In this document: positions 1 through 64,000 of the stretch, piece by piece
How positions within the stretch are numbered: the stretch's first letter is position 1
Layout: each line of letters starts with the position of its first letter
Assembly: GCF_003932755.1 (NCBI RefSeq)
Contig: NZ_CP024202.1
Span: 2,914,001 to 2,978,000 of the forward strand
Length of the DNA: 64,000 nt
DNA from: Methylomicrobium sp. wino1
GTDB lineage: Bacteria; Pseudomonadota; Gammaproteobacteria; Methylococcales; Methylomonadaceae
Direction of reading: 5' to 3'
Made by a program: the position numbers and the translations under genes
The notes under the pieces: generated by a model
What the model saw: only the letters and a program-made list of their open reading frames with translations
The model's database searches: none
Told to the model about the DNA's origin: nothing

Positions 1-1
1 G

Positions 2-925
2 CAAGGCGAGGCATTCAAGGTCGCGGCGTTCGTCGAGAAACCGGATGCGGAAACCGCGCAGCGTTATATCGAAAGCGGCGATTTTTATTGGAACAGCGGC
101 ATGTTCGCTTTCAAAGCCGGCGTTTATCTCGACGAATTGGCGAAATTCAATCCCGAGATGCTGCAGGTCTGTCGAGAAGCACTGCAATCGGCACAACAGG
201 ATTTGGACTTTACCCGTATCGGCAAGGAGATTTTTTCGACCTGTCCGGCCGATTCGATCGACTATGCCGTGATGGAAAAAACCGCCAATGCCGCCGTTAT
301 ACCGCTCGATGCCGGATGGAACGATGTCGGTTCATGGACCGCACTTTGGGAGGTGACGCCGAAAGATGACGCGGGCAATGCGGTGTTCGGCGATGTTTTG
401 GCGGTCGATACCGAAAATTCTTATTTGTATTCCAAAGATAAATTGGTTGCCGCCATCGGCGTTCAGGACCTGGTCATTGTCGAAACCGATGACGCCTTAT
501 TGGTCGCGTCAAAGGATAAAGTGCAGGAAGTCAAAGCGATCGTCGATTTTTTGAAAAGCCAAAAACGCAGTGAAGCCGATTTACATCGCAAGGTTTATCG
601 TCCGTGGGGGCATTATGATTCGGTCGATAATGGAGAGCGGCATCAAACCAAACGGATTTTGGTCAAGCCCGGAGCCAAGTTATCCTTGCAAAAACATCAT
701 CACCGGGCCGAACATTGGATCATTGTCAAAGGCACCGCTTTGGTTACCAAGGGGGATCAACAGATTCTATTGGCCGAAAACGAGTCGATTTATATCCCGC
801 TAGGGACCGTTCATTGTTTGGAAAATCCCGGCGTAATTCCTCTGGAAATGGTCGAGGTACAATCGGGTAGCTATCTAGGCGAGGACGATATTGTGCGTTT
901 TCAAGATCAATATGGTAGGGTTTGA
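2..925 (+). CDS. manC: Mannose-1-phosphate guanylyltransferase / mannose-6-phosphate isomerase, 3' part
   Basis: Partial gene: the frame is open to the left edge, so the start lies outside the window. The visible part, about 307 codons, covers the end of the nucleotidyltransferase domain (FVEKPD, then YWNSGMF) and a complete C-terminal cupin domain (RPWGHYDSVDNG, then LSLQKHHHRAEHW and GTVHCLENPG). Enzymes of this ManC/AlgA family make GDP-mannose from mannose-1-phosphate and GTP and often also isomerise fructose-6-phosphate. They supply mannose for capsule, exopolysaccharide or LPS. The His-rich cupin motif is the metal site of the isomerase half. It lies upstream of galU on the same strand but is separated from it by a mobile-element-like repeat, so joint transcription is uncertain. 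Family assignment is secure; the exact polysaccharide is not visible. Confidence 0.93.
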   Translation, partial: QGEAFKVAAFVEKPDAETAQRYIESGDFYWNSGMFAFKAGVYLDELAKFNPEMLQVCREALQSAQQDLDFTRIGKEIFSTCPADSIDYAVMEKTANAAVIPLDAGWNDVGSWTALWEVTPKDDAGNAVFGDVLAVDTENSYLYSKDKLVAAIGVQDLVIVETDDALLVASKDKVQEVKAIVDFLKSQKRSEADLHRKVYRPWGHYDSVDNGERHQTKRILVKPGAKLSLQKHHHRAEHWIIVKGTALVTKGDQQILLAENESIYIPLGTVHCLENPGVIPLEMVEVQSGSYLGEDDIVRFQDQYGRV

Positions 926-947
926 TTAAAGGGCGACCAACTTGTTA

Positions 948-1251
948 GGCTGTCGAAATTTACCGATTTTCAGGTTAGAAAAATAACTGGTTTATGGATT
1001 TTGAGATTATAAATAGGCGCTTTATAAATAACATAGTAATCATTAACAATTTCCAAGATATTTTGATCGCCGTAGGGTGCGCATCGCGCACCTTTTCACG
1101 GCGCAGAACCCATTAGTTCCCGACCCAGGTGCGCGATGCGCACCCTACCCCTAGCGCTTTATAGCTATGATCACAAACAATTTCCAAAATATTTTTGGAT
1201 TAAAAAAGCGGGAACACAGAAATTAGCTAAAATGGCTTTTTTTCGACAGCC
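948..1251. mobile_element. MITE-like element A, copy 1, TA-flanked
   Basis: Terminal inverted repeats GGCTGTCGAAA at 948-958 and TTTCGACAGCC at 1241-1251, perfect over 11-12 bases, flanked by TA on each side (946-947 and 1252-1253). About 304 bases, no coding capacity. Inside is an imperfect palindrome (GTAGGGTGCGCATCGCGCACC at 1074 and its inverse near 1143). The TA duplication is typical of IS630/Tc1-type elements. A second copy is at 39697-40309. Confidence 0.85.
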
Positions 1252-1336
1252 TAGCGACTTGCCGGTTGTGGATGTTATAGACTAAAGCCAGCCATTCAAA
1301 ATTTTCAGATCATAATTTCATTAACAGGAGATATCG

Positions 1337-2218
1337 ATGAAACAAATTATCACGAAAGCCGTGTTTCCGGTCGCGGGTTTAGGCACCCGGTTTTTGCCGG
1401 CCACCAAAGCCAGTCCGAAAGAAATGTTGCCGGTCGTCGATAAACCGTTGATTCAATATGCGGTCGACGAGGCGGTCGCCGCAGGTATCGATACGATGAT
1501 TTTTGTGATTGGCCGCAATAAAACGTCGATTGTCGATCATTTCGACAAAGCCTACGAGCTTGAAACCGAGCTTGAAGCGAAAGGCAAGATTCAAACCTTA
1601 CGGATGATACAAAATATCGTACCGCCGCATGTGTCATGCGTTTATATTCGGCAGTCCGAAGCATTAGGCTTGGGGCATGCTGTATATTGCGCAAGGCCTA
1701 TCGTTGGCGACGAACCGTTTGCGGTTATTTTGGCCGACGATTTGATCGAAGACAAAGACCGTGGATGTATGCGGCAAATGGTTAGCGTATTCAATCAGGA
1801 ACGCAGTAGCGTTTTGGGAGTCGAGCGAGTCGATCCGTCGGAAACAGGTAGTTACGGCATCGTTAAGACCGAACCGGTTTCGGAGAAACTAAGCGATGTG
1901 AAATTGATTGTCGAAAAGCCCAAGCCGGAGCAAGCTCCGTCGAATTTGGCGGTGGTTGGTCGCTATATTTTGACGCCGGCTATTTTCGATAAAATCAAAC
2001 GGACTAAAAAGGGCGCGGGTGGAGAAATTCAACTTACCGACGCGATCGCCGCATTGATGGCCGACGAGCAGGTTTTGGCGTATGAGTTTGAAGGTCAGCG
2101 CTACGATTGCGGTTCTAAGCTCGGCTTTTTAATCGCGACGGTCGAGCATGGTTTATTGCATGAAGAGTTGAAAAGTGATTTTGCCGATTATCTGAAAAAT
2201 CTGGCGGCCCGAATTTAG
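1337..2218 (+). CDS. galU: UTP-glucose-1-phosphate uridylyltransferase
   Basis: A full-length 293-residue GalU, the cytoplasmic enzyme that makes UDP-glucose from UTP and glucose-1-phosphate for cell-surface glycans and sugar interconversion. The N-terminal nucleotide-binding signature [19 protein letters not shown] is at residues 15-33. Further family motifs are [18 protein letters not shown] and YDCGSKLGF. The length matches bacterial GalU. The ATG at 1337 follows an AGGAG-type ribosome site (aacaggagatatcg). Promoter signals would have to lie in the short stretch between the repeat at 948-1251 and the start. Confidence 0.97.
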
Positions 2219-2257
2219 GAGCGGGCATGAAATAAGTTAGGCAACTGACGCCAGGAT

Positions 2258-2345
2258 TTTCCTCGTTCTCACCGCTCCAGCGTGGGAACGCATACCGATT
2301 TTGCCTCCGGCTGCCAAGCTATGAATTCCCACGGATGACCGGGGA
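2258..2345. repeat. REP-like GTTCCCACGC palindrome, copy 1
   Basis: TCGTTCTCACCGCTCCAGCGTGGGAACG followed by a second arm CCCACGGATGACCGGGG, between galU and the minus-strand gene. Related palindromes at 4083, 16784 and 60589. Confidence 0.6.
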
Positions 2346-2363
2346 AACCGGAAAAGCTTTGAT

Positions 2364-3080
2364 TTAATCTGTTTCGATGTTGATCCCGTAGCCTTGAAAC
2401 AAAGAGCGAATTTCTTCGAGCCCATCTTCGATAGACCAACTTACCGAACGTGATAGCAGGTCGAGTAGGATGATGGCGTTAACGGTGGCATCCTCGGTAC
2501 TTGCGGCTCTAAAACGATTAGCAAGGGCTTTGTTGATGATTTGCAAGTTTTGATAACGTTGCATCAGTTCATCCAATTCGAAGGTATGTTCAAGGCCTTG
2601 CTTATACTTGAAATATTGACCCAGCAAATACATCGATGTACTGCGGTAAATCGTTTCGTCGTCGCTGGCCAAGGGTAAATGAAAGCGCGCCATCGGTTTT
2701 AAATGTTCGGTATGAGGGCAAGGACTTGTGGCCATGATTAAACCCAGCAACGAGCTTAATGCCCGCTGCATCGTGGTTTTTCCGCTGATTGTTCGTTCCG
2801 GTGTGATAACCTCTAGTATCACCGATTCATAAGAAACCAGCATGCTGCATAGCTCCATAAGCGGCTGCAAATTGACCGCGACGGGACATTGCGGTGAATC
2901 CTTCTTTGCCAAGGTGCAATTGCTGCATTGATGGTATTCGAGCTCGGTCCAGAATGGCGGTTCCGTTAACTGGGGACGAGTAAAGGTCATCGTTGTTTGA
3001 TCGATTTCAATTGCGAACTCGATGACTTTATTGTCGGCGAACAAAAAACGATAGAGAAAATGTAAGTTTTGATCGGTCAT
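2364..3080 (-). CDS. Conserved hypothetical protein with a CxxC-x9-C cluster
   Basis: A 238-residue cytoplasmic-looking protein with no signal peptide or membrane segment. It starts at the ATG at 3080; a TTG four codons earlier is also open. Its N-terminal half has a motif HQCSNCTLAKKDSPQCP, three cysteines that could bind a metal, followed by hydrophobic and charged helical stretches (LCSMLVSYESVILEVITPERTISGK, in pieces). The C-terminal half is helical, with LLDLLSRSVSWSIEDGLEEI near the end. I recall similar conserved proteins of unknown function in gammaproteobacteria but cannot name the family with certainty. It is transcribed towards galU and divergently from the response regulator at 3297. 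No function is claimed. Confidence 0.75.
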   Translation of the reverse strand: MTDQNLHFLYRFLFADNKVIEFAIEIDQTTMTFTRPQLTEPPFWTELEYHQCSNCTLAKKDSPQCPVAVNLQPLMELCSMLVSYESVILEVITPERTISGKTTMQRALSSLLGLIMATSPCPHTEHLKPMARFHLPLASDDETIYRSTSMYLLGQYFKYKQGLEHTFELDELMQRYQNLQIINKALANRFRAASTEDATVNAIILLDLLSRSVSWSIEDGLEEIRSLFQGYGINIETD

Positions 3081-3296
3081 GTGCGTTTCCAATATGAAGC
3101 CGTCCTGTCATTGCTAATCAGCGGATCTTCGGTTTCTAAGTTTACTTTATCCAACGGTTTTTATATAAGTGTTTGGTTATAAATAACGTCCCTATTTTAT
3201 GAACCCTTGACAAAGCTTCATAGCCCCGGGACGTTATTCATCGCGAAATCCTAAGTATGCTTAATTTTGGCAAACTATGATTGAGAAGGGCGGATT

Positions 3297-3836
3297 ATGA
3301 ACGAAGAAATGGCAAAAATTTTATTGGTGGATGACGAACAAAATGTTCTCAAGGCTTTGTCCAGGATTTTGCGGGATTATTATTTAGTGACTGCGCAAAG
3401 CGGCGAAGAATCATTACTATTAGCCAAAGAAATCGAATTCGATTTAGTGATTTCGGATTATCGAATGCCGGGCATGGACGGTGTTGAGTTTCTAAAGAAG
3501 TTCATTAAGTTGCAACCGGATGCTATTCGGATGATTTTGACCGGTTTCGCAGACCTTGAAAGCGCTCAGCATGCGATCAATGAAGCAGGCGTATTCCGGT
3601 TTCTAAATAAACCTTGGAACAATCTTGAAATAAGCAATGCGGTTGCAGTTGCGCTAGAACATAAACGAATATTGCAAGAAAATAAGGACTTAGCCGATCA
3701 GGTCCGAAGGCAGCAAGCGCTTTTGAAAGACCAAGATACTATACTCAGAGCATTGGAAGCCGAAGAGCCCGGTATTACGAAGGTCAATTGGGCCGCAGAC
3801 GGTTCTATCATCATCAATGAAGATGAATATGAATAA
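3297..3836 (+). CDS. Single-domain response regulator (receiver plus coiled tail)
   Basis: 179 residues with one CheY-like receiver domain. The acidic pocket (LLVDDEQN), the phospho-accepting Asp in ISDYRMPGMDG, the Thr in ILTGF and the Lys in FLNKPW are all present, so it should be phosphorylatable. After about residue 125 there is a short charged helical tail (LEHKRILQENKDLADQVRRQQ) and an acidic end, but no output domain. The receiver is clearly related to that of the HD-GYP-like regulator at 4663-5967, which is transcribed towards it across a repeat-filled gap. This suggests a local duplication. The kinase partner is unknown. The ATG at 3297 is preceded by a purine-rich AGAAGGGCGG. Confidence 0.88.
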   Translation: MNEEMAKILLVDDEQNVLKALSRILRDYYLVTAQSGEESLLLAKEIEFDLVISDYRMPGMDGVEFLKKFIKLQPDAIRMILTGFADLESAQHAINEAGVFRFLNKPWNNLEISNAVAVALEHKRILQENKDLADQVRRQQALLKDQDTILRALEAEEPGITKVNWAADGSIIINEDEYE

Positions 3837-3908
3837 CGGAGTTAAAAAACTTAAAGCGAATCCTAGGGTATGTTGTGCGTACCTAAGTCGGCGCAAGGCA
3901 GCAATGAT

Positions 3909-4083
3909 TCTAAATTCGGCAGTTTAACCCTGAAGCACATGAAGTTCATGAAGTATTTCAAGAGAATGCCTAAATATTTCTGCTAACGTCTTGGGTGAGC
4001 GAAAGCTTTATGCAAACGAATAACAAGTTATTGAGTTAACTTCTTATTCTTCATGATCTTCATAGTGAAATGCTTTTTTCTGG
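3909..4083 (+). repeat. Dispersed repeat B, copy 1
   Basis: A repeat of about 165 bases: starts near TAAATTCGGCAGTTTAACC and ends near TTCATAGTGAAATGC. The two ends are imperfect inverted repeats of each other (xxCCATGAAGxxCATGAAG). Further copies at 4247, 10510, 24339 (partial), 55886 and 57643. Confidence 0.8.
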
Positions 4084-4171
4084 TTCCCACGGTCCTCCGT
4101 GGGAACCCATACCTCGGTTGCCGAGGTAAGGTCGGTATGCATTCCCACGCAGGAGCGGTGGGAACGAGGAG
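4083..4171. repeat. REP-like GTTCCCACGC palindrome, copy 2
   Basis: GTTCCCACGGTCCTCCGTGGGAAC followed by ATTCCCACGCAGGAGCGGTGGGAACG: two hairpins separated by a short spacer. Located between two copies of repeat B. Confidence 0.7.
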
Positions 4172-4246
4172 TGTTTGCACTCAGGCTCCAGTGTGCCTCA
4201 AAAGCTTGCCATCCATGGCGGAATGACGGGTTTACCTAAACTTAAT

Positions 4247-4412
4247 CCTAAATTCTGCCGTTTAACCCTGAAGCACATGAAGTTCATGAAGTATTTCAAG
4301 AGAATGCCTAAATATTTCCGCTAATCTCTTAGGTGAACGAAAGTTCTATACAAACGAATAACAAGTTATTGAATTAACTTCTTATTCTTCATGGTGAAAT
4401 GCTTTTTCTAGG
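4247..4412 (+). repeat. Dispersed repeat B, copy 2
   Basis: Second copy of repeat B in the same orientation, 164 bases after the first, with a REP-like palindrome between them. Ends CCTAAATTCTGCCG and TTTCTAGG. Confidence 0.8.
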
Positions 4413-4474
4413 ATGATGGTACGCACAGCGTACCCTTATGTTTCGAAATTGGCGTCGTATTAATTTCAGCTATT

Positions 4475-4650
4475 ACTCCCTTTATGCTCAAAAATTAGCT
4501 AACTTTTTGAAGGTATGGGGTGTGGCTAGCGAGGATGTCGGCAGCAGGGATCGCTGCCGTCAAGCCCCCATGGAGGGGTTCACGGCGGTCCTCGATAGAC
4601 ACATTCCATACCTTTTATTCTTAAACGGTTTTTCAATCAAAAGGGAGGAA
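4475..4650. repeat. Dispersed repeat D, copy 1
   Basis: CTCCCTTTATGCTCAAAAA at the left and TTTTTCAATCAAAAGGGAG at the right are inverted ends. In between is GGTATGGGGTGTGGCTAGCGAGGATGTCGGCAGC. It holds an apparent small open frame that I reject as a gene. A second copy is at 54434-54652. Confidence 0.78.
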
Positions 4651-4662
4651 CTCGGAGATAGC

Positions 4663-5967
4663 CTATTTGTTGCCTAATCGAACTTTTATTGACAGCTGCC
4701 CCCCATTTTCTCGTAAATTGAAAATATCGTTCACGTTTTTTTCGGTTAGTATCCGGTCTTTTAAATACAGTAGATCGTTGCATAACACTTCCTCGACTTC
4801 CATTCCTGCTTGCAATTGAGTCCAGGACATTTCGATTACCGGCCTATCGTCCTCTTCCGATTCAGGCAGGTATTGCAGAAAGATATCGCTGACATCGGGG
4901 TCATAGAGACTCCCTTTTTTCAGTTCAATATGCTTTTTGACTTGAACGATCGGTAACGATTCGCCGGTTAGCGTGCCGTCGAGATAGGAAATGTAGTCCC
5001 GGATTACCGCGAGGATTCGCGAGCCGATCGGTATTTCCGTACCGACCAAGCCTTTCGGCATGCCTGAACCATCGTAATGTTCATACTGGTGATAAATGAT
5101 CGAAGCGGCTTCTTGCAGTTGCCGGATGTCTTTTAGCATCATTTGCCCTTCCTCGGCATGTTTGTAATAGCGCTTTTTATCGTGCCAAGAAAGTGAAAAT
5201 AGCGGCTGTTTCAAAAGCTCGTCGGGTAAGCTCATTTTGCCGATTTGCAAGAGCAGTCCCGCATACATCACGTTGTTGACGTCTTCATCGGTCAATTGCA
5301 TGAGCCGCGCTATGTTTCGGCCGTTTTCCGCAAAAAATTTGGCATGACCGCTTTTGATGCCGGGCCGCATTTCGATAATTCGGGCAAAAGTTTTAATCGA
5401 GTCGGCATATTGTTTTTTTAAGGCTTTGTTGGCTTTGTCGATTTGAGCCAACGATTTTTTCAATTGCTCGGTTCTTTGTTCAACCTTGTCTTCAAGGTGC
5501 CCATTGAGTTCCTTGAGTTGTTCGTTTTGATCTTGAACGATGGCGAATAAGCGGTTACGTTCATCGCGAATGAATTTTTGCTCCAACGCATTATGCACCA
5601 GTATCTTGAGCTCGTTATCGTCCCAAGGCTTACTGCAGTAGCTATATATCTTGCCTTTATTGACAGCCGCGATCGTCGATTCGATGTCGGCATAACCGGT
5701 CAACAAAATACGCACCGTTTCCGGCCATTGCTCGGCCGCCTTGGCAAGAAATTCCGCGCCGTCCATTTTCGGCATGCGCATGTCGGACAGGATCAAGTCG
5801 ACCGGCTCTTGGTTTAATAGCGCCAAGCCTTCCGATCCATTTTCAGCGGTATGAATCGTATAGTTGCAGGAACGGAGTAAGCGCTTTAACGCCTTGAGTA
5901 TATTCTGCTCATCGTCGACGAGTAGTAATACGGGCTGGATTTTTGCATCCGCTGACGTGTCGTTCAT
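4663..5967 (-). CDS. Response regulator with receiver, coiled coil and degenerate HD-GYP domain
   Basis: A 434-residue protein from the ATG at 5967 (a TTG six codons upstream is open). Order of parts: an intact receiver (LLLVDDEQN; LILSDMRMPKMDG; ILLTGYAD; CSKPW), then a coiled coil (about residues 140-185, rich in E/K/Q), then an HD-GYP-like domain. HD-GYP proteins normally hydrolyse cyclic di-GMP using an HD pair and an HHE..DG.GYP motif. Here the HD pair is replaced (LLQIGK instead of xHDIGK) and the second motif reads QYEHYDGSGMP, so several metal ligands are missing. Catalysis is doubtful; a c-di-GMP-sensing or protein-binding role is possible. The stop lies just inside a repeat-bounded region. 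Confidence 0.88.
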   Translation of the reverse strand: MNDTSADAKIQPVLLLVDDEQNILKALKRLLRSCNYTIHTAENGSEGLALLNQEPVDLILSDMRMPKMDGAEFLAKAAEQWPETVRILLTGYADIESTIAAVNKGKIYSYCSKPWDDNELKILVHNALEQKFIRDERNRLFAIVQDQNEQLKELNGHLEDKVEQRTEQLKKSLAQIDKANKALKKQYADSIKTFARIIEMRPGIKSGHAKFFAENGRNIARLMQLTDEDVNNVMYAGLLLQIGKMSLPDELLKQPLFSLSWHDKKRYYKHAEEGQMMLKDIRQLQEAASIIYHQYEHYDGSGMPKGLVGTEIPIGSRILAVIRDYISYLDGTLTGESLPIVQVKKHIELKKGSLYDPDVSDIFLQYLPESEEDDRPVIEMSWTQLQAGMEVEEVLCNDLLYLKDRILTEKNVNDIFNLRENGGQLSIKVRLGNK

Positions 5968-6152
5968 AGAATGAATCCTGGGCAAATTGACTGTCGTTGG
6001 TTAAGGCATCTTTTATTAGGTTAATATAGCTTAGCATTGCCGATAGCGTTAAGGGTAAGTTGTAAGCGTATCAGTTAGAATAACCAAGAAGTTCGGCTTA
6101 TTATTTCCCTGCTAACTAATCTTAGCCCGAGAGAAATAACTCAGGAGATTTT

Positions 6153-7298
6153 TTGAAATTCATACATACATCGGATTGGCATATCGGCCGGCAGTTTCAC
6201 AATGTTTCGTTGCTCGATGATCAACGTTATGTTCTCGAACAACTGATCGATTATATTAGGCGCGAGTCGGTCGATGCGCTAATCATTGCCGGCGATATCT
6301 ATGACCGCTCGGTTCCCCCGGCATCGGCCGTGCAATTGCTTGATGAGGTGCTCAATACCATCTGTAACGATCTGGAGGTTCCGGTCATCATGATTCCGGG
6401 TAATCATGATGGAGCCGAACGGCTGCGATTCGGTTCCAGGCAACTGAGCCGAGCGGGTCTTCATATCATCGGCGAATTGACGCAAATCACCGAACCGGTG
6501 GTCTTGCATGGCAAGGCCGGCCCGGTTTGCTTCTATGGAATCCCTTATAACGATCCCGAGTCGGTGCGCAATCACTTCGGTGTCGACGTATCCACGCATG
6601 ACCAAACGCACGCTTTTCTGGTCGAACAAATCAAGGCGGCAGCATCGGATCAAACTCCAAATGTATTAATAAGCCATTGCTTCATCGACGGCGCCGAAGC
6701 TTCCGAATCCGAAAGGCCTTTGTCGATCGGCGGCGCGGACCGCGTTAATTACGAGCCGTTTGCAGATTTCGATTATGTCGCGCTCGGGCATCTGCACAGT
6801 CCGCAGTATAAAGGCAAGGAGCATATTCGTTATTCCGGATCGATTCTCAAATATAGCTTTTCGGAACAAAGGCAACAGAAAGGGGTGACCTTGATCGAGT
6901 TGGATGTTGACGGACTAAAATCGACCGCGCATCTATCTTTACAGCCGCAACGCGATATGCGGACGATTGAAGGCGAATTGAAAACGATTTTGGAACAAGG
7001 CGAGACCGACCCGAACAATGACGACTATTTACTGATTAGACTGACAGACCGGCACGCGATTCTCGATCCTATCGGGAAATTGCGAGAAGTCTACCCGAAT
7101 GTCTTGCATTTGGAAAAACCGGGCATGCTGGAAACCGGCGAGCGACAAGTCAATCGCGATAAACTCAAACGGGGCGAGTTGGAAATGTTTCGGGACTTCT
7201 TCGAGCAAGTCTTCGGCGAAACATTAACGCCGGAACAAGATAAGGCGATCCGGAATACGATTTCGCTGATTCATAAACAAGACGGTGATCGTGCATGA
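6153..7298 (+). CDS. sbcD: Exonuclease subunit SbcD (Mre11-like)
   Basis: 381 residues. The calcineurin-type phosphoesterase motifs are in order: TSDWHIG (residues 6-12), GDIYDR, GNHDGAERL and GHLHSPQ, giving the two-metal nuclease site of SbcD/Mre11. With SbcC it forms the complex that cuts DNA hairpins, long palindromes and protein-blocked ends. The start is a TTG at 6153, supported by an AGGAG five bases upstream and by the family's usual beginning (MKFIHTSDWHIG). The stop overlaps the sbcC start by four bases (ATGA), so the pair is translationally coupled. The window is unusually rich in palindromes, which are the substrates of this complex. Confidence 0.97.
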   Translation: MKFIHTSDWHIGRQFHNVSLLDDQRYVLEQLIDYIRRESVDALIIAGDIYDRSVPPASAVQLLDEVLNTICNDLEVPVIMIPGNHDGAERLRFGSRQLSRAGLHIIGELTQITEPVVLHGKAGPVCFYGIPYNDPESVRNHFGVDVSTHDQTHAFLVEQIKAAASDQTPNVLISHCFIDGAEASESERPLSIGGADRVNYEPFADFDYVALGHLHSPQYKGKEHIRYSGSILKYSFSEQRQQKGVTLIELDVDGLKSTAHLSLQPQRDMRTIEGELKTILEQGETDPNNDDYLLIRLTDRHAILDPIGKLREVYPNVLHLEKPGMLETGERQVNRDKLKRGELEMFRDFFEQVFGETLTPEQDKAIRNTISLIHKQDGDRA

Positions 7299-10200
7299 AG
7301 CCGGTAAAACTGACGATTCAGGCATTCGGGCCGTTTGCCGGTAACGAAAGTATCGATTTCGGCTTGCTCGGACCCAATCCTTTGTTTTTGATCAACGGCC
7401 CGACCGGTTCCGGCAAAAGCTCGATCTTGGATGCGATTTGTTTTGCGTTGTATGGTCAAAGTACCGGCGCGGAGCGAGAGCCGTCGCAGATGCGTTGCGA
7501 TCATGCCGATATTAACATGCTGACCGAAGCGATATTGGATTTCAATCTGGGGACTGAAAACTACCGTATTCGCCGCATTCCCGTTCAAGAGCGGCCTAAG
7601 AGCAAGGGCGAAGGTACCACGACGCAACAGGCCGAAGCCCAGTTGTGGCAACTCGACGGCACCGATGAAGGCAAGCTCATCGTTGCCAAAAGCGTGACCG
7701 ATGCGACGAACGAAGTCAAACGATTGATCGGTTTGGATGTTGAACAATTTCGTCAAGTCATGGTATTGCCGCAAGGAAAATTCCGCGAATTGCTAATGGC
7801 CGATTCGAAAGAGCGGGAACAAATTTTCGGGCAGCTATTTCGAACCGGAATTTACAAACGCATCGAAGAAGCGTTAAAAAATCAAGCGGCTGGTATTCGC
7901 CAAGAAGTCGAACGGCATCGAAACCAGATCAAAGGGATTTTGCACGGCGCCGAAATGGCATCCGAAGCAGAAGTCGATGAAGCGCTCGAGGCTCTGCAAC
8001 CCGAACTTGCTGCCGCTTCGGAGGAGAAGGAACAAGCCAATCAGAAAATGCTTCAGGCCGCGCGCGTCAGAGAACAAGCGCAAGCAGTGAAGCAACGTTT
8101 CGACAATCTCGACACCAAACAAAAAGCGCTGTCCGACAAAGCCGCACAAAAACCGGAAGTCGATAAGCAACAGCATCGGCTCGACAGCGCGTTGCAAGCT
8201 GAAAAAATTCGGCATCTCTACGATAATTATCAGGCCAAGACGAAAGAGAAGGCAAAATTACTCGAGCAGATTCAAGCATGCCAAACAGCGCTTCAATTAG
8301 CTGCAGCAAACGAACTAGAAGCCAAACAAAGCGTCGATGCCGCTAAACAGGCTTACGCCGAGGTCGAGGCATTGAAGCATAAGCGCATTGAACTTCAGCA
8401 ATATCGAGACCGGATTGCGGAGCTGGCCGAGGCCAGGGTGACGCTTCAAAATCGCCAAAAAGAGTTAACCGCCGCGAGAAAAGCATTCGATGCTCGAAAA
8501 CTCGAACAACAAGCGCTGATTAACGAATTGGCGGACAAAGACAAGGCTTTTGTCGAAATCAGTCGCGAATTGGAATCGCTCGCGACGATGCGGATCGAAT
8601 GGGAAGCGCAACGCCGCAATCTCCAGCAGCGTCAACAGTTGGAAGATCTGCGTAACGAGCAAACGCGCTTACGGCACAACGAGAGCAAGCTTGCCGCGGC
8701 CTTCGAAACGCAAAAAGCCGCCTACGACGCGCTTGAAAAAGAAGCCCGTCAAATCGAGATGCATTGGCATCTCGGACAGGCCGCGTTATTGGCCGAAGCA
8801 CTGCAAGGCGGGCAGCCTTGCCCGGTTTGCGGCAGTATAGAACATCCGAAGCCGGCGGTAGCGGCAAATGACGAGGCGCTCGTGACCAAACACCAAGTCG
8901 ATCAGGCTCGCGCCGATGAAAATCAAGCGCGTAACCTCATGCAAAACGCCAAGGAAAAATGGGATGCCGCGTTGAATGAGTTGACCGTCAATCGAAAAGA
9001 TATCGAACAATTGGCGCGGCAATTAGAACAACTGGCCGAACAACCCTTGCAAGCGCTTGTCGATACGTTCGCTAACGTTAGCGAGACTGTCGATCGGCTC
9101 GTTGAGCGGCAAGCGCAACAAAAGACCTTAGGCGCGCGAATCGATACGATCAAAGGATTGCTCTCAAGCACGACTGAAACGCTTGCCGAGCTTGAAGCAA
9201 GTGCCGCTAGCGTCAACGAACAGTTCATTCAAGCCCGATCTAACTCGGAACAGTTGGAAAAATTAATTCCTGAAGACTATCGGGAGCCGAAAGTGCTTGA
9301 ACAAACTTTGTCTCAGTTGAATCGGCGTATCACGGCATTGAGCGATGCATTGACTCAAGCGGAAGCCGACTATGCCGCAAAACACTCGGAACTAGACAAG
9401 GCAAGCAGCAAACTGGAGGCCTTACAACAGCAGCGCGAGGCGCTTGAAAGCCAGTATAGCGAGGCCGAAGCGCAATGGCGCGATGCGCTCGCACGCAGCA
9501 CTTTTGCCGATGCCGACGCATCCCATTCAGCGTTGATGGCCGACCCCGAACAGCACAGCCTCAAAGCCGAAATCGAAGCCTATCGAGACGAACTGGTCGG
9601 CTTGCAAGAAGTTGTCAAGCAACTCCAAGCCGATTTGGCAGGCCATGCCCCACCCGACATGCAAGCGATCGAAGGGCAGCTGACCGAACAGACCGCACGG
9701 TACCGAAAAGTCGAGGAAAGCTGGCGTAAACTCGAAGAACGCGTTAATCAGTTGGCCCGCGTCAAAGACAAATTAACCCAGGCCCGCGCTACGCAAGCCG
9801 AACTCGAGGCGCGTTACGAAGTGTTCGGCACGCTTAGCGATGTCGCCAATGGCCAGACCGGCGATAAGATCAGCCTACAGCGTTTCGTATTGAGCGTGTT
9901 GCTCGACGATGTGCTGATTCAGGCGTCCGAACGCTTGACTCTGATGAGCAAAGGCCGTTACCGAATGGTGCGTAAGGAAGACCGAGCCAAAGGCAACAAA
10001 GCGTCAGGCTTGGAGATGGAAGTCGAAGATGCCTATACCGGTAAAAACCGTCCGGTCGCGACCTTGTCGGGCGGCGAATCGTTCATGGCGGCCCTAGCGT
10101 TGGCGCTGGGCTTGTCGGATGTCGTGCAGTCCTATGCCGGCGGCATCAAGCTCGATACCTTATTTATCGACGAGGGTTTCGGCAGTCTCGATCTCGAGTC

Positions 10201-10357
10201 GCTGGATTTGGCGATTAGAACGCTGATCGATTTACAGGCTTCAGGCAGGATGATCGGTATCATCTCGCATGTGACCGAATTGAAGGAGCAAATGGCGCTC
10301 AGGCTCGATGTCATCGGCTCCAAAACCGGCAGCAGTGTGCGCACGATTGCGACTTGA
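7295..10357 (+). CDS. sbcC: Exonuclease subunit SbcC (Rad50-like ATPase)
   Basis: 1020 residues, the SMC-like partner of SbcD. The Walker A motif GPTGSGKSS is at residues 35-43. A long coiled coil follows, interrupted by the zinc-hook motif CPVCG at about 508-512. A second coiled coil leads to the ABC signature LSGGESF (about 923) and the Walker B/D-loop LFIDEGFGSLD (about 957). All parts needed for ATP-driven opening and closing of the nuclease are present and the length is normal. It starts at the ATG inside the sbcD stop overlap. The gene ends 29 bases before a repeat cluster. Confidence 0.97.
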   Translation: MKPVKLTIQAFGPFAGNESIDFGLLGPNPLFLINGPTGSGKSSILDAICFALYGQSTGAEREPSQMRCDHADINMLTEAILDFNLGTENYRIRRIPVQERPKSKGEGTTTQQAEAQLWQLDGTDEGKLIVAKSVTDATNEVKRLIGLDVEQFRQVMVLPQGKFRELLMADSKEREQIFGQLFRTGIYKRIEEALKNQAAGIRQEVERHRNQIKGILHGAEMASEAEVDEALEALQPELAAASEEKEQANQKMLQAARVREQAQAVKQRFDNLDTKQKALSDKAAQKPEVDKQQHRLDSALQAEKIRHLYDNYQAKTKEKAKLLEQIQACQTALQLAAANELEAKQSVDAAKQAYAEVEALKHKRIELQQYRDRIAELAEARVTLQNRQKELTAARKAFDARKLEQQALINELADKDKAFVEISRELESLATMRIEWEAQRRNLQQRQQLEDLRNEQTRLRHNESKLAAAFETQKAAYDALEKEARQIEMHWHLGQAALLAEALQGGQPCPVCGSIEHPKPAVAANDEALVTKHQVDQARADENQARNLMQNAKEKWDAALNELTVNRKDIEQLARQLEQLAEQPLQALVDTFANVSETVDRLVERQAQQKTLGARIDTIKGLLSSTTETLAELEASAASVNEQFIQARSNSEQLEKLIPEDYREPKVLEQTLSQLNRRITALSDALTQAEADYAAKHSELDKASSKLEALQQQREALESQYSEAEAQWRDALARSTFADADASHSALMADPEQHSLKAEIEAYRDELVGLQEVVKQLQADLAGHAPPDMQAIEGQLTEQTARYRKVEESWRKLEERVNQLARVKDKLTQARATQAELEARYEVFGTLSDVANGQTGDKISLQRFVLSVLLDDVLIQASERLTLMSKGRYRMVRKEDRAKGNKASGLEMEVEDAYTGKNRPVATLSGGESFMAALALALGLSDVVQSYAGGIKLDTLFIDEGFGSLDLESLDLAIRTLIDLQASGRMIGIISHVTELKEQMALRLDVIGSKTGSSVRTIAT

Positions 10358-10385
10358 TATGGAATTCATCGTCAAGAGGTTATCT

Positions 10386-10513
10386 TATACCTTTCACCCT
10401 TCAAATTTCGGCAGTGTCTAAGGAGGTGCCGGGGTGCTGGCATAGAGCCTACATGTATCCACGGCGTCCTTTGACGGATCCCCGATGCCGAATTTGGATC
10501 CACGATGGTTATA
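10386..10513. repeat. Dispersed repeat C, copy 1
   Basis: Starts TATACCTTTCACCCTTCAAATTTCGGC and ends near CGATGGTTATA. Inverted ends of the TATACC / GGTATA type, variable GC-rich middle. Related copies at 12091, 13395 and 56123. Confidence 0.7.
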
Positions 10514-10672
10514 AATTCGGCAGATTAACCATGAAGCACATGAAGTAATTCAAAAGCTTGCCTGTGTATCTTCGCTAAGCTCTCGGGTGAGCGAGAGTTT
10601 TGCACAAACGCGTAACAAGTTATTGAATTAACTTCTTATTCTTCATGATTTTCATGGTGAAGTGATTTTTTG
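10510..10672 (+). repeat. Dispersed repeat B, copy 3 (forms the 3' end of hoxW)
   Basis: Third copy. Its right end (AAGAATAAG... read on the minus strand) provides the last eleven codons and the stop of hoxW. It directly follows repeat C (10386-10513). Confidence 0.8.
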
Positions 10673-11151
10673 GCCAGTTCACGCCAGACATCGACATCCG
10701 GCTGTCTTAATAATCGTTCCGCATATTGGCCGGCCCGTTGTAAATGTTCTCGCGCTTTCGGGCTTAAATCGCTGCCTAATTCGAATTGTTCGCCTTGAAT
10801 GCTCAACAAGAAACACGGCGGAGGGGCTCGGTGTTTGATGGTTTGATAAACGTGCAACACGGCGGCAGGGCTCATCGCATGCGTGGTGTAACTCTTGTCA
10901 TGAGCGGGCTCGAGCTCCCTGAAATCGAACGCGCCTTTGCAGGCGACCGAGGCATCGATAAACAACACCAGATTCCGGTCTTCAAGATCGAGAGCATGTT
11001 CGACCTGCAATTGAAAGTCGTTCAAAATTTCGACGGAACCCGGTTCTATTCGATTCTGAATTATTTCCAGCAGTAACGGGCCGAGTGCATCGTCGCCCCG
11101 GCTGAGGTTGCCGTAGCCGAAGATCAGAATGGGTAAGGTTTTATTCATCAT
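10636..11151 (-). CDS. hoxW: Hydrogenase maturation endopeptidase (HoxW/HycI family)
   Basis: 171 residues of the hydrogenase maturation protease family: N-terminal FGYGNLSRGDDALGP with the nickel-sensing Asp/Glu region, then VLFIDAS and a C-terminal helical part. These proteases clip the C-terminus of the large [NiFe] subunit after nickel is inserted. The only hydrogenase in the window is the NAD-reducing type (hoxH at 49206), so a HoxW role is inferred, although the gene is about 38 kb away. The last eleven codons (KKSLHHENHEE) and the stop are read from the end of a dispersed repeat present elsewhere in the window, so the C-terminus has been replaced or extended by it. Start ATG at 11151 with AGGA upstream; ATG 11148 is equally possible. 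Confidence 0.85.
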   Translation of the reverse strand: MMNKTLPILIFGYGNLSRGDDALGPLLLEIIQNRIEPGSVEILNDFQLQVEHALDLEDRNLVLFIDASVACKGAFDFRELEPAHDKSYTTHAMSPAAVLHVYQTIKHRAPPPCFLLSIQGEQFELGSDLSPKAREHLQRAGQYAERLLRQPDVDVWRELAKKSLHHENHEE

Positions 11152-11173
11152 GCAATCCTATCGATAAAAAATG

Positions 11174-12061
11174 TTATTTCGATCCGCGTGGTGTTGCGTT
11201 AATCAAGTGATTTTTGGCGCTTATCGTAGCAAAAAAATCCAGGAGGACTTCCTGGTTTTGACGGAATCCAAACGTCTGTATATGACCGCCTTGAGTTGGG
11301 TGAAATCGTTTGGGCGGCTTAGCGGTTCGATAAAGTCGTCTGCCATGATTGTATGGAATGAGTTTGTCGTCGACACTATGAAAGAACAGCAATGGAATCG
11401 GTGCGAGATTTTCGACGACTTCGATAGGGTTATAGGAGTAGTTTAACGACCAGGCAAACAGGTATTGAAATGGCCAAGTTAGCCAATGGTTTGCCGCGAC
11501 ATCGCGGGCAATTTGAAAATAGCCGGTAAAGGCCGCATCGCTAATGATGCCGGCTAAGTATTGCCGGGCCGACGGGGTCCGGGCGGCAAAATAGATGCCG
11601 AGACTGGCGCCGAGGCTCTGGCCCAAAAGAAATAATGGTCTCGATTCGGATTTTTCGATCAGCCAATCGAATCCTGTCTCGATATCGAGAAAAATATCCG
11701 GCAGGTTCGGTTTGCCTTCGGAATTCCCGAAACCGCGATAATCGATTAACAAAACCTGATAGCCGTGCTCAGGCAGCCATTTGACGTTAAGGATATGCGT
11801 GCTTATATTTTGCGCATTGCCGTGCAAGAAATAAACGCTGCCTTTGAGCTCACCCAACGCCGGTAAAAACCAACCGTGAATCGTGAGTTCGTCCCGGGTC
11901 TTCAGGTAGACGTCTCGATAGTGAAGGCCCAGCGATACGGGTTTGAGAACGTGCTGTTCACTCGGATAGAACAATAGGCCGGAACATCCGCAGCAACTCA
12001 GTAAAGTTAGCATGGCTACAAGACAGCGCCACGTCCCGCATCTTGAAATATCGATTGTCAT
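11174..12061 (-). CDS. Alpha/beta hydrolase, probable lipoprotein (ABHD13/BEM46-like)
   Basis: About 295 residues from the ATG at 12061. A TTG at 12109 is also in frame, but those extra codons come from a dispersed repeat and are probably not native. The N-terminus has a hydrophobic stretch ending in a lipobox-like LLSC. The serine hydrolase fold follows: oxyanion region FLHGNAQN, DYRGFGNSEG, the nucleophile elbow GQSLG, the acid in HSVDDKLIP and the catalytic His in GGHIQTF. It belongs to the uncharacterised BEM46/ABHD13-like hydrolases. The substrate is unknown; probably anchored at the inner or outer membrane facing the periplasm. Confidence 0.85.
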   Translation of the reverse strand: MTIDISRCGTWRCLVAMLTLLSCCGCSGLLFYPSEQHVLKPVSLGLHYRDVYLKTRDELTIHGWFLPALGELKGSVYFLHGNAQNISTHILNVKWLPEHGYQVLLIDYRGFGNSEGKPNLPDIFLDIETGFDWLIEKSESRPLFLLGQSLGASLGIYFAARTPSARQYLAGIISDAAFTGYFQIARDVAANHWLTWPFQYLFAWSLNYSYNPIEVVENLAPIPLLFFHSVDDKLIPYNHGRRLYRTAKPPKRFHPTQGGHIQTFGFRQNQEVLLDFFATISAKNHLINATPRGSK

Positions 12062-12090
12062 CGTGTCGATATTAAACGGTAAAGGCCATT

Positions 12091-12214
12091 TATACCTTTC
12101 GCACTTCAAATTTCGTCAATGCCAGAGGATGCGCAGGGGTGTTCGATCCCTCACCTAACGCTAGGTGAGGGATCGAACACCCCTGCGCCGAATTTTGATA
12201 TACGATGAGTATAT
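12091..12214. repeat. Dispersed repeat C, copy 2, with long hairpin
   Basis: TATACCTTTCGCACTTCAAATTTCG at 12091 and a matching TTTTGATATACGATGAGTATA at the right. The middle is the perfect hairpin at 12131-12188. The left end overlaps the upstream codons of the minus-strand hydrolase. Confidence 0.72.
12131..12188. repeat. Long perfect hairpin upstream of cobO
   Basis: 27-base arms (12131-12157 and 12162-12188) with a four-base loop, GC-rich. It sits inside a copy of the 'GGTATA...TATACC' repeat (12091-12214), between a divergently transcribed hydrolase and cobO. It could form a very stable RNA hairpin. Confidence 0.9.
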
Positions 12215-12316
12215 GAAGCAAAGTCATTTTGTCGATGTTGATGGTCCGGTAATACTTGCGTTCATGAATGAAGGTGTTACTCTGCTCGACATTTGATAAC
12301 TTGTAAAGGAGATTGA

Positions 12317-12853
12317 ATGAAAGCGAGAGATAATCGTCGTGGCTTGGTGTTGGTCAATACCGGCGAAGGGAAGGGCAAGTCTTCGAGTGCGTTGGGCATG
12401 GTGTTTCGCGCCGCCGGCTGGGGCATGAAGGTTTGCGTGATTCAGTATATTAAAGGCCAATGGAAAACTGGCGAACACAAAGCCGCGGAGCGTTTCGACA
12501 ATATCGAATGGCATGCTTTGGGCGACGGCTTTACTTGGGATACGAAAAATCCCGAGCAGGATATTAAAACCAGCCGTTCGATTTGGGAGTTCAGTAAGGA
12601 AAAAATTAAGTCTGAAGCCTATGATTTCGTATTGCTCGATGAAATCAATTATTGCTGCGGTTATCAATGGATTTCCGGACAAGAAATCGCCGAGTTCATT
12701 AAAAATGAGAAGCCGTCCTGGATGCATTTAGTGCTGACTGGGCGCAATGCCGCGCCGGAGGTCATTGAAGTTGCCGATACTGTGACCCATATGACGCTGG
12801 TTAAACATGCGTATACCCAGGGTATCAAGGCAGAGCAGGGAGTTGAGTTTTAA
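12317..12853 (+). CDS. cobO: Cob(I)yrinic acid a,c-diamide adenosyltransferase
   Basis: 178 residues, CobO/BtuR (CobA-type) family. It transfers the adenosyl group from ATP to cobalt to make adenosylcobalamin. The P-loop GEGKGKSSSALG lies at residues 14-25, with the family motifs GMVFRAAGWG, QYIKGQWKTGE, VLLDEINYC and LTGRNAAPEVIEVAD. The start ATG at 12317 has a strong AAAGGAG site. No other cobalamin gene is in the window, so it may serve corrinoid salvage. The upstream region holds a long perfect hairpin (12131-12188) but nothing I recognise as a cobalamin riboswitch. Confidence 0.95.
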   Translation: MKARDNRRGLVLVNTGEGKGKSSSALGMVFRAAGWGMKVCVIQYIKGQWKTGEHKAAERFDNIEWHALGDGFTWDTKNPEQDIKTSRSIWEFSKEKIKSEAYDFVLLDEINYCCGYQWISGQEIAEFIKNEKPSWMHLVLTGRNAAPEVIEVADTVTHMTLVKHAYTQGIKAEQGVEF

Positions 12854-12969
12854 ACGGCTCTAATCATTGCCGAGATAAGCGTATTAGCATAGAATCCATA
12901 TGGTATTGCCGGATGTTTTGAAAAGTTTTCGGTATCATACTTATAAAAATAAACAACCTAGAGGGTACT

Positions 12970-13335
12970 ATGTCTGAAACAACTAAAATTGTAATTGCAG
13001 TTATTGGTGTTTTTGTCGCCGGATTTATTGTCGTGGGGGTCAGCAAACAAGAATCCGTCCAGGACAAAGAATCGGCGGCAATGATTAGAACTTATGTTGC
13101 GATGCAAGAGATGGCATCTAAAAAATGCCCGGCCGCGATCATGAAGGAAACCGGCGAACAGGTATTTTTTCCATCCGAGACGAAAAGCGACAAGGAGTCT
13201 TACGTAACTTATAACTATCAAGGTGAAACCGATGCATTCAAAAACGCTTCTTGCACGTTGCGGATGGAGGTCGGCGGTATTTCCGACTTGGTCATCGACG
13301 ATAAAGTCATTATCAAAAAAGAGAAAAAAAAATAG
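12970..13335 (+). CDS. Small hypothetical protein with one N-terminal membrane segment
   Basis: 121 residues. The N-terminal segment at about residues 7-25 (IVIAVIGVFVAGFIVVGV) is a single membrane anchor or uncleaved signal. The rest is soluble with two cysteines (KKCPAAI and ASCTLRM) that could form a disulfide in the periplasm, and ends in a lysine-rich tail. The ATG is preceded by an AGAGGG ribosome site. I recognise no family. It stands alone, between cobO and a repeat-rich gap. Confidence 0.7.
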   Translation: MSETTKIVIAVIGVFVAGFIVVGVSKQESVQDKESAAMIRTYVAMQEMASKKCPAAIMKETGEQVFFPSETKSDKESYVTYNYQGETDAFKNASCTLRMEVGGISDLVIDDKVIIKKEKKK

Positions 13336-13394
13336 AACCTCGTAAAAGTTCAGACTGGGTACATGGAAGTACCTACATAGGATTTGGTCAAGAA

Positions 13395-13470
13395 TATACC
13401 CATCGTAGATCAAAATTCGGCACCTGGCGCCTCCTAAGACACTGCCGAAATTTGAAGTGCGAAAGGTATA
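13395..13470. repeat. Dispersed repeat C, copy 3
   Basis: TATACCCATCGTAGATC at 13395 and CCGAAATTTGAAGTGCGAAAGGTATA ending at 13470, with a short middle. Lies downstream of the small membrane protein gene. Confidence 0.72.
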
Positions 13471-13609
13471 ACTTCACTATTTCGTGAAGGTTCGACTCGA
13501 TTGACAGGTGTCGACGGCAGGGCAGATTTTTACATTCACGCCATCTTTAGGAACGAGCATGAAATAACTTCTTTATTTCTTATCTTCATGCTGAAATGCA
13601 TTTTCTAGG

Positions 13610-14833
13610 TTAATGCTTAAATTGGCTTAGAACATCCAAAAAATAATCGATGTCTTTTTCTGTGTGAGCAGCGGAAATCTGCAGCCGGATTTCTTGTTCG
13701 CCTTTGGCGACGACCGGGTAATTCAAGCCGGTTACCAAGATGCCGTGCTCGAAACAATGTTGCACTAAGGCCCCTGTTTTATCGGTATTCCTAACCATGA
13801 TCGGTACGATCGGATGTTCGCCGGGTAAAGTCTCGAACCCCAATTGAGTTAATTCGCTCCTGAGCCTTAAGGCTAGCGTTTTAATATGGCTAAGCAAGTC
13901 CTTGCCTTCGGAACTATCTAATATGTTCAATGCGGCCAAAGCTGCAGTCGCTTCCGGCGAAGTAATCGGATTGGAATAAATATAACTCGCCGACGTTTCC
14001 TTCAAAAAGTCGATAACTGTTTGGCTGGAAACGACATAGCCGCCGTTGACGCCGAGCGCTTTACCCAGCGTCGCAATCAAGATGTCCGCTTGGCTTGCAG
14101 TAATTTCCTCGGTACCTCGGCCGGACGGTCCGAGCGCGCCAATGCCGTGCGAATCGTCGACCACCGTCAGAATGCCTTGTTCGTAATCGGCTTCATGTTT
14201 TTGGCGGATGGCTTCGATCTTATCCAATGGCGCATGGTCGCCGCGCATGCTGAAGACGCCGTCGGTAACAATGATTACCCGTTCCGCTTGGCCTTTGTTA
14301 TCGATCAGTATTCGTTCGAGCTCGGCTAAGTTCAAATGTGGATAAACCGCTTTTCGCGCCGTTTTGGCCAGCCGAATCGCATTGATGATGCAATTATGAT
14401 TGAGCGCGTCGCTGGCGACGAGCGTATCTTCGTCGATCAATGCCGGCAAGATTCCGATCATCGCCGCATAGGCCGCGCTGAATAGCATGGCTGCCTTGCG
14501 ACCATGAAATTGGGCCAGTCGGTTTTCCAAGTCGATATGAGGCTGATAGGTCCCGCTGATAAACCTCACCGCGCCGGGACCGGTACCGAAGGTTTCGGCG
14601 GCTTTCAATTCGGCAGCAATGACAGCGGGATGACTCGAAAGGCCAAGGTAAGCGTTAGCATTCATTCTCAAAAAAAGCCGGTCAGGATAATCACGAAGCA
14701 ATACTCTAGGACCGAAACCGTTGTTGGCGGGTTTGAAACCGATGATGATTTTTTCCTTGCCTTTCGCGATACCTCTAACTTGCATCGCGGAGAGTCTGTC
14801 TCTTAACAGTGCGTCGAGTTTGGTAAGTGTCAT
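13610..14833 (-). CDS. kbl: 2-amino-3-ketobutyrate CoA ligase / alpha-oxoamine synthase family
   Basis: 407 residues of the PLP-dependent alpha-oxoamine synthase family (Kbl, BioF, HemA, Spt). The PLP lysine is K258 in ATLGKALGVNGG; DDSHGIGALGPSGRG and the N-terminal NAYLGLSSHPAV are typical. The gene follows an SDR-type threonine dehydrogenase on the same strand. Such a pair would convert threonine to glycine and acetyl-CoA through 2-amino-3-ketobutyrate, which is why Kbl is preferred to 8-amino-7-oxononanoate synthase. The ATG at 14833 has AGAGG upstream. The 196-base gap from the upstream gene contains degenerate AGTAAG/AGTGAA-like repeats, so a separate promoter is possible. Confidence 0.85.
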   Translation of the reverse strand: MTLTKLDALLRDRLSAMQVRGIAKGKEKIIIGFKPANNGFGPRVLLRDYPDRLFLRMNANAYLGLSSHPAVIAAELKAAETFGTGPGAVRFISGTYQPHIDLENRLAQFHGRKAAMLFSAAYAAMIGILPALIDEDTLVASDALNHNCIINAIRLAKTARKAVYPHLNLAELERILIDNKGQAERVIIVTDGVFSMRGDHAPLDKIEAIRQKHEADYEQGILTVVDDSHGIGALGPSGRGTEEITASQADILIATLGKALGVNGGYVVSSQTVIDFLKETSASYIYSNPITSPEATAALAALNILDSSEGKDLLSHIKTLALRLRSELTQLGFETLPGEHPIVPIMVRNTDKTGALVQHCFEHGILVTGLNYPVVAKGEQEIRLQISAAHTEKDIDYFLDVLSQFKH

Positions 14834-15029
14834 GATGACCTCTTTTGGCGGGTAGTGATTGGAAAATAGTAAGCGGTTAGTGGTAAGCAGTAAGTAGTGA
14901 ATAGTGAACAGGACTACCGACTTAACGCGTGACAGTTTAAGGTTAATCCTTAGTGCTTTTGTCCCGCCTTAAGCGGGAAGCCTTGAATAGTGAGTAGTGA
15001 AGTGATTTTTCACTACCTTCATCATCGGT

Positions 15030-15971
15030 TTATTCGGTTATGTGCTCTAGCATGTCCTTGATCATCGTTGCTAGGTCGTATCGCGCTTGCCAACCCCATT
15101 CTTGTCGGGCGGCGATATCATTCATGTGGCGTGGCCAAGAGTCCGCTATGGCTTGTCTAAGCGGGTCGATTTTATAGCTCATTTTGAAATTGGGAATATG
15201 TCGGCGAATTTCTGCTGCCAGTTGCTCGGGCGTGAAGCTCATCGCGGTCACATTATAGGCATTGCGGTGGATCAAGCGTTTGGGGTCGGCTGTCATTAAT
15301 TGCCAAATCGCATCGATCGCATCGGGCATGTACATCATGTCCAATTGCGTATCAGGTTTGAGATAGCAGGTATAGCGTTGCCGGTGGATAGTGGCGTAGA
15401 AAATTTCGACCGCGTAATCGGTCGTGCCGCCACCGGGCGGCGTTTTGTAGGAAATCAATCCCGGAAATCTAAGCCCCCGAGTGTCGAGGCCGTAGCGCTT
15501 GTGATAATAATCGCACAGTAACTCGCCGGTTACCTTGCCGATGCCGTAAAGTGTATTGGGGCGCTGTATCGTTTCCTGGGGCGTATCGAAAGCCGGCGTG
15601 TTCGGTCCGAAAGCGCCTATCGAACTGGGAAAAAACACCGAGCAAGCGTGTTTACGTGCGATTTCCAAAATATTGAACAAGCCATCGATATTGACCGACC
15701 AAGCCCTTTGTGGGTCCGCTTCGGCAACCGCGGACAATAGCGAAGCGAGGTGAATGATCGTATCGATGCGATATTCCTCGACAATCCGATCCAATACTGC
15801 GATATCTTCAATGTTCAGCCGACAATAGGGGCCGGTGTTCGTGAACTCGGTATCAGGTTGTTTGCGGTGGCCGGCGGCTATGACGGAATCATTGCCGTAT
15901 CGCTTTCTGAGGGCGGGCGTCAATTCCGATCCGATTTGTCCGGTGGCGCCGGTCACGAGTATGGTTTTCAT
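15030..15971 (-). CDS. tdh: NAD-dependent L-threonine 3-dehydrogenase, short-chain (epimerase-like) type
   Basis: About 313 residues from the ATG at 15971, chosen because the Rossmann motif (VTGATGQIGSEL) then starts at the usual distance; an ATG twelve codons upstream is open. The extended-SDR catalytic pair is in YGIGKVTGE. FPGLISYKTPPGGGTTDYA is typical of the threonine dehydrogenases that resemble UDP-glucose 4-epimerases. The product oxidises threonine to 2-amino-3-ketobutyrate, the substrate of the downstream Kbl. Cytoplasmic. An epimerase of unknown substrate is the alternative, but the kbl neighbour argues for Tdh. Confidence 0.85.
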   Translation of the reverse strand: MKTILVTGATGQIGSELTPALRKRYGNDSVIAAGHRKQPDTEFTNTGPYCRLNIEDIAVLDRIVEEYRIDTIIHLASLLSAVAEADPQRAWSVNIDGLFNILEIARKHACSVFFPSSIGAFGPNTPAFDTPQETIQRPNTLYGIGKVTGELLCDYYHKRYGLDTRGLRFPGLISYKTPPGGGTTDYAVEIFYATIHRQRYTCYLKPDTQLDMMYMPDAIDAIWQLMTADPKRLIHRNAYNVTAMSFTPEQLAAEIRRHIPNFKMSYKIDPLRQAIADSWPRHMNDIAARQEWGWQARYDLATMIKDMLEHITE

Positions 15972-16018
15972 CTTTTCTGAAAATCGCCTTTCATTTTTTC
16001 GAAGCATTGTACGGATTA

Positions 16019-16612
16019 TTAATAGGTTCGGCTAAGGTTGTCTTGATCGGCGAAGGTTTGGATGACTTCTTCTGCCAATTCAGTTATTTTCCGTCGCTGG
16101 TCTCTAGCGCTTTTGCGCAAATATTCAAATGCGGCTTCTTCGGTGAGGAGTTGATTCTTCATGATCAGGCCGACTGCTATGCAGACGCTTCTGCTTTGGG
16201 ATAGCGCTTTGTCGAGCTGTTTGTTTTCGTATTTCAGATTAATTAATTCTTTGTTTCTTTCGAGCACCGCTTCGATGGTCAAAATCAGTTGTTCGAGACT
16301 GCAAGGCTTAACCAAATAATTCATGCAACCGGAAGCGATGGCTGCTTTTACCGTATCCTCGTCGGAATAGGCGGACAAGAAAATGACTGGAACGTCGAGT
16401 ACTTGTACAAGATGTTTGGCAACGTCTATACCGGTCATTTCCGGCATGCGGATATCTAAAACCGCAATGTCCGGCTTCCGGTCTTGAGCAAGTTGAATAG
16501 CCTTGTCGCCCGAGGCGGCTTCCAACACATTATAACCGGATAGTCTGAGTCCGCGGCTCATGGTTCCAAGAATGAGTCGGTCGTCGTCGGCAAGAAGTAT
16601 TGTTTTAGTCAT
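16019..16612 (-). CDS. ANTAR-domain response regulator
   Basis: 197 residues. The receiver domain is complete (LLADDDRL; VLDIRMPEMTG; FLSAYSD; LVKPCS). After a short coiled coil, an RNA-binding ANTAR domain follows at about residues 135-190, with LIMKNQLLTEEAAFEYLRK as its diagnostic helix. ANTAR regulators bind paired hairpins in leader RNA and stop transcription termination. The likely kinase is the HisKA_2-type sensor upstream on the same strand (17210-18784), as the two families are commonly paired. Target transcripts cannot be identified here. The frame ends at a stop overlapping nothing else. Confidence 0.92.
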   Translation of the reverse strand: MTKTILLADDDRLILGTMSRGLRLSGYNVLEAASGDKAIQLAQDRKPDIAVLDIRMPEMTGIDVAKHLVQVLDVPVIFLSAYSDEDTVKAAIASGCMNYLVKPCSLEQLILTIEAVLERNKELINLKYENKQLDKALSQSRSVCIAVGLIMKNQLLTEEAAFEYLRKSARDQRRKITELAEEVIQTFADQDNLSRTY

Positions 16613-16783
16613 TAATAGTTAAAGTTAGGCCGATGGAGCCCTAAACGCTTAGGTTATCGCTAAAAATAGTTTCCAAAATATGCTTGTAAGTGATTCGTTT
16701 TTTTGTTCAATAAGGAAGACGTGATGAACCTAGAAACTAAATTCGATAGGTTATTGGCTGTAACTATTCAGTCCCCCGGCAAT

Positions 16784-16886
16784 TGGCGTTCCCACGCTCT
16801 GCGTGGGAACGCCTGAGTACCTCTCCAGCGGTACGAGACGCTAGAGTGTCTCGTACTTTATTCCCACGCTGGAGCGTGGGAACGAT
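16784..16886. repeat. REP-like GTTCCCACGC palindrome, copy 3
   Basis: GCGTTCCCACGCTCTGCGTGGGAACGC, then an inner hairpin ACGAGACGCTAGAGTGTCTCGT, then TTCCCACGCTGGAGCGTGGGAACG. Lies between the kinase and ANTAR regulator genes. The rest of this gap (16613-17209) has no gene that I support. Confidence 0.75.
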
Positions 16887-17209
16887 AGGGGATGTAAATA
16901 ATTACGGCGAATCATGCATTTAATATAGCGAACTTATTCCTACCTTATTTTAAAGTCATATCCGCGCAATAGCGGAATCAGGCTAGGGTCTTGGCGGCGT
17001 AGTGAAGTTGAAAAAAAGTAGGACCGAATCTGAATATAAAAGTTTGAAGTTTAACTACTTTTAGACGAATATAATCGGTTTGATCAAGATGCACCAATAA
17101 TTCGATAAAGATAATACAAAGCGGGGGCTGGGGTTTGTATTTGATTCGGTAATTTAATTGAAAAGCAATTGGAAGTAAAGAATCGGACCGGCATTTTGTA
17201 ATCATAGGC

Positions 17210-18784
17210 TTACTTGTTGCTTGATCTATAAAACGGATTGGATTGAGTTTTATGAAAAATCAACGGCGGCATCATCGTCAGTTGTGCGGTAACTGTGTAG
17301 TTCGATTGATAAATGTACAATCGCGATTGTTCCGGCATCAATGTTTTCACTAGCGAAAGTCCCGTGCCGATTTTCATCGATTGTTCGAAATCGAAACCTT
17401 GAGGTAGCGAAGCCGGTTCGTTCTTGACGGTAAAGATCGCATGATGCTTATCAAAATCCAGAGAAACCGAGAGTTTTTTGTTTCCTCCGGGGCTGTGTTT
17501 GATGGCATTATGCAATAGTTCGTTAACGATTAACGATAACGACACGGCATTGTCTCGATCGACGCGAATCGGATGATCGAAAGGTATTTGCAGATCGATG
17601 GTTTCGTTGGTGCTAAAAAATAAACGCTGACAAAATTCTGTTGAGGAATGAACAATATCGCACAAATAAATTTCGCCGTTTTCTGCCTTACTTTGCAATC
17701 CGTAAGTAATTGCCAGTGAATTGATTTGCAACATGCTTTGTTCGAGAATCGCTTTGGCTTCGGGGTGCTCTAATGCGTTGTTTTGCAATAAGCCGAAAAT
17801 GCCTTGTAAGTTGTTCTTGATTCGGTGGTGAACTTCTCGGATTAGCGTATTTTTATGCAGTTGTTCTCGCTCCAACAGCTTACGATCTTCCTCGATATGT
17901 TCGCAAATGTCGGATATTAATATGACAAAATAATCGACCGTACCGGAATCGTTGCTAACGGAGTTGGCGGACAGTTTAACGCTGCTGACTGTGCCGTTTT
18001 TATGGATCAATTGACTGTTGACGATACCGCTATGGTCGATGTTTGGGGTGAAAAGAAAGTCCTCGTTCGTATCTCGAAAACTGAGCAAAGTCCTCAATGG
18101 GGCGTTCTTTAACTTGGTTTCGTCATAGCCTGAGAGTCGATAAATATAATCGTTAGCCGATAAAATCCTCCTTTCTGGAGAAATCGTCAAAACCCCGATC
18201 AACCCCGATGTCGTAAAAATATGCTGTATTGTCTGGTTTTTGCTTGACGTTTCATCGGAAAATTTATCGGTTCTTTGTATTATGTTGTGTATTTTTAATG
18301 GCTTACCGCTCGGGTCCCTGGTGATCTTGCCGTGTTGACGAATAGGAATGACTATGTGTTCCGGATGTTGTAAGCGATACTGAACGGTAAAAGTATCAAG
18401 ATGGATTAATGCGTCTTCAAAGGCTCGTTTGATACGGTTTTGATCGTCAGGATGAAGTTTTGTCAGAAAAAGATCGTGGCTTAAGGTATTTTCGTGTTCG
18501 GAAAAGCCGAACAATCTGATGAAATCCTCGCAGCCTTCGATCCTTCCGGTTTCGATATGCCATTCGTAAAATACACTGTTTGTGGCAAGCTTTAGATGTT
18601 TGAGTTTTTGCTGTTGGTCATGATGCTCAACGAGAAGGTTGCGGTATTTTCGGTGATAATGCGTAAAGCCCCAAATAGGTAAGCCTGCAATTAGCATCGT
18701 TAAGTACCCTGCTTCGAAAAAACTGCTCAGCGGGATTGTCGAAAAGTAGAATCCTGACGCGGCAAAATCATTGAAATCGGTCAT
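17210..18784 (-). CDS. PAS-containing sensor histidine kinase (HisKA_2 / HWE-like)
   Basis: 524 residues. One N-terminal membrane segment (about residues 24-42) is followed by a coiled stretch and two PAS-like domains (FYEWHIETGRIEGCEDF and ILSANDYIYRLSGYDE). The phospho-acceptor helix is the HisKA_2 type (REVHHRIKNNLQGIFGLLQ). The ATPase domain has an N-box (VNELLHNAIKHSPGG) and a G-box (KIGTGLSLVKTL). Kinases with this helix usually signal to receivers other than OmpR/NarL types; the ANTAR regulator 600 bases downstream is the natural partner. The signal is unknown. ATG 18784 has GGAAGACC upstream. Confidence 0.9.
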   Translation of the reverse strand: MTDFNDFAASGFYFSTIPLSSFFEAGYLTMLIAGLPIWGFTHYHRKYRNLLVEHHDQQQKLKHLKLATNSVFYEWHIETGRIEGCEDFIRLFGFSEHENTLSHDLFLTKLHPDDQNRIKRAFEDALIHLDTFTVQYRLQHPEHIVIPIRQHGKITRDPSGKPLKIHNIIQRTDKFSDETSSKNQTIQHIFTTSGLIGVLTISPERRILSANDYIYRLSGYDETKLKNAPLRTLLSFRDTNEDFLFTPNIDHSGIVNSQLIHKNGTVSSVKLSANSVSNDSGTVDYFVILISDICEHIEEDRKLLEREQLHKNTLIREVHHRIKNNLQGIFGLLQNNALEHPEAKAILEQSMLQINSLAITYGLQSKAENGEIYLCDIVHSSTEFCQRLFFSTNETIDLQIPFDHPIRVDRDNAVSLSLIVNELLHNAIKHSPGGNKKLSVSLDFDKHHAIFTVKNEPASLPQGFDFEQSMKIGTGLSLVKTLMPEQSRLYIYQSNYTVTAQLTMMPPLIFHKTQSNPFYRSSNK

Positions 18785-19157
18785 AGGTCTTCCAGATATT
18801 TAATACGGCTGCGAACCGACCTTCAAGTAAAATAATGTTAAAATTATAACCAAGTGACGCACTCAGTTATTTGAATTAATTAATACTTTTAAAATTAATC
18901 TCTTTGCGATATTAGGGACAATTCTGTTTTACTAACGGGTAAAATCATTTACTATTGACACCCGCGGCCCCCAGCCCCCGTGCCGCCAAGTAACGCTTTT
19001 CAAGGGCGTTAGGCAACCGGATCACAGCATTGCTCGCTTTCCGTTTGATGGTCGATTGTTCTGAAAGATTTAAATGTACTGGCCAATGGCGTGCCGAATT
19101 TTTTCAGAGTCATGATCCGTTTTTATTGGATTTTAATGCTTGCGAATCACTGGTAAT

Positions 19158-19310
19158 TTAACCCAGCTTTAACATTTACCGATCATAAGTCATTGAATAT
19201 TAAGTAAATAAAAATATTATGGCACTACAAAGCCATTTTTGGCACGTTTTTTAATTCTTATATTTCAATAACTTATAACGCAGGCACTACATTTGTTAAG
19301 GCTGGGTTAA
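19158..19310. repeat. Inverted-repeat element H, copy 1, beside the PAS-GGDEF-EAL gene
   Basis: TTAACCCAGCTTTAACA (19158-19174) and TGTTAAGGCTGGGTTAA (19294-19310): 17-base ends with one mismatch. AT-rich middle with an inner palindrome (TGGCACTACAAAGCCA). Ends ten bases before the start codon. The remaining gap from 18785 has no gene; 18961-19020 holds a GC-rich stretch. Confidence 0.75.
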
Positions 19311-19319
19311 GAGGGCTTC

Positions 19320-21059
19320 ATGCAAGAACGAGAACATCGATTTCCGGCGAATAGACGCTCAGCAGACAAAAAGAGCTTATCGAGCGTGGATGCCGAGTCA
19401 ATGGAAATCAAGCTGGAAATCTATAAAACATTGTTTGAAGCGACTTCAGACGCGATGATGATTGCAGACGAATCGACGCGTATTCTTTATGTAAACCCCG
19501 CATTCACAAATATTACCGGTTATACCGAACAGGATGTTCTGGGTAAAACCCCCAAGATTCTTTCTTCAGGTAAACAAGATATCCATTTTTACCGCCGAAT
19601 GTGGCGAAGTATCACGACCAATAAGCGTTGGCAGGGGGAAATTTGGAACAAGAAGAAATCCGGAGATATCTTTCCGGCCTGGCAAACGATCAATGTGATC
19701 GGCGAAGAAGGCAAGCCGGCGCACTATATTTCAGTGTTCAGCGATATTTCTCAAATCAAAAAATCACAGGCCGATCTGTGGACCTTGGCGCATTATGATT
19801 CGCTAACCGGACTCGCCAACCGTAGTTTGCTCGAGGAGAGGATAAAGCAAGAGTTGGCTACCACGATCCGTTTCAAGATTTACGGAGCATTATTTTTTTT
19901 GGATTTGGATAATTTCAAAACCATCAACGATTCCTTGGGGCATAAAGTCGGGGATTTATTGCTCAGGCAAGTAGCCGACCGCCTTAGAAAGGATCTTAGA
20001 GATGAGGATATGATTGCCCGTTTGGGCGGCGACGAATTTGTCATCGTGCTGTCCAATCTTTCTTATGACAAGGCAATTGCATCGAATCAGCTTAAAGTTG
20101 TTGCCGAGAAAATCCTCGATCTATTGTTGATGCCTTATTTACTGGAAGGACATGAGCTGCGTGTTTCGGTGAGTATCGGCATTACCTTATTTCCGAATAA
20201 CGGAGATACCTTCGATCATTTGCTGAGACAAGCCGATACGGCAATGTATGCCGCTAAAAACAGCGGGAAGAATACCTATTGTTTCTTTCATCCCGATATG
20301 CAGGATAAAGTCAATCAAAGGCTGCAACTGGAGAAGGAGCTTAGAAATGCATTGGTTCACGATCACCTAAAATTGGTTTACCAACCTCAATTTAATTACC
20401 ATCAACAATTACTCGGTTACGAGGCCTTGGTTAGATGGCATCATCCCGAACAAGGCATCATTTCGCCGCAGGATTTTATTCCGCTTGCCGAAGAGACCGG
20501 TTTGATTGCGGAAATCGGTCGTCAAGTGCTGACGAAGGCATGCGAGCAATGGATGGCTTGGCGCCAGGCAGGTAAGTATATTCCACATATTTCAGTCAAT
20601 ATCAGTCCTAAACAATTTAGCGCCCCGGGCTTTGTCGATTTAGTTAGCAATATCGTCGGATCGACCGGGGTCGATCCCAGGCATATTATTCTGGAAATTA
20701 CCGAAGGATTGATCGTTCAGAATGTAAAGGGCATTATCGAAAAGATGCATGCGCTAAAACAATTAGGTTTGCGGTTTTCAATCGACGATTTCGGCACCGG
20801 TTATTCTTCGTTATCTTACCTAACCCGATTGCCGATCGACCAATTGAAAATCGATAAGACTTTTGTGGTCAATTTAGGAAACAACGATAACGATGCGGTG
20901 ATCGTCGAGACCATTATCGGTATGTCGAAACATTTGAAGCTTGATTTGATTGCCGAAGGCGTCGAAACGCGGGAGCAGCTAGAGCATTTGTTCAGATGCG
21001 GTTGCGATGGTTTTCAGGGGTATTATTTTAGTAAGCCGTTAGACCGGGACGACATCTGA
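19320..21059 (+). CDS. PAS-GGDEF-EAL cyclic di-GMP signalling protein
   Basis: 579 residues. A PAS domain with its PAC extension (about residues 30-150; IADESTRILYVNPAF) is followed by a diguanylate cyclase domain with intact GGDEF at 236-240 and an EAL phosphodiesterase domain with EAL at 368-370. The EAL metal-site motifs NISPKQF, EITEG, IDDFGTGYSS and IAEGVET are present. Both activities look chemically possible; no RxxD product-inhibition site was obvious to me before GGDEF. No membrane segment is seen, so a cytoplasmic sensor is likely. The start codon lies only ten bases after an inverted-repeat element (19158-19310), which must therefore be in the leader or promoter. Confidence 0.94.
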   Translation: MQEREHRFPANRRSADKKSLSSVDAESMEIKLEIYKTLFEATSDAMMIADESTRILYVNPAFTNITGYTEQDVLGKTPKILSSGKQDIHFYRRMWRSITTNKRWQGEIWNKKKSGDIFPAWQTINVIGEEGKPAHYISVFSDISQIKKSQADLWTLAHYDSLTGLANRSLLEERIKQELATTIRFKIYGALFFLDLDNFKTINDSLGHKVGDLLLRQVADRLRKDLRDEDMIARLGGDEFVIVLSNLSYDKAIASNQLKVVAEKILDLLLMPYLLEGHELRVSVSIGITLFPNNGDTFDHLLRQADTAMYAAKNSGKNTYCFFHPDMQDKVNQRLQLEKELRNALVHDHLKLVYQPQFNYHQQLLGYEALVRWHHPEQGIISPQDFIPLAEETGLIAEIGRQVLTKACEQWMAWRQAGKYIPHISVNISPKQFSAPGFVDLVSNIVGSTGVDPRHIILEITEGLIVQNVKGIIEKMHALKQLGLRFSIDDFGTGYSSLSYLTRLPIDQLKIDKTFVVNLGNNDNDAVIVETIIGMSKHLKLDLIAEGVETREQLEHLFRCGCDGFQGYYFSKPLDRDDI

Positions 21060-21129
21060 TAGCTCTCAATTGTGGCTGCGATAAGTATATGTTCTAATGC
21101 TGTTGGTTAAATAAAAAGGCAGGGATAAA

Positions 21130-23529
21130 ATGAAAATTGCACCTCTGGAGACGGCATTACTTTACAAACCTTGTAGAGTCGGCGATTTGAACTTTCAAAC
21201 TACCGACGAACTTAAGGATGTCGAAATCATCGTCGGGCAGGAGCGGGCTATTGCATCGATTCGGTTCGGAATACGAGTCGATAAAGCCGGCTATAACATT
21301 TTCGCATTGGCACCCTCGGGAACCGGCAAGATGACGACCGTTATGCAATTGGTCGAACAGGAAGCCGCTCATAGAAAAATTCCTTCGGATTGGTGTTATG
21401 TGTTCAACTTTGAACAACCGGCCAAGCCTCGGCTTTTGTCCTTGCCCGCAGGTAAAGGCAAATTGTTCCAAAAAGACATGGAGCAATTGATCGATGAACT
21501 GCGAATCGCCTTACCGGCGTCGTTCGAAGGCGACGAATACCGCTCACGAGTCGAGGAGATCGAAGAGGAGTCGCGGCATCGCGAGTTTCGAGAAATTAAC
21601 CGATTGCGTGAAGAAGCCGCGAATGCCCATATCATCCTGACCGAAACGCCGACCGGCTATGCGTTCGCGCCGGTCGACGAAAAAGATGTGGTGATCGATG
21701 CCGAACGCTTCAATCAACTTTCCAAGGAAGAGCAGCAGCGAATTCAGCAATCGATCATTGAATTGCAGCAACGTCTGCAAAAACTGCTCAAGAAGTTTCC
21801 GGCCTGGCGTAAGGAAACTAAGCGAAAGATTAAAGACTTGAATCGCGAAGTGGCCGAATTTGCAGTCGGCCATTCGATTCATGAACTCAAGGAGACCTAC
21901 GGCGACCAACAGACCGTGCTCGATTATCTGGATGAGATCGAACGCGATATTATCGGTCATGTACGCGACTTCATCCCGCACCGCGAATCTGCGTTGCCGT
22001 TTTTGGAGATGCAGCAGCAATCCGATCCTTTCAAGCGTTATCAAGTGAATTTAATGGTCGACTTGAGCGATAACAAAACCGCGCCGGTCGTCTATGAGGA
22101 TCATCCGAATTACGCCAATTTGATGGGGCGCTGCGATCATGAAGCCGTTATGGGCTCGCTGGTTACCGATTTCACGATGATTAAGCCTGGCGCATTGCAC
22201 AAAGCGAACGGCGGTTTTTTGATACTCGATGCGCGTAAATTATTGATGCAACCCTATGCCTGGGAAAGTTTGAAACGAACACTGCAATCCGGAGAAATCC
22301 GTATCGAATCGCTGGAGCGCAGTCTCAGTCTAATCAGCACATCGGCGCTCGAACCGGAACCGATTCCGCTCGAATTGAAGTTGATTCTGTTGGGCGACAG
22401 GCTGATTTACTATTTGTTGAATTATTATGACCCCGAGTTTCAGGACTTGTTTAAAGTCGCTGCCGATTTCGATGATTCAGTAGGTCGCGAAGACGCGGCC
22501 ATCGAATATTCCAAAGTGTTGGCGACGATTGCACGTCAGGAAAAGTTACAGCCCTTGAGTCGGGATGCTGTCGCGCGCGTGATCGAACACAGCGCCAGAA
22601 TGACCGGCGATGCCGAAAAGCTCTCTACGCATCTGCGCAGTATCAAAGACTTGTTGATCGAGGCCGACTATTGGGCCGGACAAAACGGGCATGAATGCAT
22701 TCATGCCGGCGACGTACAGCAGGCAATCGATCAGAAGGTCTATCGCTTGGACCGGATCAGGGAAAGGCTCTACGAGCATATTCAGCGCGGTACGGTGTTG
22801 ATCGATACGCAAGGCAGCGTGGCAGGGCAGATCAACGGTTTGTCGGTGTTGCAGATCGGCGAATTCAGTTTCGGTCAGCCCTCCCGGATTACCGCGACGA
22901 CGCGTTTAGGTAACGGCAAGCTGGTTGATATCGAACGAGAAACCGAATTGGGCGGCGCGATTCACTCGAAAGGCGTGTTGATTCTGGCCGGCTTCATCGC
23001 ATCCCGTTATGCCCGAAGCAAGCCATTTTCGATGTCGGCGACGTTGGTATTCGAGCAGTCCTACGGCGGTGTCGACGGTGATAGCGCCTCGCTTGCTGAG
23101 CTGTGCGTGATTTTGTCATCATTGACGCAAATTCCGTTGCGTCAGGATTTGGCGATGACCGGCTCGGTCAATCAGTTAGGACGGGTGCAAGCGATCGGGG
23201 GCGTCAATGAAAAAATCGAAGGCTTTTTCGATATCTGTAGAAAGCAGGGCTTGACCGGCACCCAAGGCGTGATCATACCTTCGGCGAATATCAAGCATTT
23301 GATGTTGCGTTGGGATGTCGTGCATGCCGCGCAATCCGGGCAGTTTCATATCTATGCGGTGAAAAATGTCGATGAAGCTTTGGAGTTGTTGACCGGAATG
23401 GTAGCGGGCGATCCTGATGAAAACGGCGTGTTTCCGCAGGATACTGTGAACGGTAAGGTCGATGTGCAATTAGCCCGGTTTACCGAAATCAGTCAGGCCT
23501 TTTTGTCGAAAAATAACGGCCATGATTGA
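21130..23529 (+). CDS. Lon-family ATP-dependent protease (LonB-like, AAA_32 type)
   Basis: 799 residues. An N-terminal P-loop APSGTGKMTT lies at residues 61-70, followed by a long helical insertion and the second half of the AAA module (KANGGFLILDARKLL). The C-terminal protease domain has the Ser-Lys dyad: S652 in VDGDSASLAE and K695 in GVNEKIEGFF. It lacks the N-terminal substrate-binding domain of classical Lon, as in the LonB-like/YcbZ group. Predicted to degrade damaged or regulatory proteins in the cytoplasm. It overlaps the following stress-protein gene by eight bases, suggesting co-translation. ATG 21130 has a good ribosome site (AGGCAGGGA). Confidence 0.93.
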   Translation: MKIAPLETALLYKPCRVGDLNFQTTDELKDVEIIVGQERAIASIRFGIRVDKAGYNIFALAPSGTGKMTTVMQLVEQEAAHRKIPSDWCYVFNFEQPAKPRLLSLPAGKGKLFQKDMEQLIDELRIALPASFEGDEYRSRVEEIEEESRHREFREINRLREEAANAHIILTETPTGYAFAPVDEKDVVIDAERFNQLSKEEQQRIQQSIIELQQRLQKLLKKFPAWRKETKRKIKDLNREVAEFAVGHSIHELKETYGDQQTVLDYLDEIERDIIGHVRDFIPHRESALPFLEMQQQSDPFKRYQVNLMVDLSDNKTAPVVYEDHPNYANLMGRCDHEAVMGSLVTDFTMIKPGALHKANGGFLILDARKLLMQPYAWESLKRTLQSGEIRIESLERSLSLISTSALEPEPIPLELKLILLGDRLIYYLLNYYDPEFQDLFKVAADFDDSVGREDAAIEYSKVLATIARQEKLQPLSRDAVARVIEHSARMTGDAEKLSTHLRSIKDLLIEADYWAGQNGHECIHAGDVQQAIDQKVYRLDRIRERLYEHIQRGTVLIDTQGSVAGQINGLSVLQIGEFSFGQPSRITATTRLGNGKLVDIERETELGGAIHSKGVLILAGFIASRYARSKPFSMSATLVFEQSYGGVDGDSASLAELCVILSSLTQIPLRQDLAMTGSVNQLGRVQAIGGVNEKIEGFFDICRKQGLTGTQGVIIPSANIKHLMLRWDVVHAAQSGQFHIYAVKNVDEALELLTGMVAGDPDENGVFPQDTVNGKVDVQLARFTEISQAFLSKNNGHD

Positions 23530-24313
23530 CCTTAACGTTATCCCAAAAAAAATGTTGATTGCGGTCGATGCTTTGCAAGACTCATCCTTGTTGGAGTTGG
23601 CGGCAAGCTTGGCGAGGTCGCAAGGAGCACAGCTGACCGCTTTGTTTATCGAAGACATTAATTTGTTTCATTTGGCAGGTCTTCCTTTTGCAACCGAAGT
23701 GGATAGGGTGACCAGTGCGGAGCTTAAGTTCGATGTCGACCGAATTGGTTCGGCATCGGCCCGACGGATCAAGCGAATTCGTCAGCAGCTCGAGGAGTTG
23801 GCGAAACAATCCGAATTGACGGTGTCGTTGACAGTCGTTCGCGGTCATTATTTGGCCGAGGCAATGGCGGCAGCCGCTACCATGGATTTATTGCTTTTGG
23901 ATAGACCGCGCGGTAACCGGTCGTTGGCGGTTAAAAAAATTTCCGTTAAAAAGTTTAGTCCTCCGGTATGGGCAATTTATGATGGTACGGAAGGATCGGA
24001 ACGAGCACTTAAATTGGCTATCGATATTGCCGAATCGCAAAAATCGGGACTCAATATAATTTTACAGAGACAATCCGATAATGGCATTGTCGAATTAGAG
24101 CAACAAGCCAAAGCTTTGCTCTCGGGTAACAATCTCGCTCATCGTTTCTTTGTTCAATCAAGCCGAAGCTACGATTCTATCTTGCAATATATCTTACAGA
24201 GCGGTTGCAGTATCGTGGTGCTGCGCGCCGATAAATCCGACCCTGAGACGTCACAAAGTGCCGCGTCGTTGTTTGCCGATCGGCTCGGTTGTCCGGTGTT
24301 ATTAGTTGCATAA
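23522..24313 (+). CDS. Universal stress protein family, two Usp-like domains
   Basis: 263 residues. The first Usp-like domain begins KKMLIAVDALQDSSLLELAASLARSQG. The second starts near residue 150 (PPVWAIYDGTEGSERALKLAIDIA) and ends with the strand CPVLLVA. The ATP-binding G-x2-G-x9-G signature is not clearly kept, so it may not bind nucleotide. The gene overlaps the LonB-like gene by eight bases and is probably translationally coupled to it. A stress-response role is inferred from the family and the neighbour. Confidence 0.82.
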   Translation: MIDLNVIPKKMLIAVDALQDSSLLELAASLARSQGAQLTALFIEDINLFHLAGLPFATEVDRVTSAELKFDVDRIGSASARRIKRIRQQLEELAKQSELTVSLTVVRGHYLAEAMAAAATMDLLLLDRPRGNRSLAVKKISVKKFSPPVWAIYDGTEGSERALKLAIDIAESQKSGLNIILQRQSDNGIVELEQQAKALLSGNNLAHRFFVQSSRSYDSILQYILQSGCSIVVLRADKSDPETSQSAASLFADRLGCPVLLVA

Positions 24314-24338
24314 GCTGAAATTAGCTGTTTTCTATAAA

Positions 24339-24440
24339 CCTAGAAAAACCATTTCACCATGAAGATCATGAAGAATAGAAAGTTGACTCAATAAGTTGCA
24401 ATGTCTTTTCTTCTTCTAGCGTTAGGTGAAGGAAGGCCGA
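24339..24440 (-). repeat. Dispersed repeat B, truncated copy
   Basis: Begins CCTAGAAAAACCATTTCACCATGAAGATCATGAAG, the inverse orientation of the copies above, and loses similarity after about 100 bases. Confidence 0.65.
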
Positions 24441-24560
24441 GAATGTCAAGTTACACTAAATGGCATCAAGGTCACAAAAACTTAAATATGCTGTTACCCA
24501 AGTTCCAGCTTGGGTAACCTGTTCAGGAAGCCGGAGCTTCCAAGACTTCTAGCCCAAGCA

Positions 24561-24831
24561 GAGCACTCGTCGTTATACATAAGTCGTAGATACCGTCTTG
24601 CCATCTTGGCAAGTGTGACCCGATACAATTTAATGTTACTTAACGTACTCGGCTTCGAAATCGCGACGAAGGCGTCGCTCCCACAAGGGGCCGGATACTC
24701 TGTGGGAGCGATCCCCAGATCGCGATTTCGAAGTCGGGAACGTTGGGCAACAAAAAATGGTATCGAGGTCTCATTGGCTGAGATTGCAAAACGGTAATTC
24801 ATGACTTATGTATAACGATGAGAGCTGGAGC
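24561..24831. mobile_element. Inverted-repeat element with mirror open frames
   Basis: GTCGTTATACATAAGTC near 24570 and GACTTATGTATAACGATGAG near 24803 begin imperfect inverted ends of about 45 bases. The centre is a GTGGGAGCGA-type palindrome (24655-24735) shared with 40031-40150. The symmetry causes long open frames on both strands that I reject as genes. A small hairpin, GTTACCCAAG / CTTGGGTAAC, precedes it at 24493-24518. Confidence 0.7.
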
Positions 24832-24958
24832 TTAGGAAAGAGCGTTAAGCGTATTGGCCGTTTGTAGCTTGATGCGTATGGGTTGTAAGCCCCGTTCTGC
24901 TAAAGCCTTCGATAAATACGGCCTTGGATGCGCATGGTTTGGGTTATTTTATGGCCCG

Positions 24959-27900
24959 CTAATCCTTGGCGGAAAATGCAATTTTCAACTTGTGAAAAAA
25001 GACTCTAACGTCTTCGGCAACCAGATATAACGACGGAATCAGTACGAGTGTAATCAAGGTCGCAAACAAAATGCCGAAGCCGATTGAAATCGCCATCGGG
25101 ATCAACATTCGCGCTTGCCTAGATGTTTCCAGTATCATCGGCATTAAGCCGAAAAAAGTGGTTAGCGTAGTTAGCAGTATTGGCCTGAAGCGCTGAATTC
25201 CGGCGGCTTTGATGACTTGTAAAGGTGTTTTGGCACTGCCGATACGGTGTTCGTTCGCATAATTGATCAATACCAGCGAATCGTTGACGACGATGCCGGA
25301 TAGGGCGACGATACCCAGCATGCTAAGGATACTCAGATCGTAACCCATCAACAAATGCCCTAATATAGCGCCGATGATGCCGAACGGAATGCTGACGATG
25401 ACGATCAGCGGCAGAATGTAGCTGCGAAACGGAATCGCCAACATGGCATAGATCGCCAGCAGTGCAAAAACAAAACTGATTTTGAGACTGCTGAGATTAT
25501 CGGCCATTTCGGCTTGACTTCCTTGAAAGCTATATTGCAAGCCCGGGAATTCTTCTTGCAGGCGAGGCAGTTCGGTGGCTTTGAGGTCGTTAATGATTTC
25601 ACCTGCGCGGCTGCGCGGCGTGACGCCCGATTTGACTTGGATATTGCGTCGCCCGTTACGACGGTTGATTTCGGTGTAGGCGCGGCCGCGTTCGATATGC
25701 ACCGCTTCGGTGAGCGGAACCTCGATTCCTGCCGGTGTGCGCAACATTAGACTTTCGATGTTTTTTAGCGACATCCGCTCGTTTTCGGGCAGCCTGACCA
25801 TGATTTTGAGCTCATTACGGCCGCGTTGCTGACGGAGCACTTCGGCGCCGAAAAACGCATTTCTGACTTGCCGCGCGACATCTTGCGCCGTTAATCCCAA
25901 GCTTCTTCCTTCGGGCAGCAGCGTAAAGTCCAGTTGTTCCTTGCCGCTGGTCAAGCCGCTGTCGACGTCATTGACGATAGGGTAGGCGCTAAGCATTTGC
26001 GCAAGGCGTTTGCTTGCTTTTTCCAGGACTTGTATGTCGCGGTGATTAAGCTCGACGGTGATTGCCGGGCCCCGGCTGGGACCGCCGGCGTCCGATTCGA
26101 ATAAAATCGCTTCGATGCCGGCAATCTCGCCGGCCTCAATGCGCCAGCGCCGGGTAAACTGTTCGGTACTAAGAATCTCATCGCGAATTTCGGGTGGTGC
26201 CAGATAGGTGCGTACGGTAGCTAAATGGCTACCGAGCGTCTGTTGTCTGTCGATTGTGCCGAGTTCGGTAAATTGACCTTTCAATAATAGGTCGCCGTTC
26301 GGAACGTTTGATGCAACGCGACGCGCCGCTTCCGACAGGTGTCGGGCGATGGCTTCGGTTTTTTCGACCGGCGTTCCAAACGGCATCGTTAAAGTGACTT
26401 GTGCATAATCGGACTCGACCTTCGGAAATAAGGTCATGCCCATGCGTCCGCTAGCGGCATAGGCCAATGCTGCAATCAATAATGAGAATGCTAGGGTGAC
26501 GGTCAGATAGCGGTGCTCGAGGACGTTTTCGAGAAACGGGCCGTAGCTGTGCAGTGTCCAGCGCCGGAAGCCATCGCTGAAGCGTTGTTGATAATGATGG
26601 ATTCGGGCTTGAAAGCCTTTGCTTTTCAATGGTTTTAGGTGTCCGAGGTGGTTCGGCAGGATGAATAAGCTCTCGGCGAGAGACAGCAGGAAAACCGTGA
26701 TCACGACCAATGGAATCATAAAAAAGATTTTGCCGGTAAACCCGGGAATGAACAACAGCGGCATGAAGGTTGCGATATTAGTCAGAATGCTGAAGGTAAC
26801 CGGCATCGCCATTTCGCGGGCGCCTTGGATTGCCGCCTGCAGCGGAGATAGGCCTTCTTGTCGATGATGATAGATATTTTCGCCGATGATGATCGCATCG
26901 TCGACAACGATGCCGATCGCGATGATAAAGGCGAATAATGAGATCATGTTCAGCGTGACGCCGATACTGGGCAGGAATAAAAACGACCCGAGAAACGCAA
27001 TAGGAATACCCATCATGACCCAAAATGCCAGGCGTAGCTCGAGAAACAGCGCCAGCAAAATGAATACCAGCGATAAGCCCATGGCGCTGTTGCGCAACAA
27101 GAGATCAATCCTTTGCGCGTAGTCTTCCGAGGCATCGCGCCGGACGTCGGTGGCGATGCCTTCGGGTAATTCCGGGGCAATTTTAACTAGATGATTCCGG
27201 ACCGTTTCGGACACTTGTATCGGCGTTTGATCGCCGACACTGTAGACTTGCAGCATCACGGCCGGCTGGCTGTTGAAGGTTGCATAATAATCGCTTTCAT
27301 CGAAGCCGTCTGTTATACGAGCGATATCGCCGAGTTTGATCTGGCTGCCGTCGGCCGTGGTAATGATAGGCAATTGACTGAATTGACGCCCGTAATCGCG
27401 CCGTTCTTTGATGCGGATTAAAATTTCGCCGCTGCCGGTTTTAACGCTACCGGCCGGCAAGTCGATGCTGGCCGACGCGATTCGTTGAGCGATGTCGCCT
27501 AACGACAAGCGATAGCGCCTCAGCATGTCCTGCGGGATTTCGACGGCGATTTCGAGCGGTTTGACCCCTTCGAGATCGATTTGGGTGATGCTCGGGTCTT
27601 GCAATAGTTGATCGCGGAGTTGTTCGGCCAATTCATATAAAACGGCATCTTCTGTGTCTCCGTATAACGCAACTGAGATGACCCTGCGCTTGCTGGCGAT
27701 CAAGGTTATTTGCGGTTTTTCGGCATCGATTGGGAAAGTCGTAATGCGGTCGACTTCTTTTTGAATGTCTTGGGTAAACCTTTGCATGTCGGTGCCGCGG
27801 AGTGCTTCGACGGTGACCGTGCCGGCATTTTCCTTTGCCGATGAAGTGATTTGTTTGATGCCGTCCAAGCCGCCCACAGCGTCTTCGATCGCCAGGACAA

Positions 27901-28114
27901 TGCCGCGTTCGATCTCTTCCGGGCTGGCGCCGGGATAAGCGACACTGATACTGACGCTGTCGATTTCAAAGTCGGGGAATACTTCTTGGCGGATATTGTT
28001 TAAAAACAGCAGTCCGCCGATGATACACACGACCATTGCGAGATTGGCCGCGACCGAATGACCTGCCATCCATGCAATGGGACCGGTGTGGCTTGGGTCT
28101 TGATGTGACTGCAT
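24959..28114 (-). CDS. RND efflux transporter permease (AcrB-like)
   Basis: 1051 residues, full length for the AcrB/HAE families. The usual two repeats are seen, each with one membrane helix, a large periplasmic loop and then clustered helices. The proton-relay acidic pair is in IGIVVDDAIIIGENIY, with the matching GIVVNDSLVLINYANEH in the second half. It pumps hydrophobic or amphiphilic compounds out of the inner membrane and periplasm. Last gene of an OMF-MFP-RND operon; it starts five bases after the adaptor stop. Substrate unknown. The HME heavy-metal motif was not apparent to me. Confidence 0.94.
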   Translation of the reverse strand: MQSHQDPSHTGPIAWMAGHSVAANLAMVVCIIGGLLFLNNIRQEVFPDFEIDSVSISVAYPGASPEEIERGIVLAIEDAVGGLDGIKQITSSAKENAGTVTVEALRGTDMQRFTQDIQKEVDRITTFPIDAEKPQITLIASKRRVISVALYGDTEDAVLYELAEQLRDQLLQDPSITQIDLEGVKPLEIAVEIPQDMLRRYRLSLGDIAQRIASASIDLPAGSVKTGSGEILIRIKERRDYGRQFSQLPIITTADGSQIKLGDIARITDGFDESDYYATFNSQPAVMLQVYSVGDQTPIQVSETVRNHLVKIAPELPEGIATDVRRDASEDYAQRIDLLLRNSAMGLSLVFILLALFLELRLAFWVMMGIPIAFLGSFLFLPSIGVTLNMISLFAFIIAIGIVVDDAIIIGENIYHHRQEGLSPLQAAIQGAREMAMPVTFSILTNIATFMPLLFIPGFTGKIFFMIPLVVITVFLLSLAESLFILPNHLGHLKPLKSKGFQARIHHYQQRFSDGFRRWTLHSYGPFLENVLEHRYLTVTLAFSLLIAALAYAASGRMGMTLFPKVESDYAQVTLTMPFGTPVEKTEAIARHLSEAARRVASNVPNGDLLLKGQFTELGTIDRQQTLGSHLATVRTYLAPPEIRDEILSTEQFTRRWRIEAGEIAGIEAILFESDAGGPSRGPAITVELNHRDIQVLEKASKRLAQMLSAYPIVNDVDSGLTSGKEQLDFTLLPEGRSLGLTAQDVARQVRNAFFGAEVLRQQRGRNELKIMVRLPENERMSLKNIESLMLRTPAGIEVPLTEAVHIERGRAYTEINRRNGRRNIQVKSGVTPRSRAGEIINDLKATELPRLQEEFPGLQYSFQGSQAEMADNLSSLKISFVFALLAIYAMLAIPFRSYILPLIVIVSIPFGIIGAILGHLLMGYDLSILSMLGIVALSGIVVNDSLVLINYANEHRIGSAKTPLQVIKAAGIQRFRPILLTTLTTFFGLMPMILETSRQARMLIPMAISIGFGILFATLITLVLIPSLYLVAEDVRVFFHKLKIAFSAKD

Positions 28115-28119
28115 GCTGC

Positions 28120-29328
28120 TTACCTAGCGGATGAAGAACGGTCGGTTTCGGTGGTGCGAATACGCATGCCTTGAACCGGTGTGGAAAGATCGCTAACGAT
28201 GATGCGCGGCCGCTCGGGTAGTTCCGAGGCGTGCAAATAAATGACGCCTTGTTCGGTCCAGACGGGAATTATTTTGACGATGTCCAGTGTGTCTTGTTCG
28301 CTCATTAGCCAGAGCCGGTTGCCGTCATGCAATGCGGTTTCCGGAACGGGTAATACATCGGTTAGGTTTTTACCCGCGATTGCCGCCCGAACCAATGTGC
28401 CTAGCATCATACGAGGTGCATGTTGGTTAGCCGGCTTTAGGCTGAGGGGATCCTCGACTTCAACCAATAATTTAGCCATGCGGCCTTCAGGTTCGACTTC
28501 GGCTTTCAGGCGTTTGACGGTGCCGATTCTAAATGCACCGGGTCCCCAGGCTCTTTCATAGCTGATCGTGACTGCCGAGCCCCGTTCGCCTTTGAAACTA
28601 GGAATCGTTATCCAGCGCAATTTGTCGAGGGGCAGGGATACGTCGATCCAAAAAAAATCGGTTGCGACCAATTGTACGAGTGGTGTACCGGTCGAAAAGG
28701 TCGATACCCAAGAGCCGATGTTGGCATTGCGGGCCGTGACGACGGCGTTGAACGGTGCAATCGTGCGGGTGCGCTCGAGGTCTAACTTGGCCTGTTCCAG
28801 TGCCGCTTCAGCGGCGTTTAGCGATGCCTTGGCCGCTTCCAGATGAGGTTTGCGTTGCACCAGTTCTTGAGCCAGCTCGTCCAATTCCTGGCCGAGCAAT
28901 TGATATTCGCGTTGCGCGATGGCTTGTTGGCCTAATTCCATTTTTAGGTTGAAACGGGCTTGTGTGAGATCGCTTTGCGCTCTGCGTACGCGTAATTCAT
29001 AATCGGTCGGATCGAGCCGGACGATTTCTTCGTCTTTTTTCAACAAGCCGCCTTCGATGAATTGATCGCTGACTGAAACGACCATGCCGTCGACACGCGA
29101 ATTGAGGTTGACGCTTTGCGCCGGAATTACATTACCTAGCGCGAAGACGGTAATTTGATGGTCGATGGCTTGCGGCGTGATGATCTCGACTAATGGCGCT
29201 ACGGTCGTAACGGGTGCGCGGACAGCTCGGGGTTTATTGCTAAGCCAATAATAAGACAATGCCCCGGCAAATGCGATGATTGCCAGCGAAATCAGCAACG
29301 TGGCAAATTTCTTGACGGGATTAGTCAT
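28120..29328 (-). CDS. RND efflux periplasmic adaptor (membrane fusion protein)
   Basis: About 402 residues from the ATG at 29328. Upstream in-frame codons overlap the preceding gene and are not needed. An N-terminal membrane anchor (FATLLISLAIIAFAGALSYYW) is followed by the lipoyl half-motifs, a coiled-coil hairpin (about residues 100-190; RAQSDLTQARFNLKMELGQQ and ASLNAAEAALEQAKLDLERTR) and beta-barrel domains. It bridges the RND pump and outer-membrane channel. The start overlaps the stop of the channel gene by eight bases (ATGACTAA). Confidence 0.92.
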   Translation of the reverse strand: MTNPVKKFATLLISLAIIAFAGALSYYWLSNKPRAVRAPVTTVAPLVEIITPQAIDHQITVFALGNVIPAQSVNLNSRVDGMVVSVSDQFIEGGLLKKDEEIVRLDPTDYELRVRRAQSDLTQARFNLKMELGQQAIAQREYQLLGQELDELAQELVQRKPHLEAAKASLNAAEAALEQAKLDLERTRTIAPFNAVVTARNANIGSWVSTFSTGTPLVQLVATDFFWIDVSLPLDKLRWITIPSFKGERGSAVTISYERAWGPGAFRIGTVKRLKAEVEPEGRMAKLLVEVEDPLSLKPANQHAPRMMLGTLVRAAIAGKNLTDVLPVPETALHDGNRLWLMSEQDTLDIVKIIPVWTEQGVIYLHASELPERPRIIVSDLSTPVQGMRIRTTETDRSSSAR

Positions 29329-30724
29329 GGGTATTGTTCCTGTTCCTGTTCGTAATCGGTTCGGTAAGCGGCCAACCGCCTGCAAGCGACCGGTAGAGTT
29401 GAATTCTGTAATCGATCAATTCGCGTTCGGCGCGAATGAGTGTGCGTTGCATCGCTTGTAAGCTGTTCAATGTCGACAGTACCCGCAAAAAATCGAAAAT
29501 CCCATAGGCGGACCGGATGCGGATATTGTTATTCGCTTCGTTTAAATAATGGAGTTGTTCTTTCAGGCTATTCAGCCGTTGGTGTTGACGCGTTTCTTGG
29601 GCCAAGGCGTTTTCGACTTCCTGTAGGGACTGTAATACGCTTTGACCATAGAGATTGAGCGCTTCCTCGGTCACGGCTTCGGTGCGCCGGACTTCTGCCA
29701 CCCGGCGTCCGCCGTCGATCAAGGGCAGCACCAGATTGCCGGCCAGCGTTGCCATCCAATTATTGAAGAAGGCTTGTAAGTCCGGTGCTGAGGTATCGAG
29801 GCTGGCCGATAAGCCGAGTTTTGGAAGGCGGTCGGCCACGGCCGCGGCAATACGAAGATCGGCAGCTTGCAGGCGATAATAGGCCTTCTTGACATCCGGG
29901 CGTCGTTGTATCAAATCCGAGGTCAAGCCGGTTTCGGGAAGGCCTGCGAGCTCGGGAAAACGATCGCCGGCAACAATGTCCAATGTTCCGGGTGCTTGTC
30001 CGGTTAAGACCGCCAATTGATTTTTTAATACCTCTATATTCGCGAGCACTGTATAGCGGTCGCCGACTACGCCTTCAAGTAATTGCCGCTGTTGGAATAC
30101 GTCGGCAGCGGTTGCTTGGCCGCCTCTGAATCGGACTTCGACTAAGTCCGCATATTGCTTATTGACTTCGATTTGTTCGTTCAATAAGTCGAGCTGTAGT
30201 TTTTGTTCGGTCAATTGATACCAAATGCGCGCTATCTCGGCCGACAAGGCAATCGCGGCGGTATGGATATCTTGTTCGGCGGCTTTGATTTCCTGTTCGG
30301 CTGCGTAAGTGCCTGCGCGGATTCGGCCCCATAGGTCGACTTCGTAACTGGCGATTAAGCCCAGCGAAAAGTTGTCGAAAGTCAGCGAACCGGTATTGGC
30401 GTTATCCTCAATGAGGCGATTTGCGTTAGTCGTAGCATTAACGGCGGGGATCAATTCGGACCCGGCCTTGCGAGCTTCGGCTTCGGCTTGTTTGAGCCTT
30501 TCGAATGCCGCGGTTAGATCGAGATTTTGCTGAAGCGCCGTATCGATCAGAGTATTCAACGCAGGATCGTTAAAGTTAAGCCACCAGCGGTCTTGAAGGG
30601 ATTTACCGCCGGACATCGAGAACATTTCCGGTAATGGAACCGGCGGATTGAATTCCTTGATGTCAATACTGCATGCGCTGAGAAAAGCAAAGATGAGTAA
30701 AACCGAAGGATTTATGATTCGCAT
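29321..30724 (-). CDS. Outer-membrane efflux lipoprotein (NodT/TolC-like)
   Basis: 467 residues. The signal peptide ends in a lipobox (FAFLSAC), so it is probably an acylated outer-membrane channel like OprM/NodT. Two OEP repeats are visible (DPALNTLIDTALQQNLDLTAAFERLKQAEA and the later PDVKKAYYRLQAADLRIAAA). It exports the substrates delivered by the adaptor and RND pump encoded downstream. Its start overlaps the end of the TetR-type gene by 13 bases. The channel gene comes first, unlike the more usual adaptor-pump-channel order. Confidence 0.92.
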   Translation of the reverse strand: MRIINPSVLLIFAFLSACSIDIKEFNPPVPLPEMFSMSGGKSLQDRWWLNFNDPALNTLIDTALQQNLDLTAAFERLKQAEAEARKAGSELIPAVNATTNANRLIEDNANTGSLTFDNFSLGLIASYEVDLWGRIRAGTYAAEQEIKAAEQDIHTAAIALSAEIARIWYQLTEQKLQLDLLNEQIEVNKQYADLVEVRFRGGQATAADVFQQRQLLEGVVGDRYTVLANIEVLKNQLAVLTGQAPGTLDIVAGDRFPELAGLPETGLTSDLIQRRPDVKKAYYRLQAADLRIAAAVADRLPKLGLSASLDTSAPDLQAFFNNWMATLAGNLVLPLIDGGRRVAEVRRTEAVTEEALNLYGQSVLQSLQEVENALAQETRQHQRLNSLKEQLHYLNEANNNIRIRSAYGIFDFLRVLSTLNSLQAMQRTLIRAERELIDYRIQLYRSLAGGWPLTEPITNRNRNNTHD

Positions 30725-31383
30725 GTCTCGTCTCCACGGCTTGGTTCGAGACGGTCGCGCAGTGCCTTAATTCCGGCCAACGAGAAATGTACGACATGAT
30801 CTGCGTAGGCTGTCGGGTTCTCTAATTCCGGATTGTATCTTCGTACCGGAAAGTGGCTTTGCATATGTTTGACTTTCAAAAGATGAAAACATTGGCCGAT
30901 GACGCTGGCATGACAAAAATGAATCGTGCGTTCATCCGCACTAGGTCCCAAGCATTCGGCAATGAGTTCAAGCATGGCTTGGCGCTGCGGATTGATTTCT
31001 TTTTCGAGAATTTCCGGCAGCAACGAGGTCGGTTGCGCCATTTCTTTGTTGATGATCGCGAAAAAATGCGAATCGTCGTCGGCGATGCGGGCGATCAAAG
31101 AGCGAATACGACCCGCTAGTCGTTTTTCGGGGGAAGCACTGGGCGCAACGCCGCCATCCGACGGATAAATTTCAAGGTCCTTGAGAAACGCATGGCGCCA
31201 GGCTTCGAGATAAAGGCTTTCTTTGTCACGAAAATGATAATTGACCGAAGCGATATTCGTTTGGGCTTGTTCGCAGATTTCGGCAATCGTTGCTTCTTGA
31301 AAGCCTTTTTCGGCAAAAATTCGGCTGGCCGCGATAATCAAGCGGATTCGAGTTTTTAACGGTTTGGCTGTAGGTTCGGGCAT
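30712..31383 (-). CDS. TetR-family repressor (CecR/YbiH-like)
   Basis: 223 residues. An N-terminal TetR helix-turn-helix (RLIIAASRIFAEKGFQEATIAEI and TNIASVNYHFRDKESLY) is followed by a helical ligand domain like that of CecR/YbiH. It is the first gene of the efflux operon and overlaps the channel gene, so it probably represses its own operon until a pump substrate binds. The operator should lie upstream of 31383, where the sequence includes AT-rich imperfect palindromes; I could not pick one convincingly. Confidence 0.88.
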   Translation of the reverse strand: MPEPTAKPLKTRIRLIIAASRIFAEKGFQEATIAEICEQAQTNIASVNYHFRDKESLYLEAWRHAFLKDLEIYPSDGGVAPSASPEKRLAGRIRSLIARIADDDSHFFAIINKEMAQPTSLLPEILEKEINPQRQAMLELIAECLGPSADERTIHFCHASVIGQCFHLLKVKHMQSHFPVRRYNPELENPTAYADHVVHFSLAGIKALRDRLEPSRGDETCES

Positions 31384-31548
31384 CGCGGGTTAGATATTCA
31401 AAAGCGAATTTCAAATATACATTTAAATTATTCATTAGACAAATTTCAGTCTTGTTCAGTGACGCAGGAACCTGAGCGACTGGCCCAAGTGTTTTGATCT
31501 ACGAACTTTGACCGTAACGTTCATGAAGGTCTAGCCATCGCCCCGGCA

Positions 31549-31695
31549 AATGAAAGTGCGAGGGATGGCTGGGTGCGGTCACTCGCCCGACAGGACGCCG
31601 TAAATACGTCCATGTAGGCTCGGCGGCGGCTCCCTGCCGCCGACGCCTGTCAGTCGAGCAACCGCACCCGCTTCGGTTCGCTTACTTTCACAGTA
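31549..31695. repeat. Dispersed repeat G, copy 1
   Basis: Contains GACAGGACGCCGTAAATACGTCC and CGCCGACGCCTGTCAG with outer inverted ends near AAAGTGCGAGGGATGG. Related sequences at 13487-13560, 37285-37440 and 48992-49178. The gap around it (31384-31807) has no gene I support. Confidence 0.6.
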
Positions 31696-31807
31696 ATGCC
31701 CGAAACAGCGTGCTTTATGGAGATTCGTGACTGGATTAAACAGGATTTTCTTATCCCGCAATTTGACTCGCTAAGGGTGTATGGGTTGATAGAGGCTGTG
31801 GGGGGAA

Positions 31808-32260
31808 TCAGGCTATAACTTCAGTGGCGTTTCGGTCGGTGAATTGATAATTAATGCTCAGGCAGTGATCCAGCCATTTCAGCAAAAAGTAATTTAATTG
31901 CCATTTATAATTCAAGATTTCAGAAGTCTTTCCGGGGTCTTTATAGACGCGTGAAACATCGGATCTGGCATGATCGCGCAAAACTTCGACGAGTTCCGCA
32001 TCCAGATAAACGCGTACTGTGACATCCGGCATCCATAGATCGTTGGGTGATTGATTAAATCGATGGCTTAGTTTAACTGTAAGTGTGTGTGCCGAGCGTT
32101 CAAGCACCTCTAACTGTAGATCGGGCTTTTGCGACGCTTTTCCGACCGCTGATTGTGCAAGGTTTTTGATGTTAGGAATTAAGCTTAACAACTTTCGATA
32201 ATTAGAGGCGCAGATGGTTTCCAGACACGCCGCTTTGTTGTAAGGATGAATTCGGCTCAT
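31808..32260 (-). CDS. DUF1249 family protein (YqiB-like)
   Basis: 150 residues from the ATG at 32260, seven bases after the queD stop. A longer frame back to 32290 would overlap queD. The family features are the N-terminal ETICASNYRKLLSLIPN and the motif LPDVTVRVYLDAELVEV (here with MPDVTVRVYLDAELVEV) followed by a tail ending in a WLDHCLS helix. DUF1249 proteins are cytoplasmic and of unknown function; in enterobacteria they are found with ADP-ribose pyrophosphatase genes. Here the partner is queD. Confidence 0.82.
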   Translation of the reverse strand: MSRIHPYNKAACLETICASNYRKLLSLIPNIKNLAQSAVGKASQKPDLQLEVLERSAHTLTVKLSHRFNQSPNDLWMPDVTVRVYLDAELVEVLRDHARSDVSRVYKDPGKTSEILNYKWQLNYFLLKWLDHCLSINYQFTDRNATEVIA

Positions 32261-32267
32261 AGCAAGA

Positions 32268-32672
32268 TCAGTCTTCCCGGTAGCAGGCATGAGCGCTTGC
32301 GGTTTCCCATAAGGTCACTTGGTCGACATCGAACCCTTGCTCTTTAGTATGTTGATAAATCATTTGACTCAGTACTTCCGCGGTTGGATGCTCGTCCAAA
32401 GCCATGAAGCGCTCGTGGGTTTCGGTTAGGTACGGGATGATCGGGTCGTTTTTATGCAAAAGAAAATTATGATCCAAATGTTCGTCGATATAGCGTTCGA
32501 CACACGCTTTTATGTCCGAAAAGTCACAAACCATGCCTTGTTCGTTAAGATGTTGTTGTTTAATCGTGATAGCGGCCTTAACGCTGTGCCCGTGAAGATG
32601 ACGGCACTTGCCGGGGTGGTTCATCAGTCTATGTCCATAGCAAAAATAGACTTCCTTAGTAATTGTATACAT
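32268..32672 (-). CDS. queD: 6-carboxy-5,6,7,8-tetrahydropterin synthase
   Basis: 134 residues, QueD/PTPS family. The zinc histidines are H14 (CYGHRL), H27 and H29 (LHGHS), and the catalytic cysteine is C23 (GKCRHLHGH). The later LDHNFL and TLWETASAHA complete the active site. It makes the tetrahydropterin intermediate of queuosine (tRNA) and other 7-deazaguanine products from dihydroneopterin triphosphate. It is followed closely by the DUF1249 gene, probably in one transcript. No other queuosine gene is in the window. Confidence 0.93.
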   Translation of the reverse strand: MYTITKEVYFCYGHRLMNHPGKCRHLHGHSVKAAITIKQQHLNEQGMVCDFSDIKACVERYIDEHLDHNFLLHKNDPIIPYLTETHERFMALDEHPTAEVLSQMIYQHTKEQGFDVDQVTLWETASAHACYRED

Positions 32673-32709
32673 GAGTTAGCAATCTCGACCGAGTAGGAAT
32701 AATTTAAAG

Positions 32710-33009
32710 TTAATGACCTTTAATGCTCTTGATTGCGGCGGCAATTTCGTAGCGGCCATTATCTTGTTTTGTCGTTCTAACGACTTCGATATATGCGGTC
32801 ATGGGCGGAGTGATTGTGTTTTTTGGCGTAATATTAACCTCCATTGCGCTTCCGGGATCGAAGGATTGGTCCGCAATGAAGGAGACACCAGAGCCGCTAA
32901 TTGATGTGCAAATTCCGGAATGACTTTCGCTTGCATCGGCTAACTTGTAGGTGAGTTCGCAATCGACGCTCATTCGGATGTAATTACGTTTTTCATCGTA
33001 TTCCAGCAT
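32710..33009 (-). CDS. PilZ-domain protein, c-di-GMP effector candidate
   Basis: 99 residues from the ATG at 33009, which has AAAGAGAG seven bases upstream; a TTG at 33057 is also open but has no ribosome site. It is one PilZ domain. The RxxxR loop is present (KRNYIRMSV). The second motif reads SISGSGVSF, with Ser where Asp/Asn is normal, and so is slightly off consensus. Likely a stand-alone c-di-GMP receptor acting on motility, polysaccharide or other targets. The window has one diguanylate cyclase/phosphodiesterase (19320-21059). Confidence 0.85.
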   Translation of the reverse strand: MLEYDEKRNYIRMSVDCELTYKLADASESHSGICTSISGSGVSFIADQSFDPGSAMEVNITPKNTITPPMTAYIEVVRTTKQDNGRYEIAAAIKSIKGH

Positions 33010-33188
33010 GTCAACTCTCTTTAAAATTTGGTAAATTGTTTTTTCCGTTAATGGCAATGCCCGTGTTTGCTTTCAGACTGTTTGCGCGAAGTTTACTATA
33101 AATAAAATGCTTGTTCATGAAAATCACCTTGAAAGTTGCGTAACTTCATATTATGGGATTTTATTTTGGTATCGTTGCGCGCTAGCTA

Positions 33189-33238
33189 CACCTCCATACC
33201 TTCATAAAGGTAACCATTTTTTGAGCATAAACGGAGTT
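33189..33238 (-). repeat. Dispersed repeat D, fragment
   Basis: TCCATACCTTCATAAAGGTAACC...TTTTTTGAGCATAAACGGAG is the left end of repeat D in inverse orientation. It lies in the leader of trpS. Confidence 0.6.
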
Positions 33239-33345
33239 GTGCGTAAAAGTTTTCGGATAGACTATGGCTATTGGTTGTAAATTATGTAATATTTTGCGGA
33301 TTTTAACGATGTGAACCCCGTCAGGGTTTTGGGGATTAATTTATA

Positions 33346-34359
33346 ATGACAAAAGCGACCGTTTTAACCGGTATCACGACCACCGGTACTCCTCATTTGG
33401 GAAATTATGTAGGCGCGATCAGGCCTGCTATTGCAGCCAGTAAGGATGCAAACGTGAGTCCATTTTATTTTTTGGCCGATTACCATGCCTTGATCAAATG
33501 TCAGGATCCGGAAAAAGTCAGACAATCGAGCCTTGAAATCGCGGCGACTTGGTTGGCGCTCGGCTTGGATACGTCGAATGCGGTGTTTTACCGGCAATCT
33601 GATGTACCGGAGATCACCGAGTTGGCTTGGATGTTGACGTGTGTAACGGCAAAGGGGCTCATGAATAGGGCGCATGCTTACAAGGCAGCGGTTGCCGAAA
33701 ATGAACAAGGCGGCGAAAACGATCCCGACAAAGGCATTACGATGGGCTTGTTCAGTTATCCGATTCTGATGGCGGCCGACATTTTGATATTCAATGCACA
33801 CAAGGTTCCTGTGGGTAAGGATCAGATTCAGCATATCGAAATGGCGCGTGATATCGCCGGACGTTTCAATCATATTTATGGCGAACATTTTGTCATCCCG
33901 GATGCGGTCGTGACCGAAAATGCCGCGACGCTGTCCGGTTTGGACGGGCGGAAAATGAGTAAGAGTTACAACAATACGATTCCGTTATTCGAACCCGAGA
34001 AAAAACTCAGAAAACTGATAAACAAGATCAAGACCAATTCTTTGGAACCGGGCGAACCGAAAGACCCCGATGGCTGTACCTTGTTTGGAATTTATCAGGC
34101 TTTTGCCCGACCTTCGGAAGTCGATGATGTCCGTAAATTATATGCCGAAGGTATCGCTTGGGGTGAAATGAAAAAGCTATTGTTCGAATATATCAACGAT
34201 CATATTGCACCGGCCCGCGAACGCTATGAGGCCTTATTACAAGCGCCTGAGCATATTGAAAACGAATTACAGGAAGGTGCTAGAAAGGCCCGCAAAACTA
34301 GCGTGCCTTTTATGAAACAATTGCGAGAGACAATTGGGATTTCTCGTATTGGTGTTTAA
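33346..34359 (+). CDS. trpS: Tryptophanyl-tRNA synthetase
   Basis: 337 residues, class I aminoacyl-tRNA synthetase. The HIGH-like motif is TPHLGNY (residues 15-21) and the KMSKS motif is in [11 protein letters not shown] (about residue 203). It charges tRNA-Trp. Length and motifs are normal for the bacterial enzyme. The start is the ATG at 33346. The leader carries CCCCGTCAGGGTTTTGGGG, a small imperfect hairpin of unknown purpose. Confidence 0.97.
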
Positions 34360-34379
34360 TGGTTTTGTCAAGGAAAGAT

Positions 34380-34560
34380 CGCTTCTGTTAGGGAATGGAC
34401 ATGAAGTAAACTACGCACATGACGCAGGAATTTTGTTCGTATTCAAAGCGCGCAAACAGGCATGGCAGGCTATGTAACTGTTTGTGCAAGGCTCCTGTTA
34501 ACGCTCCTTACTTACATCCATGTAGGTAACGAAGAAGACGAACAAAAAAACCTGTCGGTT
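34380..34560. repeat. Repeat-like sequence between trpS and dnaB
   Basis: GACGCAGGAATTTTGTTCGT and ACGAACAAAAAAACCTGTC are imperfect inverted ends around CATGGCAGGC and ACATCCATGTAGG. It looks like another short element, but I found no second copy in the window. No gene in this gap. Confidence 0.4.
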
Positions 34561-34771
34561 GTGAAAGTTATAAAATGTACGTTCCTAATTTAAGCCGACT
34601 ACCTGGTTGCCGGATTCACAAAGTACCTCTTGGAGCATTGTTTTCGGGTTTAACTCACCGGATTTCCTAAGCTCTATTCCCCTGGATGGGTTCGTTGCGT
34701 TCCGCAAGCACTTCCCCATACATTCAACGAAATATAAATTTTATATTGCAGTATTTCCCTTGACCGAAATT

Positions 34772-36166
34772 ATGTCTGAAGATTATATATTCGACCGCGA
34801 TTACGCAACCGAAGCTTTAAAAGTATCGCCGCATTCAATACAAGCGGAGCAATCCGTGCTCGGCGGTTTGATGCTCGATAATCAAACCTGGGATTCGATC
34901 GTCGATAAGGTTGTCGAAGGCGATTTTTACCGCAAGGATCATCGAATGATTTTTCGGGCCATCGAAAAATTAGCAGAAAAACAAGATCCTTTCGATGTCA
35001 TTACCTTGTCCGAGGCACTGGCTTCCGCCGGACAATTGAACGAAGTCGGCGGTCTGGCCTATTTAGGTACCTTGGCAAAGGATACGCCGAGTGCCGCGAA
35101 TATCGTCGCTTATGCGACCATTGTTCGCGATAAGTCGGTTTTAAGGCAGTTGATCCATGTCGGAACCGATATATCCGACTCGGCTTTTAATCCGGAAGGG
35201 CGCGATACATCGGAGTTGCTCGAAAATGCCGAGCGCCAAGTATTTCAAATCGCCGAACAACGCCAACGCGGGCAGGGCGGTTTCACGGCGATCAAGTCGT
35301 TGCTGGCGCAGGCGGTCGATAAAATTGAAATGCTTTACGAGCAGGAAGGTAATATCACCGGTGCTAGCACCGGATTCAATGATTTCGACGAAATGACCTC
35401 GGGTTTACAGCCGTCCGATTTAATTATTGTTGCGGGCCGACCGTCAATGGGTAAAACCACGATCGCGATGAACATGGCGGAAAATGTTGCAATCAAAGGC
35501 GATAAACCGGTTGCGGTGTTCAGTATGGAAATGCCTGGAGATTCCTTGGCGATGCGGATGATGTCTTCTTTGGGGCGTATCGATCAACATAAAATCAGAA
35601 CCGGCAAACTTGACGATGACGAATGGCCACGTTTGACTTCGGCGATTAATTTATTGGCCGAAACCAAACTCTTTATCGACGATACGCCGGCTTTGACGCC
35701 AACCGAAGTCAGGTCCAGAGCCCGCCGTTTGATGCGCGAGCATGGTCAATTAGGCTTGATCGTTCTGGATTATTTACAATTGATGCAATCGCCGGCCAGC
35801 GGTGATAACCGGGTCCAGCAGATCTCCGATATTTCCAGGGGCTTGAAAGCCTTGGCCAAGGAGCTCAATGTCCCGGTTATTGCGTTATCGCAGCTTAATC
35901 GGAACCTGGAGCAGCGGCCTAACAAACGTCCGGTGATGTCCGATTTGCGTGAATCGGGCGGTATCGAACAGGATGCCGACGTGATCGTGTTCGTTTATCG
36001 GGATGAGGTTTACAATCCGGATAGTCCGGAGAAAGGCGTTGCTGAAATTATCATCGGTAAGCAACGTAACGGTCCGATAGGCACGGTCAGGTTGACTTTC
36101 CTCGGACAATACACTCGGTTTGAAAACTTTGCCGGAAATCCTTACGGCGGAGACGATTACGAATGA
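34772..36166 (+). CDS. dnaB: Replicative DNA helicase DnaB
   Basis: 464 residues from the ATG at 34772. The frame is open further upstream to 34607, but those codons do not resemble DnaB. The N-terminal domain (SIQAEQSVLGGLMLDNQTWD) is followed by a RecA-like ATPase with Walker A GRPSMGKTT, Walker B LIVLDYLQLM and DLRESGGIEQDAD. It unwinds DNA at the replication fork and loads primase. The stop overlaps the alr start (ATGA), an arrangement common in gammaproteobacteria. Confidence 0.97.
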   Translation: MSEDYIFDRDYATEALKVSPHSIQAEQSVLGGLMLDNQTWDSIVDKVVEGDFYRKDHRMIFRAIEKLAEKQDPFDVITLSEALASAGQLNEVGGLAYLGTLAKDTPSAANIVAYATIVRDKSVLRQLIHVGTDISDSAFNPEGRDTSELLENAERQVFQIAEQRQRGQGGFTAIKSLLAQAVDKIEMLYEQEGNITGASTGFNDFDEMTSGLQPSDLIIVAGRPSMGKTTIAMNMAENVAIKGDKPVAVFSMEMPGDSLAMRMMSSLGRIDQHKIRTGKLDDDEWPRLTSAINLLAETKLFIDDTPALTPTEVRSRARRLMREHGQLGLIVLDYLQLMQSPASGDNRVQQISDISRGLKALAKELNVPVIALSQLNRNLEQRPNKRPVMSDLRESGGIEQDADVIVFVYRDEVYNPDSPEKGVAEIIIGKQRNGPIGTVRLTFLGQYTRFENFAGNPYGGDDYE

Positions 36167-37239
36167 GACCGGCCGCTTATGTCAAATTGAACCTGGATGC
36201 GTTACGTCATAATTTGCATGTGGTTAGACGCTACGCACCAGACTCGAAAGTCATGGCGGTGATTAAAGCCAATGCTTACGGGCACGGTTTGTTGCGCGTC
36301 GCAGAACGATTAACCGAAGCGGACGGCTTTGCCGTTGCCCGCGTCGACGAGGGGATCCGCTTACGCCAAGCCGGTATTTCGCATCGAATCGCGGTCATGG
36401 AAGGTTTTACGTGTTTTGAAGAATTGAACGATTTGATCGATTTCGGTTTAGATCCCTTAATTCACTCGTTCGGGCAGTTGGATATCATTGATCGAAAATT
36501 CGGCTCTATCGGAATCAATGCTTGGTTGAAAATCGATACCGGCATGAATCGTTTGGGGTTTTCGGCTGACGAGGTCGAAAAAGTTTATCAGCGTTTGAGA
36601 TCGAGCTCGTTGATCAAGCAACCGGTTGGTTTTATAACCCATTTGGCAAATGCCGACCTGAGATCCGACCCAATGACATTGAAACAAATCGACTTATTTA
36701 ACAGGACATTATCGGGTTTTGCAGGGCCGCGAAGTATCGCGAATTCAGCCGGGATTTTAGGTTGGCGGGAAGCTTTGACCGACTGGGTAAGACCCGGGAT
36801 TATGTTGTATGGGATTTCTCCTTTTCCCGAAACGACTGGAGGTGATTTCGATTTAAAGCCGGTCATGGCTTTGCATTCCCGGTTGATTGCCGTTAAATCC
36901 GTACGGCAAGGCGATACGGTGGGGTACGGCGCTACTTGGGCTTGCGACCGACCGATTACAATGGGTGTTGTCGCAATCGGTTACGGGGACGGTTATCCTC
37001 GTCATGCTAGATCCGGCACGCCGGTTCTTGTTAACGGCAGGCGTGTCCCGATGATCGGCAGGGTATCGATGGATATGATCACGGTTGATTTAAGCGGACA
37101 AGACGATGCCAAGCCGGGTGATCCGGTGACGCTATGGGGAGGGGCGTTGCCCATCGAAGAGGTAGCGTCTTGGTCGGGGACCATCCCCTATACACTGGTT
37201 TGTGGCATTACTCAGCGAGTGCAGATTGTTGAAGAATGA
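36163..37239 (+). CDS. alr: Alanine racemase
   Basis: 358 residues, PLP-dependent. The lysine that binds PLP is K35 in VIKANAYGHG, and the second catalytic residue is the Tyr in DTVGYGATW. The C-terminal motifs IGYGDGYPR and GRVSMDMITVD are typical. It interconverts L- and D-alanine for peptidoglycan. It overlaps dnaB by four bases, so is probably translated from the same message. Confidence 0.96.
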   Translation: MRPAAYVKLNLDALRHNLHVVRRYAPDSKVMAVIKANAYGHGLLRVAERLTEADGFAVARVDEGIRLRQAGISHRIAVMEGFTCFEELNDLIDFGLDPLIHSFGQLDIIDRKFGSIGINAWLKIDTGMNRLGFSADEVEKVYQRLRSSSLIKQPVGFITHLANADLRSDPMTLKQIDLFNRTLSGFAGPRSIANSAGILGWREALTDWVRPGIMLYGISPFPETTGGDFDLKPVMALHSRLIAVKSVRQGDTVGYGATWACDRPITMGVVAIGYGDGYPRHARSGTPVLVNGRRVPMIGRVSMDMITVDLSGQDDAKPGDPVTLWGGALPIEEVASWSGTIPYTLVCGITQRVQIVEE

Positions 37240-37284
37240 ACCGGATTGATAGATTAGGAACGAGCATGAAATAACTTCGACAAC

Positions 37285-37440
37285 TGTTAGAAGGGGGGGC
37301 GGCTCGATTGCCAAGGATGGCATGAATGCAGGTTTTGCATTACGCCATGGATGGCGTGTATTAGGGCAATGCAGGAGCAATTGCCGAGGAGCAAAAATCT
37401 GCCCTGCCGCCGACACCTGTCAAGCGAGCCACCGAACCGC
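37285..37440. repeat. Dispersed repeat G-like sequence after alr
   Basis: GGCGGCTCGATTGCCAAGG at the left and CCGACACCTGTCAAGCGAGCC at the right, with a small palindrome GCCATGGATGGC in the middle. The rest of the gap up to 37626 is AT-rich and holds repeated TTTAGTAC, but no gene. Confidence 0.55.
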
Positions 37441-37626
37441 CCCCAAGCCTACTATTTGTATAAGTTATTTTGTGCAAATTCTTTAGTACTTTAGTACAGT
37501 TAACAATTGCGCAAAACCGACTAGACTCTGTTCTAAGTTGAATACGTAGGTGTTTTTGACTAAAAAAATAATGGCGGCCGGGATTGGCCTTTTGAAAGTA
37601 GTTTAACTTAAACGGTCGGTAGCTTT

Positions 37627-38061
37627 ATGATTGATTTGCAAATAATTGATAATGACGAAGACATTCTGCGGTTTATCGACGATCCGAGCTTAAACATTCG
37701 AGTCGATCATGACGAAATAAAGGCCTTGATCGCGGTTGAAAGAGACAAGCCGCTTGTCGTTGTGCTTCGCTATGAACTTCGTGAACAGCAAACCGCCGAA
37801 TATATTGCGTTATTGAATGCGGCAAGTCCCGATAGCAAAATAATTTTGATCGCACCTGAATTGACCGATCGCGAAGTCATCGATTGTTTGGTATCGGGGG
37901 CTCAAGGTTATTTACAGTTTACCGATTTGGCAAGATTTTTTAATAAGGCGGTCAAGGTGATTCGGGAAGGAGAGGCTTGGGTATCCCGCCGAATTATCTC
38001 GTTGATGCTGGAAAAACTTCAAGGGCCTGCAACAAGGTGCAATTTGGGTAGTTTTACCTAA
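37627..38061 (+). CDS. Truncated NarL-type response regulator, pseudo-receiver without HTH
   Basis: 144 residues resembling the receiver and linker of NarL/LuxR-type response regulators: the N-terminal acidic LQIIDNDEDIL, the region KIILIAPELTDREVI, then GAQGYLQFTD and the linker VIREGEAWVSRRIISLMLEKL, which normally leads into the helix-turn-helix. The protein ends 15 residues later and the DNA-binding domain is missing. The phospho-accepting Asp is also missing (PLVVVLRYELREQ where PDVVLLD is expected). It is either a decaying gene or a pseudo-receiver that works by protein contact. No HTH is found in any frame just downstream. Confidence 0.7.
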   Translation: MIDLQIIDNDEDILRFIDDPSLNIRVDHDEIKALIAVERDKPLVVVLRYELREQQTAEYIALLNAASPDSKIILIAPELTDREVIDCLVSGAQGYLQFTDLARFFNKAVKVIREGEAWVSRRIISLMLEKLQGPATRCNLGSFT

Positions 38062-38203
38062 GTTTGGAAAGATTCAAAAATATCTTCATTGTGTGTATAT
38101 CTCCCTCTAGACATAAGTATCTAGGCTTCTTTTGCCAAAAACTGCAGGCGGTAGTTTTAAATTTATTCCTTTATTCTCGGATAAGGTATAGAAAGTTAGA
38201 TAT

Positions 38204-38890
38204 TCAATAGCTATAACTTTTTCCAATGCGTATTACACAGGCTTTAGCACAAAGGGCTAAAAATAATATAAGTAGCCAACGACTGCCTTCATCAAGAAAT
38301 CGGGACCATAAGTAACCAAGGGGTTGGGGCCGTTCAACACCGGTAGCGTGAGCAACAGTTTGAAAAATTTGCTCGAATTGAGCCGTTAGGTGGAAAGGAT
38401 AAGTCAAAAGCAGAAAAACCGCGATCAATAAAGTTGCGCTCGCGACAAGTAGCGCCCGCTCCCTAAAACGGCGGACCGGCCAAGCGCATAACAAACCAGT
38501 AAGTAGTGCTAGGGGTATTACAAGGTAAAGGTTGTCGATTGGCGCTATAAAATCGGACGGCGCTTTTATAGGAGGCATATCCCGGTAGAGGTGGGCAAAG
38601 AGCAAGCTGATATGGGATGAATCACCAAGCGGTTGCAGCGTGATCGTGTATTCGCTTTGAAACCGTTCGGCCAAAGGTATAAAAAAGGACAATATCAATT
38701 CGAATGCCGTCTGCCCATGGCGAGCGAGCACGAAAACGACGAATAGCCAAATCGGAAGCAATCGAGCTAAAAACCCGAAAACAGAGCGCTTATCGAGCCC
38801 TGCCAGCGGCTTTCCGTAAAACCACAGCAACCCGGATAAAACCAGCCATATAGAGGCCATGCGCAATAGCGTTGTCGAATCAAAGTTCAT
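38204..38890 (-). CDS. Exosortase H-associated membrane protein
   Basis: About 228 residues from the ATG at 38890. This start overlaps the exosortase stop by eleven bases; a non-ATG start further up is less likely. It has several membrane helices (about residues 10-25, 40-60, 120-145, 160-180 and 205-225) and a periplasmic region near HISLLFAHLYRDMPP. I know of membrane proteins encoded directly after exosortase H; the position and topology fit, but the sequence itself has no catalytic motif. Probably a partner of the exosortase in membrane processing or transport of the sorted proteins. Confidence 0.75.
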   Translation of the reverse strand: MNFDSTTLLRMASIWLVLSGLLWFYGKPLAGLDKRSVFGFLARLLPIWLFVVFVLARHGQTAFELILSFFIPLAERFQSEYTITLQPLGDSSHISLLFAHLYRDMPPIKAPSDFIAPIDNLYLVIPLALLTGLLCAWPVRRFRERALLVASATLLIAVFLLLTYPFHLTAQFEQIFQTVAHATGVERPQPLGYLWSRFLDEGSRWLLILFLALCAKACVIRIGKSYSY

Positions 38891-39416
38891 GAGAAGCAGG
38901 CTTTCGGTCTTGAAACGCCCACCCGGCAAAGAATACCCCGTAAGCTCCGAGACTCAGATAGGGGGCAAAATAATAATGCACGAAGTCAAACCAAGTAGGG
39001 CAATGAATCAACACAAAAAACAACGTAACGATTCGTAGCAGATTGAGACATACTACCAATAGAAAGGCGCCGGCCATACCGAATAATTTGGCCCGAATCG
39101 TCGCTTTAAAGACAGCCATGGCAGCGGCCAACAAAATAAAAGAGTAAGATCCATCGCAGGTGCGGACCATCTCTAAGTTACCCTCAGCCGACAGAATTTT
39201 ATTTTGTACCGCCCAAACATTATGGTCCGGCGTAATCCAATGGATTAAGCCGACACAAAAGGAAACGAACGGCTCGTACAGCCAACGGTTAAGGGTAGCG
39301 TCCGGCAACGCGCTATAGAGAATGTCGAACAGCACATAGACCAGCAAAAAGACCAAAGGCAAGCCTAGACTGAAGATAATGCGGCGTCTATCGACACTCT
39401 GCTTGCTTAAAAACAA
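38880..39416 (-). CDS. xrtH: Exosortase H (XrtH)
   Basis: 178 residues, all membrane helices and short loops. The transpeptidase-like triad is Cys87 in MVRTCDGSYSF, Arg128 in LNLLRIVTLFF and His147 in FDFVHYYFAPYL, the pattern of exosortases and the archaeosortases. Exosortases recognise C-terminal sorting signals (a short motif, a membrane helix and a basic tail) on secreted proteins. XrtH is the small type associated with IPTL/WG-CTERM signals. The start is TTG at 39416, six bases after AGGGGG, with no other usable start. The gene nearby with a matching C-terminus is broken (40442-41798). Confidence 0.88.
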   Translation of the reverse strand: MFLSKQSVDRRRIIFSLGLPLVFLLVYVLFDILYSALPDATLNRWLYEPFVSFCVGLIHWITPDHNVWAVQNKILSAEGNLEMVRTCDGSYSFILLAAAMAVFKATIRAKLFGMAGAFLLVVCLNLLRIVTLFFVLIHCPTWFDFVHYYFAPYLSLGAYGVFFAGWAFQDRKPASHEL

Positions 39417-39696
39417 TACTATCCCCCTCTATCGATCAAATGAACCAATGAATAAGTAAGCCCGTTAGGAAAGACTATCATAAGTCGCAAAACAAGCCCA
39501 AAATAATCTGGATATGTTAGTGCATTGTCGCAATTATGGCGGGACGATGCCGATAATTTTACATCGGTGAATTGTGTAATTTTCGTGTTGAAAATTCGGG
39601 ATAAAACTATCCTCTTTTTCAGCAAGAAGTGTAAGGTCAAGTATAAAGCCGCCGGACTATGGTGTGCCGAAAATCGCTGTGTAATGTACACACATA

Positions 39697-40309
39697 AGCT
39701 GTCGAAATTTACCTAATTTCAAGTTAAAAAAGCGACTACCTTATGGATTTTAAGAAAATAACCGTCGATTTATATTCTATCTTCATCAACAATTTCCAAG
39801 ATAGTTTGAGCGCCGTAGGGTGCGCATCGTGCACCTTTCCACGGTGACGAACCGACGAGAGGCCCCGACCCAGGTGCGCGATGCACACCCTACACCTGGC
39901 GTTTAATAACCTATGATCACCAACAAATCACAAATTATTTCCTGATTAGCAAGATGCTTCAGCTTGCCGAAGCCAAGTGTCCGAACGGGGGCCATTCCCA
40001 GCCGCAGCCACTTCTGCGGGACGGGCCCTCTGTGGGAGCGACGCCTTCGTCGCGATTTCGGAGCCTTTGCGGCTTGGCAGCTAATGACTTTCATCGAGGC
40101 CTTGGCGCTTTCGGCTTCGACGATCGCGATCTGGGGATCGCTCCCACAGGATAAAAATTCCCTTCTGCAGGACGGGGTTGCAAACCCCGTCCTGCTAAGG
40201 ATACTCTGGCTTTTTGCGCTTTAGCTGAAGAAACTTGCTAATCAGGAGTTATTTTGAGATTAACAAGCGGGAACACAGAAATTAGCTACAATGGCTTTTT
40301 TCGACAGCC
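39697..40309. mobile_element. MITE-like element A, copy 2, with a nested insertion
   Basis: Same ends as copy 1 (AGCTGTCGAAATTTACC at 39697, TTTTTCGACAGCC ending 40309) and again flanked by TA (39695-39696, 40310-40311). The internal palindrome is conserved. It is about 300 bases longer because another element (39941-40248) sits in it. It lies between exosortase H and the decayed sorting-signal gene. Confidence 0.85.
39941..40248. mobile_element. Nested inverted-repeat element inside element A
   Basis: Perfect 13-base inverted ends CCTGATTAGCAAG (39941-39953) and CTTGCTAATCAGG (40234-40246), with TTATTT on both sides as a probable target duplication. It carries a GTGGGAGCGAC-type palindrome (about 40031-40150) also seen at 24655-24735. 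No coding capacity. Confidence 0.75.
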
Positions 40310-40441
40310 TACTACACACGACCGCCGATAATGGTCAAACAGGAAATAATCCCATGAATTTTTTTGTTAGAAATTATTGAGCCGGACTTATTTTTGTGAT
40401 AAGTTCCTCAATCATTAAAAATCCTGCAACAAGGAGGTTAT

Positions 40442-41798
40442 ATGCGATGCTTTTCGCCGGTTCTTCTTTTTCTTCTGACATTTTCGCCACTGAACTACGC
40501 CGCAACTACTGCGCAGCTTGAAACAGCGCGCGACAAAGCGCTGGCTTATTTAATTTTGCAACAAAACGGCGACGGGAGCTTCGGCAAGCAAACCGAATTG
40601 CGAGTACGCACCACTTCGGAAGCGTTGCAAACGCTGGCCCGTTACGGCATGGCGCAAAGTCATGCAGCGAAGGCAGCGAAAAGCTGGCTGGTCAATCGTT
40701 CCGTGCAAAGCATCGACAGCTTGGCGCATAGTATCAAGGCTTTGGTCTCGGTAGGAGCTAGCCCTTCGTAGGCGATCGAGCAACTATTGTCACTGCGTAA
40801 CACCGCCTTACACAAATGCTGGGGCCCTATAAAAATTACCATGTCAGTTCTATCGACACGGCCTTGGCTTCCGAAGCCTTGGCGGCCGCGAACCGTAACT
40901 ACGACAGTTCCTTAAATAGCTTGCAATGTTTGTGGACTAATAACAGTACCTCCGTTCATCGGGAAGTCTACTAGCCACCTCGCAAAGCTTAATGGCTTTT
41001 AGCCGCTATCGCAACAATCACTCCTTAGACACCCATATCAATAACAGCCTCAACTGGCTGCAAGCCAGACAAAAACCTGACGGCGGTTTCGCCGAAGACA
41101 GCAATGCGCAAGCCGGTCGTGTCTTTGAGACGGCGCAAGTGGTGAAAGCGCTCATGCTGGCGCAAAGCGCCGGTAACCCTACCGCACAAAACAGCACGTT
41201 TCAAAATGTACTGAATAACGCCCTCGATTTTCTCTTGGCTCGTCAACAAAGCGGCGGAAACTGGCAAGACGGACTTCTACCGACTTTGCTCGCAGCACAG
41301 ATCGCGCCGCAAAGTCAGCTTCCGGACACCGACGGCGACGGCATTCCCGACAGCGTCGAGATCGAACTCGGCAGCAATCCCGCTATTGCCGACAGCAGCC
41401 AATTCGCGGTCGGTAACGGCGAAGCACTGCCCGGGGCCAGCACCGCAATAGTCGCCGGTGGTGCCATGGTCCAACAAGCCTTCGAGACCGATTTGGCGGC
41501 CTCCTGCGGCAATGGAAACTACGCTTGGTCGCTGGTATCCGGCAGCCTCCCCGAAGGCATGACACTGAATACGGCAACCGGCCGGCTAAGCGGTACCCCG
41601 ACGCAAGTCGGACAATTCAACTTTGTTTACCGGGCAGCCGATAGCGAGGGCTGGAGCGAAGACGTGTTGATGCAAATCGCAATCGAAGCGCCGCCGCCGG
41701 TACAAGTTCCGTTCATGCCGGAATGGATGTTGGCGGTCTTAGCCTTCCTCTTGTTTCTGATCGGACAATTCTACCGTCAACGCCCCACCACACGATAA
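40442..41798 (+). pseudogene. Decayed secreted repeat protein with IPTL/PEW-CTERM-like sorting signal
   Basis: One original gene now split over three frames. The first part (40442-40771) has a signal peptide (FSPVLLFLLTFSPLNYAA) and a prenyltransferase-like helical repeat (LAYLILQQNGDGSFG). It ends at TAG 40769-40771 where QAIEQLL would continue. Coding resumes in frame +1 near 40822 (PYKNYHVSSIDTALASEAL) and again in a third frame from about 40960 (LLATSQSLMAFSRY). The last part has more repeats (LNWLQARQKPDGGF), a calcium-type DTDGDGIPDSVE segment, an Ig-like domain, and a C-terminus VPFMPEW-membrane helix-QRPTTR resembling exosortase H substrates. The fragments are too consistent with one protein to be separate genes. 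Confidence 0.88.
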
Positions 41799-41817
41799 AT
41801 TCAGACAGGGAAAGCAC

Positions 41818-44800
41818 ATGAACTTACAAAACTTTCGGACCGCTATATTCTTAAACCTCGGAATCTGCCTGTTATTTTTCTTAATAAGCGGTGCAGCGCA
41901 GGCAGAGCGAAAAACCGCAAGACTGACCGAAGAGCCGGCGATAAAACGCTTGGTGGAAACCATGACCGGCGAGGAAGGAAGCCGTCTGTACAAACGCCTG
42001 AGCAACCTGCTCACGAACACCCGGCAAGCGCTCAAGCGAACGGAGCGCCCCCAACCGGGGCAGCAGGGCCAACGCGCCGTCAGGTCGCAACAATCCGCTG
42101 AGCGAACGGAAGAAGCGGCGGAATACGCGATGCTGCGTGCGCAAATGGCGGCTTTGCGCAGCGAATACGAGGCCGATTCGGCCCGCCTCCGGCAAATGCT
42201 CGCTGTTTCCGGATTAAGCCCGCAACTGGATGCCTTCGACCTGCGCGCGCGGCAAATCGAAGATCGCTTCGAACAAACCGACCGGGAGCTCGCGCATCTG
42301 GAAACCGGCAACCCGGACCGGCAGGCGAAAGCTCGGCAGCGTTTGGAAGCCTTACTCGAAAAAGCATTGCGTACAAAACCTGCGGAAACGCTGGGCGACC
42401 GGACGCAGCCCACCTTCACGGCCGATCCGCTGCCGGAATTCATGCCGGAATTGAGTATCGAACCGGCCGATATAGACCGCTTGCCCGCCTACCTGAGCCA
42501 TCGGCGAATGACCCCGGACGAACAAAACCCGCCCGTGTGGGGCGAACGGCTCGCCCGCGCATTGATCCCGAGCGCCCATGCCGCGCCCGGCGATCTTCCA
42601 CAGGAAGCAGCAAGCTGCAACTACACGGCGGCCGACTTGGCCGAAGACGGCATAGATGTCGTCCTGACCGACGAAATCCGGGCGCTGGCCAAACAATTGA
42701 AATACTCGCCGGCGCGCATCTTCCGCTATGTCAGCGAAGAAATCGAATTCGAGCCTTATTACGGCGCTTTGAAAGGCGCGCATGGCACCTTGCACAGCGC
42801 CAAGGGCGGCTCGACCGACTAGGCCTCGTTATTGATCGCTTTACTGCGCGCGTCGAATATACCGGCCCGTTATGTCAAGGGCATTGCTGAATGTAAGAAC
42901 GAAGCCGGCCAGCAGCAAATCAATCAAGGCGCGCTCTGGCTGGGAACGAAGACCAATGTTGCAGCACGGAATCGTTTGTGGGCAGGACAATATGCGGCAA
43001 GTGGATCCGCCACATCATTGGCATGGATACAAACCTGGGTCGAAGCGTGTATCCCCTATACCGATTACCGGGGTATCGGTACCGACGGCCACGGCTACCA
43101 TTGGATCCCGCTGGACCCGAGCATCGAAGACCGGGATTACCAAGACGGTATCGAATTCAATACCGCCTTCGATTACGACGGCTATCTGGCCGAGCGCAGC
43201 CACGTATTGCCGCAGGAGCATTATCAGCAACAAATCCGGCAAACCTTACCGAACAGCCAAGAGCTAGCAGGCGTGCCTTATACCGGTTCAAAAAAGCGTT
43301 TAAATTTCGACGTATTGCCGACAACGCTGCCGTATTTGACCAGCTTCAATCCAATTTATTTCTGGACCAATACCGGTAGTCCGGAAACCGCCGTGCTGCC
43401 CGAAAATCACCGTTATCGCTTGAAAATCAAGGCCGATAAACAAGATGATACCCAGATATTGGCGGAACAAACGCTTCTGATGAGCCAAACCTTGTTGAAG
43501 CGGTTGACCTTGTCTTTCAAGGGCGCGACCCCGTCTGATCAAGATGCCCTGGATCTATGGCGTCTCGACGGCAATCTCGACAGCGCACTGCCGTGCAGCA
43601 CAATACAAGTCATGCCTAGTTTGAAACAAGAAGGGCAGGAAATCGCATCAAGTATCGGCGCAGTCGATCTCTGTGCCGAACAAAGCAAGCTGGAAATCAC
43701 GCTAAGTCTGCCGGAATTATCAACACCGACCGTCAATTCGATCACCTTTGGAAACATCAAGGCAGCAGATCTTCAAGCGATTCAAGCCTACGGCTTTCAA
43801 GCGAGCGACCGGCTGCTTGAGGAACGGGCCGCGCAACTGCTGCAAACGCTGCAAAACACCGCCAATCCCAATACCGATAACGATGCCACCGAGGGCGAAT
43901 ACCTGCATATCGTCGGCCTTCAGTATCATCGCCAGATCAGCGAAGCGGGACGCAGCATCGGACAACTGCGCGGCATGACAGGCGACAGCGGACATCACCT
44001 AGGCGTCACCTCGACGCAGATGAAAGTCGAATATTTATTCGATCTACCCTTTGCGGTGCATCGCGAAGGCATGCTGGTCGACATGCCGGGTGGACACTCC
44101 CGGTCGACGGACATTGTTACCGGCAATGTCAATTGGGACGAATTCTTGCTATCCGGCTATGCCGGGTCCGCCTACGAATCCTATATTTGGCAAGAGAACG
44201 CGGCCCTCAATGCGATCTCGACGGTGCGCGGACTGCATTCGCTAACGAGCACGGCATCGAAGTATTGACTTTAACCAGTGCCAATTGGTCCGCGCAAAGC
44301 CCCAAACTGACCGGCAACAGTAATAGCGCTCTCAATTACAGTACCCAACAGCGAAATCAGATCAAAGAAAACTACATCGACAAAGGCTATACCGTCAAAA
44401 TTCCTCGTAGTTTAATCGACTATGATAACTGGAAAGGCGCTGTTTTTGTTGCCGAATGCAATAAATGCGATATTACCAAACCGATAAATCAGAGAACCTT
44501 AGGAGCTACCTACGCCATCAGCGGAGGATACGCCGGCGGCTATACCGTCCGCCCCAGCCAACCCACCGTCCACTACAACGCCAATCTCAACAGCGGCTAT
44601 CTCAGCTCGGCAATCACGCCCAGTCTAGTAAACACCCAAATCGCCGACCAAGGCATCCCGCAAAACTCCACGACGGCGGCGGCCGGATTCAACTGGAACC
44701 AAGTCTACGCTGGCGATCCGGTCAACCTGGTCACCGGTAATTTCTATCACAACGAACGGGATATTCATATTCCGGGCCGGGGCGGCTTGGACCTGGTCTT

Positions 44801-44906
44801 CGAGCGCAGTTACAACTCCCATAATCCCAAGGACGGTCCGCTCGGTTTCGGCTAGACACACAGTTTCAACCAGTATCTTACCTTCTATGGCGTCGAAGGG
44901 CGCTAA
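41818..44906 (+). pseudogene. Decayed transglutaminase-like / RHS-repeat protein
   Basis: One broken gene. It has a signal peptide (FLNLGICLLFFLISGAAQA) and a coiled region. A bacterial transglutaminase-like domain follows (FRYVSEEIEFEPYYGALKGA, then ASLLIALLRASNIPARYVKG, VEACIPYTDYRG and HWIPLDPS). The frame is interrupted by TAG at 42820-42822 in place of a sense codon. A one-base loss near 44237 (QF becomes a frameshift) shifts the frame to reach ANEHGIEVLTL. Next is a typical RHS start (GDPVNLVTGNFYHNERD, FERSYNSHN), stopped by TAG at 44853-44855 where GFGW is expected. The frame ends soon after THSFNQYLTFYGVEGR, so the RHS core is missing. RHS proteins are usually large secreted or toxin-bearing proteins. 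No toxin part is left. Confidence 0.87.
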
Positions 44907-45007
44907 GTCATAATCTCCTGAAATAATACGGTTAAGTCTCCCATTTTGCAAAAGCTATCAAGAACAACATCTGAAAATCGGTCATACGCTTGTACGCTTG
45001 TTAGCAA

Positions 45008-45772
45008 CTAGCAAAGATTATGATTAATCAATTTTCCGCAAGTAGGGCAGTTCGGGTTTTTTCTTAATTTCATGCTGTTCCATTCCATCGTTAAACCATC
45101 TAGTAATAATAATCGCCCGGTTAGCGTTTCGCCGGCGCCGGTAATTAACTTAATTGCCTCAAGTGCTTGAATGCAGCCAATAATGCCGGTAATTGGCGCA
45201 ATAACGCCGTTGGTTGCGCAATTCTGCATCTCTTCCCCCGTGTCCGAGTACAAACAATTATAACACGGACTGTCATGTAATCCCGGTGTAAAAACCGACA
45301 CTTGGCCTTCAAATCTTATCGCGGCTCCGGATACCAATGGTGTTTGGTGTTTGACGCAGGCACTGTTAATCGCGAATCGCGTCGAAAAGTTATCGCTACA
45401 ATCGAGGACGATATCGGCTTTTTCTACGGTTTTATCGAGTGCGATTCCGGTCAAGCGTTGCTTGAAAATATTAACCTGAGTATCCGGGTTTAATTTTTTT
45501 AAGGTCTTTTGGGTTGAAATTACTTTGTCCGTCCCAATATCGTCGGTGTAGTGAGCGATTTGTCGCTGTAGGTTCGAAAGGTCGACTGTGTCGTCATCGT
45601 AAATAGTGATTTGTCCGACACCGGCTGCCGCGAGATAGATCGAAGCAGGTGAGCCAAGGCCTCCCGCACCGACGATCAAGACGTGTGCGCCAAGCAGTTG
45701 TTGCTGGCCTTCGATATCGATTTGCGGCAGCATGATTTGCCGGCTGTAGCGTAATAGTTGGTCGTCGTTCAT
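45008..45772 (-). CDS. moeB: HesA/MoeB/ThiF family adenylyltransferase
   Basis: 254 residues, E1-like enzyme. The ATP-binding GAGGLGSP (residues 36-43) and the RQIAHYTDDIG region are followed by the zinc cysteines in CYNC and CPTC. It activates the C-terminal glycine of a ubiquitin-like sulfur carrier (MoaD or ThiS) by adenylation. The overall length and the lack of a rhodanese domain fit MoeB; ThiF cannot be excluded. Its start is 135 bases from the divergent groES gene. Confidence 0.9.
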   Translation of the reverse strand: MNDDQLLRYSRQIMLPQIDIEGQQQLLGAHVLIVGAGGLGSPASIYLAAAGVGQITIYDDDTVDLSNLQRQIAHYTDDIGTDKVISTQKTLKKLNPDTQVNIFKQRLTGIALDKTVEKADIVLDCSDNFSTRFAINSACVKHQTPLVSGAAIRFEGQVSVFTPGLHDSPCYNCLYSDTGEEMQNCATNGVIAPITGIIGCIQALEAIKLITGAGETLTGRLLLLDGLTMEWNSMKLRKNPNCPTCGKLINHNLC

Positions 45773-45818
45773 ATTTTGAGGATAAATATCAATTTAGGTG
45801 CGAATGATGCCAAAGAAC

Positions 45819-45846
45819 TTGACAGACTGCAAAAGCTGATTATTAT
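45819..45846 (+). promoter_or_regulatory. Sigma-70-type promoter of groES-groEL
   Basis: TTGACA at 45819-45824 and TATTAT at 45841-45846, separated by 16 bases, 60 bases before groES. It overlaps the CIRCE operator, so HrcA binding should block the polymerase. Confidence 0.75.
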
Positions 45847-45872
45847 TAGCACTCATTACTAGCGAGTGCTAA
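45846..45872 (+). promoter_or_regulatory. CIRCE operator (HrcA site)
   Basis: TTAGCACTC, nine bases, GAGTGCTAA: an exact match to the CIRCE consensus, at 45846-45854 and 45864-45872. It lies over the -10 region/start of the groES promoter. HrcA with GroEL would repress the operon until heat or protein damage occupies GroEL. hrcA is not in the window. Confidence 0.96.
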
Positions 45873-45907
45873 TAATCCACTTTATTGTTTATATCGATTA
45901 GGAGATA

Positions 45908-46198
45908 TTGATGAAAATACGCCCTTTACACGACAGAGTTATTATCAAACGTGTTGAAGAAGAAACCAAAACCGCCGGCGGTATCGTACTGCCTGGTTCT
46001 GCCGCCGAAAAACCGAGTCAAGGTGAAGTTTTAGCGGTCGGAAGCGGTAAAGCGCTCGATAACGGTGAAGTTCGCGCGTTAGAAGTTAAAGTCGGCGATA
46101 AAGTGTTATTTGGTAAATATTCAGGTAGCGAAGTCAAAATCGACGGTGAAGAAGTCGTTGTGATGCGCGAAGAAGACATCATGGCTGTTCTGAGCTAA
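45908..46198 (+). CDS. groES: Co-chaperonin GroES
   Basis: 96 residues, the GroES lid of the chaperonin ([18 protein letters not shown] at the start; the mobile loop around [11 protein letters not shown]; end [13 protein letters not shown]). With GroEL it folds proteins in the cytoplasm. It is the first gene of groES-groEL, 56 bases before groEL, and is preceded by a promoter with a CIRCE operator. ATG 45908 has TAGGAG upstream. Confidence 0.98.
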
Positions 46199-46233
46199 CG
46201 GTCTCTTTTTAACTGATTAGTATTTAACATTAA

Positions 46234-47913
<1,680 letters not shown>

Positions 47914-47940
47914 TTGCCGTTCGAGCTCATCGCTTGACGC

Positions 47941-47978
47941 AAAGCCCCGGCCGAGTCATTTCGTCCGGGGCTTTTTTA
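47941..47978 (+). terminator. Terminator after groEL
   Basis: Stem AAGCCCCGG (47942-47950) with CCGGGGCTT (47965-47973), then a run of T. A strong intrinsic terminator 28 bases after the groEL stop. Confidence 0.9.
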
Positions 47979-48000
47979 TGGGTTGAAAAAAGGGAGCGTG

Positions 48001-48255
48001 ATGAAGATTGAACCAATAGCTTGCGAGCTTCACGACTACATAGAAATCGCCTGTATGTACGGTTACCTCGTCAAATTGACACTGACGGAACATCGAAGTT
48101 TCGAAGGCAAAGCGATCGACGTTGTGACAGATCAGGATAAATGTGAATTTCTGGTGATCGATAATGGGGAAAGGCAAAAAGTTGAATTGTCTGAAATTGT
48201 TGAAATGGAAACGCGGACCCTGGGGGCGAAGTTTCAAAATATTCGTTTCAAATGA
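48001..48255 (+). CDS. rof: Rho-binding antiterminator (Rof/YaeO family)
   Basis: 84 residues. The start is the ATG at 48001 with AAGGGAG upstream, rather than the TTG at 47983. The family features are the acidic DYIEIACMYGYLVKLTL, the EGKAIDVVTDQDKCEFLVI core and the hydrophobic end GAKFQNIRF. Rof binds Rho and inhibits Rho-dependent termination. It follows groEL after a terminator, so probably has its own promoter in the 20-base gap or reads through. A GC-rich hairpin lies after its stop (48276-48301). Confidence 0.85.
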   Translation: MKIEPIACELHDYIEIACMYGYLVKLTLTEHRSFEGKAIDVVTDQDKCEFLVIDNGERQKVELSEIVEMETRTLGAKFQNIRFK

Positions 48256-48275
48256 AAACCTATTGATGAGCGGAA

Positions 48276-48301
48276 GGCCCCGGTTAATTTAAATCGGGGC
48301 C
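48276..48301 (+). terminator. GC-rich hairpin after rof
   Basis: Stem GGCCCCG (48276-48282) with CGGGGCC (48295-48301), without a T-run on the plus strand, so a weak or bidirectional terminator between two convergent genes. Confidence 0.55.
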
Positions 48302-48312
48302 TAGTCATGGGC

Positions 48313-48348
48313 TTACCCCAGCTTTAACTTTTGTTAAGTCTGGGTTAA
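48313..48348. repeat. Inverted-repeat element H, minimal copy
   Basis: TTACCCCAGCTTTAAC (48313-48328) and GTTAAGTCTGGGTTAA (48333-48348), the ends of element H without the middle. It is the 3' end of the minus-strand host-attachment gene and may serve as its terminator. Confidence 0.7.
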
Positions 48349-48774
48349 ATGGTTATTCGAACAAAGGTAGCTTCGGATGCTGGATTCGTCTTGAGCAACA
48401 AGGTTTTTGTCGATCGATTGACCGATTAGCTTCTTGATTTGGTCGTTCAGGGTTTGGCGTAGCGTGCCGAGGAAGGCCGGAGGGGCAATTAATACGAGAT
48501 CGTTGTATTCGTTCTTAACACGGCCCTGTTCCAATTTATCGCCTATTTGTTGGGCAAAGCGGATGGCTTCTTGTTGCTTGACATCGGTAACCGGTTCAAA
48601 TGAATGTGCTCCGTTGCCGCGTCCGCCTTGTTGGTCGGAAACGACGTCCTGTGCTTTGAGCTTTCCTTCAGCATGGACCAAGTCTTCAAGTTCTCGTAGC
48701 GGTTCTTTTTTGCCCTCGTAGAAAAAGAAACGCGCTCTACTGCTATCTGCTACCACGACCCATTTACTATACAT
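48334..48774 (-). CDS. Host-attachment (baeRF-like) family protein
   Basis: 146 residues of the family annotated as required for host attachment (motif KWVVVADSSRARFF at the start, DKLEQGRVKNEYNDLVLIAPP later). Such proteins resemble archaeal/bacterial release-factor-like folds; the actual role is unknown, particularly in a free-living methanotroph. The last codons (LTQT and the stop) are read from one arm of an inverted repeat (48313-48348) also found at 19158-19310. Start ATG at 48774 follows GGAGTACAG. Confidence 0.8.
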   Translation of the reverse strand: MYSKWVVVADSSRARFFFYEGKKEPLRELEDLVHAEGKLKAQDVVSDQQGGRGNGAHSFEPVTDVKQQEAIRFAQQIGDKLEQGRVKNEYNDLVLIAPPAFLGTLRQTLNDQIKKLIGQSIDKNLVAQDESSIRSYLCSNNHLTQT

Positions 48775-48991
48775 AAACTGTACTCCTTAACCAATATGTC
48801 GGAACGGTTTGTCGCATCCGTGCAATTATGGCCGACAATCCTTTGTCATATTGAGTGTAGCTCTTTGCCGAGGGTTTGTCTAAAGGAAAGGTTATGCGGG
48901 ATAAGCGGATCCTGCTTCTTCGCCAAAATAGCAGGTGCAGTTCGTAATAATGGTAAGGATTTCGTGATAAATAACGTTCTGGAACTATGAG

Positions 48992-49178
48992 CTTTGTCGA
49001 GGGTTCGGTAACTCGCCTAGCAGGACGCCGTGAACCCAGCACCTAAATTATCAAAGAGAGCTAATCATAACCAATGGATTATGGAATTTAGGTGCTGGGT
49101 AAATACGTCCATGTAGGCTTGACGATGGCTTTCCGTGCCGCCGACACCTGCCAATCGATCAACCGAATCCTCCAAAAA
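48992..49178. repeat. Dispersed repeat G, copy with hairpin inserted
   Basis: Like the copy at 31549 (AGGACGCCGT ... ACGTCCATGTAGGCT ... CCGCCGACACCTG), but a 67-base hairpin element (49034-49100) interrupts it after GCCGTGA. Lies between the hoxH stop and the host-attachment gene. Confidence 0.68.
49034..49100. mobile_element. 67-base hairpin insertion in repeat G
   Basis: ACCCAGCACCTAAATT (49034-49049) and AATTTAGGTGCTGGGT (49085-49100): perfect 16-base inverted ends. Comparison with the uninterrupted copy at 31549 shows it as an insertion. Confidence 0.72.
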
Positions 49179-49205
49179 TAGGGAAGTATATTTATGACCG
49201 AATGC

Positions 49206-50708
49206 TTAATTAGTGCACTCGTTGCTAATAACGCCATCGCTACGTTTAACCATCTTATCGATGAGTTGCCCGTCCGCGTCGATTAGCTCCAATTGCAAAG
49301 GCATTTTTCCGACCGCGTGGGTTGCGCAGGATAAACAAGGGTCGTAGGCGCGGATTGCGACTTCTAGATTGTTTAATAGCGGTTCGGTCAATTCGCGACC
49401 GTTTAGATATTCGGCGGCGACCTGGCGGACCGATTCGTTCATCCCCATGTTATTGCTGGTTGTTGAAACGATCAAATTGGCGCGGGTGACAATGTCGTTT
49501 TCATCGACCTGGTAATGGTGGAATAGCGTGCCGCGCGGGGCTTCGATCACACCGATCCCTTCGAATCGCCTCTCACCTTGCGCGACGAGTTCGGTGCTCA
49601 TAATTTCCGGGTCGTTCAGCAAGGCTTTGATGCTTTCGGCGCAGTGTAGCGTTTCTATCATGCGCGCCCAATGGGTTGCTAGCGTGCTATGAACCATTGC
49701 TTCGCCGCCGTGTTGCTTGAATTCGACTCGGGCCGCCTCGGCCAGAGGCGTGTCAATATAGTCGCAGTTATTGACGCGGGCCAGCGGCCCGACGCGGTAC
49801 CAGCCGTTTTCTTTTCCTTCCGACAACAAATAAGGAAACTTCATGTAAGTCCAGGAGCGGACTTCTTCGTGAATATAATCGTTGTAGCGGCAATAATCGA
49901 CATGGTCGATGATTGTCTGGCCATTGTCGTTCTTGGCGCGCAGGCCGCCGTGATAAAGCTCCAGCGCACCGTCCGGGCGAGTCAGGCCAAGATAATTACT
50001 GCGTATCGTCGCGAAGTCGTCGTAATAAGGCAGATTCGAACAATGGACTCTTTTGACCAGCTGTACGGTTGCCGCCGCCCATTCGATCATTTGATCGATA
50101 TCGGTCAACAAATAATCGCGCTCTTCACGGGATAACGGTTTGTTCATGCCGCCGGCGATTGCACCTGTGCCGTGAACGCGCTTGCCGGAAATCATACGGA
50201 TCACTTCTTGGCCGTATTTGCGAAGCTTGACGCCCTGTACGCCGATTTCAGAGTGCTCGGCCAGTACCGCGATGATGTTGCGTTTACTGATCTCGCTTTC
50301 GAAGCCGAACAATAAATCCGGGCTCGACAAATGGAAAAAATGTAATGCGTGAGACTGCATAACTTGACCGAAATGCAGCAAGCGTCTTAATTTGGTTGCG
50401 GCCGGAGGCAAGTTTTCCGGGTCGATACCGACGAGTTGATCGATTGCCTTGGCTGCAGCCAGATGATGGCTGACCGGGCAAATGCCGCATAGTCGTTGTA
50501 CCAATACCGGGAGCTCCCAATAAGGGCGACCCTGAATGAAGCGTTCGAAGCCTCGAAACTCGACGATATGCAAGCGGGCTTGTTTGACCTTGTTGTTTTC
50601 ATCGAGCAATAATGTGACTTTGCCATGGCCTTCGACCCGCGATACCGGATCGACCACGACGCGTTTAAGATTTTCCGGGCTAGCAGCCGTTTCTAAATGT
50701 TCGTACAT
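49206..50708 (-). CDS. hoxH: NAD-reducing [NiFe] hydrogenase large subunit HoxH
   Basis: 500 residues. The four nickel-binding cysteines are C74 and C77 (RLCGICPVSHH) and C458 and C461 (DPCLSCATH). About 36 residues follow His464 and would be removed by the HoxW-type protease. It carries the active site for reversible H2 oxidation, coupled to NAD through HoxFUY. Placed last in the hox cluster, 220 bases from hoxY, and the gap is filled by an inverted-repeat element (50768-50924). The fold is cytoplasmic. Confidence 0.96.
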   Translation of the reverse strand: MYEHLETAASPENLKRVVVDPVSRVEGHGKVTLLLDENNKVKQARLHIVEFRGFERFIQGRPYWELPVLVQRLCGICPVSHHLAAAKAIDQLVGIDPENLPPAATKLRRLLHFGQVMQSHALHFFHLSSPDLLFGFESEISKRNIIAVLAEHSEIGVQGVKLRKYGQEVIRMISGKRVHGTGAIAGGMNKPLSREERDYLLTDIDQMIEWAAATVQLVKRVHCSNLPYYDDFATIRSNYLGLTRPDGALELYHGGLRAKNDNGQTIIDHVDYCRYNDYIHEEVRSWTYMKFPYLLSEGKENGWYRVGPLARVNNCDYIDTPLAEAARVEFKQHGGEAMVHSTLATHWARMIETLHCAESIKALLNDPEIMSTELVAQGERRFEGIGVIEAPRGTLFHHYQVDENDIVTRANLIVSTTSNNMGMNESVRQVAAEYLNGRELTEPLLNNLEVAIRAYDPCLSCATHAVGKMPLQLELIDADGQLIDKMVKRSDGVISNECTN

Positions 50709-50767
50709 AAGTGTTCTCGATAATAAACTGAATTCTAAAGTGTTCGCGTAGAGCCCCTGAGCATAAT

Positions 50768-50924
50768 GATTCTCGCGCAGAGTTTTTAATTTTCTAGTTG
50801 GTTAAATCTCATAAGTCCATTGACTTGCGGAAACCGGAAAATGTTTCAAATGTTTATATTCTCAGCGCCTTTGCGCCTCTGCGGGAAATAAATAATCCTT
50901 TCGAATTAACTCAGCGCGAGAATC
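50768..50924. mobile_element. Inverted-repeat element between hoxY and hoxH
   Basis: GATTCTCGCGCAGAGTT at the left (50768) and AACTCAGCGCGAGAATC at the right (ends 50924), inverse of each other with one mismatch. Inside is another palindrome (CAGCGCCTTTGCGCCTCTG). It fills most of the gap within an otherwise overlapping operon and stops five bases from the hoxY stop codon. Confidence 0.72.
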
Positions 50925-50928
50925 CAAA

Positions 50929-51468
50929 TTAATCATAATGCACCAACTCGTAAGGCAGTGACGGTTCGCGGCCTTCTAGCAGGTCGGTCAAAAACTTCCA
51001 GAAGACATCGGCCGACGGCGGGCAGCCGGGCAGAAAATAATCGATCTTGACGATTTCATGAATCGGGCGCACTTTGTCCAACAATAAAGGTAACTCCGGG
51101 TCACTCGGAATCTGCGGGTTTTCGACACCGATGCCGTCCAGGTACGCTTCGGCCAGGCATTCTTCCAAAGGAATGAAATTACGCATTGCCGGCAAGCCGC
51201 CGTTGATGGCGCAGGCGCCGACCGCGACCAGTGTTTTGCAGTTTTTACGAAATTCGCGCAGCACATGCACATTTTCCGAATTGCAGACGCCGCCTTCGAT
51301 CAAGCCGATGTCGCAATTCGTGCAACGTTCGATGTCGGTAATCGGCGAACGGTCGAATTCGACCGCCTCGGCGAGTTGCAGCATACGTTCGTCGATGTCG
51401 AGAAACGACATGTGGCAACCGAAACAGCCGGCTAGCGACGTGGTTGCGACTCTGATTTTATTAGTCAT
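50929..51468 (-). CDS. hoxY: NAD-reducing hydrogenase small subunit HoxY
   Basis: 179 residues, the small subunit with a proximal [4Fe-4S] cluster. Ligands are C15 or C18 in SLAGCFGCHMS, the Cys in VGACAINGG and the Cys in LPGCPPS. It has no Tat signal, as expected for a cytoplasmic bidirectional hydrogenase. It overlaps hoxU by eight bases and would pass electrons from HoxH to HoxU/HoxF. Stop is five bases from the repeat element that separates it from hoxH. Confidence 0.95.
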   Translation of the reverse strand: MTNKIRVATTSLAGCFGCHMSFLDIDERMLQLAEAVEFDRSPITDIERCTNCDIGLIEGGVCNSENVHVLREFRKNCKTLVAVGACAINGGLPAMRNFIPLEECLAEAYLDGIGVENPQIPSDPELPLLLDKVRPIHEIVKIDYFLPGCPPSADVFWKFLTDLLEGREPSLPYELVHYD

Positions 51469-52177
51469 GGCTCTCGTGCTCCGTTTCTAAGCTGACTTGA
51501 TCGATTTGTTTATGGTCGTAGATGCGTTCTCCGATCGGGACCGTATAGCCGGTACGCTTGATCAGAATTGCGCCGGTCGGACAGATGTGCGCGGCTCGGT
51601 CGCCGGCATTAATGTCGCTGTCTTTCAATTGACCGGACTCGGAGTTGACGATCAAGTGCTTGTTAATGCCGCGGCCTGAAATCGCAAATACGTTCTTGCC
51701 ATCGGCCTGCTGGCTCGCTCTGACGCAGAGCGAGCAGAAAATACAGCGGTTGTGATCGATCATCACGTCCGGGTGGCTCGCGTCCATTTCGCGTTTCGGA
51801 TAAAAATGCGGAAAGTGATTGTCGAGCATGTTTAGATGATAGGCGACGGCTTGCAATTGGCAGTTTCCGGATTTTTCGCAGCCGGGACAAAGGTGATTGC
51901 CTTCGATGAACAGCATTTGCGTGATTTTTTGGCGGTCCTGATTAATTTCGGTCGTTTCGCTCAATACATCTTGACCTTCGGTTGCCGGGAAAGTGCAAGC
52001 CGAGCAAGTGCGGCCATTGACATTGACATTGCATAATTTACAGCTACCGTGCGGCGTGAATTCCGGGTGATGACAGAGATGCGGAATGTAAACGCCGGCC
52101 GCAGTAGCGGCCTCCATGATGGTTTGGCCATCTTCGAATGGAATGGGCTTGCCGTCCAAGGTAAATGTTTTGCTCAT
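51461..52177 (-). CDS. hoxU: NAD-reducing hydrogenase diaphorase subunit HoxU
   Basis: 238 residues. An N-terminal [2Fe-2S] ferredoxin-like domain (HLCHHPEFTPHGSCKLCNV, CSACTFPA) is followed by NuoG-like [4Fe-4S] sites (HLCPGCEKSGNCQ, CIFCSLCVRAS, AHICPTGA). It is the electron carrier between the hydrogenase module and HoxF, as in complex I NuoG. It starts one base after the hoxF stop region and overlaps hoxY by eight bases, so the hoxFUY genes are coupled. Confidence 0.95.
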   Translation of the reverse strand: MSKTFTLDGKPIPFEDGQTIMEAATAAGVYIPHLCHHPEFTPHGSCKLCNVNVNGRTCSACTFPATEGQDVLSETTEINQDRQKITQMLFIEGNHLCPGCEKSGNCQLQAVAYHLNMLDNHFPHFYPKREMDASHPDVMIDHNRCIFCSLCVRASQQADGKNVFAISGRGINKHLIVNSESGQLKDSDINAGDRAAHICPTGAILIKRTGYTVPIGERIYDHKQIDQVSLETEHESHD

Positions 52178-52178
52178 G

Positions 52179-53957
52179 CTATTCCTCCACCTGGGCTAGA
52201 TGTGCCCCTGCATCATTACGGTTTGCCATGCGTCTGGCAGTTTCAAGGGAAGCGTTCAAATCGAAGCCTGGCTCGTAACTAATATTTTTCAATTGGCTCT
52301 GGTATAAGTCGGGATACCTCTCTAAGGTATGAATGATCGGATTGGCCGCCGTTTGGCCTAAACCGCAATGACTATGGTTTTTAACCAGGCGAGTTAGTTC
52401 CTCAAGTGCAACTACATCGCCGGCCGAACCGTGGCCGTCGACGATTTTGTCGAGTTGATTTTTCAGCAACGACGTACCGACCCGGCAAGGCGTGCAAAAA
52501 CCGCAACTTTCATGCGCAAAGAAATCAGTGAAATTACGCACGATGTCGAGAATGTTGCGTGTCGAATTGAAGACGATGAACGAGCCTCCCGTGGCTAAAT
52601 CCTCGAATCCTAGTATGCGATCGAGTTCCTGGTTGGAAATGAAGGTGCCGGACGGTCCGCCGATTTGAACGCCGAGGACATCATGGGCATCGCAATCCTC
52701 AAGAATTTGCCGGACCGTAACGCCAAATGGATATTCGTAAATGCCGGGACGTAGGCAATCGCCGCTAATGCTAAGAATCTTGGTGCCTTGGGATTTTTCT
52801 GTGCCTTTCGCCGCGAACCAAGCGCCTCCGTGTAAGGCAATGTTGGCAGTGGCCACGAAAGTTTCAACATTGTTGACGACGGTCGGTTTGTTTAAATAGC
52901 CTTGGGAAACCGGATAGGGCGGACGATTTCGCGGAATACCACATTTACCTTCGAGCGATTCGATTAATGCCGATTCCTCACCGCAAATATAGGCGCCGGC
53001 GCCGAGACAGATCTCGATATCGAAATTCAAGCCTTTGCCGAGAATATTGTTACCGAGCAAGCCGGTCTGACGGCGTTGGTTAAGTATGTTTTCCAATTTT
53101 TGATAGAGGTGTAGGTATTCGCCGCGCAAATATAGGAAACCTTGCCGGGCGCCGATAAGTGCGGCGCAAATAGTCATGCCTTCGAAAACTTGATCGGCAT
53201 AGCTATTCAGCAAGACGCGGTCCTTGAATGTGCCGGGTTCACCTTCGTCGGCATTGCAGACTACATAGCGTTCTTGTTCTGATTCTTCGGAGCAAAATCT
53301 CCATTTCATTGCCGTATTAAAACCTGCGCCGCCTCGTCCCCTGAGTCCGGATTGATCGACTTCCAATAGTGTTTCTTTAAGGCCGCGTGCGAAGGTCGCT
53401 TGCAGACCCTCTCCGGCACTAATGCGACTACTCAATAATAGGTCGGATTGATAGATGTTATCGGCGACTTGAAAGAATTCCTTGGGCCAATCCTCAAGTG
53501 CTTTTTGTTCGTCGATTAATTGTGCGATCGCGTCGATTCTCGATCGGTCCAGTCGTGTGATCGCGTGGCCATTGATAAGTCCGGCGGGACCTTGATCGCA
53601 CATGCCGGTACATGAAGTATTATCCAAGCTGATCAAGCCGTCTTCACGAACGTTACCGGGCGACACGGAAAGCTTGTTAGATAAATAGTCCATCAAATTG
53701 TGCTTGCCGAGCATGTGATCGGTAATCGAGTCGCTGATTAATATATCGTAACGTCCGCGCGGCGTTAAATGAAGAAAGCTATAAAATTCGATAACACCGA
53801 TAATTCGTGTGGTCGGGATGTTTAGTTCCTTGGATAGGAATCGAATGGCTTGGTCCGGAATGTGAAAGTATCGCGCTTGAACGGCGCGCAATATTGCTAA
53901 AAGCCGAGTTGGGCGCCTTGCGTGGGTTTCAACGAGATTTTGAATGAACGATTCCAT
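52179..53957 (-). CDS. hoxF: NAD-reducing hydrogenase diaphorase subunit HoxF with HoxE-like N-terminus
   Basis: 592 residues from the ATG at 53957, which has AGAGAG upstream; an ATG at 53975 is possible. The N-terminal third resembles NuoE/HoxE (RPTRLLAILRAVQARYFHIPD; [2Fe-2S] ligands in TSCTGMCDQGP). The rest is NuoF-like: FMN/NADH site RGRGGAGFNTAMKW, NADEGEPGTFKDR and a [4Fe-4S] site SCGFCTPCRVG. This is the fused type found in Ralstonia-like soluble hydrogenases, so no separate hoxE is needed. It reacts with NAD+ at the FMN. First gene of the cluster; no hyp genes are near. Confidence 0.95.
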   Translation of the reverse strand: MESFIQNLVETHARRPTRLLAILRAVQARYFHIPDQAIRFLSKELNIPTTRIIGVIEFYSFLHLTPRGRYDILISDSITDHMLGKHNLMDYLSNKLSVSPGNVREDGLISLDNTSCTGMCDQGPAGLINGHAITRLDRSRIDAIAQLIDEQKALEDWPKEFFQVADNIYQSDLLLSSRISAGEGLQATFARGLKETLLEVDQSGLRGRGGAGFNTAMKWRFCSEESEQERYVVCNADEGEPGTFKDRVLLNSYADQVFEGMTICAALIGARQGFLYLRGEYLHLYQKLENILNQRRQTGLLGNNILGKGLNFDIEICLGAGAYICGEESALIESLEGKCGIPRNRPPYPVSQGYLNKPTVVNNVETFVATANIALHGGAWFAAKGTEKSQGTKILSISGDCLRPGIYEYPFGVTVRQILEDCDAHDVLGVQIGGPSGTFISNQELDRILGFEDLATGGSFIVFNSTRNILDIVRNFTDFFAHESCGFCTPCRVGTSLLKNQLDKIVDGHGSAGDVVALEELTRLVKNHSHCGLGQTAANPIIHTLERYPDLYQSQLKNISYEPGFDLNASLETARRMANRNDAGAHLAQVEE

Positions 53958-54433
53958 GATGTCTCTCTGCTGCATTGGGTTATGACGGAGGAGCTTGAGT
54001 TCAACTATATTCCAATATAAAAAAAAATACCATTCCAGAGTGTGAATACAGTGTTTTCCAATTTGTGCAATTACAGCACGACTAGGAAGTTAAGCTCTCG
54101 ATAGATGCCGTTCGGCTGCCGTTATTTGCCTCTCGCTGATCGCTGAATTAGGAGCTTCAGAGTCTTGATGTGCTCAATTTATTCGTTAGCGAGTCGAAAC
54201 ATTCATATTCACGCTTGTTGTGTAAAAGAGACAGTTTGGGAAGGCGATAAAAAAGCATTTGATTGGATTACAAAGCGTTTAAGGTAGGGGGGTTATTAGT
54301 AAAATTTCAAGCTATTAAATAGAAAAGTATGTCGATAACAAAATAATGGTGTAAACTTAACACAACTTGGGGCTATTTAAATACAACATGTTTCAGTTGT
54401 AAAAATACAACAGTTTTATTTGAAATTGAATCT

Positions 54434-54652
54434 ATTCCCTTTATGCTCAAAAAAAGGTTAGCTTTATGAAGGTATGGGGTGTGGCTAGCGAGGATGTCGG
54501 CAGCAGGGCAAATTTGTGTTCCTGCAAAATCTGCATTCACGCCATCCATGGCGTTCAAGCTGCCGTCAAGCCCCCAGGAAGGGTTCTCGGCGGTCCTCGA
54601 TAAATACTCCGTACCTTTTATTCTTAGAGGGTTTTTTAATCAAAAGGGAGTA
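54434..54652. repeat. Dispersed repeat D, copy 2
   Basis: Same ends and core as copy 1, with an extra palindromic piece (CTGCATTCACGCCATCCATGGCG) after the GTCGGCAGCAGGG core. It occupies most of the gap before the OmpA-like gene; the rest of that gap (53976-54433) is AT-rich and shows no gene. Confidence 0.78.
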
Positions 54653-54749
54653 AGTTGTTTTTATCCCCAATCACTTATCAATATTTCATACCAGTCTCTC
54701 CATTCGAGAATCGGTTTTTTGAAGGCTTTTATTCAAAAAGAGGTCGTTT

Positions 54750-55814
54750 ATGTGTAAGAAAAAATTACTGACTAGCGCTTTATTGGCCGGAATGGTTGCA
54801 CTCCCGACCGCTGAGGCCGAGGAGCCGCAAGATAACCGGTGGTATGTGGCGCCATTCGGTACCTTTATTAAATCAGGTGGCGACCGGGGCGCTAAAGATG
54901 GTTGGGGTGGCGGTATGGGCTTCGGAAAAATGCTCAACGATCATTTCAACGTCGAGTTGAGAGGTTTTTACCAAGGTTTCAGTGGCTACAATAACGCCGA
55001 AACAGGCCAAACCAAAGGGCGTTGGGATTTAACCGGCGGTTCAGCGGATCTGCAATATTACTTTTTTCGCGATACCTTTTCACCTTATATCGTTGCTGGC
55101 ATCGGCGGCATGAATACAAGCGTACCTGGTGATAGCGGCGCTTCGATTACCGGCGAAGGCGGTGTGGGTTTTACCTACGAACTGCATGATAACTTTTTGC
55201 TTCGAAGTGATGTGCGTTACCGTTACAACAATAATTTCAACGCCAATCTGCGTCCCGGTACTGAGGAATATCATGACATGACCGTCAATGTCGGCTTTGT
55301 GATTCCATTTGGAGAAAAACCGAGAGCGGCTGTCATGCCAGTGAAATTTGAACCAGAGCCAGCTGCCCCGGATTGTTCGACCATGGACTCGGATGGTGAC
55401 GGCGTCAACGATTGTATGGATAAATGCCCTGGGACTATTTCCGGTAGTAAGGTTGATGCGCAAGGTTGCCCTGTTAGTATCGAGCTTAGAGGTGTTAACT
55501 TCAAATTCGATTCTGCCGAACTGACCGATCAAGCAAAGATGATCTTAGACGGAGTCGCTGAAAAACTGATCGCTTATCCGCAAGAAAAAGAAATCGAAGT
55601 TCAAGGTCATACCAGTAGCGAAGGTGGTTACAATTACAATATGCGATTGTCCGAACGCCGTTCGCAATCAGTTGTAGATTACCTGAAGACCAAGGGAGTA
55701 ACCGACAGTATGCACGCTAAAGGGTACGGTCCCAATCAGCCTGTTGCCGATAATAGAACTGAGGCAGGTCGGGTTCAAAATCGCCGTGTAGAATTGATCT
55801 GGATGGAAAATTAA
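54750..55814 (+). CDS. OmpA-family outer-membrane protein (OprF-like)
   Basis: 354 residues. A signal peptide (KKLLTSALLAGMVALPTAEA) is followed by an N-terminal eight-strand type barrel (WYVAPFGTFIKSGG, then VELRGFYQGFSGY and LRSDVRYRYNNNF). A short Asp-rich calcium/thrombospondin-3-like hinge (DSDGDGVNDCMDKCPG) leads into an OmpA peptidoglycan-binding domain (FDSAELTDQAK, GHTSSEGGYNYNMRLSERR). It links the outer membrane and the cell wall. ATG 54750 has AAAGAGG upstream; a UUCG-loop terminator follows at 55844-55867. Confidence 0.93.
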   Translation: MCKKKLLTSALLAGMVALPTAEAEEPQDNRWYVAPFGTFIKSGGDRGAKDGWGGGMGFGKMLNDHFNVELRGFYQGFSGYNNAETGQTKGRWDLTGGSADLQYYFFRDTFSPYIVAGIGGMNTSVPGDSGASITGEGGVGFTYELHDNFLLRSDVRYRYNNNFNANLRPGTEEYHDMTVNVGFVIPFGEKPRAAVMPVKFEPEPAAPDCSTMDSDGDGVNDCMDKCPGTISGSKVDAQGCPVSIELRGVNFKFDSAELTDQAKMILDGVAEKLIAYPQEKEIEVQGHTSSEGGYNYNMRLSERRSQSVVDYLKTKGVTDSMHAKGYGPNQPVADNRTEAGRVQNRRVELIWMEN

Positions 55815-55843
55815 GGAATATTTTTCATCGGTTTCGAACATGA

Positions 55844-55873
55844 AAACCCGCTTTCGAGCGGGTTTTTTATTTG
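55844..55873 (+). terminator. UUCG-loop terminator after the OmpA-like gene
   Basis: Stem AAAACCCGCT (55844-55853), loop TTCG, stem AGCGGGTTTT (55858-55867), followed by T-rich sequence. Confidence 0.92.
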
Positions 55874-55885
55874 ATAAGCTTTCAT

Positions 55886-56052
55886 CCTAGAAAAAGCATT
55901 TCGCCATGAAGATCTTGAAGAATAAGAAGTTAACTCAATAACATGTTATGCGTTTGTATAGAACTTTCGTTCACCCAGCAGATTAGCGGAAATGTTTAGT
56001 TAATTTTTTGAAATACTTTATGTGCTTCATGGTTAAAATGTCGAATTTAGGT
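55886..56052 (-). repeat. Dispersed repeat B, inverse copy
   Basis: A complete copy, inverse orientation (CCTAGAAAAAGCATTTCGCC to TCGAATTTAGG), following the terminator of the OmpA-like gene. Confidence 0.78.
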
Positions 56053-56122
56053 TCATAAACTTCGCGCCTTGTTAATGAAGAAATAGCCTTGCCATAAAAG
56101 CCGCAAACATGACCGTGCGAAG

Positions 56123-56280
56123 TATACTTATCGTAGATCAAAATTAGGCACCGAGGTGCCCGTCAAAGGATGCTGTGAATACACCCATGTAGACTCTTTG
56201 CCAGCATCCATGCTGGCAAAGCATTGCCGAGTATACCTGCGCCTCAGCATCGCTAAAATTTGAAGTGCGAACGGTATATA
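56123..56280. repeat. Dispersed repeat C, copy 4
   Basis: TATACTTATCGTAGATC at 56123 and TTTGAAGTGCGAACGGTATATA ending at 56280, immediately after the stop of the diheme cytochrome gene. The middle holds another small palindrome (GCCAGCATCC / GGATGCTGGC type). Confidence 0.72.
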
Positions 56281-57561
56281 TCAAAATTTATCGGCATTCC
56301 ATTGATAGGACTCCATGATGTCTTTGCATAGGCCGGGTTCTCGTCCGCTGATCCAGCCTTCCCCTTTATCGAAGCCTTTAGGAAGATCGGCAAGAGTCGG
56401 ACCGAATTTGCGCGTTTTGCATCCTTGAGACTGAGGGTTGTCGCAACAGCATTTCATTGCGGCGACATGTTTTTTTATCAGGGCCGGGGTTGCGGCAATC
56501 GGCGGCATCCAGTTTCTTTCGTTCGGACCCGAAGTTAGCCAGGCGCTCAGCGTTTTGTCCGGATGGCCCGTGGCAAATTCAAAACTATAACCGCAAGTTC
56601 CGGAGGTCGTCATTTTGTGGCACTGAGTACATAGTTGCTGTTCACCGTCGATAGGATCGGTTGTAATCTGGAGAATATTATGGTTATTGAAGAAGTTCTG
56701 AAAAGGCTCGCCAACCGCTAAAAAGGGTAAAGGTGCCATCCTATAGATATCCGGTAGGCCGTGTTTTGAATTAATGTATGGACTATATTTAACGCCGTGC
56801 GCATTGTGACAGGCAATGCATCCGGCTTCTGCGGTAAACGCCGGCGATTTAAATGCCTGATTGACATCCCGGTACCAAAGGTCTTGTGGAAAATCTTTCG
56901 GGGGTCTTGATTGCTTCGGATTGTATTGTTTTAAATAGTCGTCTTTACTAGGGAGGGGCTCATCGAGGGGTGGTAAAAAACCGACCACTGCTTCGCCATA
57001 TTGAGTGAGATAACAACTTTTTCCTGTTTTTGTATTCCGCAGGATAATGCCGATATCGTTAAAAGTATTGTAAAGATAATAAAGTTCGGTTTTGTCGGAG
57101 CTAGACGCTTTGTCAAAGCGCTCTTTTCTTTGCTGCTGGTTCATGCCGAGATTGGCTTTGGTTTTTCGAAACCAATCTTTTTCGAATTGATTCCCTTTTT
57201 GCCGACAGTTGAGCACCATGATGTTATCGTCATCTAGTTGCTTGATTTGTAAATGCGAGTAGGTCCAGCAGCCCATATCGCCGCCGAGCCAATGAGGGTT
57301 GTCGCATTTTTTCGAGTTTGAGAGTAGTTTTTCCCAGTTATCTTCTTGAATTTCTTGTTTATCGACATAAATGGGGACTTGTTTGCCGTCCAAGCATGAG
57401 AGTACCGGCAATTTACGGGCAATGCCAAGTTCAGCCTTGCATTCTTCGACATGCTGGTAAACGGTATAGTCCGATGAGGCGTCATGAGTGCTTGGCTGAT
57501 AAATTAAAAATGTAATGACGCCGATAATAAGGGTTACGGCCAGTACTAATGGAGTTTTCAT
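56281..57561 (-). CDS. Cysteine-rich diheme cytochrome c family protein
   Basis: 426 residues. An N-terminal signal or anchor (PLVLAVTLIIGVITFLIY) sends it to the periplasm. Two heme c sites, CIACH at 248-252 and CTQCH at 311-315, are seen. Before and after them are further cysteines in non-heme patterns (SCLDGKQ, KCDNPHW, MGCWTYS, KCCCDNPQSQGCK), probably disulfides or a metal site. The second half reads like a heme protein of multiheme-enzyme type, but I cannot name a family or a substrate. Stands alone, starting at the ATG with GAGG upstream. Confidence 0.82.
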   Translation of the reverse strand: MKTPLVLAVTLIIGVITFLIYQPSTHDASSDYTVYQHVEECKAELGIARKLPVLSCLDGKQVPIYVDKQEIQEDNWEKLLSNSKKCDNPHWLGGDMGCWTYSHLQIKQLDDDNIMVLNCRQKGNQFEKDWFRKTKANLGMNQQQRKERFDKASSSDKTELYYLYNTFNDIGIILRNTKTGKSCYLTQYGEAVVGFLPPLDEPLPSKDDYLKQYNPKQSRPPKDFPQDLWYRDVNQAFKSPAFTAEAGCIACHNAHGVKYSPYINSKHGLPDIYRMAPLPFLAVGEPFQNFFNNHNILQITTDPIDGEQQLCTQCHKMTTSGTCGYSFEFATGHPDKTLSAWLTSGPNERNWMPPIAATPALIKKHVAAMKCCCDNPQSQGCKTRKFGPTLADLPKGFDKGEGWISGREPGLCKDIMESYQWNADKF

Positions 57562-57642
57562 AGGATACTACCTCTTAATTTGTTAGGTTTATTATGGAAG
57601 AGGTGTTGCTTATTTTTGTAATGGTACAGATCGTAACTTAAT

Positions 57643-57817
57643 CCTAAATTCGGCAGTTTAACCATGAAGTACATGAAGTTAATAATGCCTTTCAAGAGGT
57701 TATCCATAAATTTTGATTCACCTTTCCGGAGAGCAAAGTTGTTTTGCAAAGGCTCGGCAACCTATTGAATTAACTTCTTATTCTTCATGATCTTCATGGT
57801 GATATGCTTTTTCTAGG
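57643..57817 (+). repeat. Dispersed repeat B, copy 6
   Basis: Complete copy (CCTAAATTCGGCAGTTTAACC to TTTTTCTAGG) with a more divergent middle, in the gene-free stretch before the membrane-fused synthase gene. Confidence 0.78.
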
Positions 57818-58274
57818 TTAATAACTTTGAGCCATTGGGTTCTAATTAATTGTGCAAAATACCGATGGTATCGAGTGATTATTTTAGTTTGATCATGTAG
57901 CCGATACAGTCGGTATCTGAAATCATTGCCGATTGGGCTTTTAAATTAATAGCGCTTTAGCTTTTTTTATGCAAGCGCTATCCGCAATTTTGTTAGGGTT
58001 ATTATAAAGAATCAAAGTATGAACCAGGGTTCTGCCTGGACTGGGTGCTATAAAATATTATATAAAATCAATAGTTTATAATTTATTGTATGCAAAGGAA
58101 TAAGTTTTTTAATCGAGGGCTTGAAAAAATGTGAAATCGGTCATAGTATCCTACTCTTACAGTCAAGAAATACCCGTCCGGCACGCCTAAAAGCCTGTCG
58201 ATAGTCATTATAAATAGAGGTTAACCCAAGTCAGAACGAAATTTTCATCGTAAATTAGTTATTTAGGGGGGCGT

Positions 58275-60521
58275 ATGGACATTACACATCAAAATGAAAT
58301 CAGACGCGACAATTTTCCTATCTTATTGTTCGCGTTGACGTTATTCAGCAGTGCTTCTTTAATGTTTGTTTTACAACCAATGTTTGGGAAAGCGCTTTTG
58401 CCTTTATTAGGCGGCTCTGCATCCGTATGGAATACCTGTATGGTGTTTTATCAGAGCATACTTTTTCTGGGTTATCTCTATGCCCATTTTCTCTCCACTC
58501 GCTTTGGTTATCGAAAGCATCTTGCCATCCACCTTTCGATACTACTTATCAGTCTTTATTTTCTTCCGGTAAGCATACCAGAGGGTAGCAGACCGCCCAG
58601 TTCGGAAAATCCTAGTATTTGGTTGCTGTCTACCTTATTCGTGTCAATAGGGTTGCCGTTTTTCGTATTATCGACTAACTCGCCTTTATTGCAAAAGTGG
58701 TTCTCAAAGATTGGTCATCAAACCAGTAGCGATCCTTACTATCTTTCGATTGCCAGTAATACCGGTAGCTTGATCGCGTTACTGAGCTATCCTTTTTTAC
58801 TAGAACCCTCCATCGGTATTAGCCAGCAACAGCAGTATTGGAGTGCGGTATTTCTTGTGCTAATAGGCTTGATTTCATTGTGTATGCTAATTCTAAAACA
58901 GCAGCATTTTCATCCTGCAGTCAATAAGGCATCACGGGGCAATCTAGTGGAAAGGCCCGAACTGAAATTACAACTGCAATGGTTATTGTTGGCGTTTGTG
59001 CCATCCAGTTTATTATTGGGGACGACTAATTTCATCAGTATAGATATCGCCACAGTGCCATTGTTATGGGTTATTCCTTTAGCCTTGTATTTGTTCTCAT
59101 TCATTCTGGTCTTTTCCGGCTACGGTGCGGCAATTCATAAGAAAATATTATTGATACAGCCTTGGGTTGTTGCCCCCTTTTTGATTTATTATTTTTCGAA
59201 TCAAAAGCTTGCATATTTTTCAGTCGAATTAGTTATTCATTTAATAGTTTTCTTTTTATCCATCATGGTGTGTCATGGCGAGTTAGCCAAGAAACGCCCT
59301 TCGACAGACTATCTGACTCAGTACTATTTGATCATGTCCTTCGGCGGCATGCTCGGCGGTATCTTCAATAGCTTTATCGCGCCATTTATATTCAGCTCGA
59401 TTTACGAATATCCACTCATGATCGTTTGCGCATTGCTGTTGAACCCGATCAATGGCATTGGTCTCTATATTAAAGAGCATCTGGCGAAAATTATCTTTAG
59501 CGCTTACTTCGTCACGTTCGCGGTCATTTTATCGATCAGTGTCAATCAGCTAGACGATGCATTCCTCATCAGTTTTGCGATCATAGCTTTAATGGGCGCA
59601 GCTTACTTCTTGTTTAAAAAAAATTCCTTATATTTTCCTTTGGTTGGGCTGTTGGTGCTGTCCTGTGCGGCGCCGGAAAAACATCAGGGTGGAGACCAGC
59701 TCTTGCATCAAAGCCGAAATTTTTATGGCGTATTGTCGGTCAAGAAAATTTCGGGTCTCAATGTCGACAATAATATGCACACATTGCATGAAATTTATAG
59801 CGGCACAACCCGGCATGGCTTGCAGTTGTTGAACGATGTCAATAGACAATGCACTCCGAACGGCTATTACAGCCCGCAAGGACCTTTAGGTTCCATTTTT
59901 GCGAATTACAATAACCGAAATAACGCTTGGAAGATCGGCGTTGTCGGTCTTGGGGCTGGAGAAATGGCCGGTTACGCCAAAGCATCACAGCACTGGACAT
60001 TTTTCGAGCTCGATCCGGCCGTTGTGCAGATTGCCACCAATCCCGAGTATTTTACTTACTTAACGGATTGTATCAGCGGTTACGATATTCAAATAGGGGA
60101 TGCCAGAATAACATTGGAAAATCAACCGAATCCTTTCGACTTACTTGTTATCGACGCGTTTACTTCGGATTCGATACCGACCCATTTGCTCACCAAGGAA
60201 GCTTTGGAGTTGTATTTTTCCAGACTGGAAAATCACGGCTTGTTGGTTTTTCACATCTCCAATCGTTATCTGGAATTAAAAAAGGTACTATCGGATCATG
60301 CGGAAAAGTTAGGATTGACTCTGTTGCTGCAAGAATTCAGGCCTGAGCAAAATATTCCTTTTGTTTATCGCTCAGATTGGGCCATTCTGGCTCGAAAAGA
60401 AGCGGATCTCATGCCTTTGGTCAATGCCGACTTGCAGAATAATTGGCAAAAAGTACCCCATTACGCCGATGCTCGTTCATGGACGGACGATTTCACTAGC
60501 ATCATGAGTGTTTGGAAATAA
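58275..60521 (+). CDS. Membrane-fused spermidine synthase-like protein
   Basis: 748 residues. The first 450 or so form many membrane helices (FALTLFSSASLMFVLQPMFGKALLPL, SVWNTCMVFYQS and others), similar to the transporter-like half of fused polyamine synthases. The C-terminal third is a spermidine synthase/methyltransferase fold: GVVGLGAGEMAGY at about residue 555, FELDPAVVQIA, then VIDAFTSDSIPTHLLT. These proteins are widespread in proteobacteria but their substrates are unproven; the Asp-x-Asp details of true aminopropyltransferases are not obvious. ATG 58275 follows AGGGGGG. Upstream is a 700-base gene-free stretch. Confidence 0.87.
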   Translation: MDITHQNEIRRDNFPILLFALTLFSSASLMFVLQPMFGKALLPLLGGSASVWNTCMVFYQSILFLGYLYAHFLSTRFGYRKHLAIHLSILLISLYFLPVSIPEGSRPPSSENPSIWLLSTLFVSIGLPFFVLSTNSPLLQKWFSKIGHQTSSDPYYLSIASNTGSLIALLSYPFLLEPSIGISQQQQYWSAVFLVLIGLISLCMLILKQQHFHPAVNKASRGNLVERPELKLQLQWLLLAFVPSSLLLGTTNFISIDIATVPLLWVIPLALYLFSFILVFSGYGAAIHKKILLIQPWVVAPFLIYYFSNQKLAYFSVELVIHLIVFFLSIMVCHGELAKKRPSTDYLTQYYLIMSFGGMLGGIFNSFIAPFIFSSIYEYPLMIVCALLLNPINGIGLYIKEHLAKIIFSAYFVTFAVILSISVNQLDDAFLISFAIIALMGAAYFLFKKNSLYFPLVGLLVLSCAAPEKHQGGDQLLHQSRNFYGVLSVKKISGLNVDNNMHTLHEIYSGTTRHGLQLLNDVNRQCTPNGYYSPQGPLGSIFANYNNRNNAWKIGVVGLGAGEMAGYAKASQHWTFFELDPAVVQIATNPEYFTYLTDCISGYDIQIGDARITLENQPNPFDLLVIDAFTSDSIPTHLLTKEALELYFSRLENHGLLVFHISNRYLELKKVLSDHAEKLGLTLLLQEFRPEQNIPFVYRSDWAILARKEADLMPLVNADLQNNWQKVPHYADARSWTDDFTSIMSVWK

Positions 60522-60588
60522 GGATACGGTAAAAAAATAACTTACCTAAATTTTTCTCACGCCTTGCGCACATCCCTCACAAGCTTAT

Positions 60589-60735
60589 CGTTCCCATGCT
60601 CTGCGTGGGAACGGCAGCTTTAGACGCTCCGCGTCGACAGCACCTGGTCGTTGGATTGAGAAATTGTAGGGAGCGTACTCGTTCTATTGTTTCTATGCGT
60701 CCCGGGATGCATTCCCACGCAGAGCGTAGGAACGA
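60589..60735. repeat. REP-like GTTCCCACGC palindrome, copy 4
   Basis: ATCGTTCCCATGCTCTGCGTGGGAACG at the left, ATTCCCACGCAGAGCGTAGGAACGAT at the right. Ends 30 bases before the ERG2-like gene and is probably in its leader or promoter region. Confidence 0.7.
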
Positions 60736-60771
60736 TGAAACATCCGCCATGCCCGACTAAGGAGAAAGTCA

Positions 60772-61341
60772 GTGAGTTATGTATTCGATATCGATCGTCT
60801 TCATGCCATCGCTCGGCAAGGAATCGGGAAGTCCCACGACGAAATGGTGAAAATAATAGTGGAAGAAACCGCCCGGGCCTATCCCAAACACATCGATTCC
60901 AATCCAAATCGCCGATGGCTATTCAGCTTGACGGCGGGCGCGACCGGTGTGATGACGATACTCCATGCATCTTTTACCGAGTATTTGATCATCTTCGGAA
61001 CGCCGGTGGGTACTGAAGGCTTTTCCGGCCGCTACCGCATGGAGATTCATGATTTTTTTATGGCCGGTGAGGTTTGGACTTACCGGAAAGACCGTTGTGG
61101 CGTGCGCGAAATCGCAGAGCCCGGCGATCATACCATTCTGGAACGGGGTAGCGTCAACGGGTTTAAAATCCCTGAATCGGCTTGGATGTTGGAATATGGT
61201 CGAGGATTCATTCCATCCGCTTTTTCGCTTATTTTAGGCGATGTTGTATTCAGTGCTTTCGATGGGACGACCTTGACCGAGACGGTTTGGATATATGGCA
61301 AAATGGCGTTACGGGAGCTGATTGTCAATCAGAAGTTCTAG
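60772..61341 (+). CDS. ERG2 / sigma-1-receptor-like sterol isomerase homologue
   Basis: 189 residues with clear similarity to fungal ERG2 (sterol C8 isomerase) and the sigma-1 receptor. Seen: ILHASFTEYLIIFGTPVGTEG (in pieces), FSGRYRMEIHDFF, PGDHTILERG, MLEYGRGFIPSAF, GDVVFSAFDG and the end LIVNQKF. The two acidic residues needed by the eukaryotic proteins correspond to D94 and E141. Unlike them it has no N-terminal membrane segment. It would move the sterol ring double bond, for example from position 8. Start GTG at 60772 is supported by AGGAG ten bases upstream. It is followed by the sterol reductase with a 19-base gap, so forms an operon. The reaction is inferred. Confidence 0.88.
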   Translation: MSYVFDIDRLHAIARQGIGKSHDEMVKIIVEETARAYPKHIDSNPNRRWLFSLTAGATGVMTILHASFTEYLIIFGTPVGTEGFSGRYRMEIHDFFMAGEVWTYRKDRCGVREIAEPGDHTILERGSVNGFKIPESAWMLEYGRGFIPSAFSLILGDVVFSAFDGTTLTETVWIYGKMALRELIVNQKF

Positions 61342-61360
61342 TGCTGAAAGAGAGCGGATT

Positions 61361-62644
61361 ATGAGTGAACAAGAATCGAGCGACAATACGGCCGTGGATA
61401 CGGTTCGTCAGAACTACGGTTTCGGCTTTTCCTGGCTTGTGCTCATGATAGCGTTGCCGCCACTTGTCTATTATTTGTGGATTTGCGTCACTTATTACCA
61501 AGGCGAACTGATCTTCCCCAGCGACACGGTGGCTTGGCGGCGATTTTGGTCTTATGTTGAACCGCCGACCTGGCAAGCGGCAGGCCTGTACGCGGCTTGG
61601 TTTTTAGGTCAGGCCGCGTTACAGGTTTGGGCGCCTGGTTCGACGGTTCAAGGCATGAAACTGCCTGACGGCAGTCGGCTCGATTATCGGATGAATGGAA
61701 TATTTTCTTTCCTATTTACCCTGGCCGTGGTGTTCGGTTTGGTAACGATGGGTTGGTTGGACGCCACGGTTTTGTATGATCAACTTGGTCCATTGCTTAG
61801 TCTGGTAAATATTTTTACCTTTGTTTTTGCGGGGTTTCTCTATTTCTGGGGCTTGAACGGTGAGGAATGGGAGCGGCCGACAGGGCGCCCTTTTTATGAC
61901 TATTTCATGGGGACGGCGCTTAACCCAAGGATTGGTTCCCTTGATCTCAAGCTGTTCTGCGAAGCTCGCCCCGGCATGATTTTTTGGTTACTGATGAATC
62001 TTTCCATGGCCGCTAAGCAGCACGAATTGCATGGTACGGTGACGGTTCCAATGTTACTCGTGGTGGGATTTCAGAGTTTTTATCTGATCGACTACTTTAT
62101 TCATGAGGAAGCCGTTCTCACCACTTGGGATATCAAACACGAAAAATTTGGCTGGATGCTTTGTTGGGGTGATCTGGTGTGGCTGCCTTTTACCTACACA
62201 TTACAGGCTCAGTATTTGGTTCATCATACCCATGACCTACCCGCATGGGGGATTGTTGCTATTGTGGCTTTGAACTTGGCCGGTTATGCAATTTTTCGGG
62301 GCGCCAATATCCAGAAGCACCATTTTCGGCGCGATCCAAACCGGTCTGTGTGGGGCAAGCCGGCAGAATATATAAAAACTGCCCAAGGTTCATTATTACT
62401 GACCTCCGGTTGGTGGGGCATGGCTCGTCACATGAATTATTTCGGCGATTTAATGATTGCTCTCTCGTGGTGTTTGCCCGCGGCTTTCGGTAGTCCAATT
62501 CCTTATTTTCATATCGTGTATTTCACCATTTTGCTTCTGCATAGGGAAAAGCGAGATGATGCGATGTGCTTGGCGAAGTACGGCGAAGACTGGTTGCGCT
62601 ACCGGAAGAAGGTACCGTGGCGTATCGTGCCGAAAATTTACTAA
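61361..62644 (+). CDS. Sterol C14-reductase, ERG4/ERG24 family (MaSR1-like)
   Basis: 427 residues from ATG 61361, preceded by AAAGAGAG; the in-frame TTG at 61322 overlaps the ERG2-like gene. Many membrane helices. The C-terminal signature of the family is complete: LLTSGWWGMARHMNYFGDL, PYFHIVYF, LLHREKRDDAMCLAKYGEDW and RIVPKIY at the end. It uses NADPH to reduce the C14-15 double bond of sterols after C14 demethylation. A closely similar enzyme (MaSR1) from Methylomicrobium alcaliphilum has been structurally solved. With the ERG2-like gene it is part of bacterial sterol biosynthesis; squalene cyclisation genes are not in the window. Confidence 0.93.
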   Translation: MSEQESSDNTAVDTVRQNYGFGFSWLVLMIALPPLVYYLWICVTYYQGELIFPSDTVAWRRFWSYVEPPTWQAAGLYAAWFLGQAALQVWAPGSTVQGMKLPDGSRLDYRMNGIFSFLFTLAVVFGLVTMGWLDATVLYDQLGPLLSLVNIFTFVFAGFLYFWGLNGEEWERPTGRPFYDYFMGTALNPRIGSLDLKLFCEARPGMIFWLLMNLSMAAKQHELHGTVTVPMLLVVGFQSFYLIDYFIHEEAVLTTWDIKHEKFGWMLCWGDLVWLPFTYTLQAQYLVHHTHDLPAWGIVAIVALNLAGYAIFRGANIQKHHFRRDPNRSVWGKPAEYIKTAQGSLLLTSGWWGMARHMNYFGDLMIALSWCLPAAFGSPIPYFHIVYFTILLLHREKRDDAMCLAKYGEDWLRYRKKVPWRIVPKIY

Positions 62645-62807
62645 GGATTTCGCTATACAGCCATCGCGGAACAAAATTCGGCGCTCGGGTGACGGCGAAC
62701 GCAATGCCATTAAGTTAAGGACTTTTCCGTTCGCCCTGAGCCCTGTGGCTGCGCTCAGGAGAGCCTTGTCGAAGGGTGAAGACGTCCACTACCATTTTAG
62801 GGTAAAG

Positions 62808-62866
62808 CCTGGGAGCGAGGGCGTCCCGCCCGCACTGAATGCGGCCAGGATGGCCGCATTCCCAGG
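62808..62866. repeat. GC-rich hairpin downstream of the sterol reductase
   Basis: Outer arms CCTGGGA (62808) and TCCCAGG (62866), inner arms GAATGCGGCC (62837-62846) and GGCCGCATTC (62852-62861). Lies between the sterol operon and the gene at the right edge. A CGTTCGCCCTGAG...GTCGAAGGG sequence before it is another common intergenic repeat type. Confidence 0.6.
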
Positions 62867-62907
62867 AAAATGTTTAAGGGTATGAATAATTACAATTGGA
62901 GTGCTCT

Positions 62908-63999
62908 TTATTGTTTGTTAATCGGTAATTGGGCGATTCGATACTCTATTTTGTGCATCATTTTTTGATAGGCAGGGCCCTGTAAACCGCCGTAGAGTCG
63001 ATTAAATTCCTGTTCTGTAAGATATTCGGGTAAGTCGGCCGTTTTCGGAATAATGTCGCGTTCTTGGGCCATGGTCATAAATGTTTGAATTTTTCCGGCT
63101 TGCGAGTGATTTTGCACGGCGAGCTCGCCCATGAGCGTGCCGACCCGGTTGGCGGTCATATCGATGAAAGAAAAACCGCTGCCGCCTTTTGAATCTTCTA
63201 GTTCCTTATATAATCCTATGGCATCGGCCAACGGCGTGCCGGCATAGGCGGCAAGCGTAGCCGAAACTAAATAATGTTTGCTTAAATCGTTGCGTTTATT
63301 GAGAGTAACGGTCCGCCAAATCGGACGATATTGGCTTTTCAAAGAAGGAATAATTTTATTCAGGGTTAAACGGTTGGCATATAACGTTAGCACCAAGATG
63401 ACGGCACGATTTTCCGCGACCGGGTCGCCTTGGCGACTGCGTTCGTTTGCCAATTGAAACAAGGGTTGCGTGAGTTCGGTCAAGCTCAAGTGCCTTTTGG
63501 ACGCGCGCGTTAGCATTACCAAGCGTTGCTGATAAACTTCAATTCGATGCTGTTCTTGCTCAGGTAAAAAAGCGCCGCTGAGTTTAGTCGGTAAATTTTC
63601 ATGCCATTTATAAGTCACGATCATTTGTTTATTGATGAATCCGACCTTTCTGATCATGGCTTGAAGCGCCTGCCAATCGGCATCCGGCAGCATAAGTCTG
63701 TAGATACTTGTGCTTAAGTTATTTGCTATAAATCCCGGAATTTTTAATTGGCCCAGCGATAGGTGGCCGATTTCAGGAAGGCTATGAGTTTGCTTGAGTT
63801 CGAGTGTTAAATTCAAATAATTGCCCAGTGGGTTTGAGGGTAATTTTAAGGTGCTTTTAATGATGGCCCGACCTTGTCTGATTGTTAAGCCGGCAACGCC
63901 GCCTGTATATTGATTGACGAAATAATTGATGGCTAAGTCCAGATCCCTCTGTTCAATGCTTACCCTTGCTATCGTGCCTGTTCTTAGGCGTCGCGGGTC
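62908..63999 (-). CDS. Hypothetical protein, 5' end beyond the window
   Basis: At least 363 residues. The frame is open to the right edge of the window (from 63816 it continues through codons such as NYFVNQYTGGVAG, with no stop), so the start lies outside. The visible part is soluble: an N-terminal region (GGVAGLTIRQGRAIIKSTLKLP) followed by a mostly helical half (EVYQQRLVMLTRASKRHLSLTELTQPL, GSGFSFIDMTANRVGTLMGELAV) and a basic C-terminus. No family known to me. The stop is at 62908-62910, after a repeat-filled gap. Confidence 0.7.
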   Translation of the reverse strand, partial: DPRRLRTGTIARVSIEQRDLDLAINYFVNQYTGGVAGLTIRQGRAIIKSTLKLPSNPLGNYLNLTLELKQTHSLPEIGHLSLGQLKIPGFIANNLSTSIYRLMLPDADWQALQAMIRKVGFINKQMIVTYKWHENLPTKLSGAFLPEQEQHRIEVYQQRLVMLTRASKRHLSLTELTQPLFQLANERSRQGDPVAENRAVILVLTLYANRLTLNKIIPSLKSQYRPIWRTVTLNKRNDLSKHYLVSATLAAYAGTPLADAIGLYKELEDSKGGSGFSFIDMTANRVGTLMGELAVQNHSQAGKIQTFMTMAQERDIIPKTADLPEYLTEQEFNRLYGGLQGPAYQKMMHKIEYRIAQLPINKQ

Positions 64000-64000
64000 G

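Follow-up and report, generated by a model that had tools for sequence, protein, structure and literature searches.

Towards the end of the window, that is, the whole stretch of 64,000 nucleotides from Methylomicrobium sp. wino1 analysed here, two genes follow each other on the forward strand (Table 1). The first starts with GTG, stops with TAG and encodes a 189-residue protein of the ERG2/Sigma-1 family, and the second, which begins with ATG, encodes a C14-sterol reductase of the ERG24 type. The original prediction, made from the letters alone, had described a 189-residue relative of fungal ERG2 and the sigma-1 receptor that ends in LIVNQKF and is followed after 19 bases by a reductase of the MaSR1 type, and each of these points is borne out by the translated reading frames and by the searches described below.

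Table 1. Features of the ERG2-ERG24 locus and related features elsewhere in the wino1 genome.
Feature	Position	Strand	Basis
ERG2/Sigma-1 family gene, putative sterol delta-8 to delta-7 isomerase	60772..61341	+	PF04622, sigma-1 PDB chains, fold, dN/dS
Probable ribosome-binding site (AAGGAG) ahead of the ERG2-like gene	60759..60764	+	from sequence; 7 nt before GTG
Barrel strands (residues 60-144) and helices at the C-terminus (149-185), as modelled	60949..61326	+	structure model, fold search, alignment
D94 codon	61051-61053	+	aligns with human D126
E141 codon	61192-61194	+	aligns with human E172
Intergenic gap, ERG2 stop to ERG24 start, 19 nt	61342..61360	+	from sequence
C14-sterol reductase (ERG24 type), MaSR1 (4quv) orthologue	61361..62644	+	PF01222, 4quv match, identity count
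Inverted repeat of 25 nt, imperfect, with arms at 60587-60611 and 60712-60736	60587..60736		upstream of pair
Core sterol cluster: CYP51-ferredoxin fusion, 200-residue protein, cyclase, squalene epoxidase	C1:4445-10877		genome search
8,14-Bsr candidate, 200 residues, beside CYP51	G000:C1:6086-6688		residue alignment

Profile and structure searches place the 189-residue protein inside the ERG2/Sigma-1 family and not outside it. In particular, the profile PF04622 (ERG2_Sigma1R) is matched with an E value of 4.5e-51 and 173.7 bits (cut-off 21) over positions 21-209 of its 210, and it is the sole Pfam match of the protein at E values up to 0.001; no match to PF05241, the profile of the emopamil-binding protein (EBP), was found in the Pfam search. 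A sequence search of the PDB at E values up to 1 returned five matches, namely four sigma-1 receptor sequences (best E 2.6e-34) and a chance-level reductase (E 0.35). Identity amounts to around 40% with Xenopus sigma-1, 34% with human sigma-1 and 31% with a provisional yeast ERG2 sequence, which also serves in all analyses below. The ratio dN/dS ranges from 0.04 to 0.21 against seven methanotroph orthologues, with dS above 1 in five of the seven. A structure model, which was built from 12 aligned sequences and is of modest confidence (mean pLDDT 66.3, pTM 0.63), has sigma-1 receptor chains as its top 42 solved fold matches (first E 9.5e-14, TM 0.72); small barrel proteins that include cupins come next, from E 3.7e-4 onwards. 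The model thus points to a sigma-1-type cupin fold with C-terminal helices.

The two key acidic residues were compared in an alignment of 36 rows, 33 of them bacterial and three eukaryotic. The glutamate equivalent to human E172, which is E141 in the wino1 protein, is invariant (36/36), while the second acid is found at human position 126 in 29 rows, at position 124 in six, and at neither in one. The six rows with the acid at position 124 comprise five Myxococcota and the provisional yeast ERG2, in which the acid corresponding to D94 lies two residues earlier (DYF versus IHD in the wino1 protein). The predicted conservation of both key acids hence holds in comparison with sigma-1 and fails, column by column, in comparison with the provisional yeast sequence. 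Since residues two apart on a barrel strand face the same way, the two arrangements may represent a single pocket acid moved by one step. Independently of the yeast sequence, a Myxococcota protein with the acid at position 124 (L040) scores higher against the Pfam profile than the wino1 protein, at 265.8 versus 173.7 bits.

The lack of an N-terminal membrane anchor, likewise part of the original prediction, extends to all 33 bacterial members examined. Only 11 codons of open frame, with no earlier start among them, precede the GTG, so that an anchor was not simply overlooked in wino1. When an in-frame upstream start preceding a hydrophobic 19-residue stretch (mean Kyte-Doolittle value of 1.6 or more) was looked for, it was found in none of the 33 bacterial ERG2/Sigma-1 members, making an anchor of the eukaryotic type impossible in all of them. 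The most hydrophobic 19-residue stretch of the wino1 protein starts at residue 145, within the part that forms the C-terminal helices. Overall, the protein resembles fungal ERG2 in matching the family profile over nearly its full length, in the E172-equivalent glutamate and, judging by the provisional yeast sequence, in a C-terminal tail that ends in KF, but it differs in having no anchor, in its separate position in the tree and in an acid placed as in sigma-1. The sigma-1 receptor (PDB 5hk1, 7w2b) shares with it the fold, the equivalents of D126 and E172 and 34-40% of the residues; unlike the receptor, however, the wino1 protein has no N-terminal transmembrane helix, is encoded next to a sterol reductase, and is kept out of a joint clade by the approximately unbiased (AU) test described below.

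The identity of the second gene is given by an even closer relative. The reductase matches PF01222 with an E value of 8.3e-124 and MaSR1 of Methylotuvimicrobium alcaliphilum (PDB 4quv) with one of 5.7e-290, sharing with the latter 403 of 427 residues (94%), and nothing material sets the two proteins apart. The wino1 protein is thus orthologous to a reductase of shown activity, MaSR1 being a C14-sterol reductase. In a genome of the same genus (G037), the reductase is identical to 4quv at 427/427 residues, which indicates that this genome is probably that of the MaSR1 strain or a similar one, and the ERG2-like gene lies directly upstream. The order of ERG2 followed by ERG24 on one strand was found in all eight methanotroph regions measured, with gaps of 19-22 nt, and the two genes are probably co-transcribed. 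Both the match to 4quv and the gene order in relatives support the predicted pairing.

The two genes also go together across genomes. PF04622 is present in 9 of the 201 genomes of wino1's family, and PF01222 in 22 at E values up to 0.001, with ten above the cut-off, namely the nine PF04622 genomes (full-length matches of 399.8-417.1 bits) and one with a 27.7-bit fragment. The family genomes with ERG2 are therefore exactly those with a full-length ERG24 (9/201; Fisher p 8e-16). Two genus mates (G060 and G078) have a cyclase match of oxidosqualene cyclase (OSC) strength, reported with one internal stop in G060, and encode neither ERG2 nor ERG24. An OSC-strength cyclase is encoded in ten of the 11 ERG2-positive methanotroph genomes, the exception being a 2.9-Mb metagenome-assembled genome (MAG; G599). 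In a sample of 398 genomes of wino1's phylum, PF04622 was found in wino1 itself and in no other, while it occurs in 19 of 282 genomes sampled from Myxococcota, the phylum of Minicystis, and in 2 of 95 from the phylum of a Rokubacteria MAG (Rokuibacteriota in its record, Methylomirabilota in GTDB). When named genomes were scanned with two peptide patterns, 11 distinct loci came up, that is, eight methanotrophs, a Deltaproteobacteria MAG, Minicystis rosea and the Rokubacteria MAG; as most of the Myxococcota that turned up afterwards had escaped these patterns, the 11 loci are a lower bound. The plasmid collection contained no match to the ERG2-like gene, and none of the 28 pattern matches in viral contigs was a relative.

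The ERG2-then-ERG24 order recurs in the Deltaproteobacteria MAG (G600, which the tree tool assigns to Myxococcota), in one Myxococcota genome (G865) and in two genomes of the Rokubacteria phylum (G602 and G926). In G926, ERG2, ERG24, squalene epoxidase (SE), OSC and a CYP51-like P450 all lie within 9 kb, in the order LolA-like protein, MMPL/sterol-sensing-domain protein, ERG2, ERG24, SE, FAD protein with a weak geranylgeranyl-reductase match, OSC-type cyclase, CYP51-like P450 and epimerase/3-beta-HSD-type protein. In G602, ERG24 is followed by a Rieske-domain protein, the kind of protein to which SdmA belongs. In a further genome (G779), ERG2 adjoins a CYP51 match; within 10 kb there are also SE-like matches (26% and 22% identity) and matches to OSC and the ERG24 family. 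A counterpoint is that, of 16 Myxococcota regions (L103-L118), 14 were negative for all five other sterol queries, as was the Minicystis region. At the genome level, an ERG24-family gene above 100 bits is found in the Myxococcota sample in 14 of the 19 ERG2-positive genomes versus 32 of the 263 others (p 9e-9), five of the 19, as a further counterpoint, having no strong ERG24 match, and an OSC-strength cyclase in 14 of the 19. Taken together, co-occurrence and gene clusters in other phyla uphold the assignment of the ERG2-like gene to the sterol pathway. Three apparent ERG2-ERG24 fusions (L043, L046 and L047; open frames of 617-663 residues) were rejected, as ERG2 starts late in a long high-GC frame.

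The reading that we consider probable is that the operon encodes two enzymes that edit the sterol rings in consecutive steps, C14 reduction and then delta-8 to delta-7 isomerization, and that the pair was acquired as a unit from another bacterium. The isomerization is carried out in animals and plants by EBP, a protein of an unrelated family. EBP is absent from all 15 methanotroph genomes searched, wino1 included, and from G600, G602, G865 and G779. It is present above the cut-off in 9 of the 19 ERG2-positive Myxococcota versus 27 of the 263 others, so that the two families are not mutually exclusive. Family membership, gene pairing and the missing EBP make the delta-8 to delta-7 role the most likely one for the wino1 protein. 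Published reports on other bacteria include a C-8 isomerization homologue in a cyanobacterial cluster (PMC10202945), a Nannocystis isomerase named EBP and not ERG2 (PMC10152446) and the production of cholesterol by Minicystis rosea (PMC12004948); the genome of the latter (G601) also encodes EBP, and its cholesterol is thus no proof of ERG2 activity.

A different possibility is that the protein is no enzyme at all and works, like a sigma-1 receptor, as a sterol-binding partner or stabilizer of the reductase. Sigma receptors share the ERG2/Sigma-1 family and reportedly have no isomerase activity (PMC4967820), and the acid arrangement of the wino1 protein is that of sigma-1, which speaks against an isomerase role. 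Sigma-1 also comes first in both the PDB and the fold search, being the sole part of the family with solved structures among the results, and the strict pairing with the reductase in methanotrophs would suit such a partner. However, EBP is missing from the 14 searched genomes with the pair, which would then be left without an isomerase from either known family, and in most of the Myxococcota regions retrieved the reductase is not nearby, which does not fit an obligate subunit. We therefore regard a purely binding role as unlikely. The conserved acids and the purifying selection are compatible with both an enzyme and a binding partner.

The other genes of sterol synthesis lie far from the pair in the wino1 genome, in a cluster around the OSC, which counts against the proposed role. 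A weak cyclase match within the window, at 40992-41798, falls in a repeat protein and was discarded. Beside CYP51, the cluster encodes a 200-residue protein that has no Pfam match and carries Y37, Y43, Y78, Y80, D133 and D136 at the same positions as 8,14-Bsr, these being the residues mutated in the Methylococcus capsulatus enzyme (PMC13277303). As all six are kept, the protein is probably an 8,14-Bsr. This enzyme of the NTF2 superfamily acts on the same delta-8,14 intermediate as MaSR1-type reductases, but it is unrelated to the pair in sequence, is encoded elsewhere in the wino1 genome and yields a delta-8(14) product; the chemistry of C14-sterol reductases is described in the same paper (PMC13277303). 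With both a MaSR1-type reductase and a probable 8,14-Bsr, a single genome would thus hold two routes from the delta-8,14 intermediate.

In the proposed pathway, CYP51 would make the delta-8,14 diene, whose 14-double bond would then be reduced by the MaSR1-type enzyme with hydride from NADPH, leaving a delta-8 sterol. The ERG2-like cupin protein would shift the remaining bond to delta-7, with E141, supported by D94, protonating C9 and a proton being lost from C7. Without an anchor helix, the protein would probably dock on the membrane via its hydrophobic C-terminal helix region. The gene pair would in this way compete with, or add a branch to, the 8,14-Bsr route to delta-8(14) sterols.

The presence of both branches in wino1 also allows for a sterol isomerase of another regiochemistry, for example from delta-8(14) to delta-7 or from delta-8 to delta-8(14), that would link the MaSR1 and 8,14-Bsr branches. 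A precedent may be seen in C. elegans, where an orthologue of the C-8 isomerase is hypothesized to form 8(14) sterols (PMC13277303), and the acid arrangement of the wino1 protein is unlike that of the provisional yeast ERG2. Yet the same subfamily immediately precedes ERG24, which is known to give a delta-8 product, in two genomes of the Rokubacteria phylum, where no match to the 8,14-Bsr candidate was found in the 20-kb regions compared, and this alternative appears improbable to about the same degree as a binding partner. For the delta-8 to delta-7 activity itself, the strongest point against, under the conditions used, comes from M. alcaliphilum, for which PMC4919349 lists ERG24 (MEALZ_1312) and, in its Table 3, a single sterol, 4,4-dimethylcholest-8-en-3-ol, with no delta-7 product. 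The label of this double bond is uncertain, since the sterols of M. capsulatus are given as delta-8 in that table and as delta-8(14) in PMC13277303.

A C-14 reductase and a C-8 isomerase are already attributed to Methylotuvimicrobium in one sentence of a 2026 paper whose main text contains neither 'ERG2' nor 'sigma' and in which no mention of an operon was found (PMC13277303). The two-gene operon, its recurrence in other phyla, its bacterial origin and the shift of the acid did not come up in the literature found. If the proposed pathway is correct, methanotrophs with the pair hold two competing exits, to delta-8(14) sterols via 8,14-Bsr and to delta-8 and then delta-7 sterols via MaSR1 and the ERG2-like protein. 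This bears on the use of delta-8(14) sterols as methanotrophy biomarkers, as well as on the role of each sterol in a tractable bacterium. In addition, a small anchor-free bacterial relative of a well-studied human drug receptor would be convenient for testing the idea that sigma-1 is a sterol isomerase that has lost its activity, and the distribution of the pair adds to the evidence that downstream eukaryotic sterol enzymes are widely matched in bacteria.

As for the origin of the pair, the original prediction had left open an arrival from a eukaryote or an older bacterial history, and a phylogeny that includes bacterial homologues disfavours the direct eukaryotic route. The 11 methanotroph rows of the ERG2 tree group together (support 100/99), inside a bacterial clade of 15 rows (96/91, or 96/95 once the long-branched L058 is left out) that also holds the Rokubacteria, Minicystis, G865 and Deltaproteobacteria MAG proteins. 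In the ERG24 tree, the ten methanotroph rows (100/100) have G865 as their nearest neighbour (97/93) and the MAG as the next (92/94); the ERG2 tree places the MAG closer to the methanotrophs than G865, with weaker support. Eukaryotes are represented by three ERG2/sigma-1 sequences, the provisional yeast one included, and by one ERG24. The AU test rejects a clade of methanotrophs with sigma-1 (p 0.0046), with the single provisional yeast ERG2 (p 4.5e-5) and with the two together (p 8.7e-5). As both families exist in fungi and animals, these could in principle have supplied the two genes; nevertheless, as the methanotroph genes are nested among bacterial ones in both trees, the AU test rejects each of these groupings and the gene order is shared by other bacterial phyla, a eukaryote is very unlikely to have been the immediate source.

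The shared gene order and the same circle of closest relatives instead argue that the two genes were passed on together from one bacterium to another. We infer that the direction of this transfer was into the methanotrophs, from a bacterium of a lineage like those of the Myxococcota or Rokubacteria. The GC content of the ERG2-like gene (0.498) and of the reductase (0.492) is close to that of the window (0.480), and the idea of a recent island was dropped. The AU test likewise rejects a single clade of the three eukaryotic rows (p 0.005), a value to be read in the light of their long branches and of groups that were chosen once the first tree had been seen; that they do not form one clade is a lead from three sequences, one of them provisional. 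A rather unlikely, if not negligible, extension would be that the family is a bacterial invention that split into the 126- and 124-acid designs before its uptake by eukaryotes, with fungal ERG2 derived from the 124-acid Myxococcota branch and animal sigma-1 having a separate affinity. The methanotroph operon would then be a surviving unanchored, two-gene version of what later became two membrane enzymes in the sterol pathway of eukaryotes and a drug receptor.

Among the minor features of the locus, scans gave two promoter-like sites versus 3.0 expected and six terminator-like sites versus 3.7 expected. The inverted repeat upstream of the pair is REP-like, and its link to the two genes is one of position only.

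The ERG2-like proteins of four Myxococcota genomes (L048, L050, L052 and L055 from G604, G610, G854 and G739, respectively) form one clade with strong tree support (100/98-99). A match to the ERG24 family of reductases is absent from all four genomes and an oxidosqualene cyclase match from three of them; the ERG2-like protein may have a different role in this clade, or the genomes may be incomplete. A further ERG2-like protein, L058 (G862:C421), is very divergent (80 bits) and retains the equivalent of E172 of the human sigma-1 receptor, while neither position 124 nor 126 is acidic.

The oxidosqualene cyclase of Myxococcota genome G610 (L162, contig C6) shares 43-44% identity with its methanotroph counterpart, whereas for most of the other cyclases from Myxococcota in the comparison the figure is 32-36%; L162 is possibly related to the source of the methanotroph enzyme. 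Within the window, one protein with repeats (TSP3 and a putative Ig domain) has a weak match to squalene cyclase that is probably spurious.

The window holds three REP-like palindromes (GTTCCCACGC..GCGTGGGAACG), where none is expected by chance; two of them make up the inverted repeat that lies immediately before the ERG2-like gene and its reductase partner.

The Deltaproteobacteria MAG G600 carries an additional reductase-like gene (L035/L038), split across two frames at one place, whose C-terminal part is 70% identical to the window's reductase. Finally, a Rokubacteria-phylum genome (G926) holds a compact sterol gene cluster, whose first genes, encoding a LolA-like and an MMPL/sterol-sensing-domain protein, look like a sterol transport part.

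Locations of the features discussed
Feature	Sequence or region	Coordinates
REP-like palindromes (two)	window	60587-60736
REP-like palindrome (one)	window	16787-16811
Repeat protein	window	40992-41798
Additional reductase-like gene	G600:C309	7226-8462
Sterol gene cluster	L160 (G926:C113:122001-142000)	about 5087-18602
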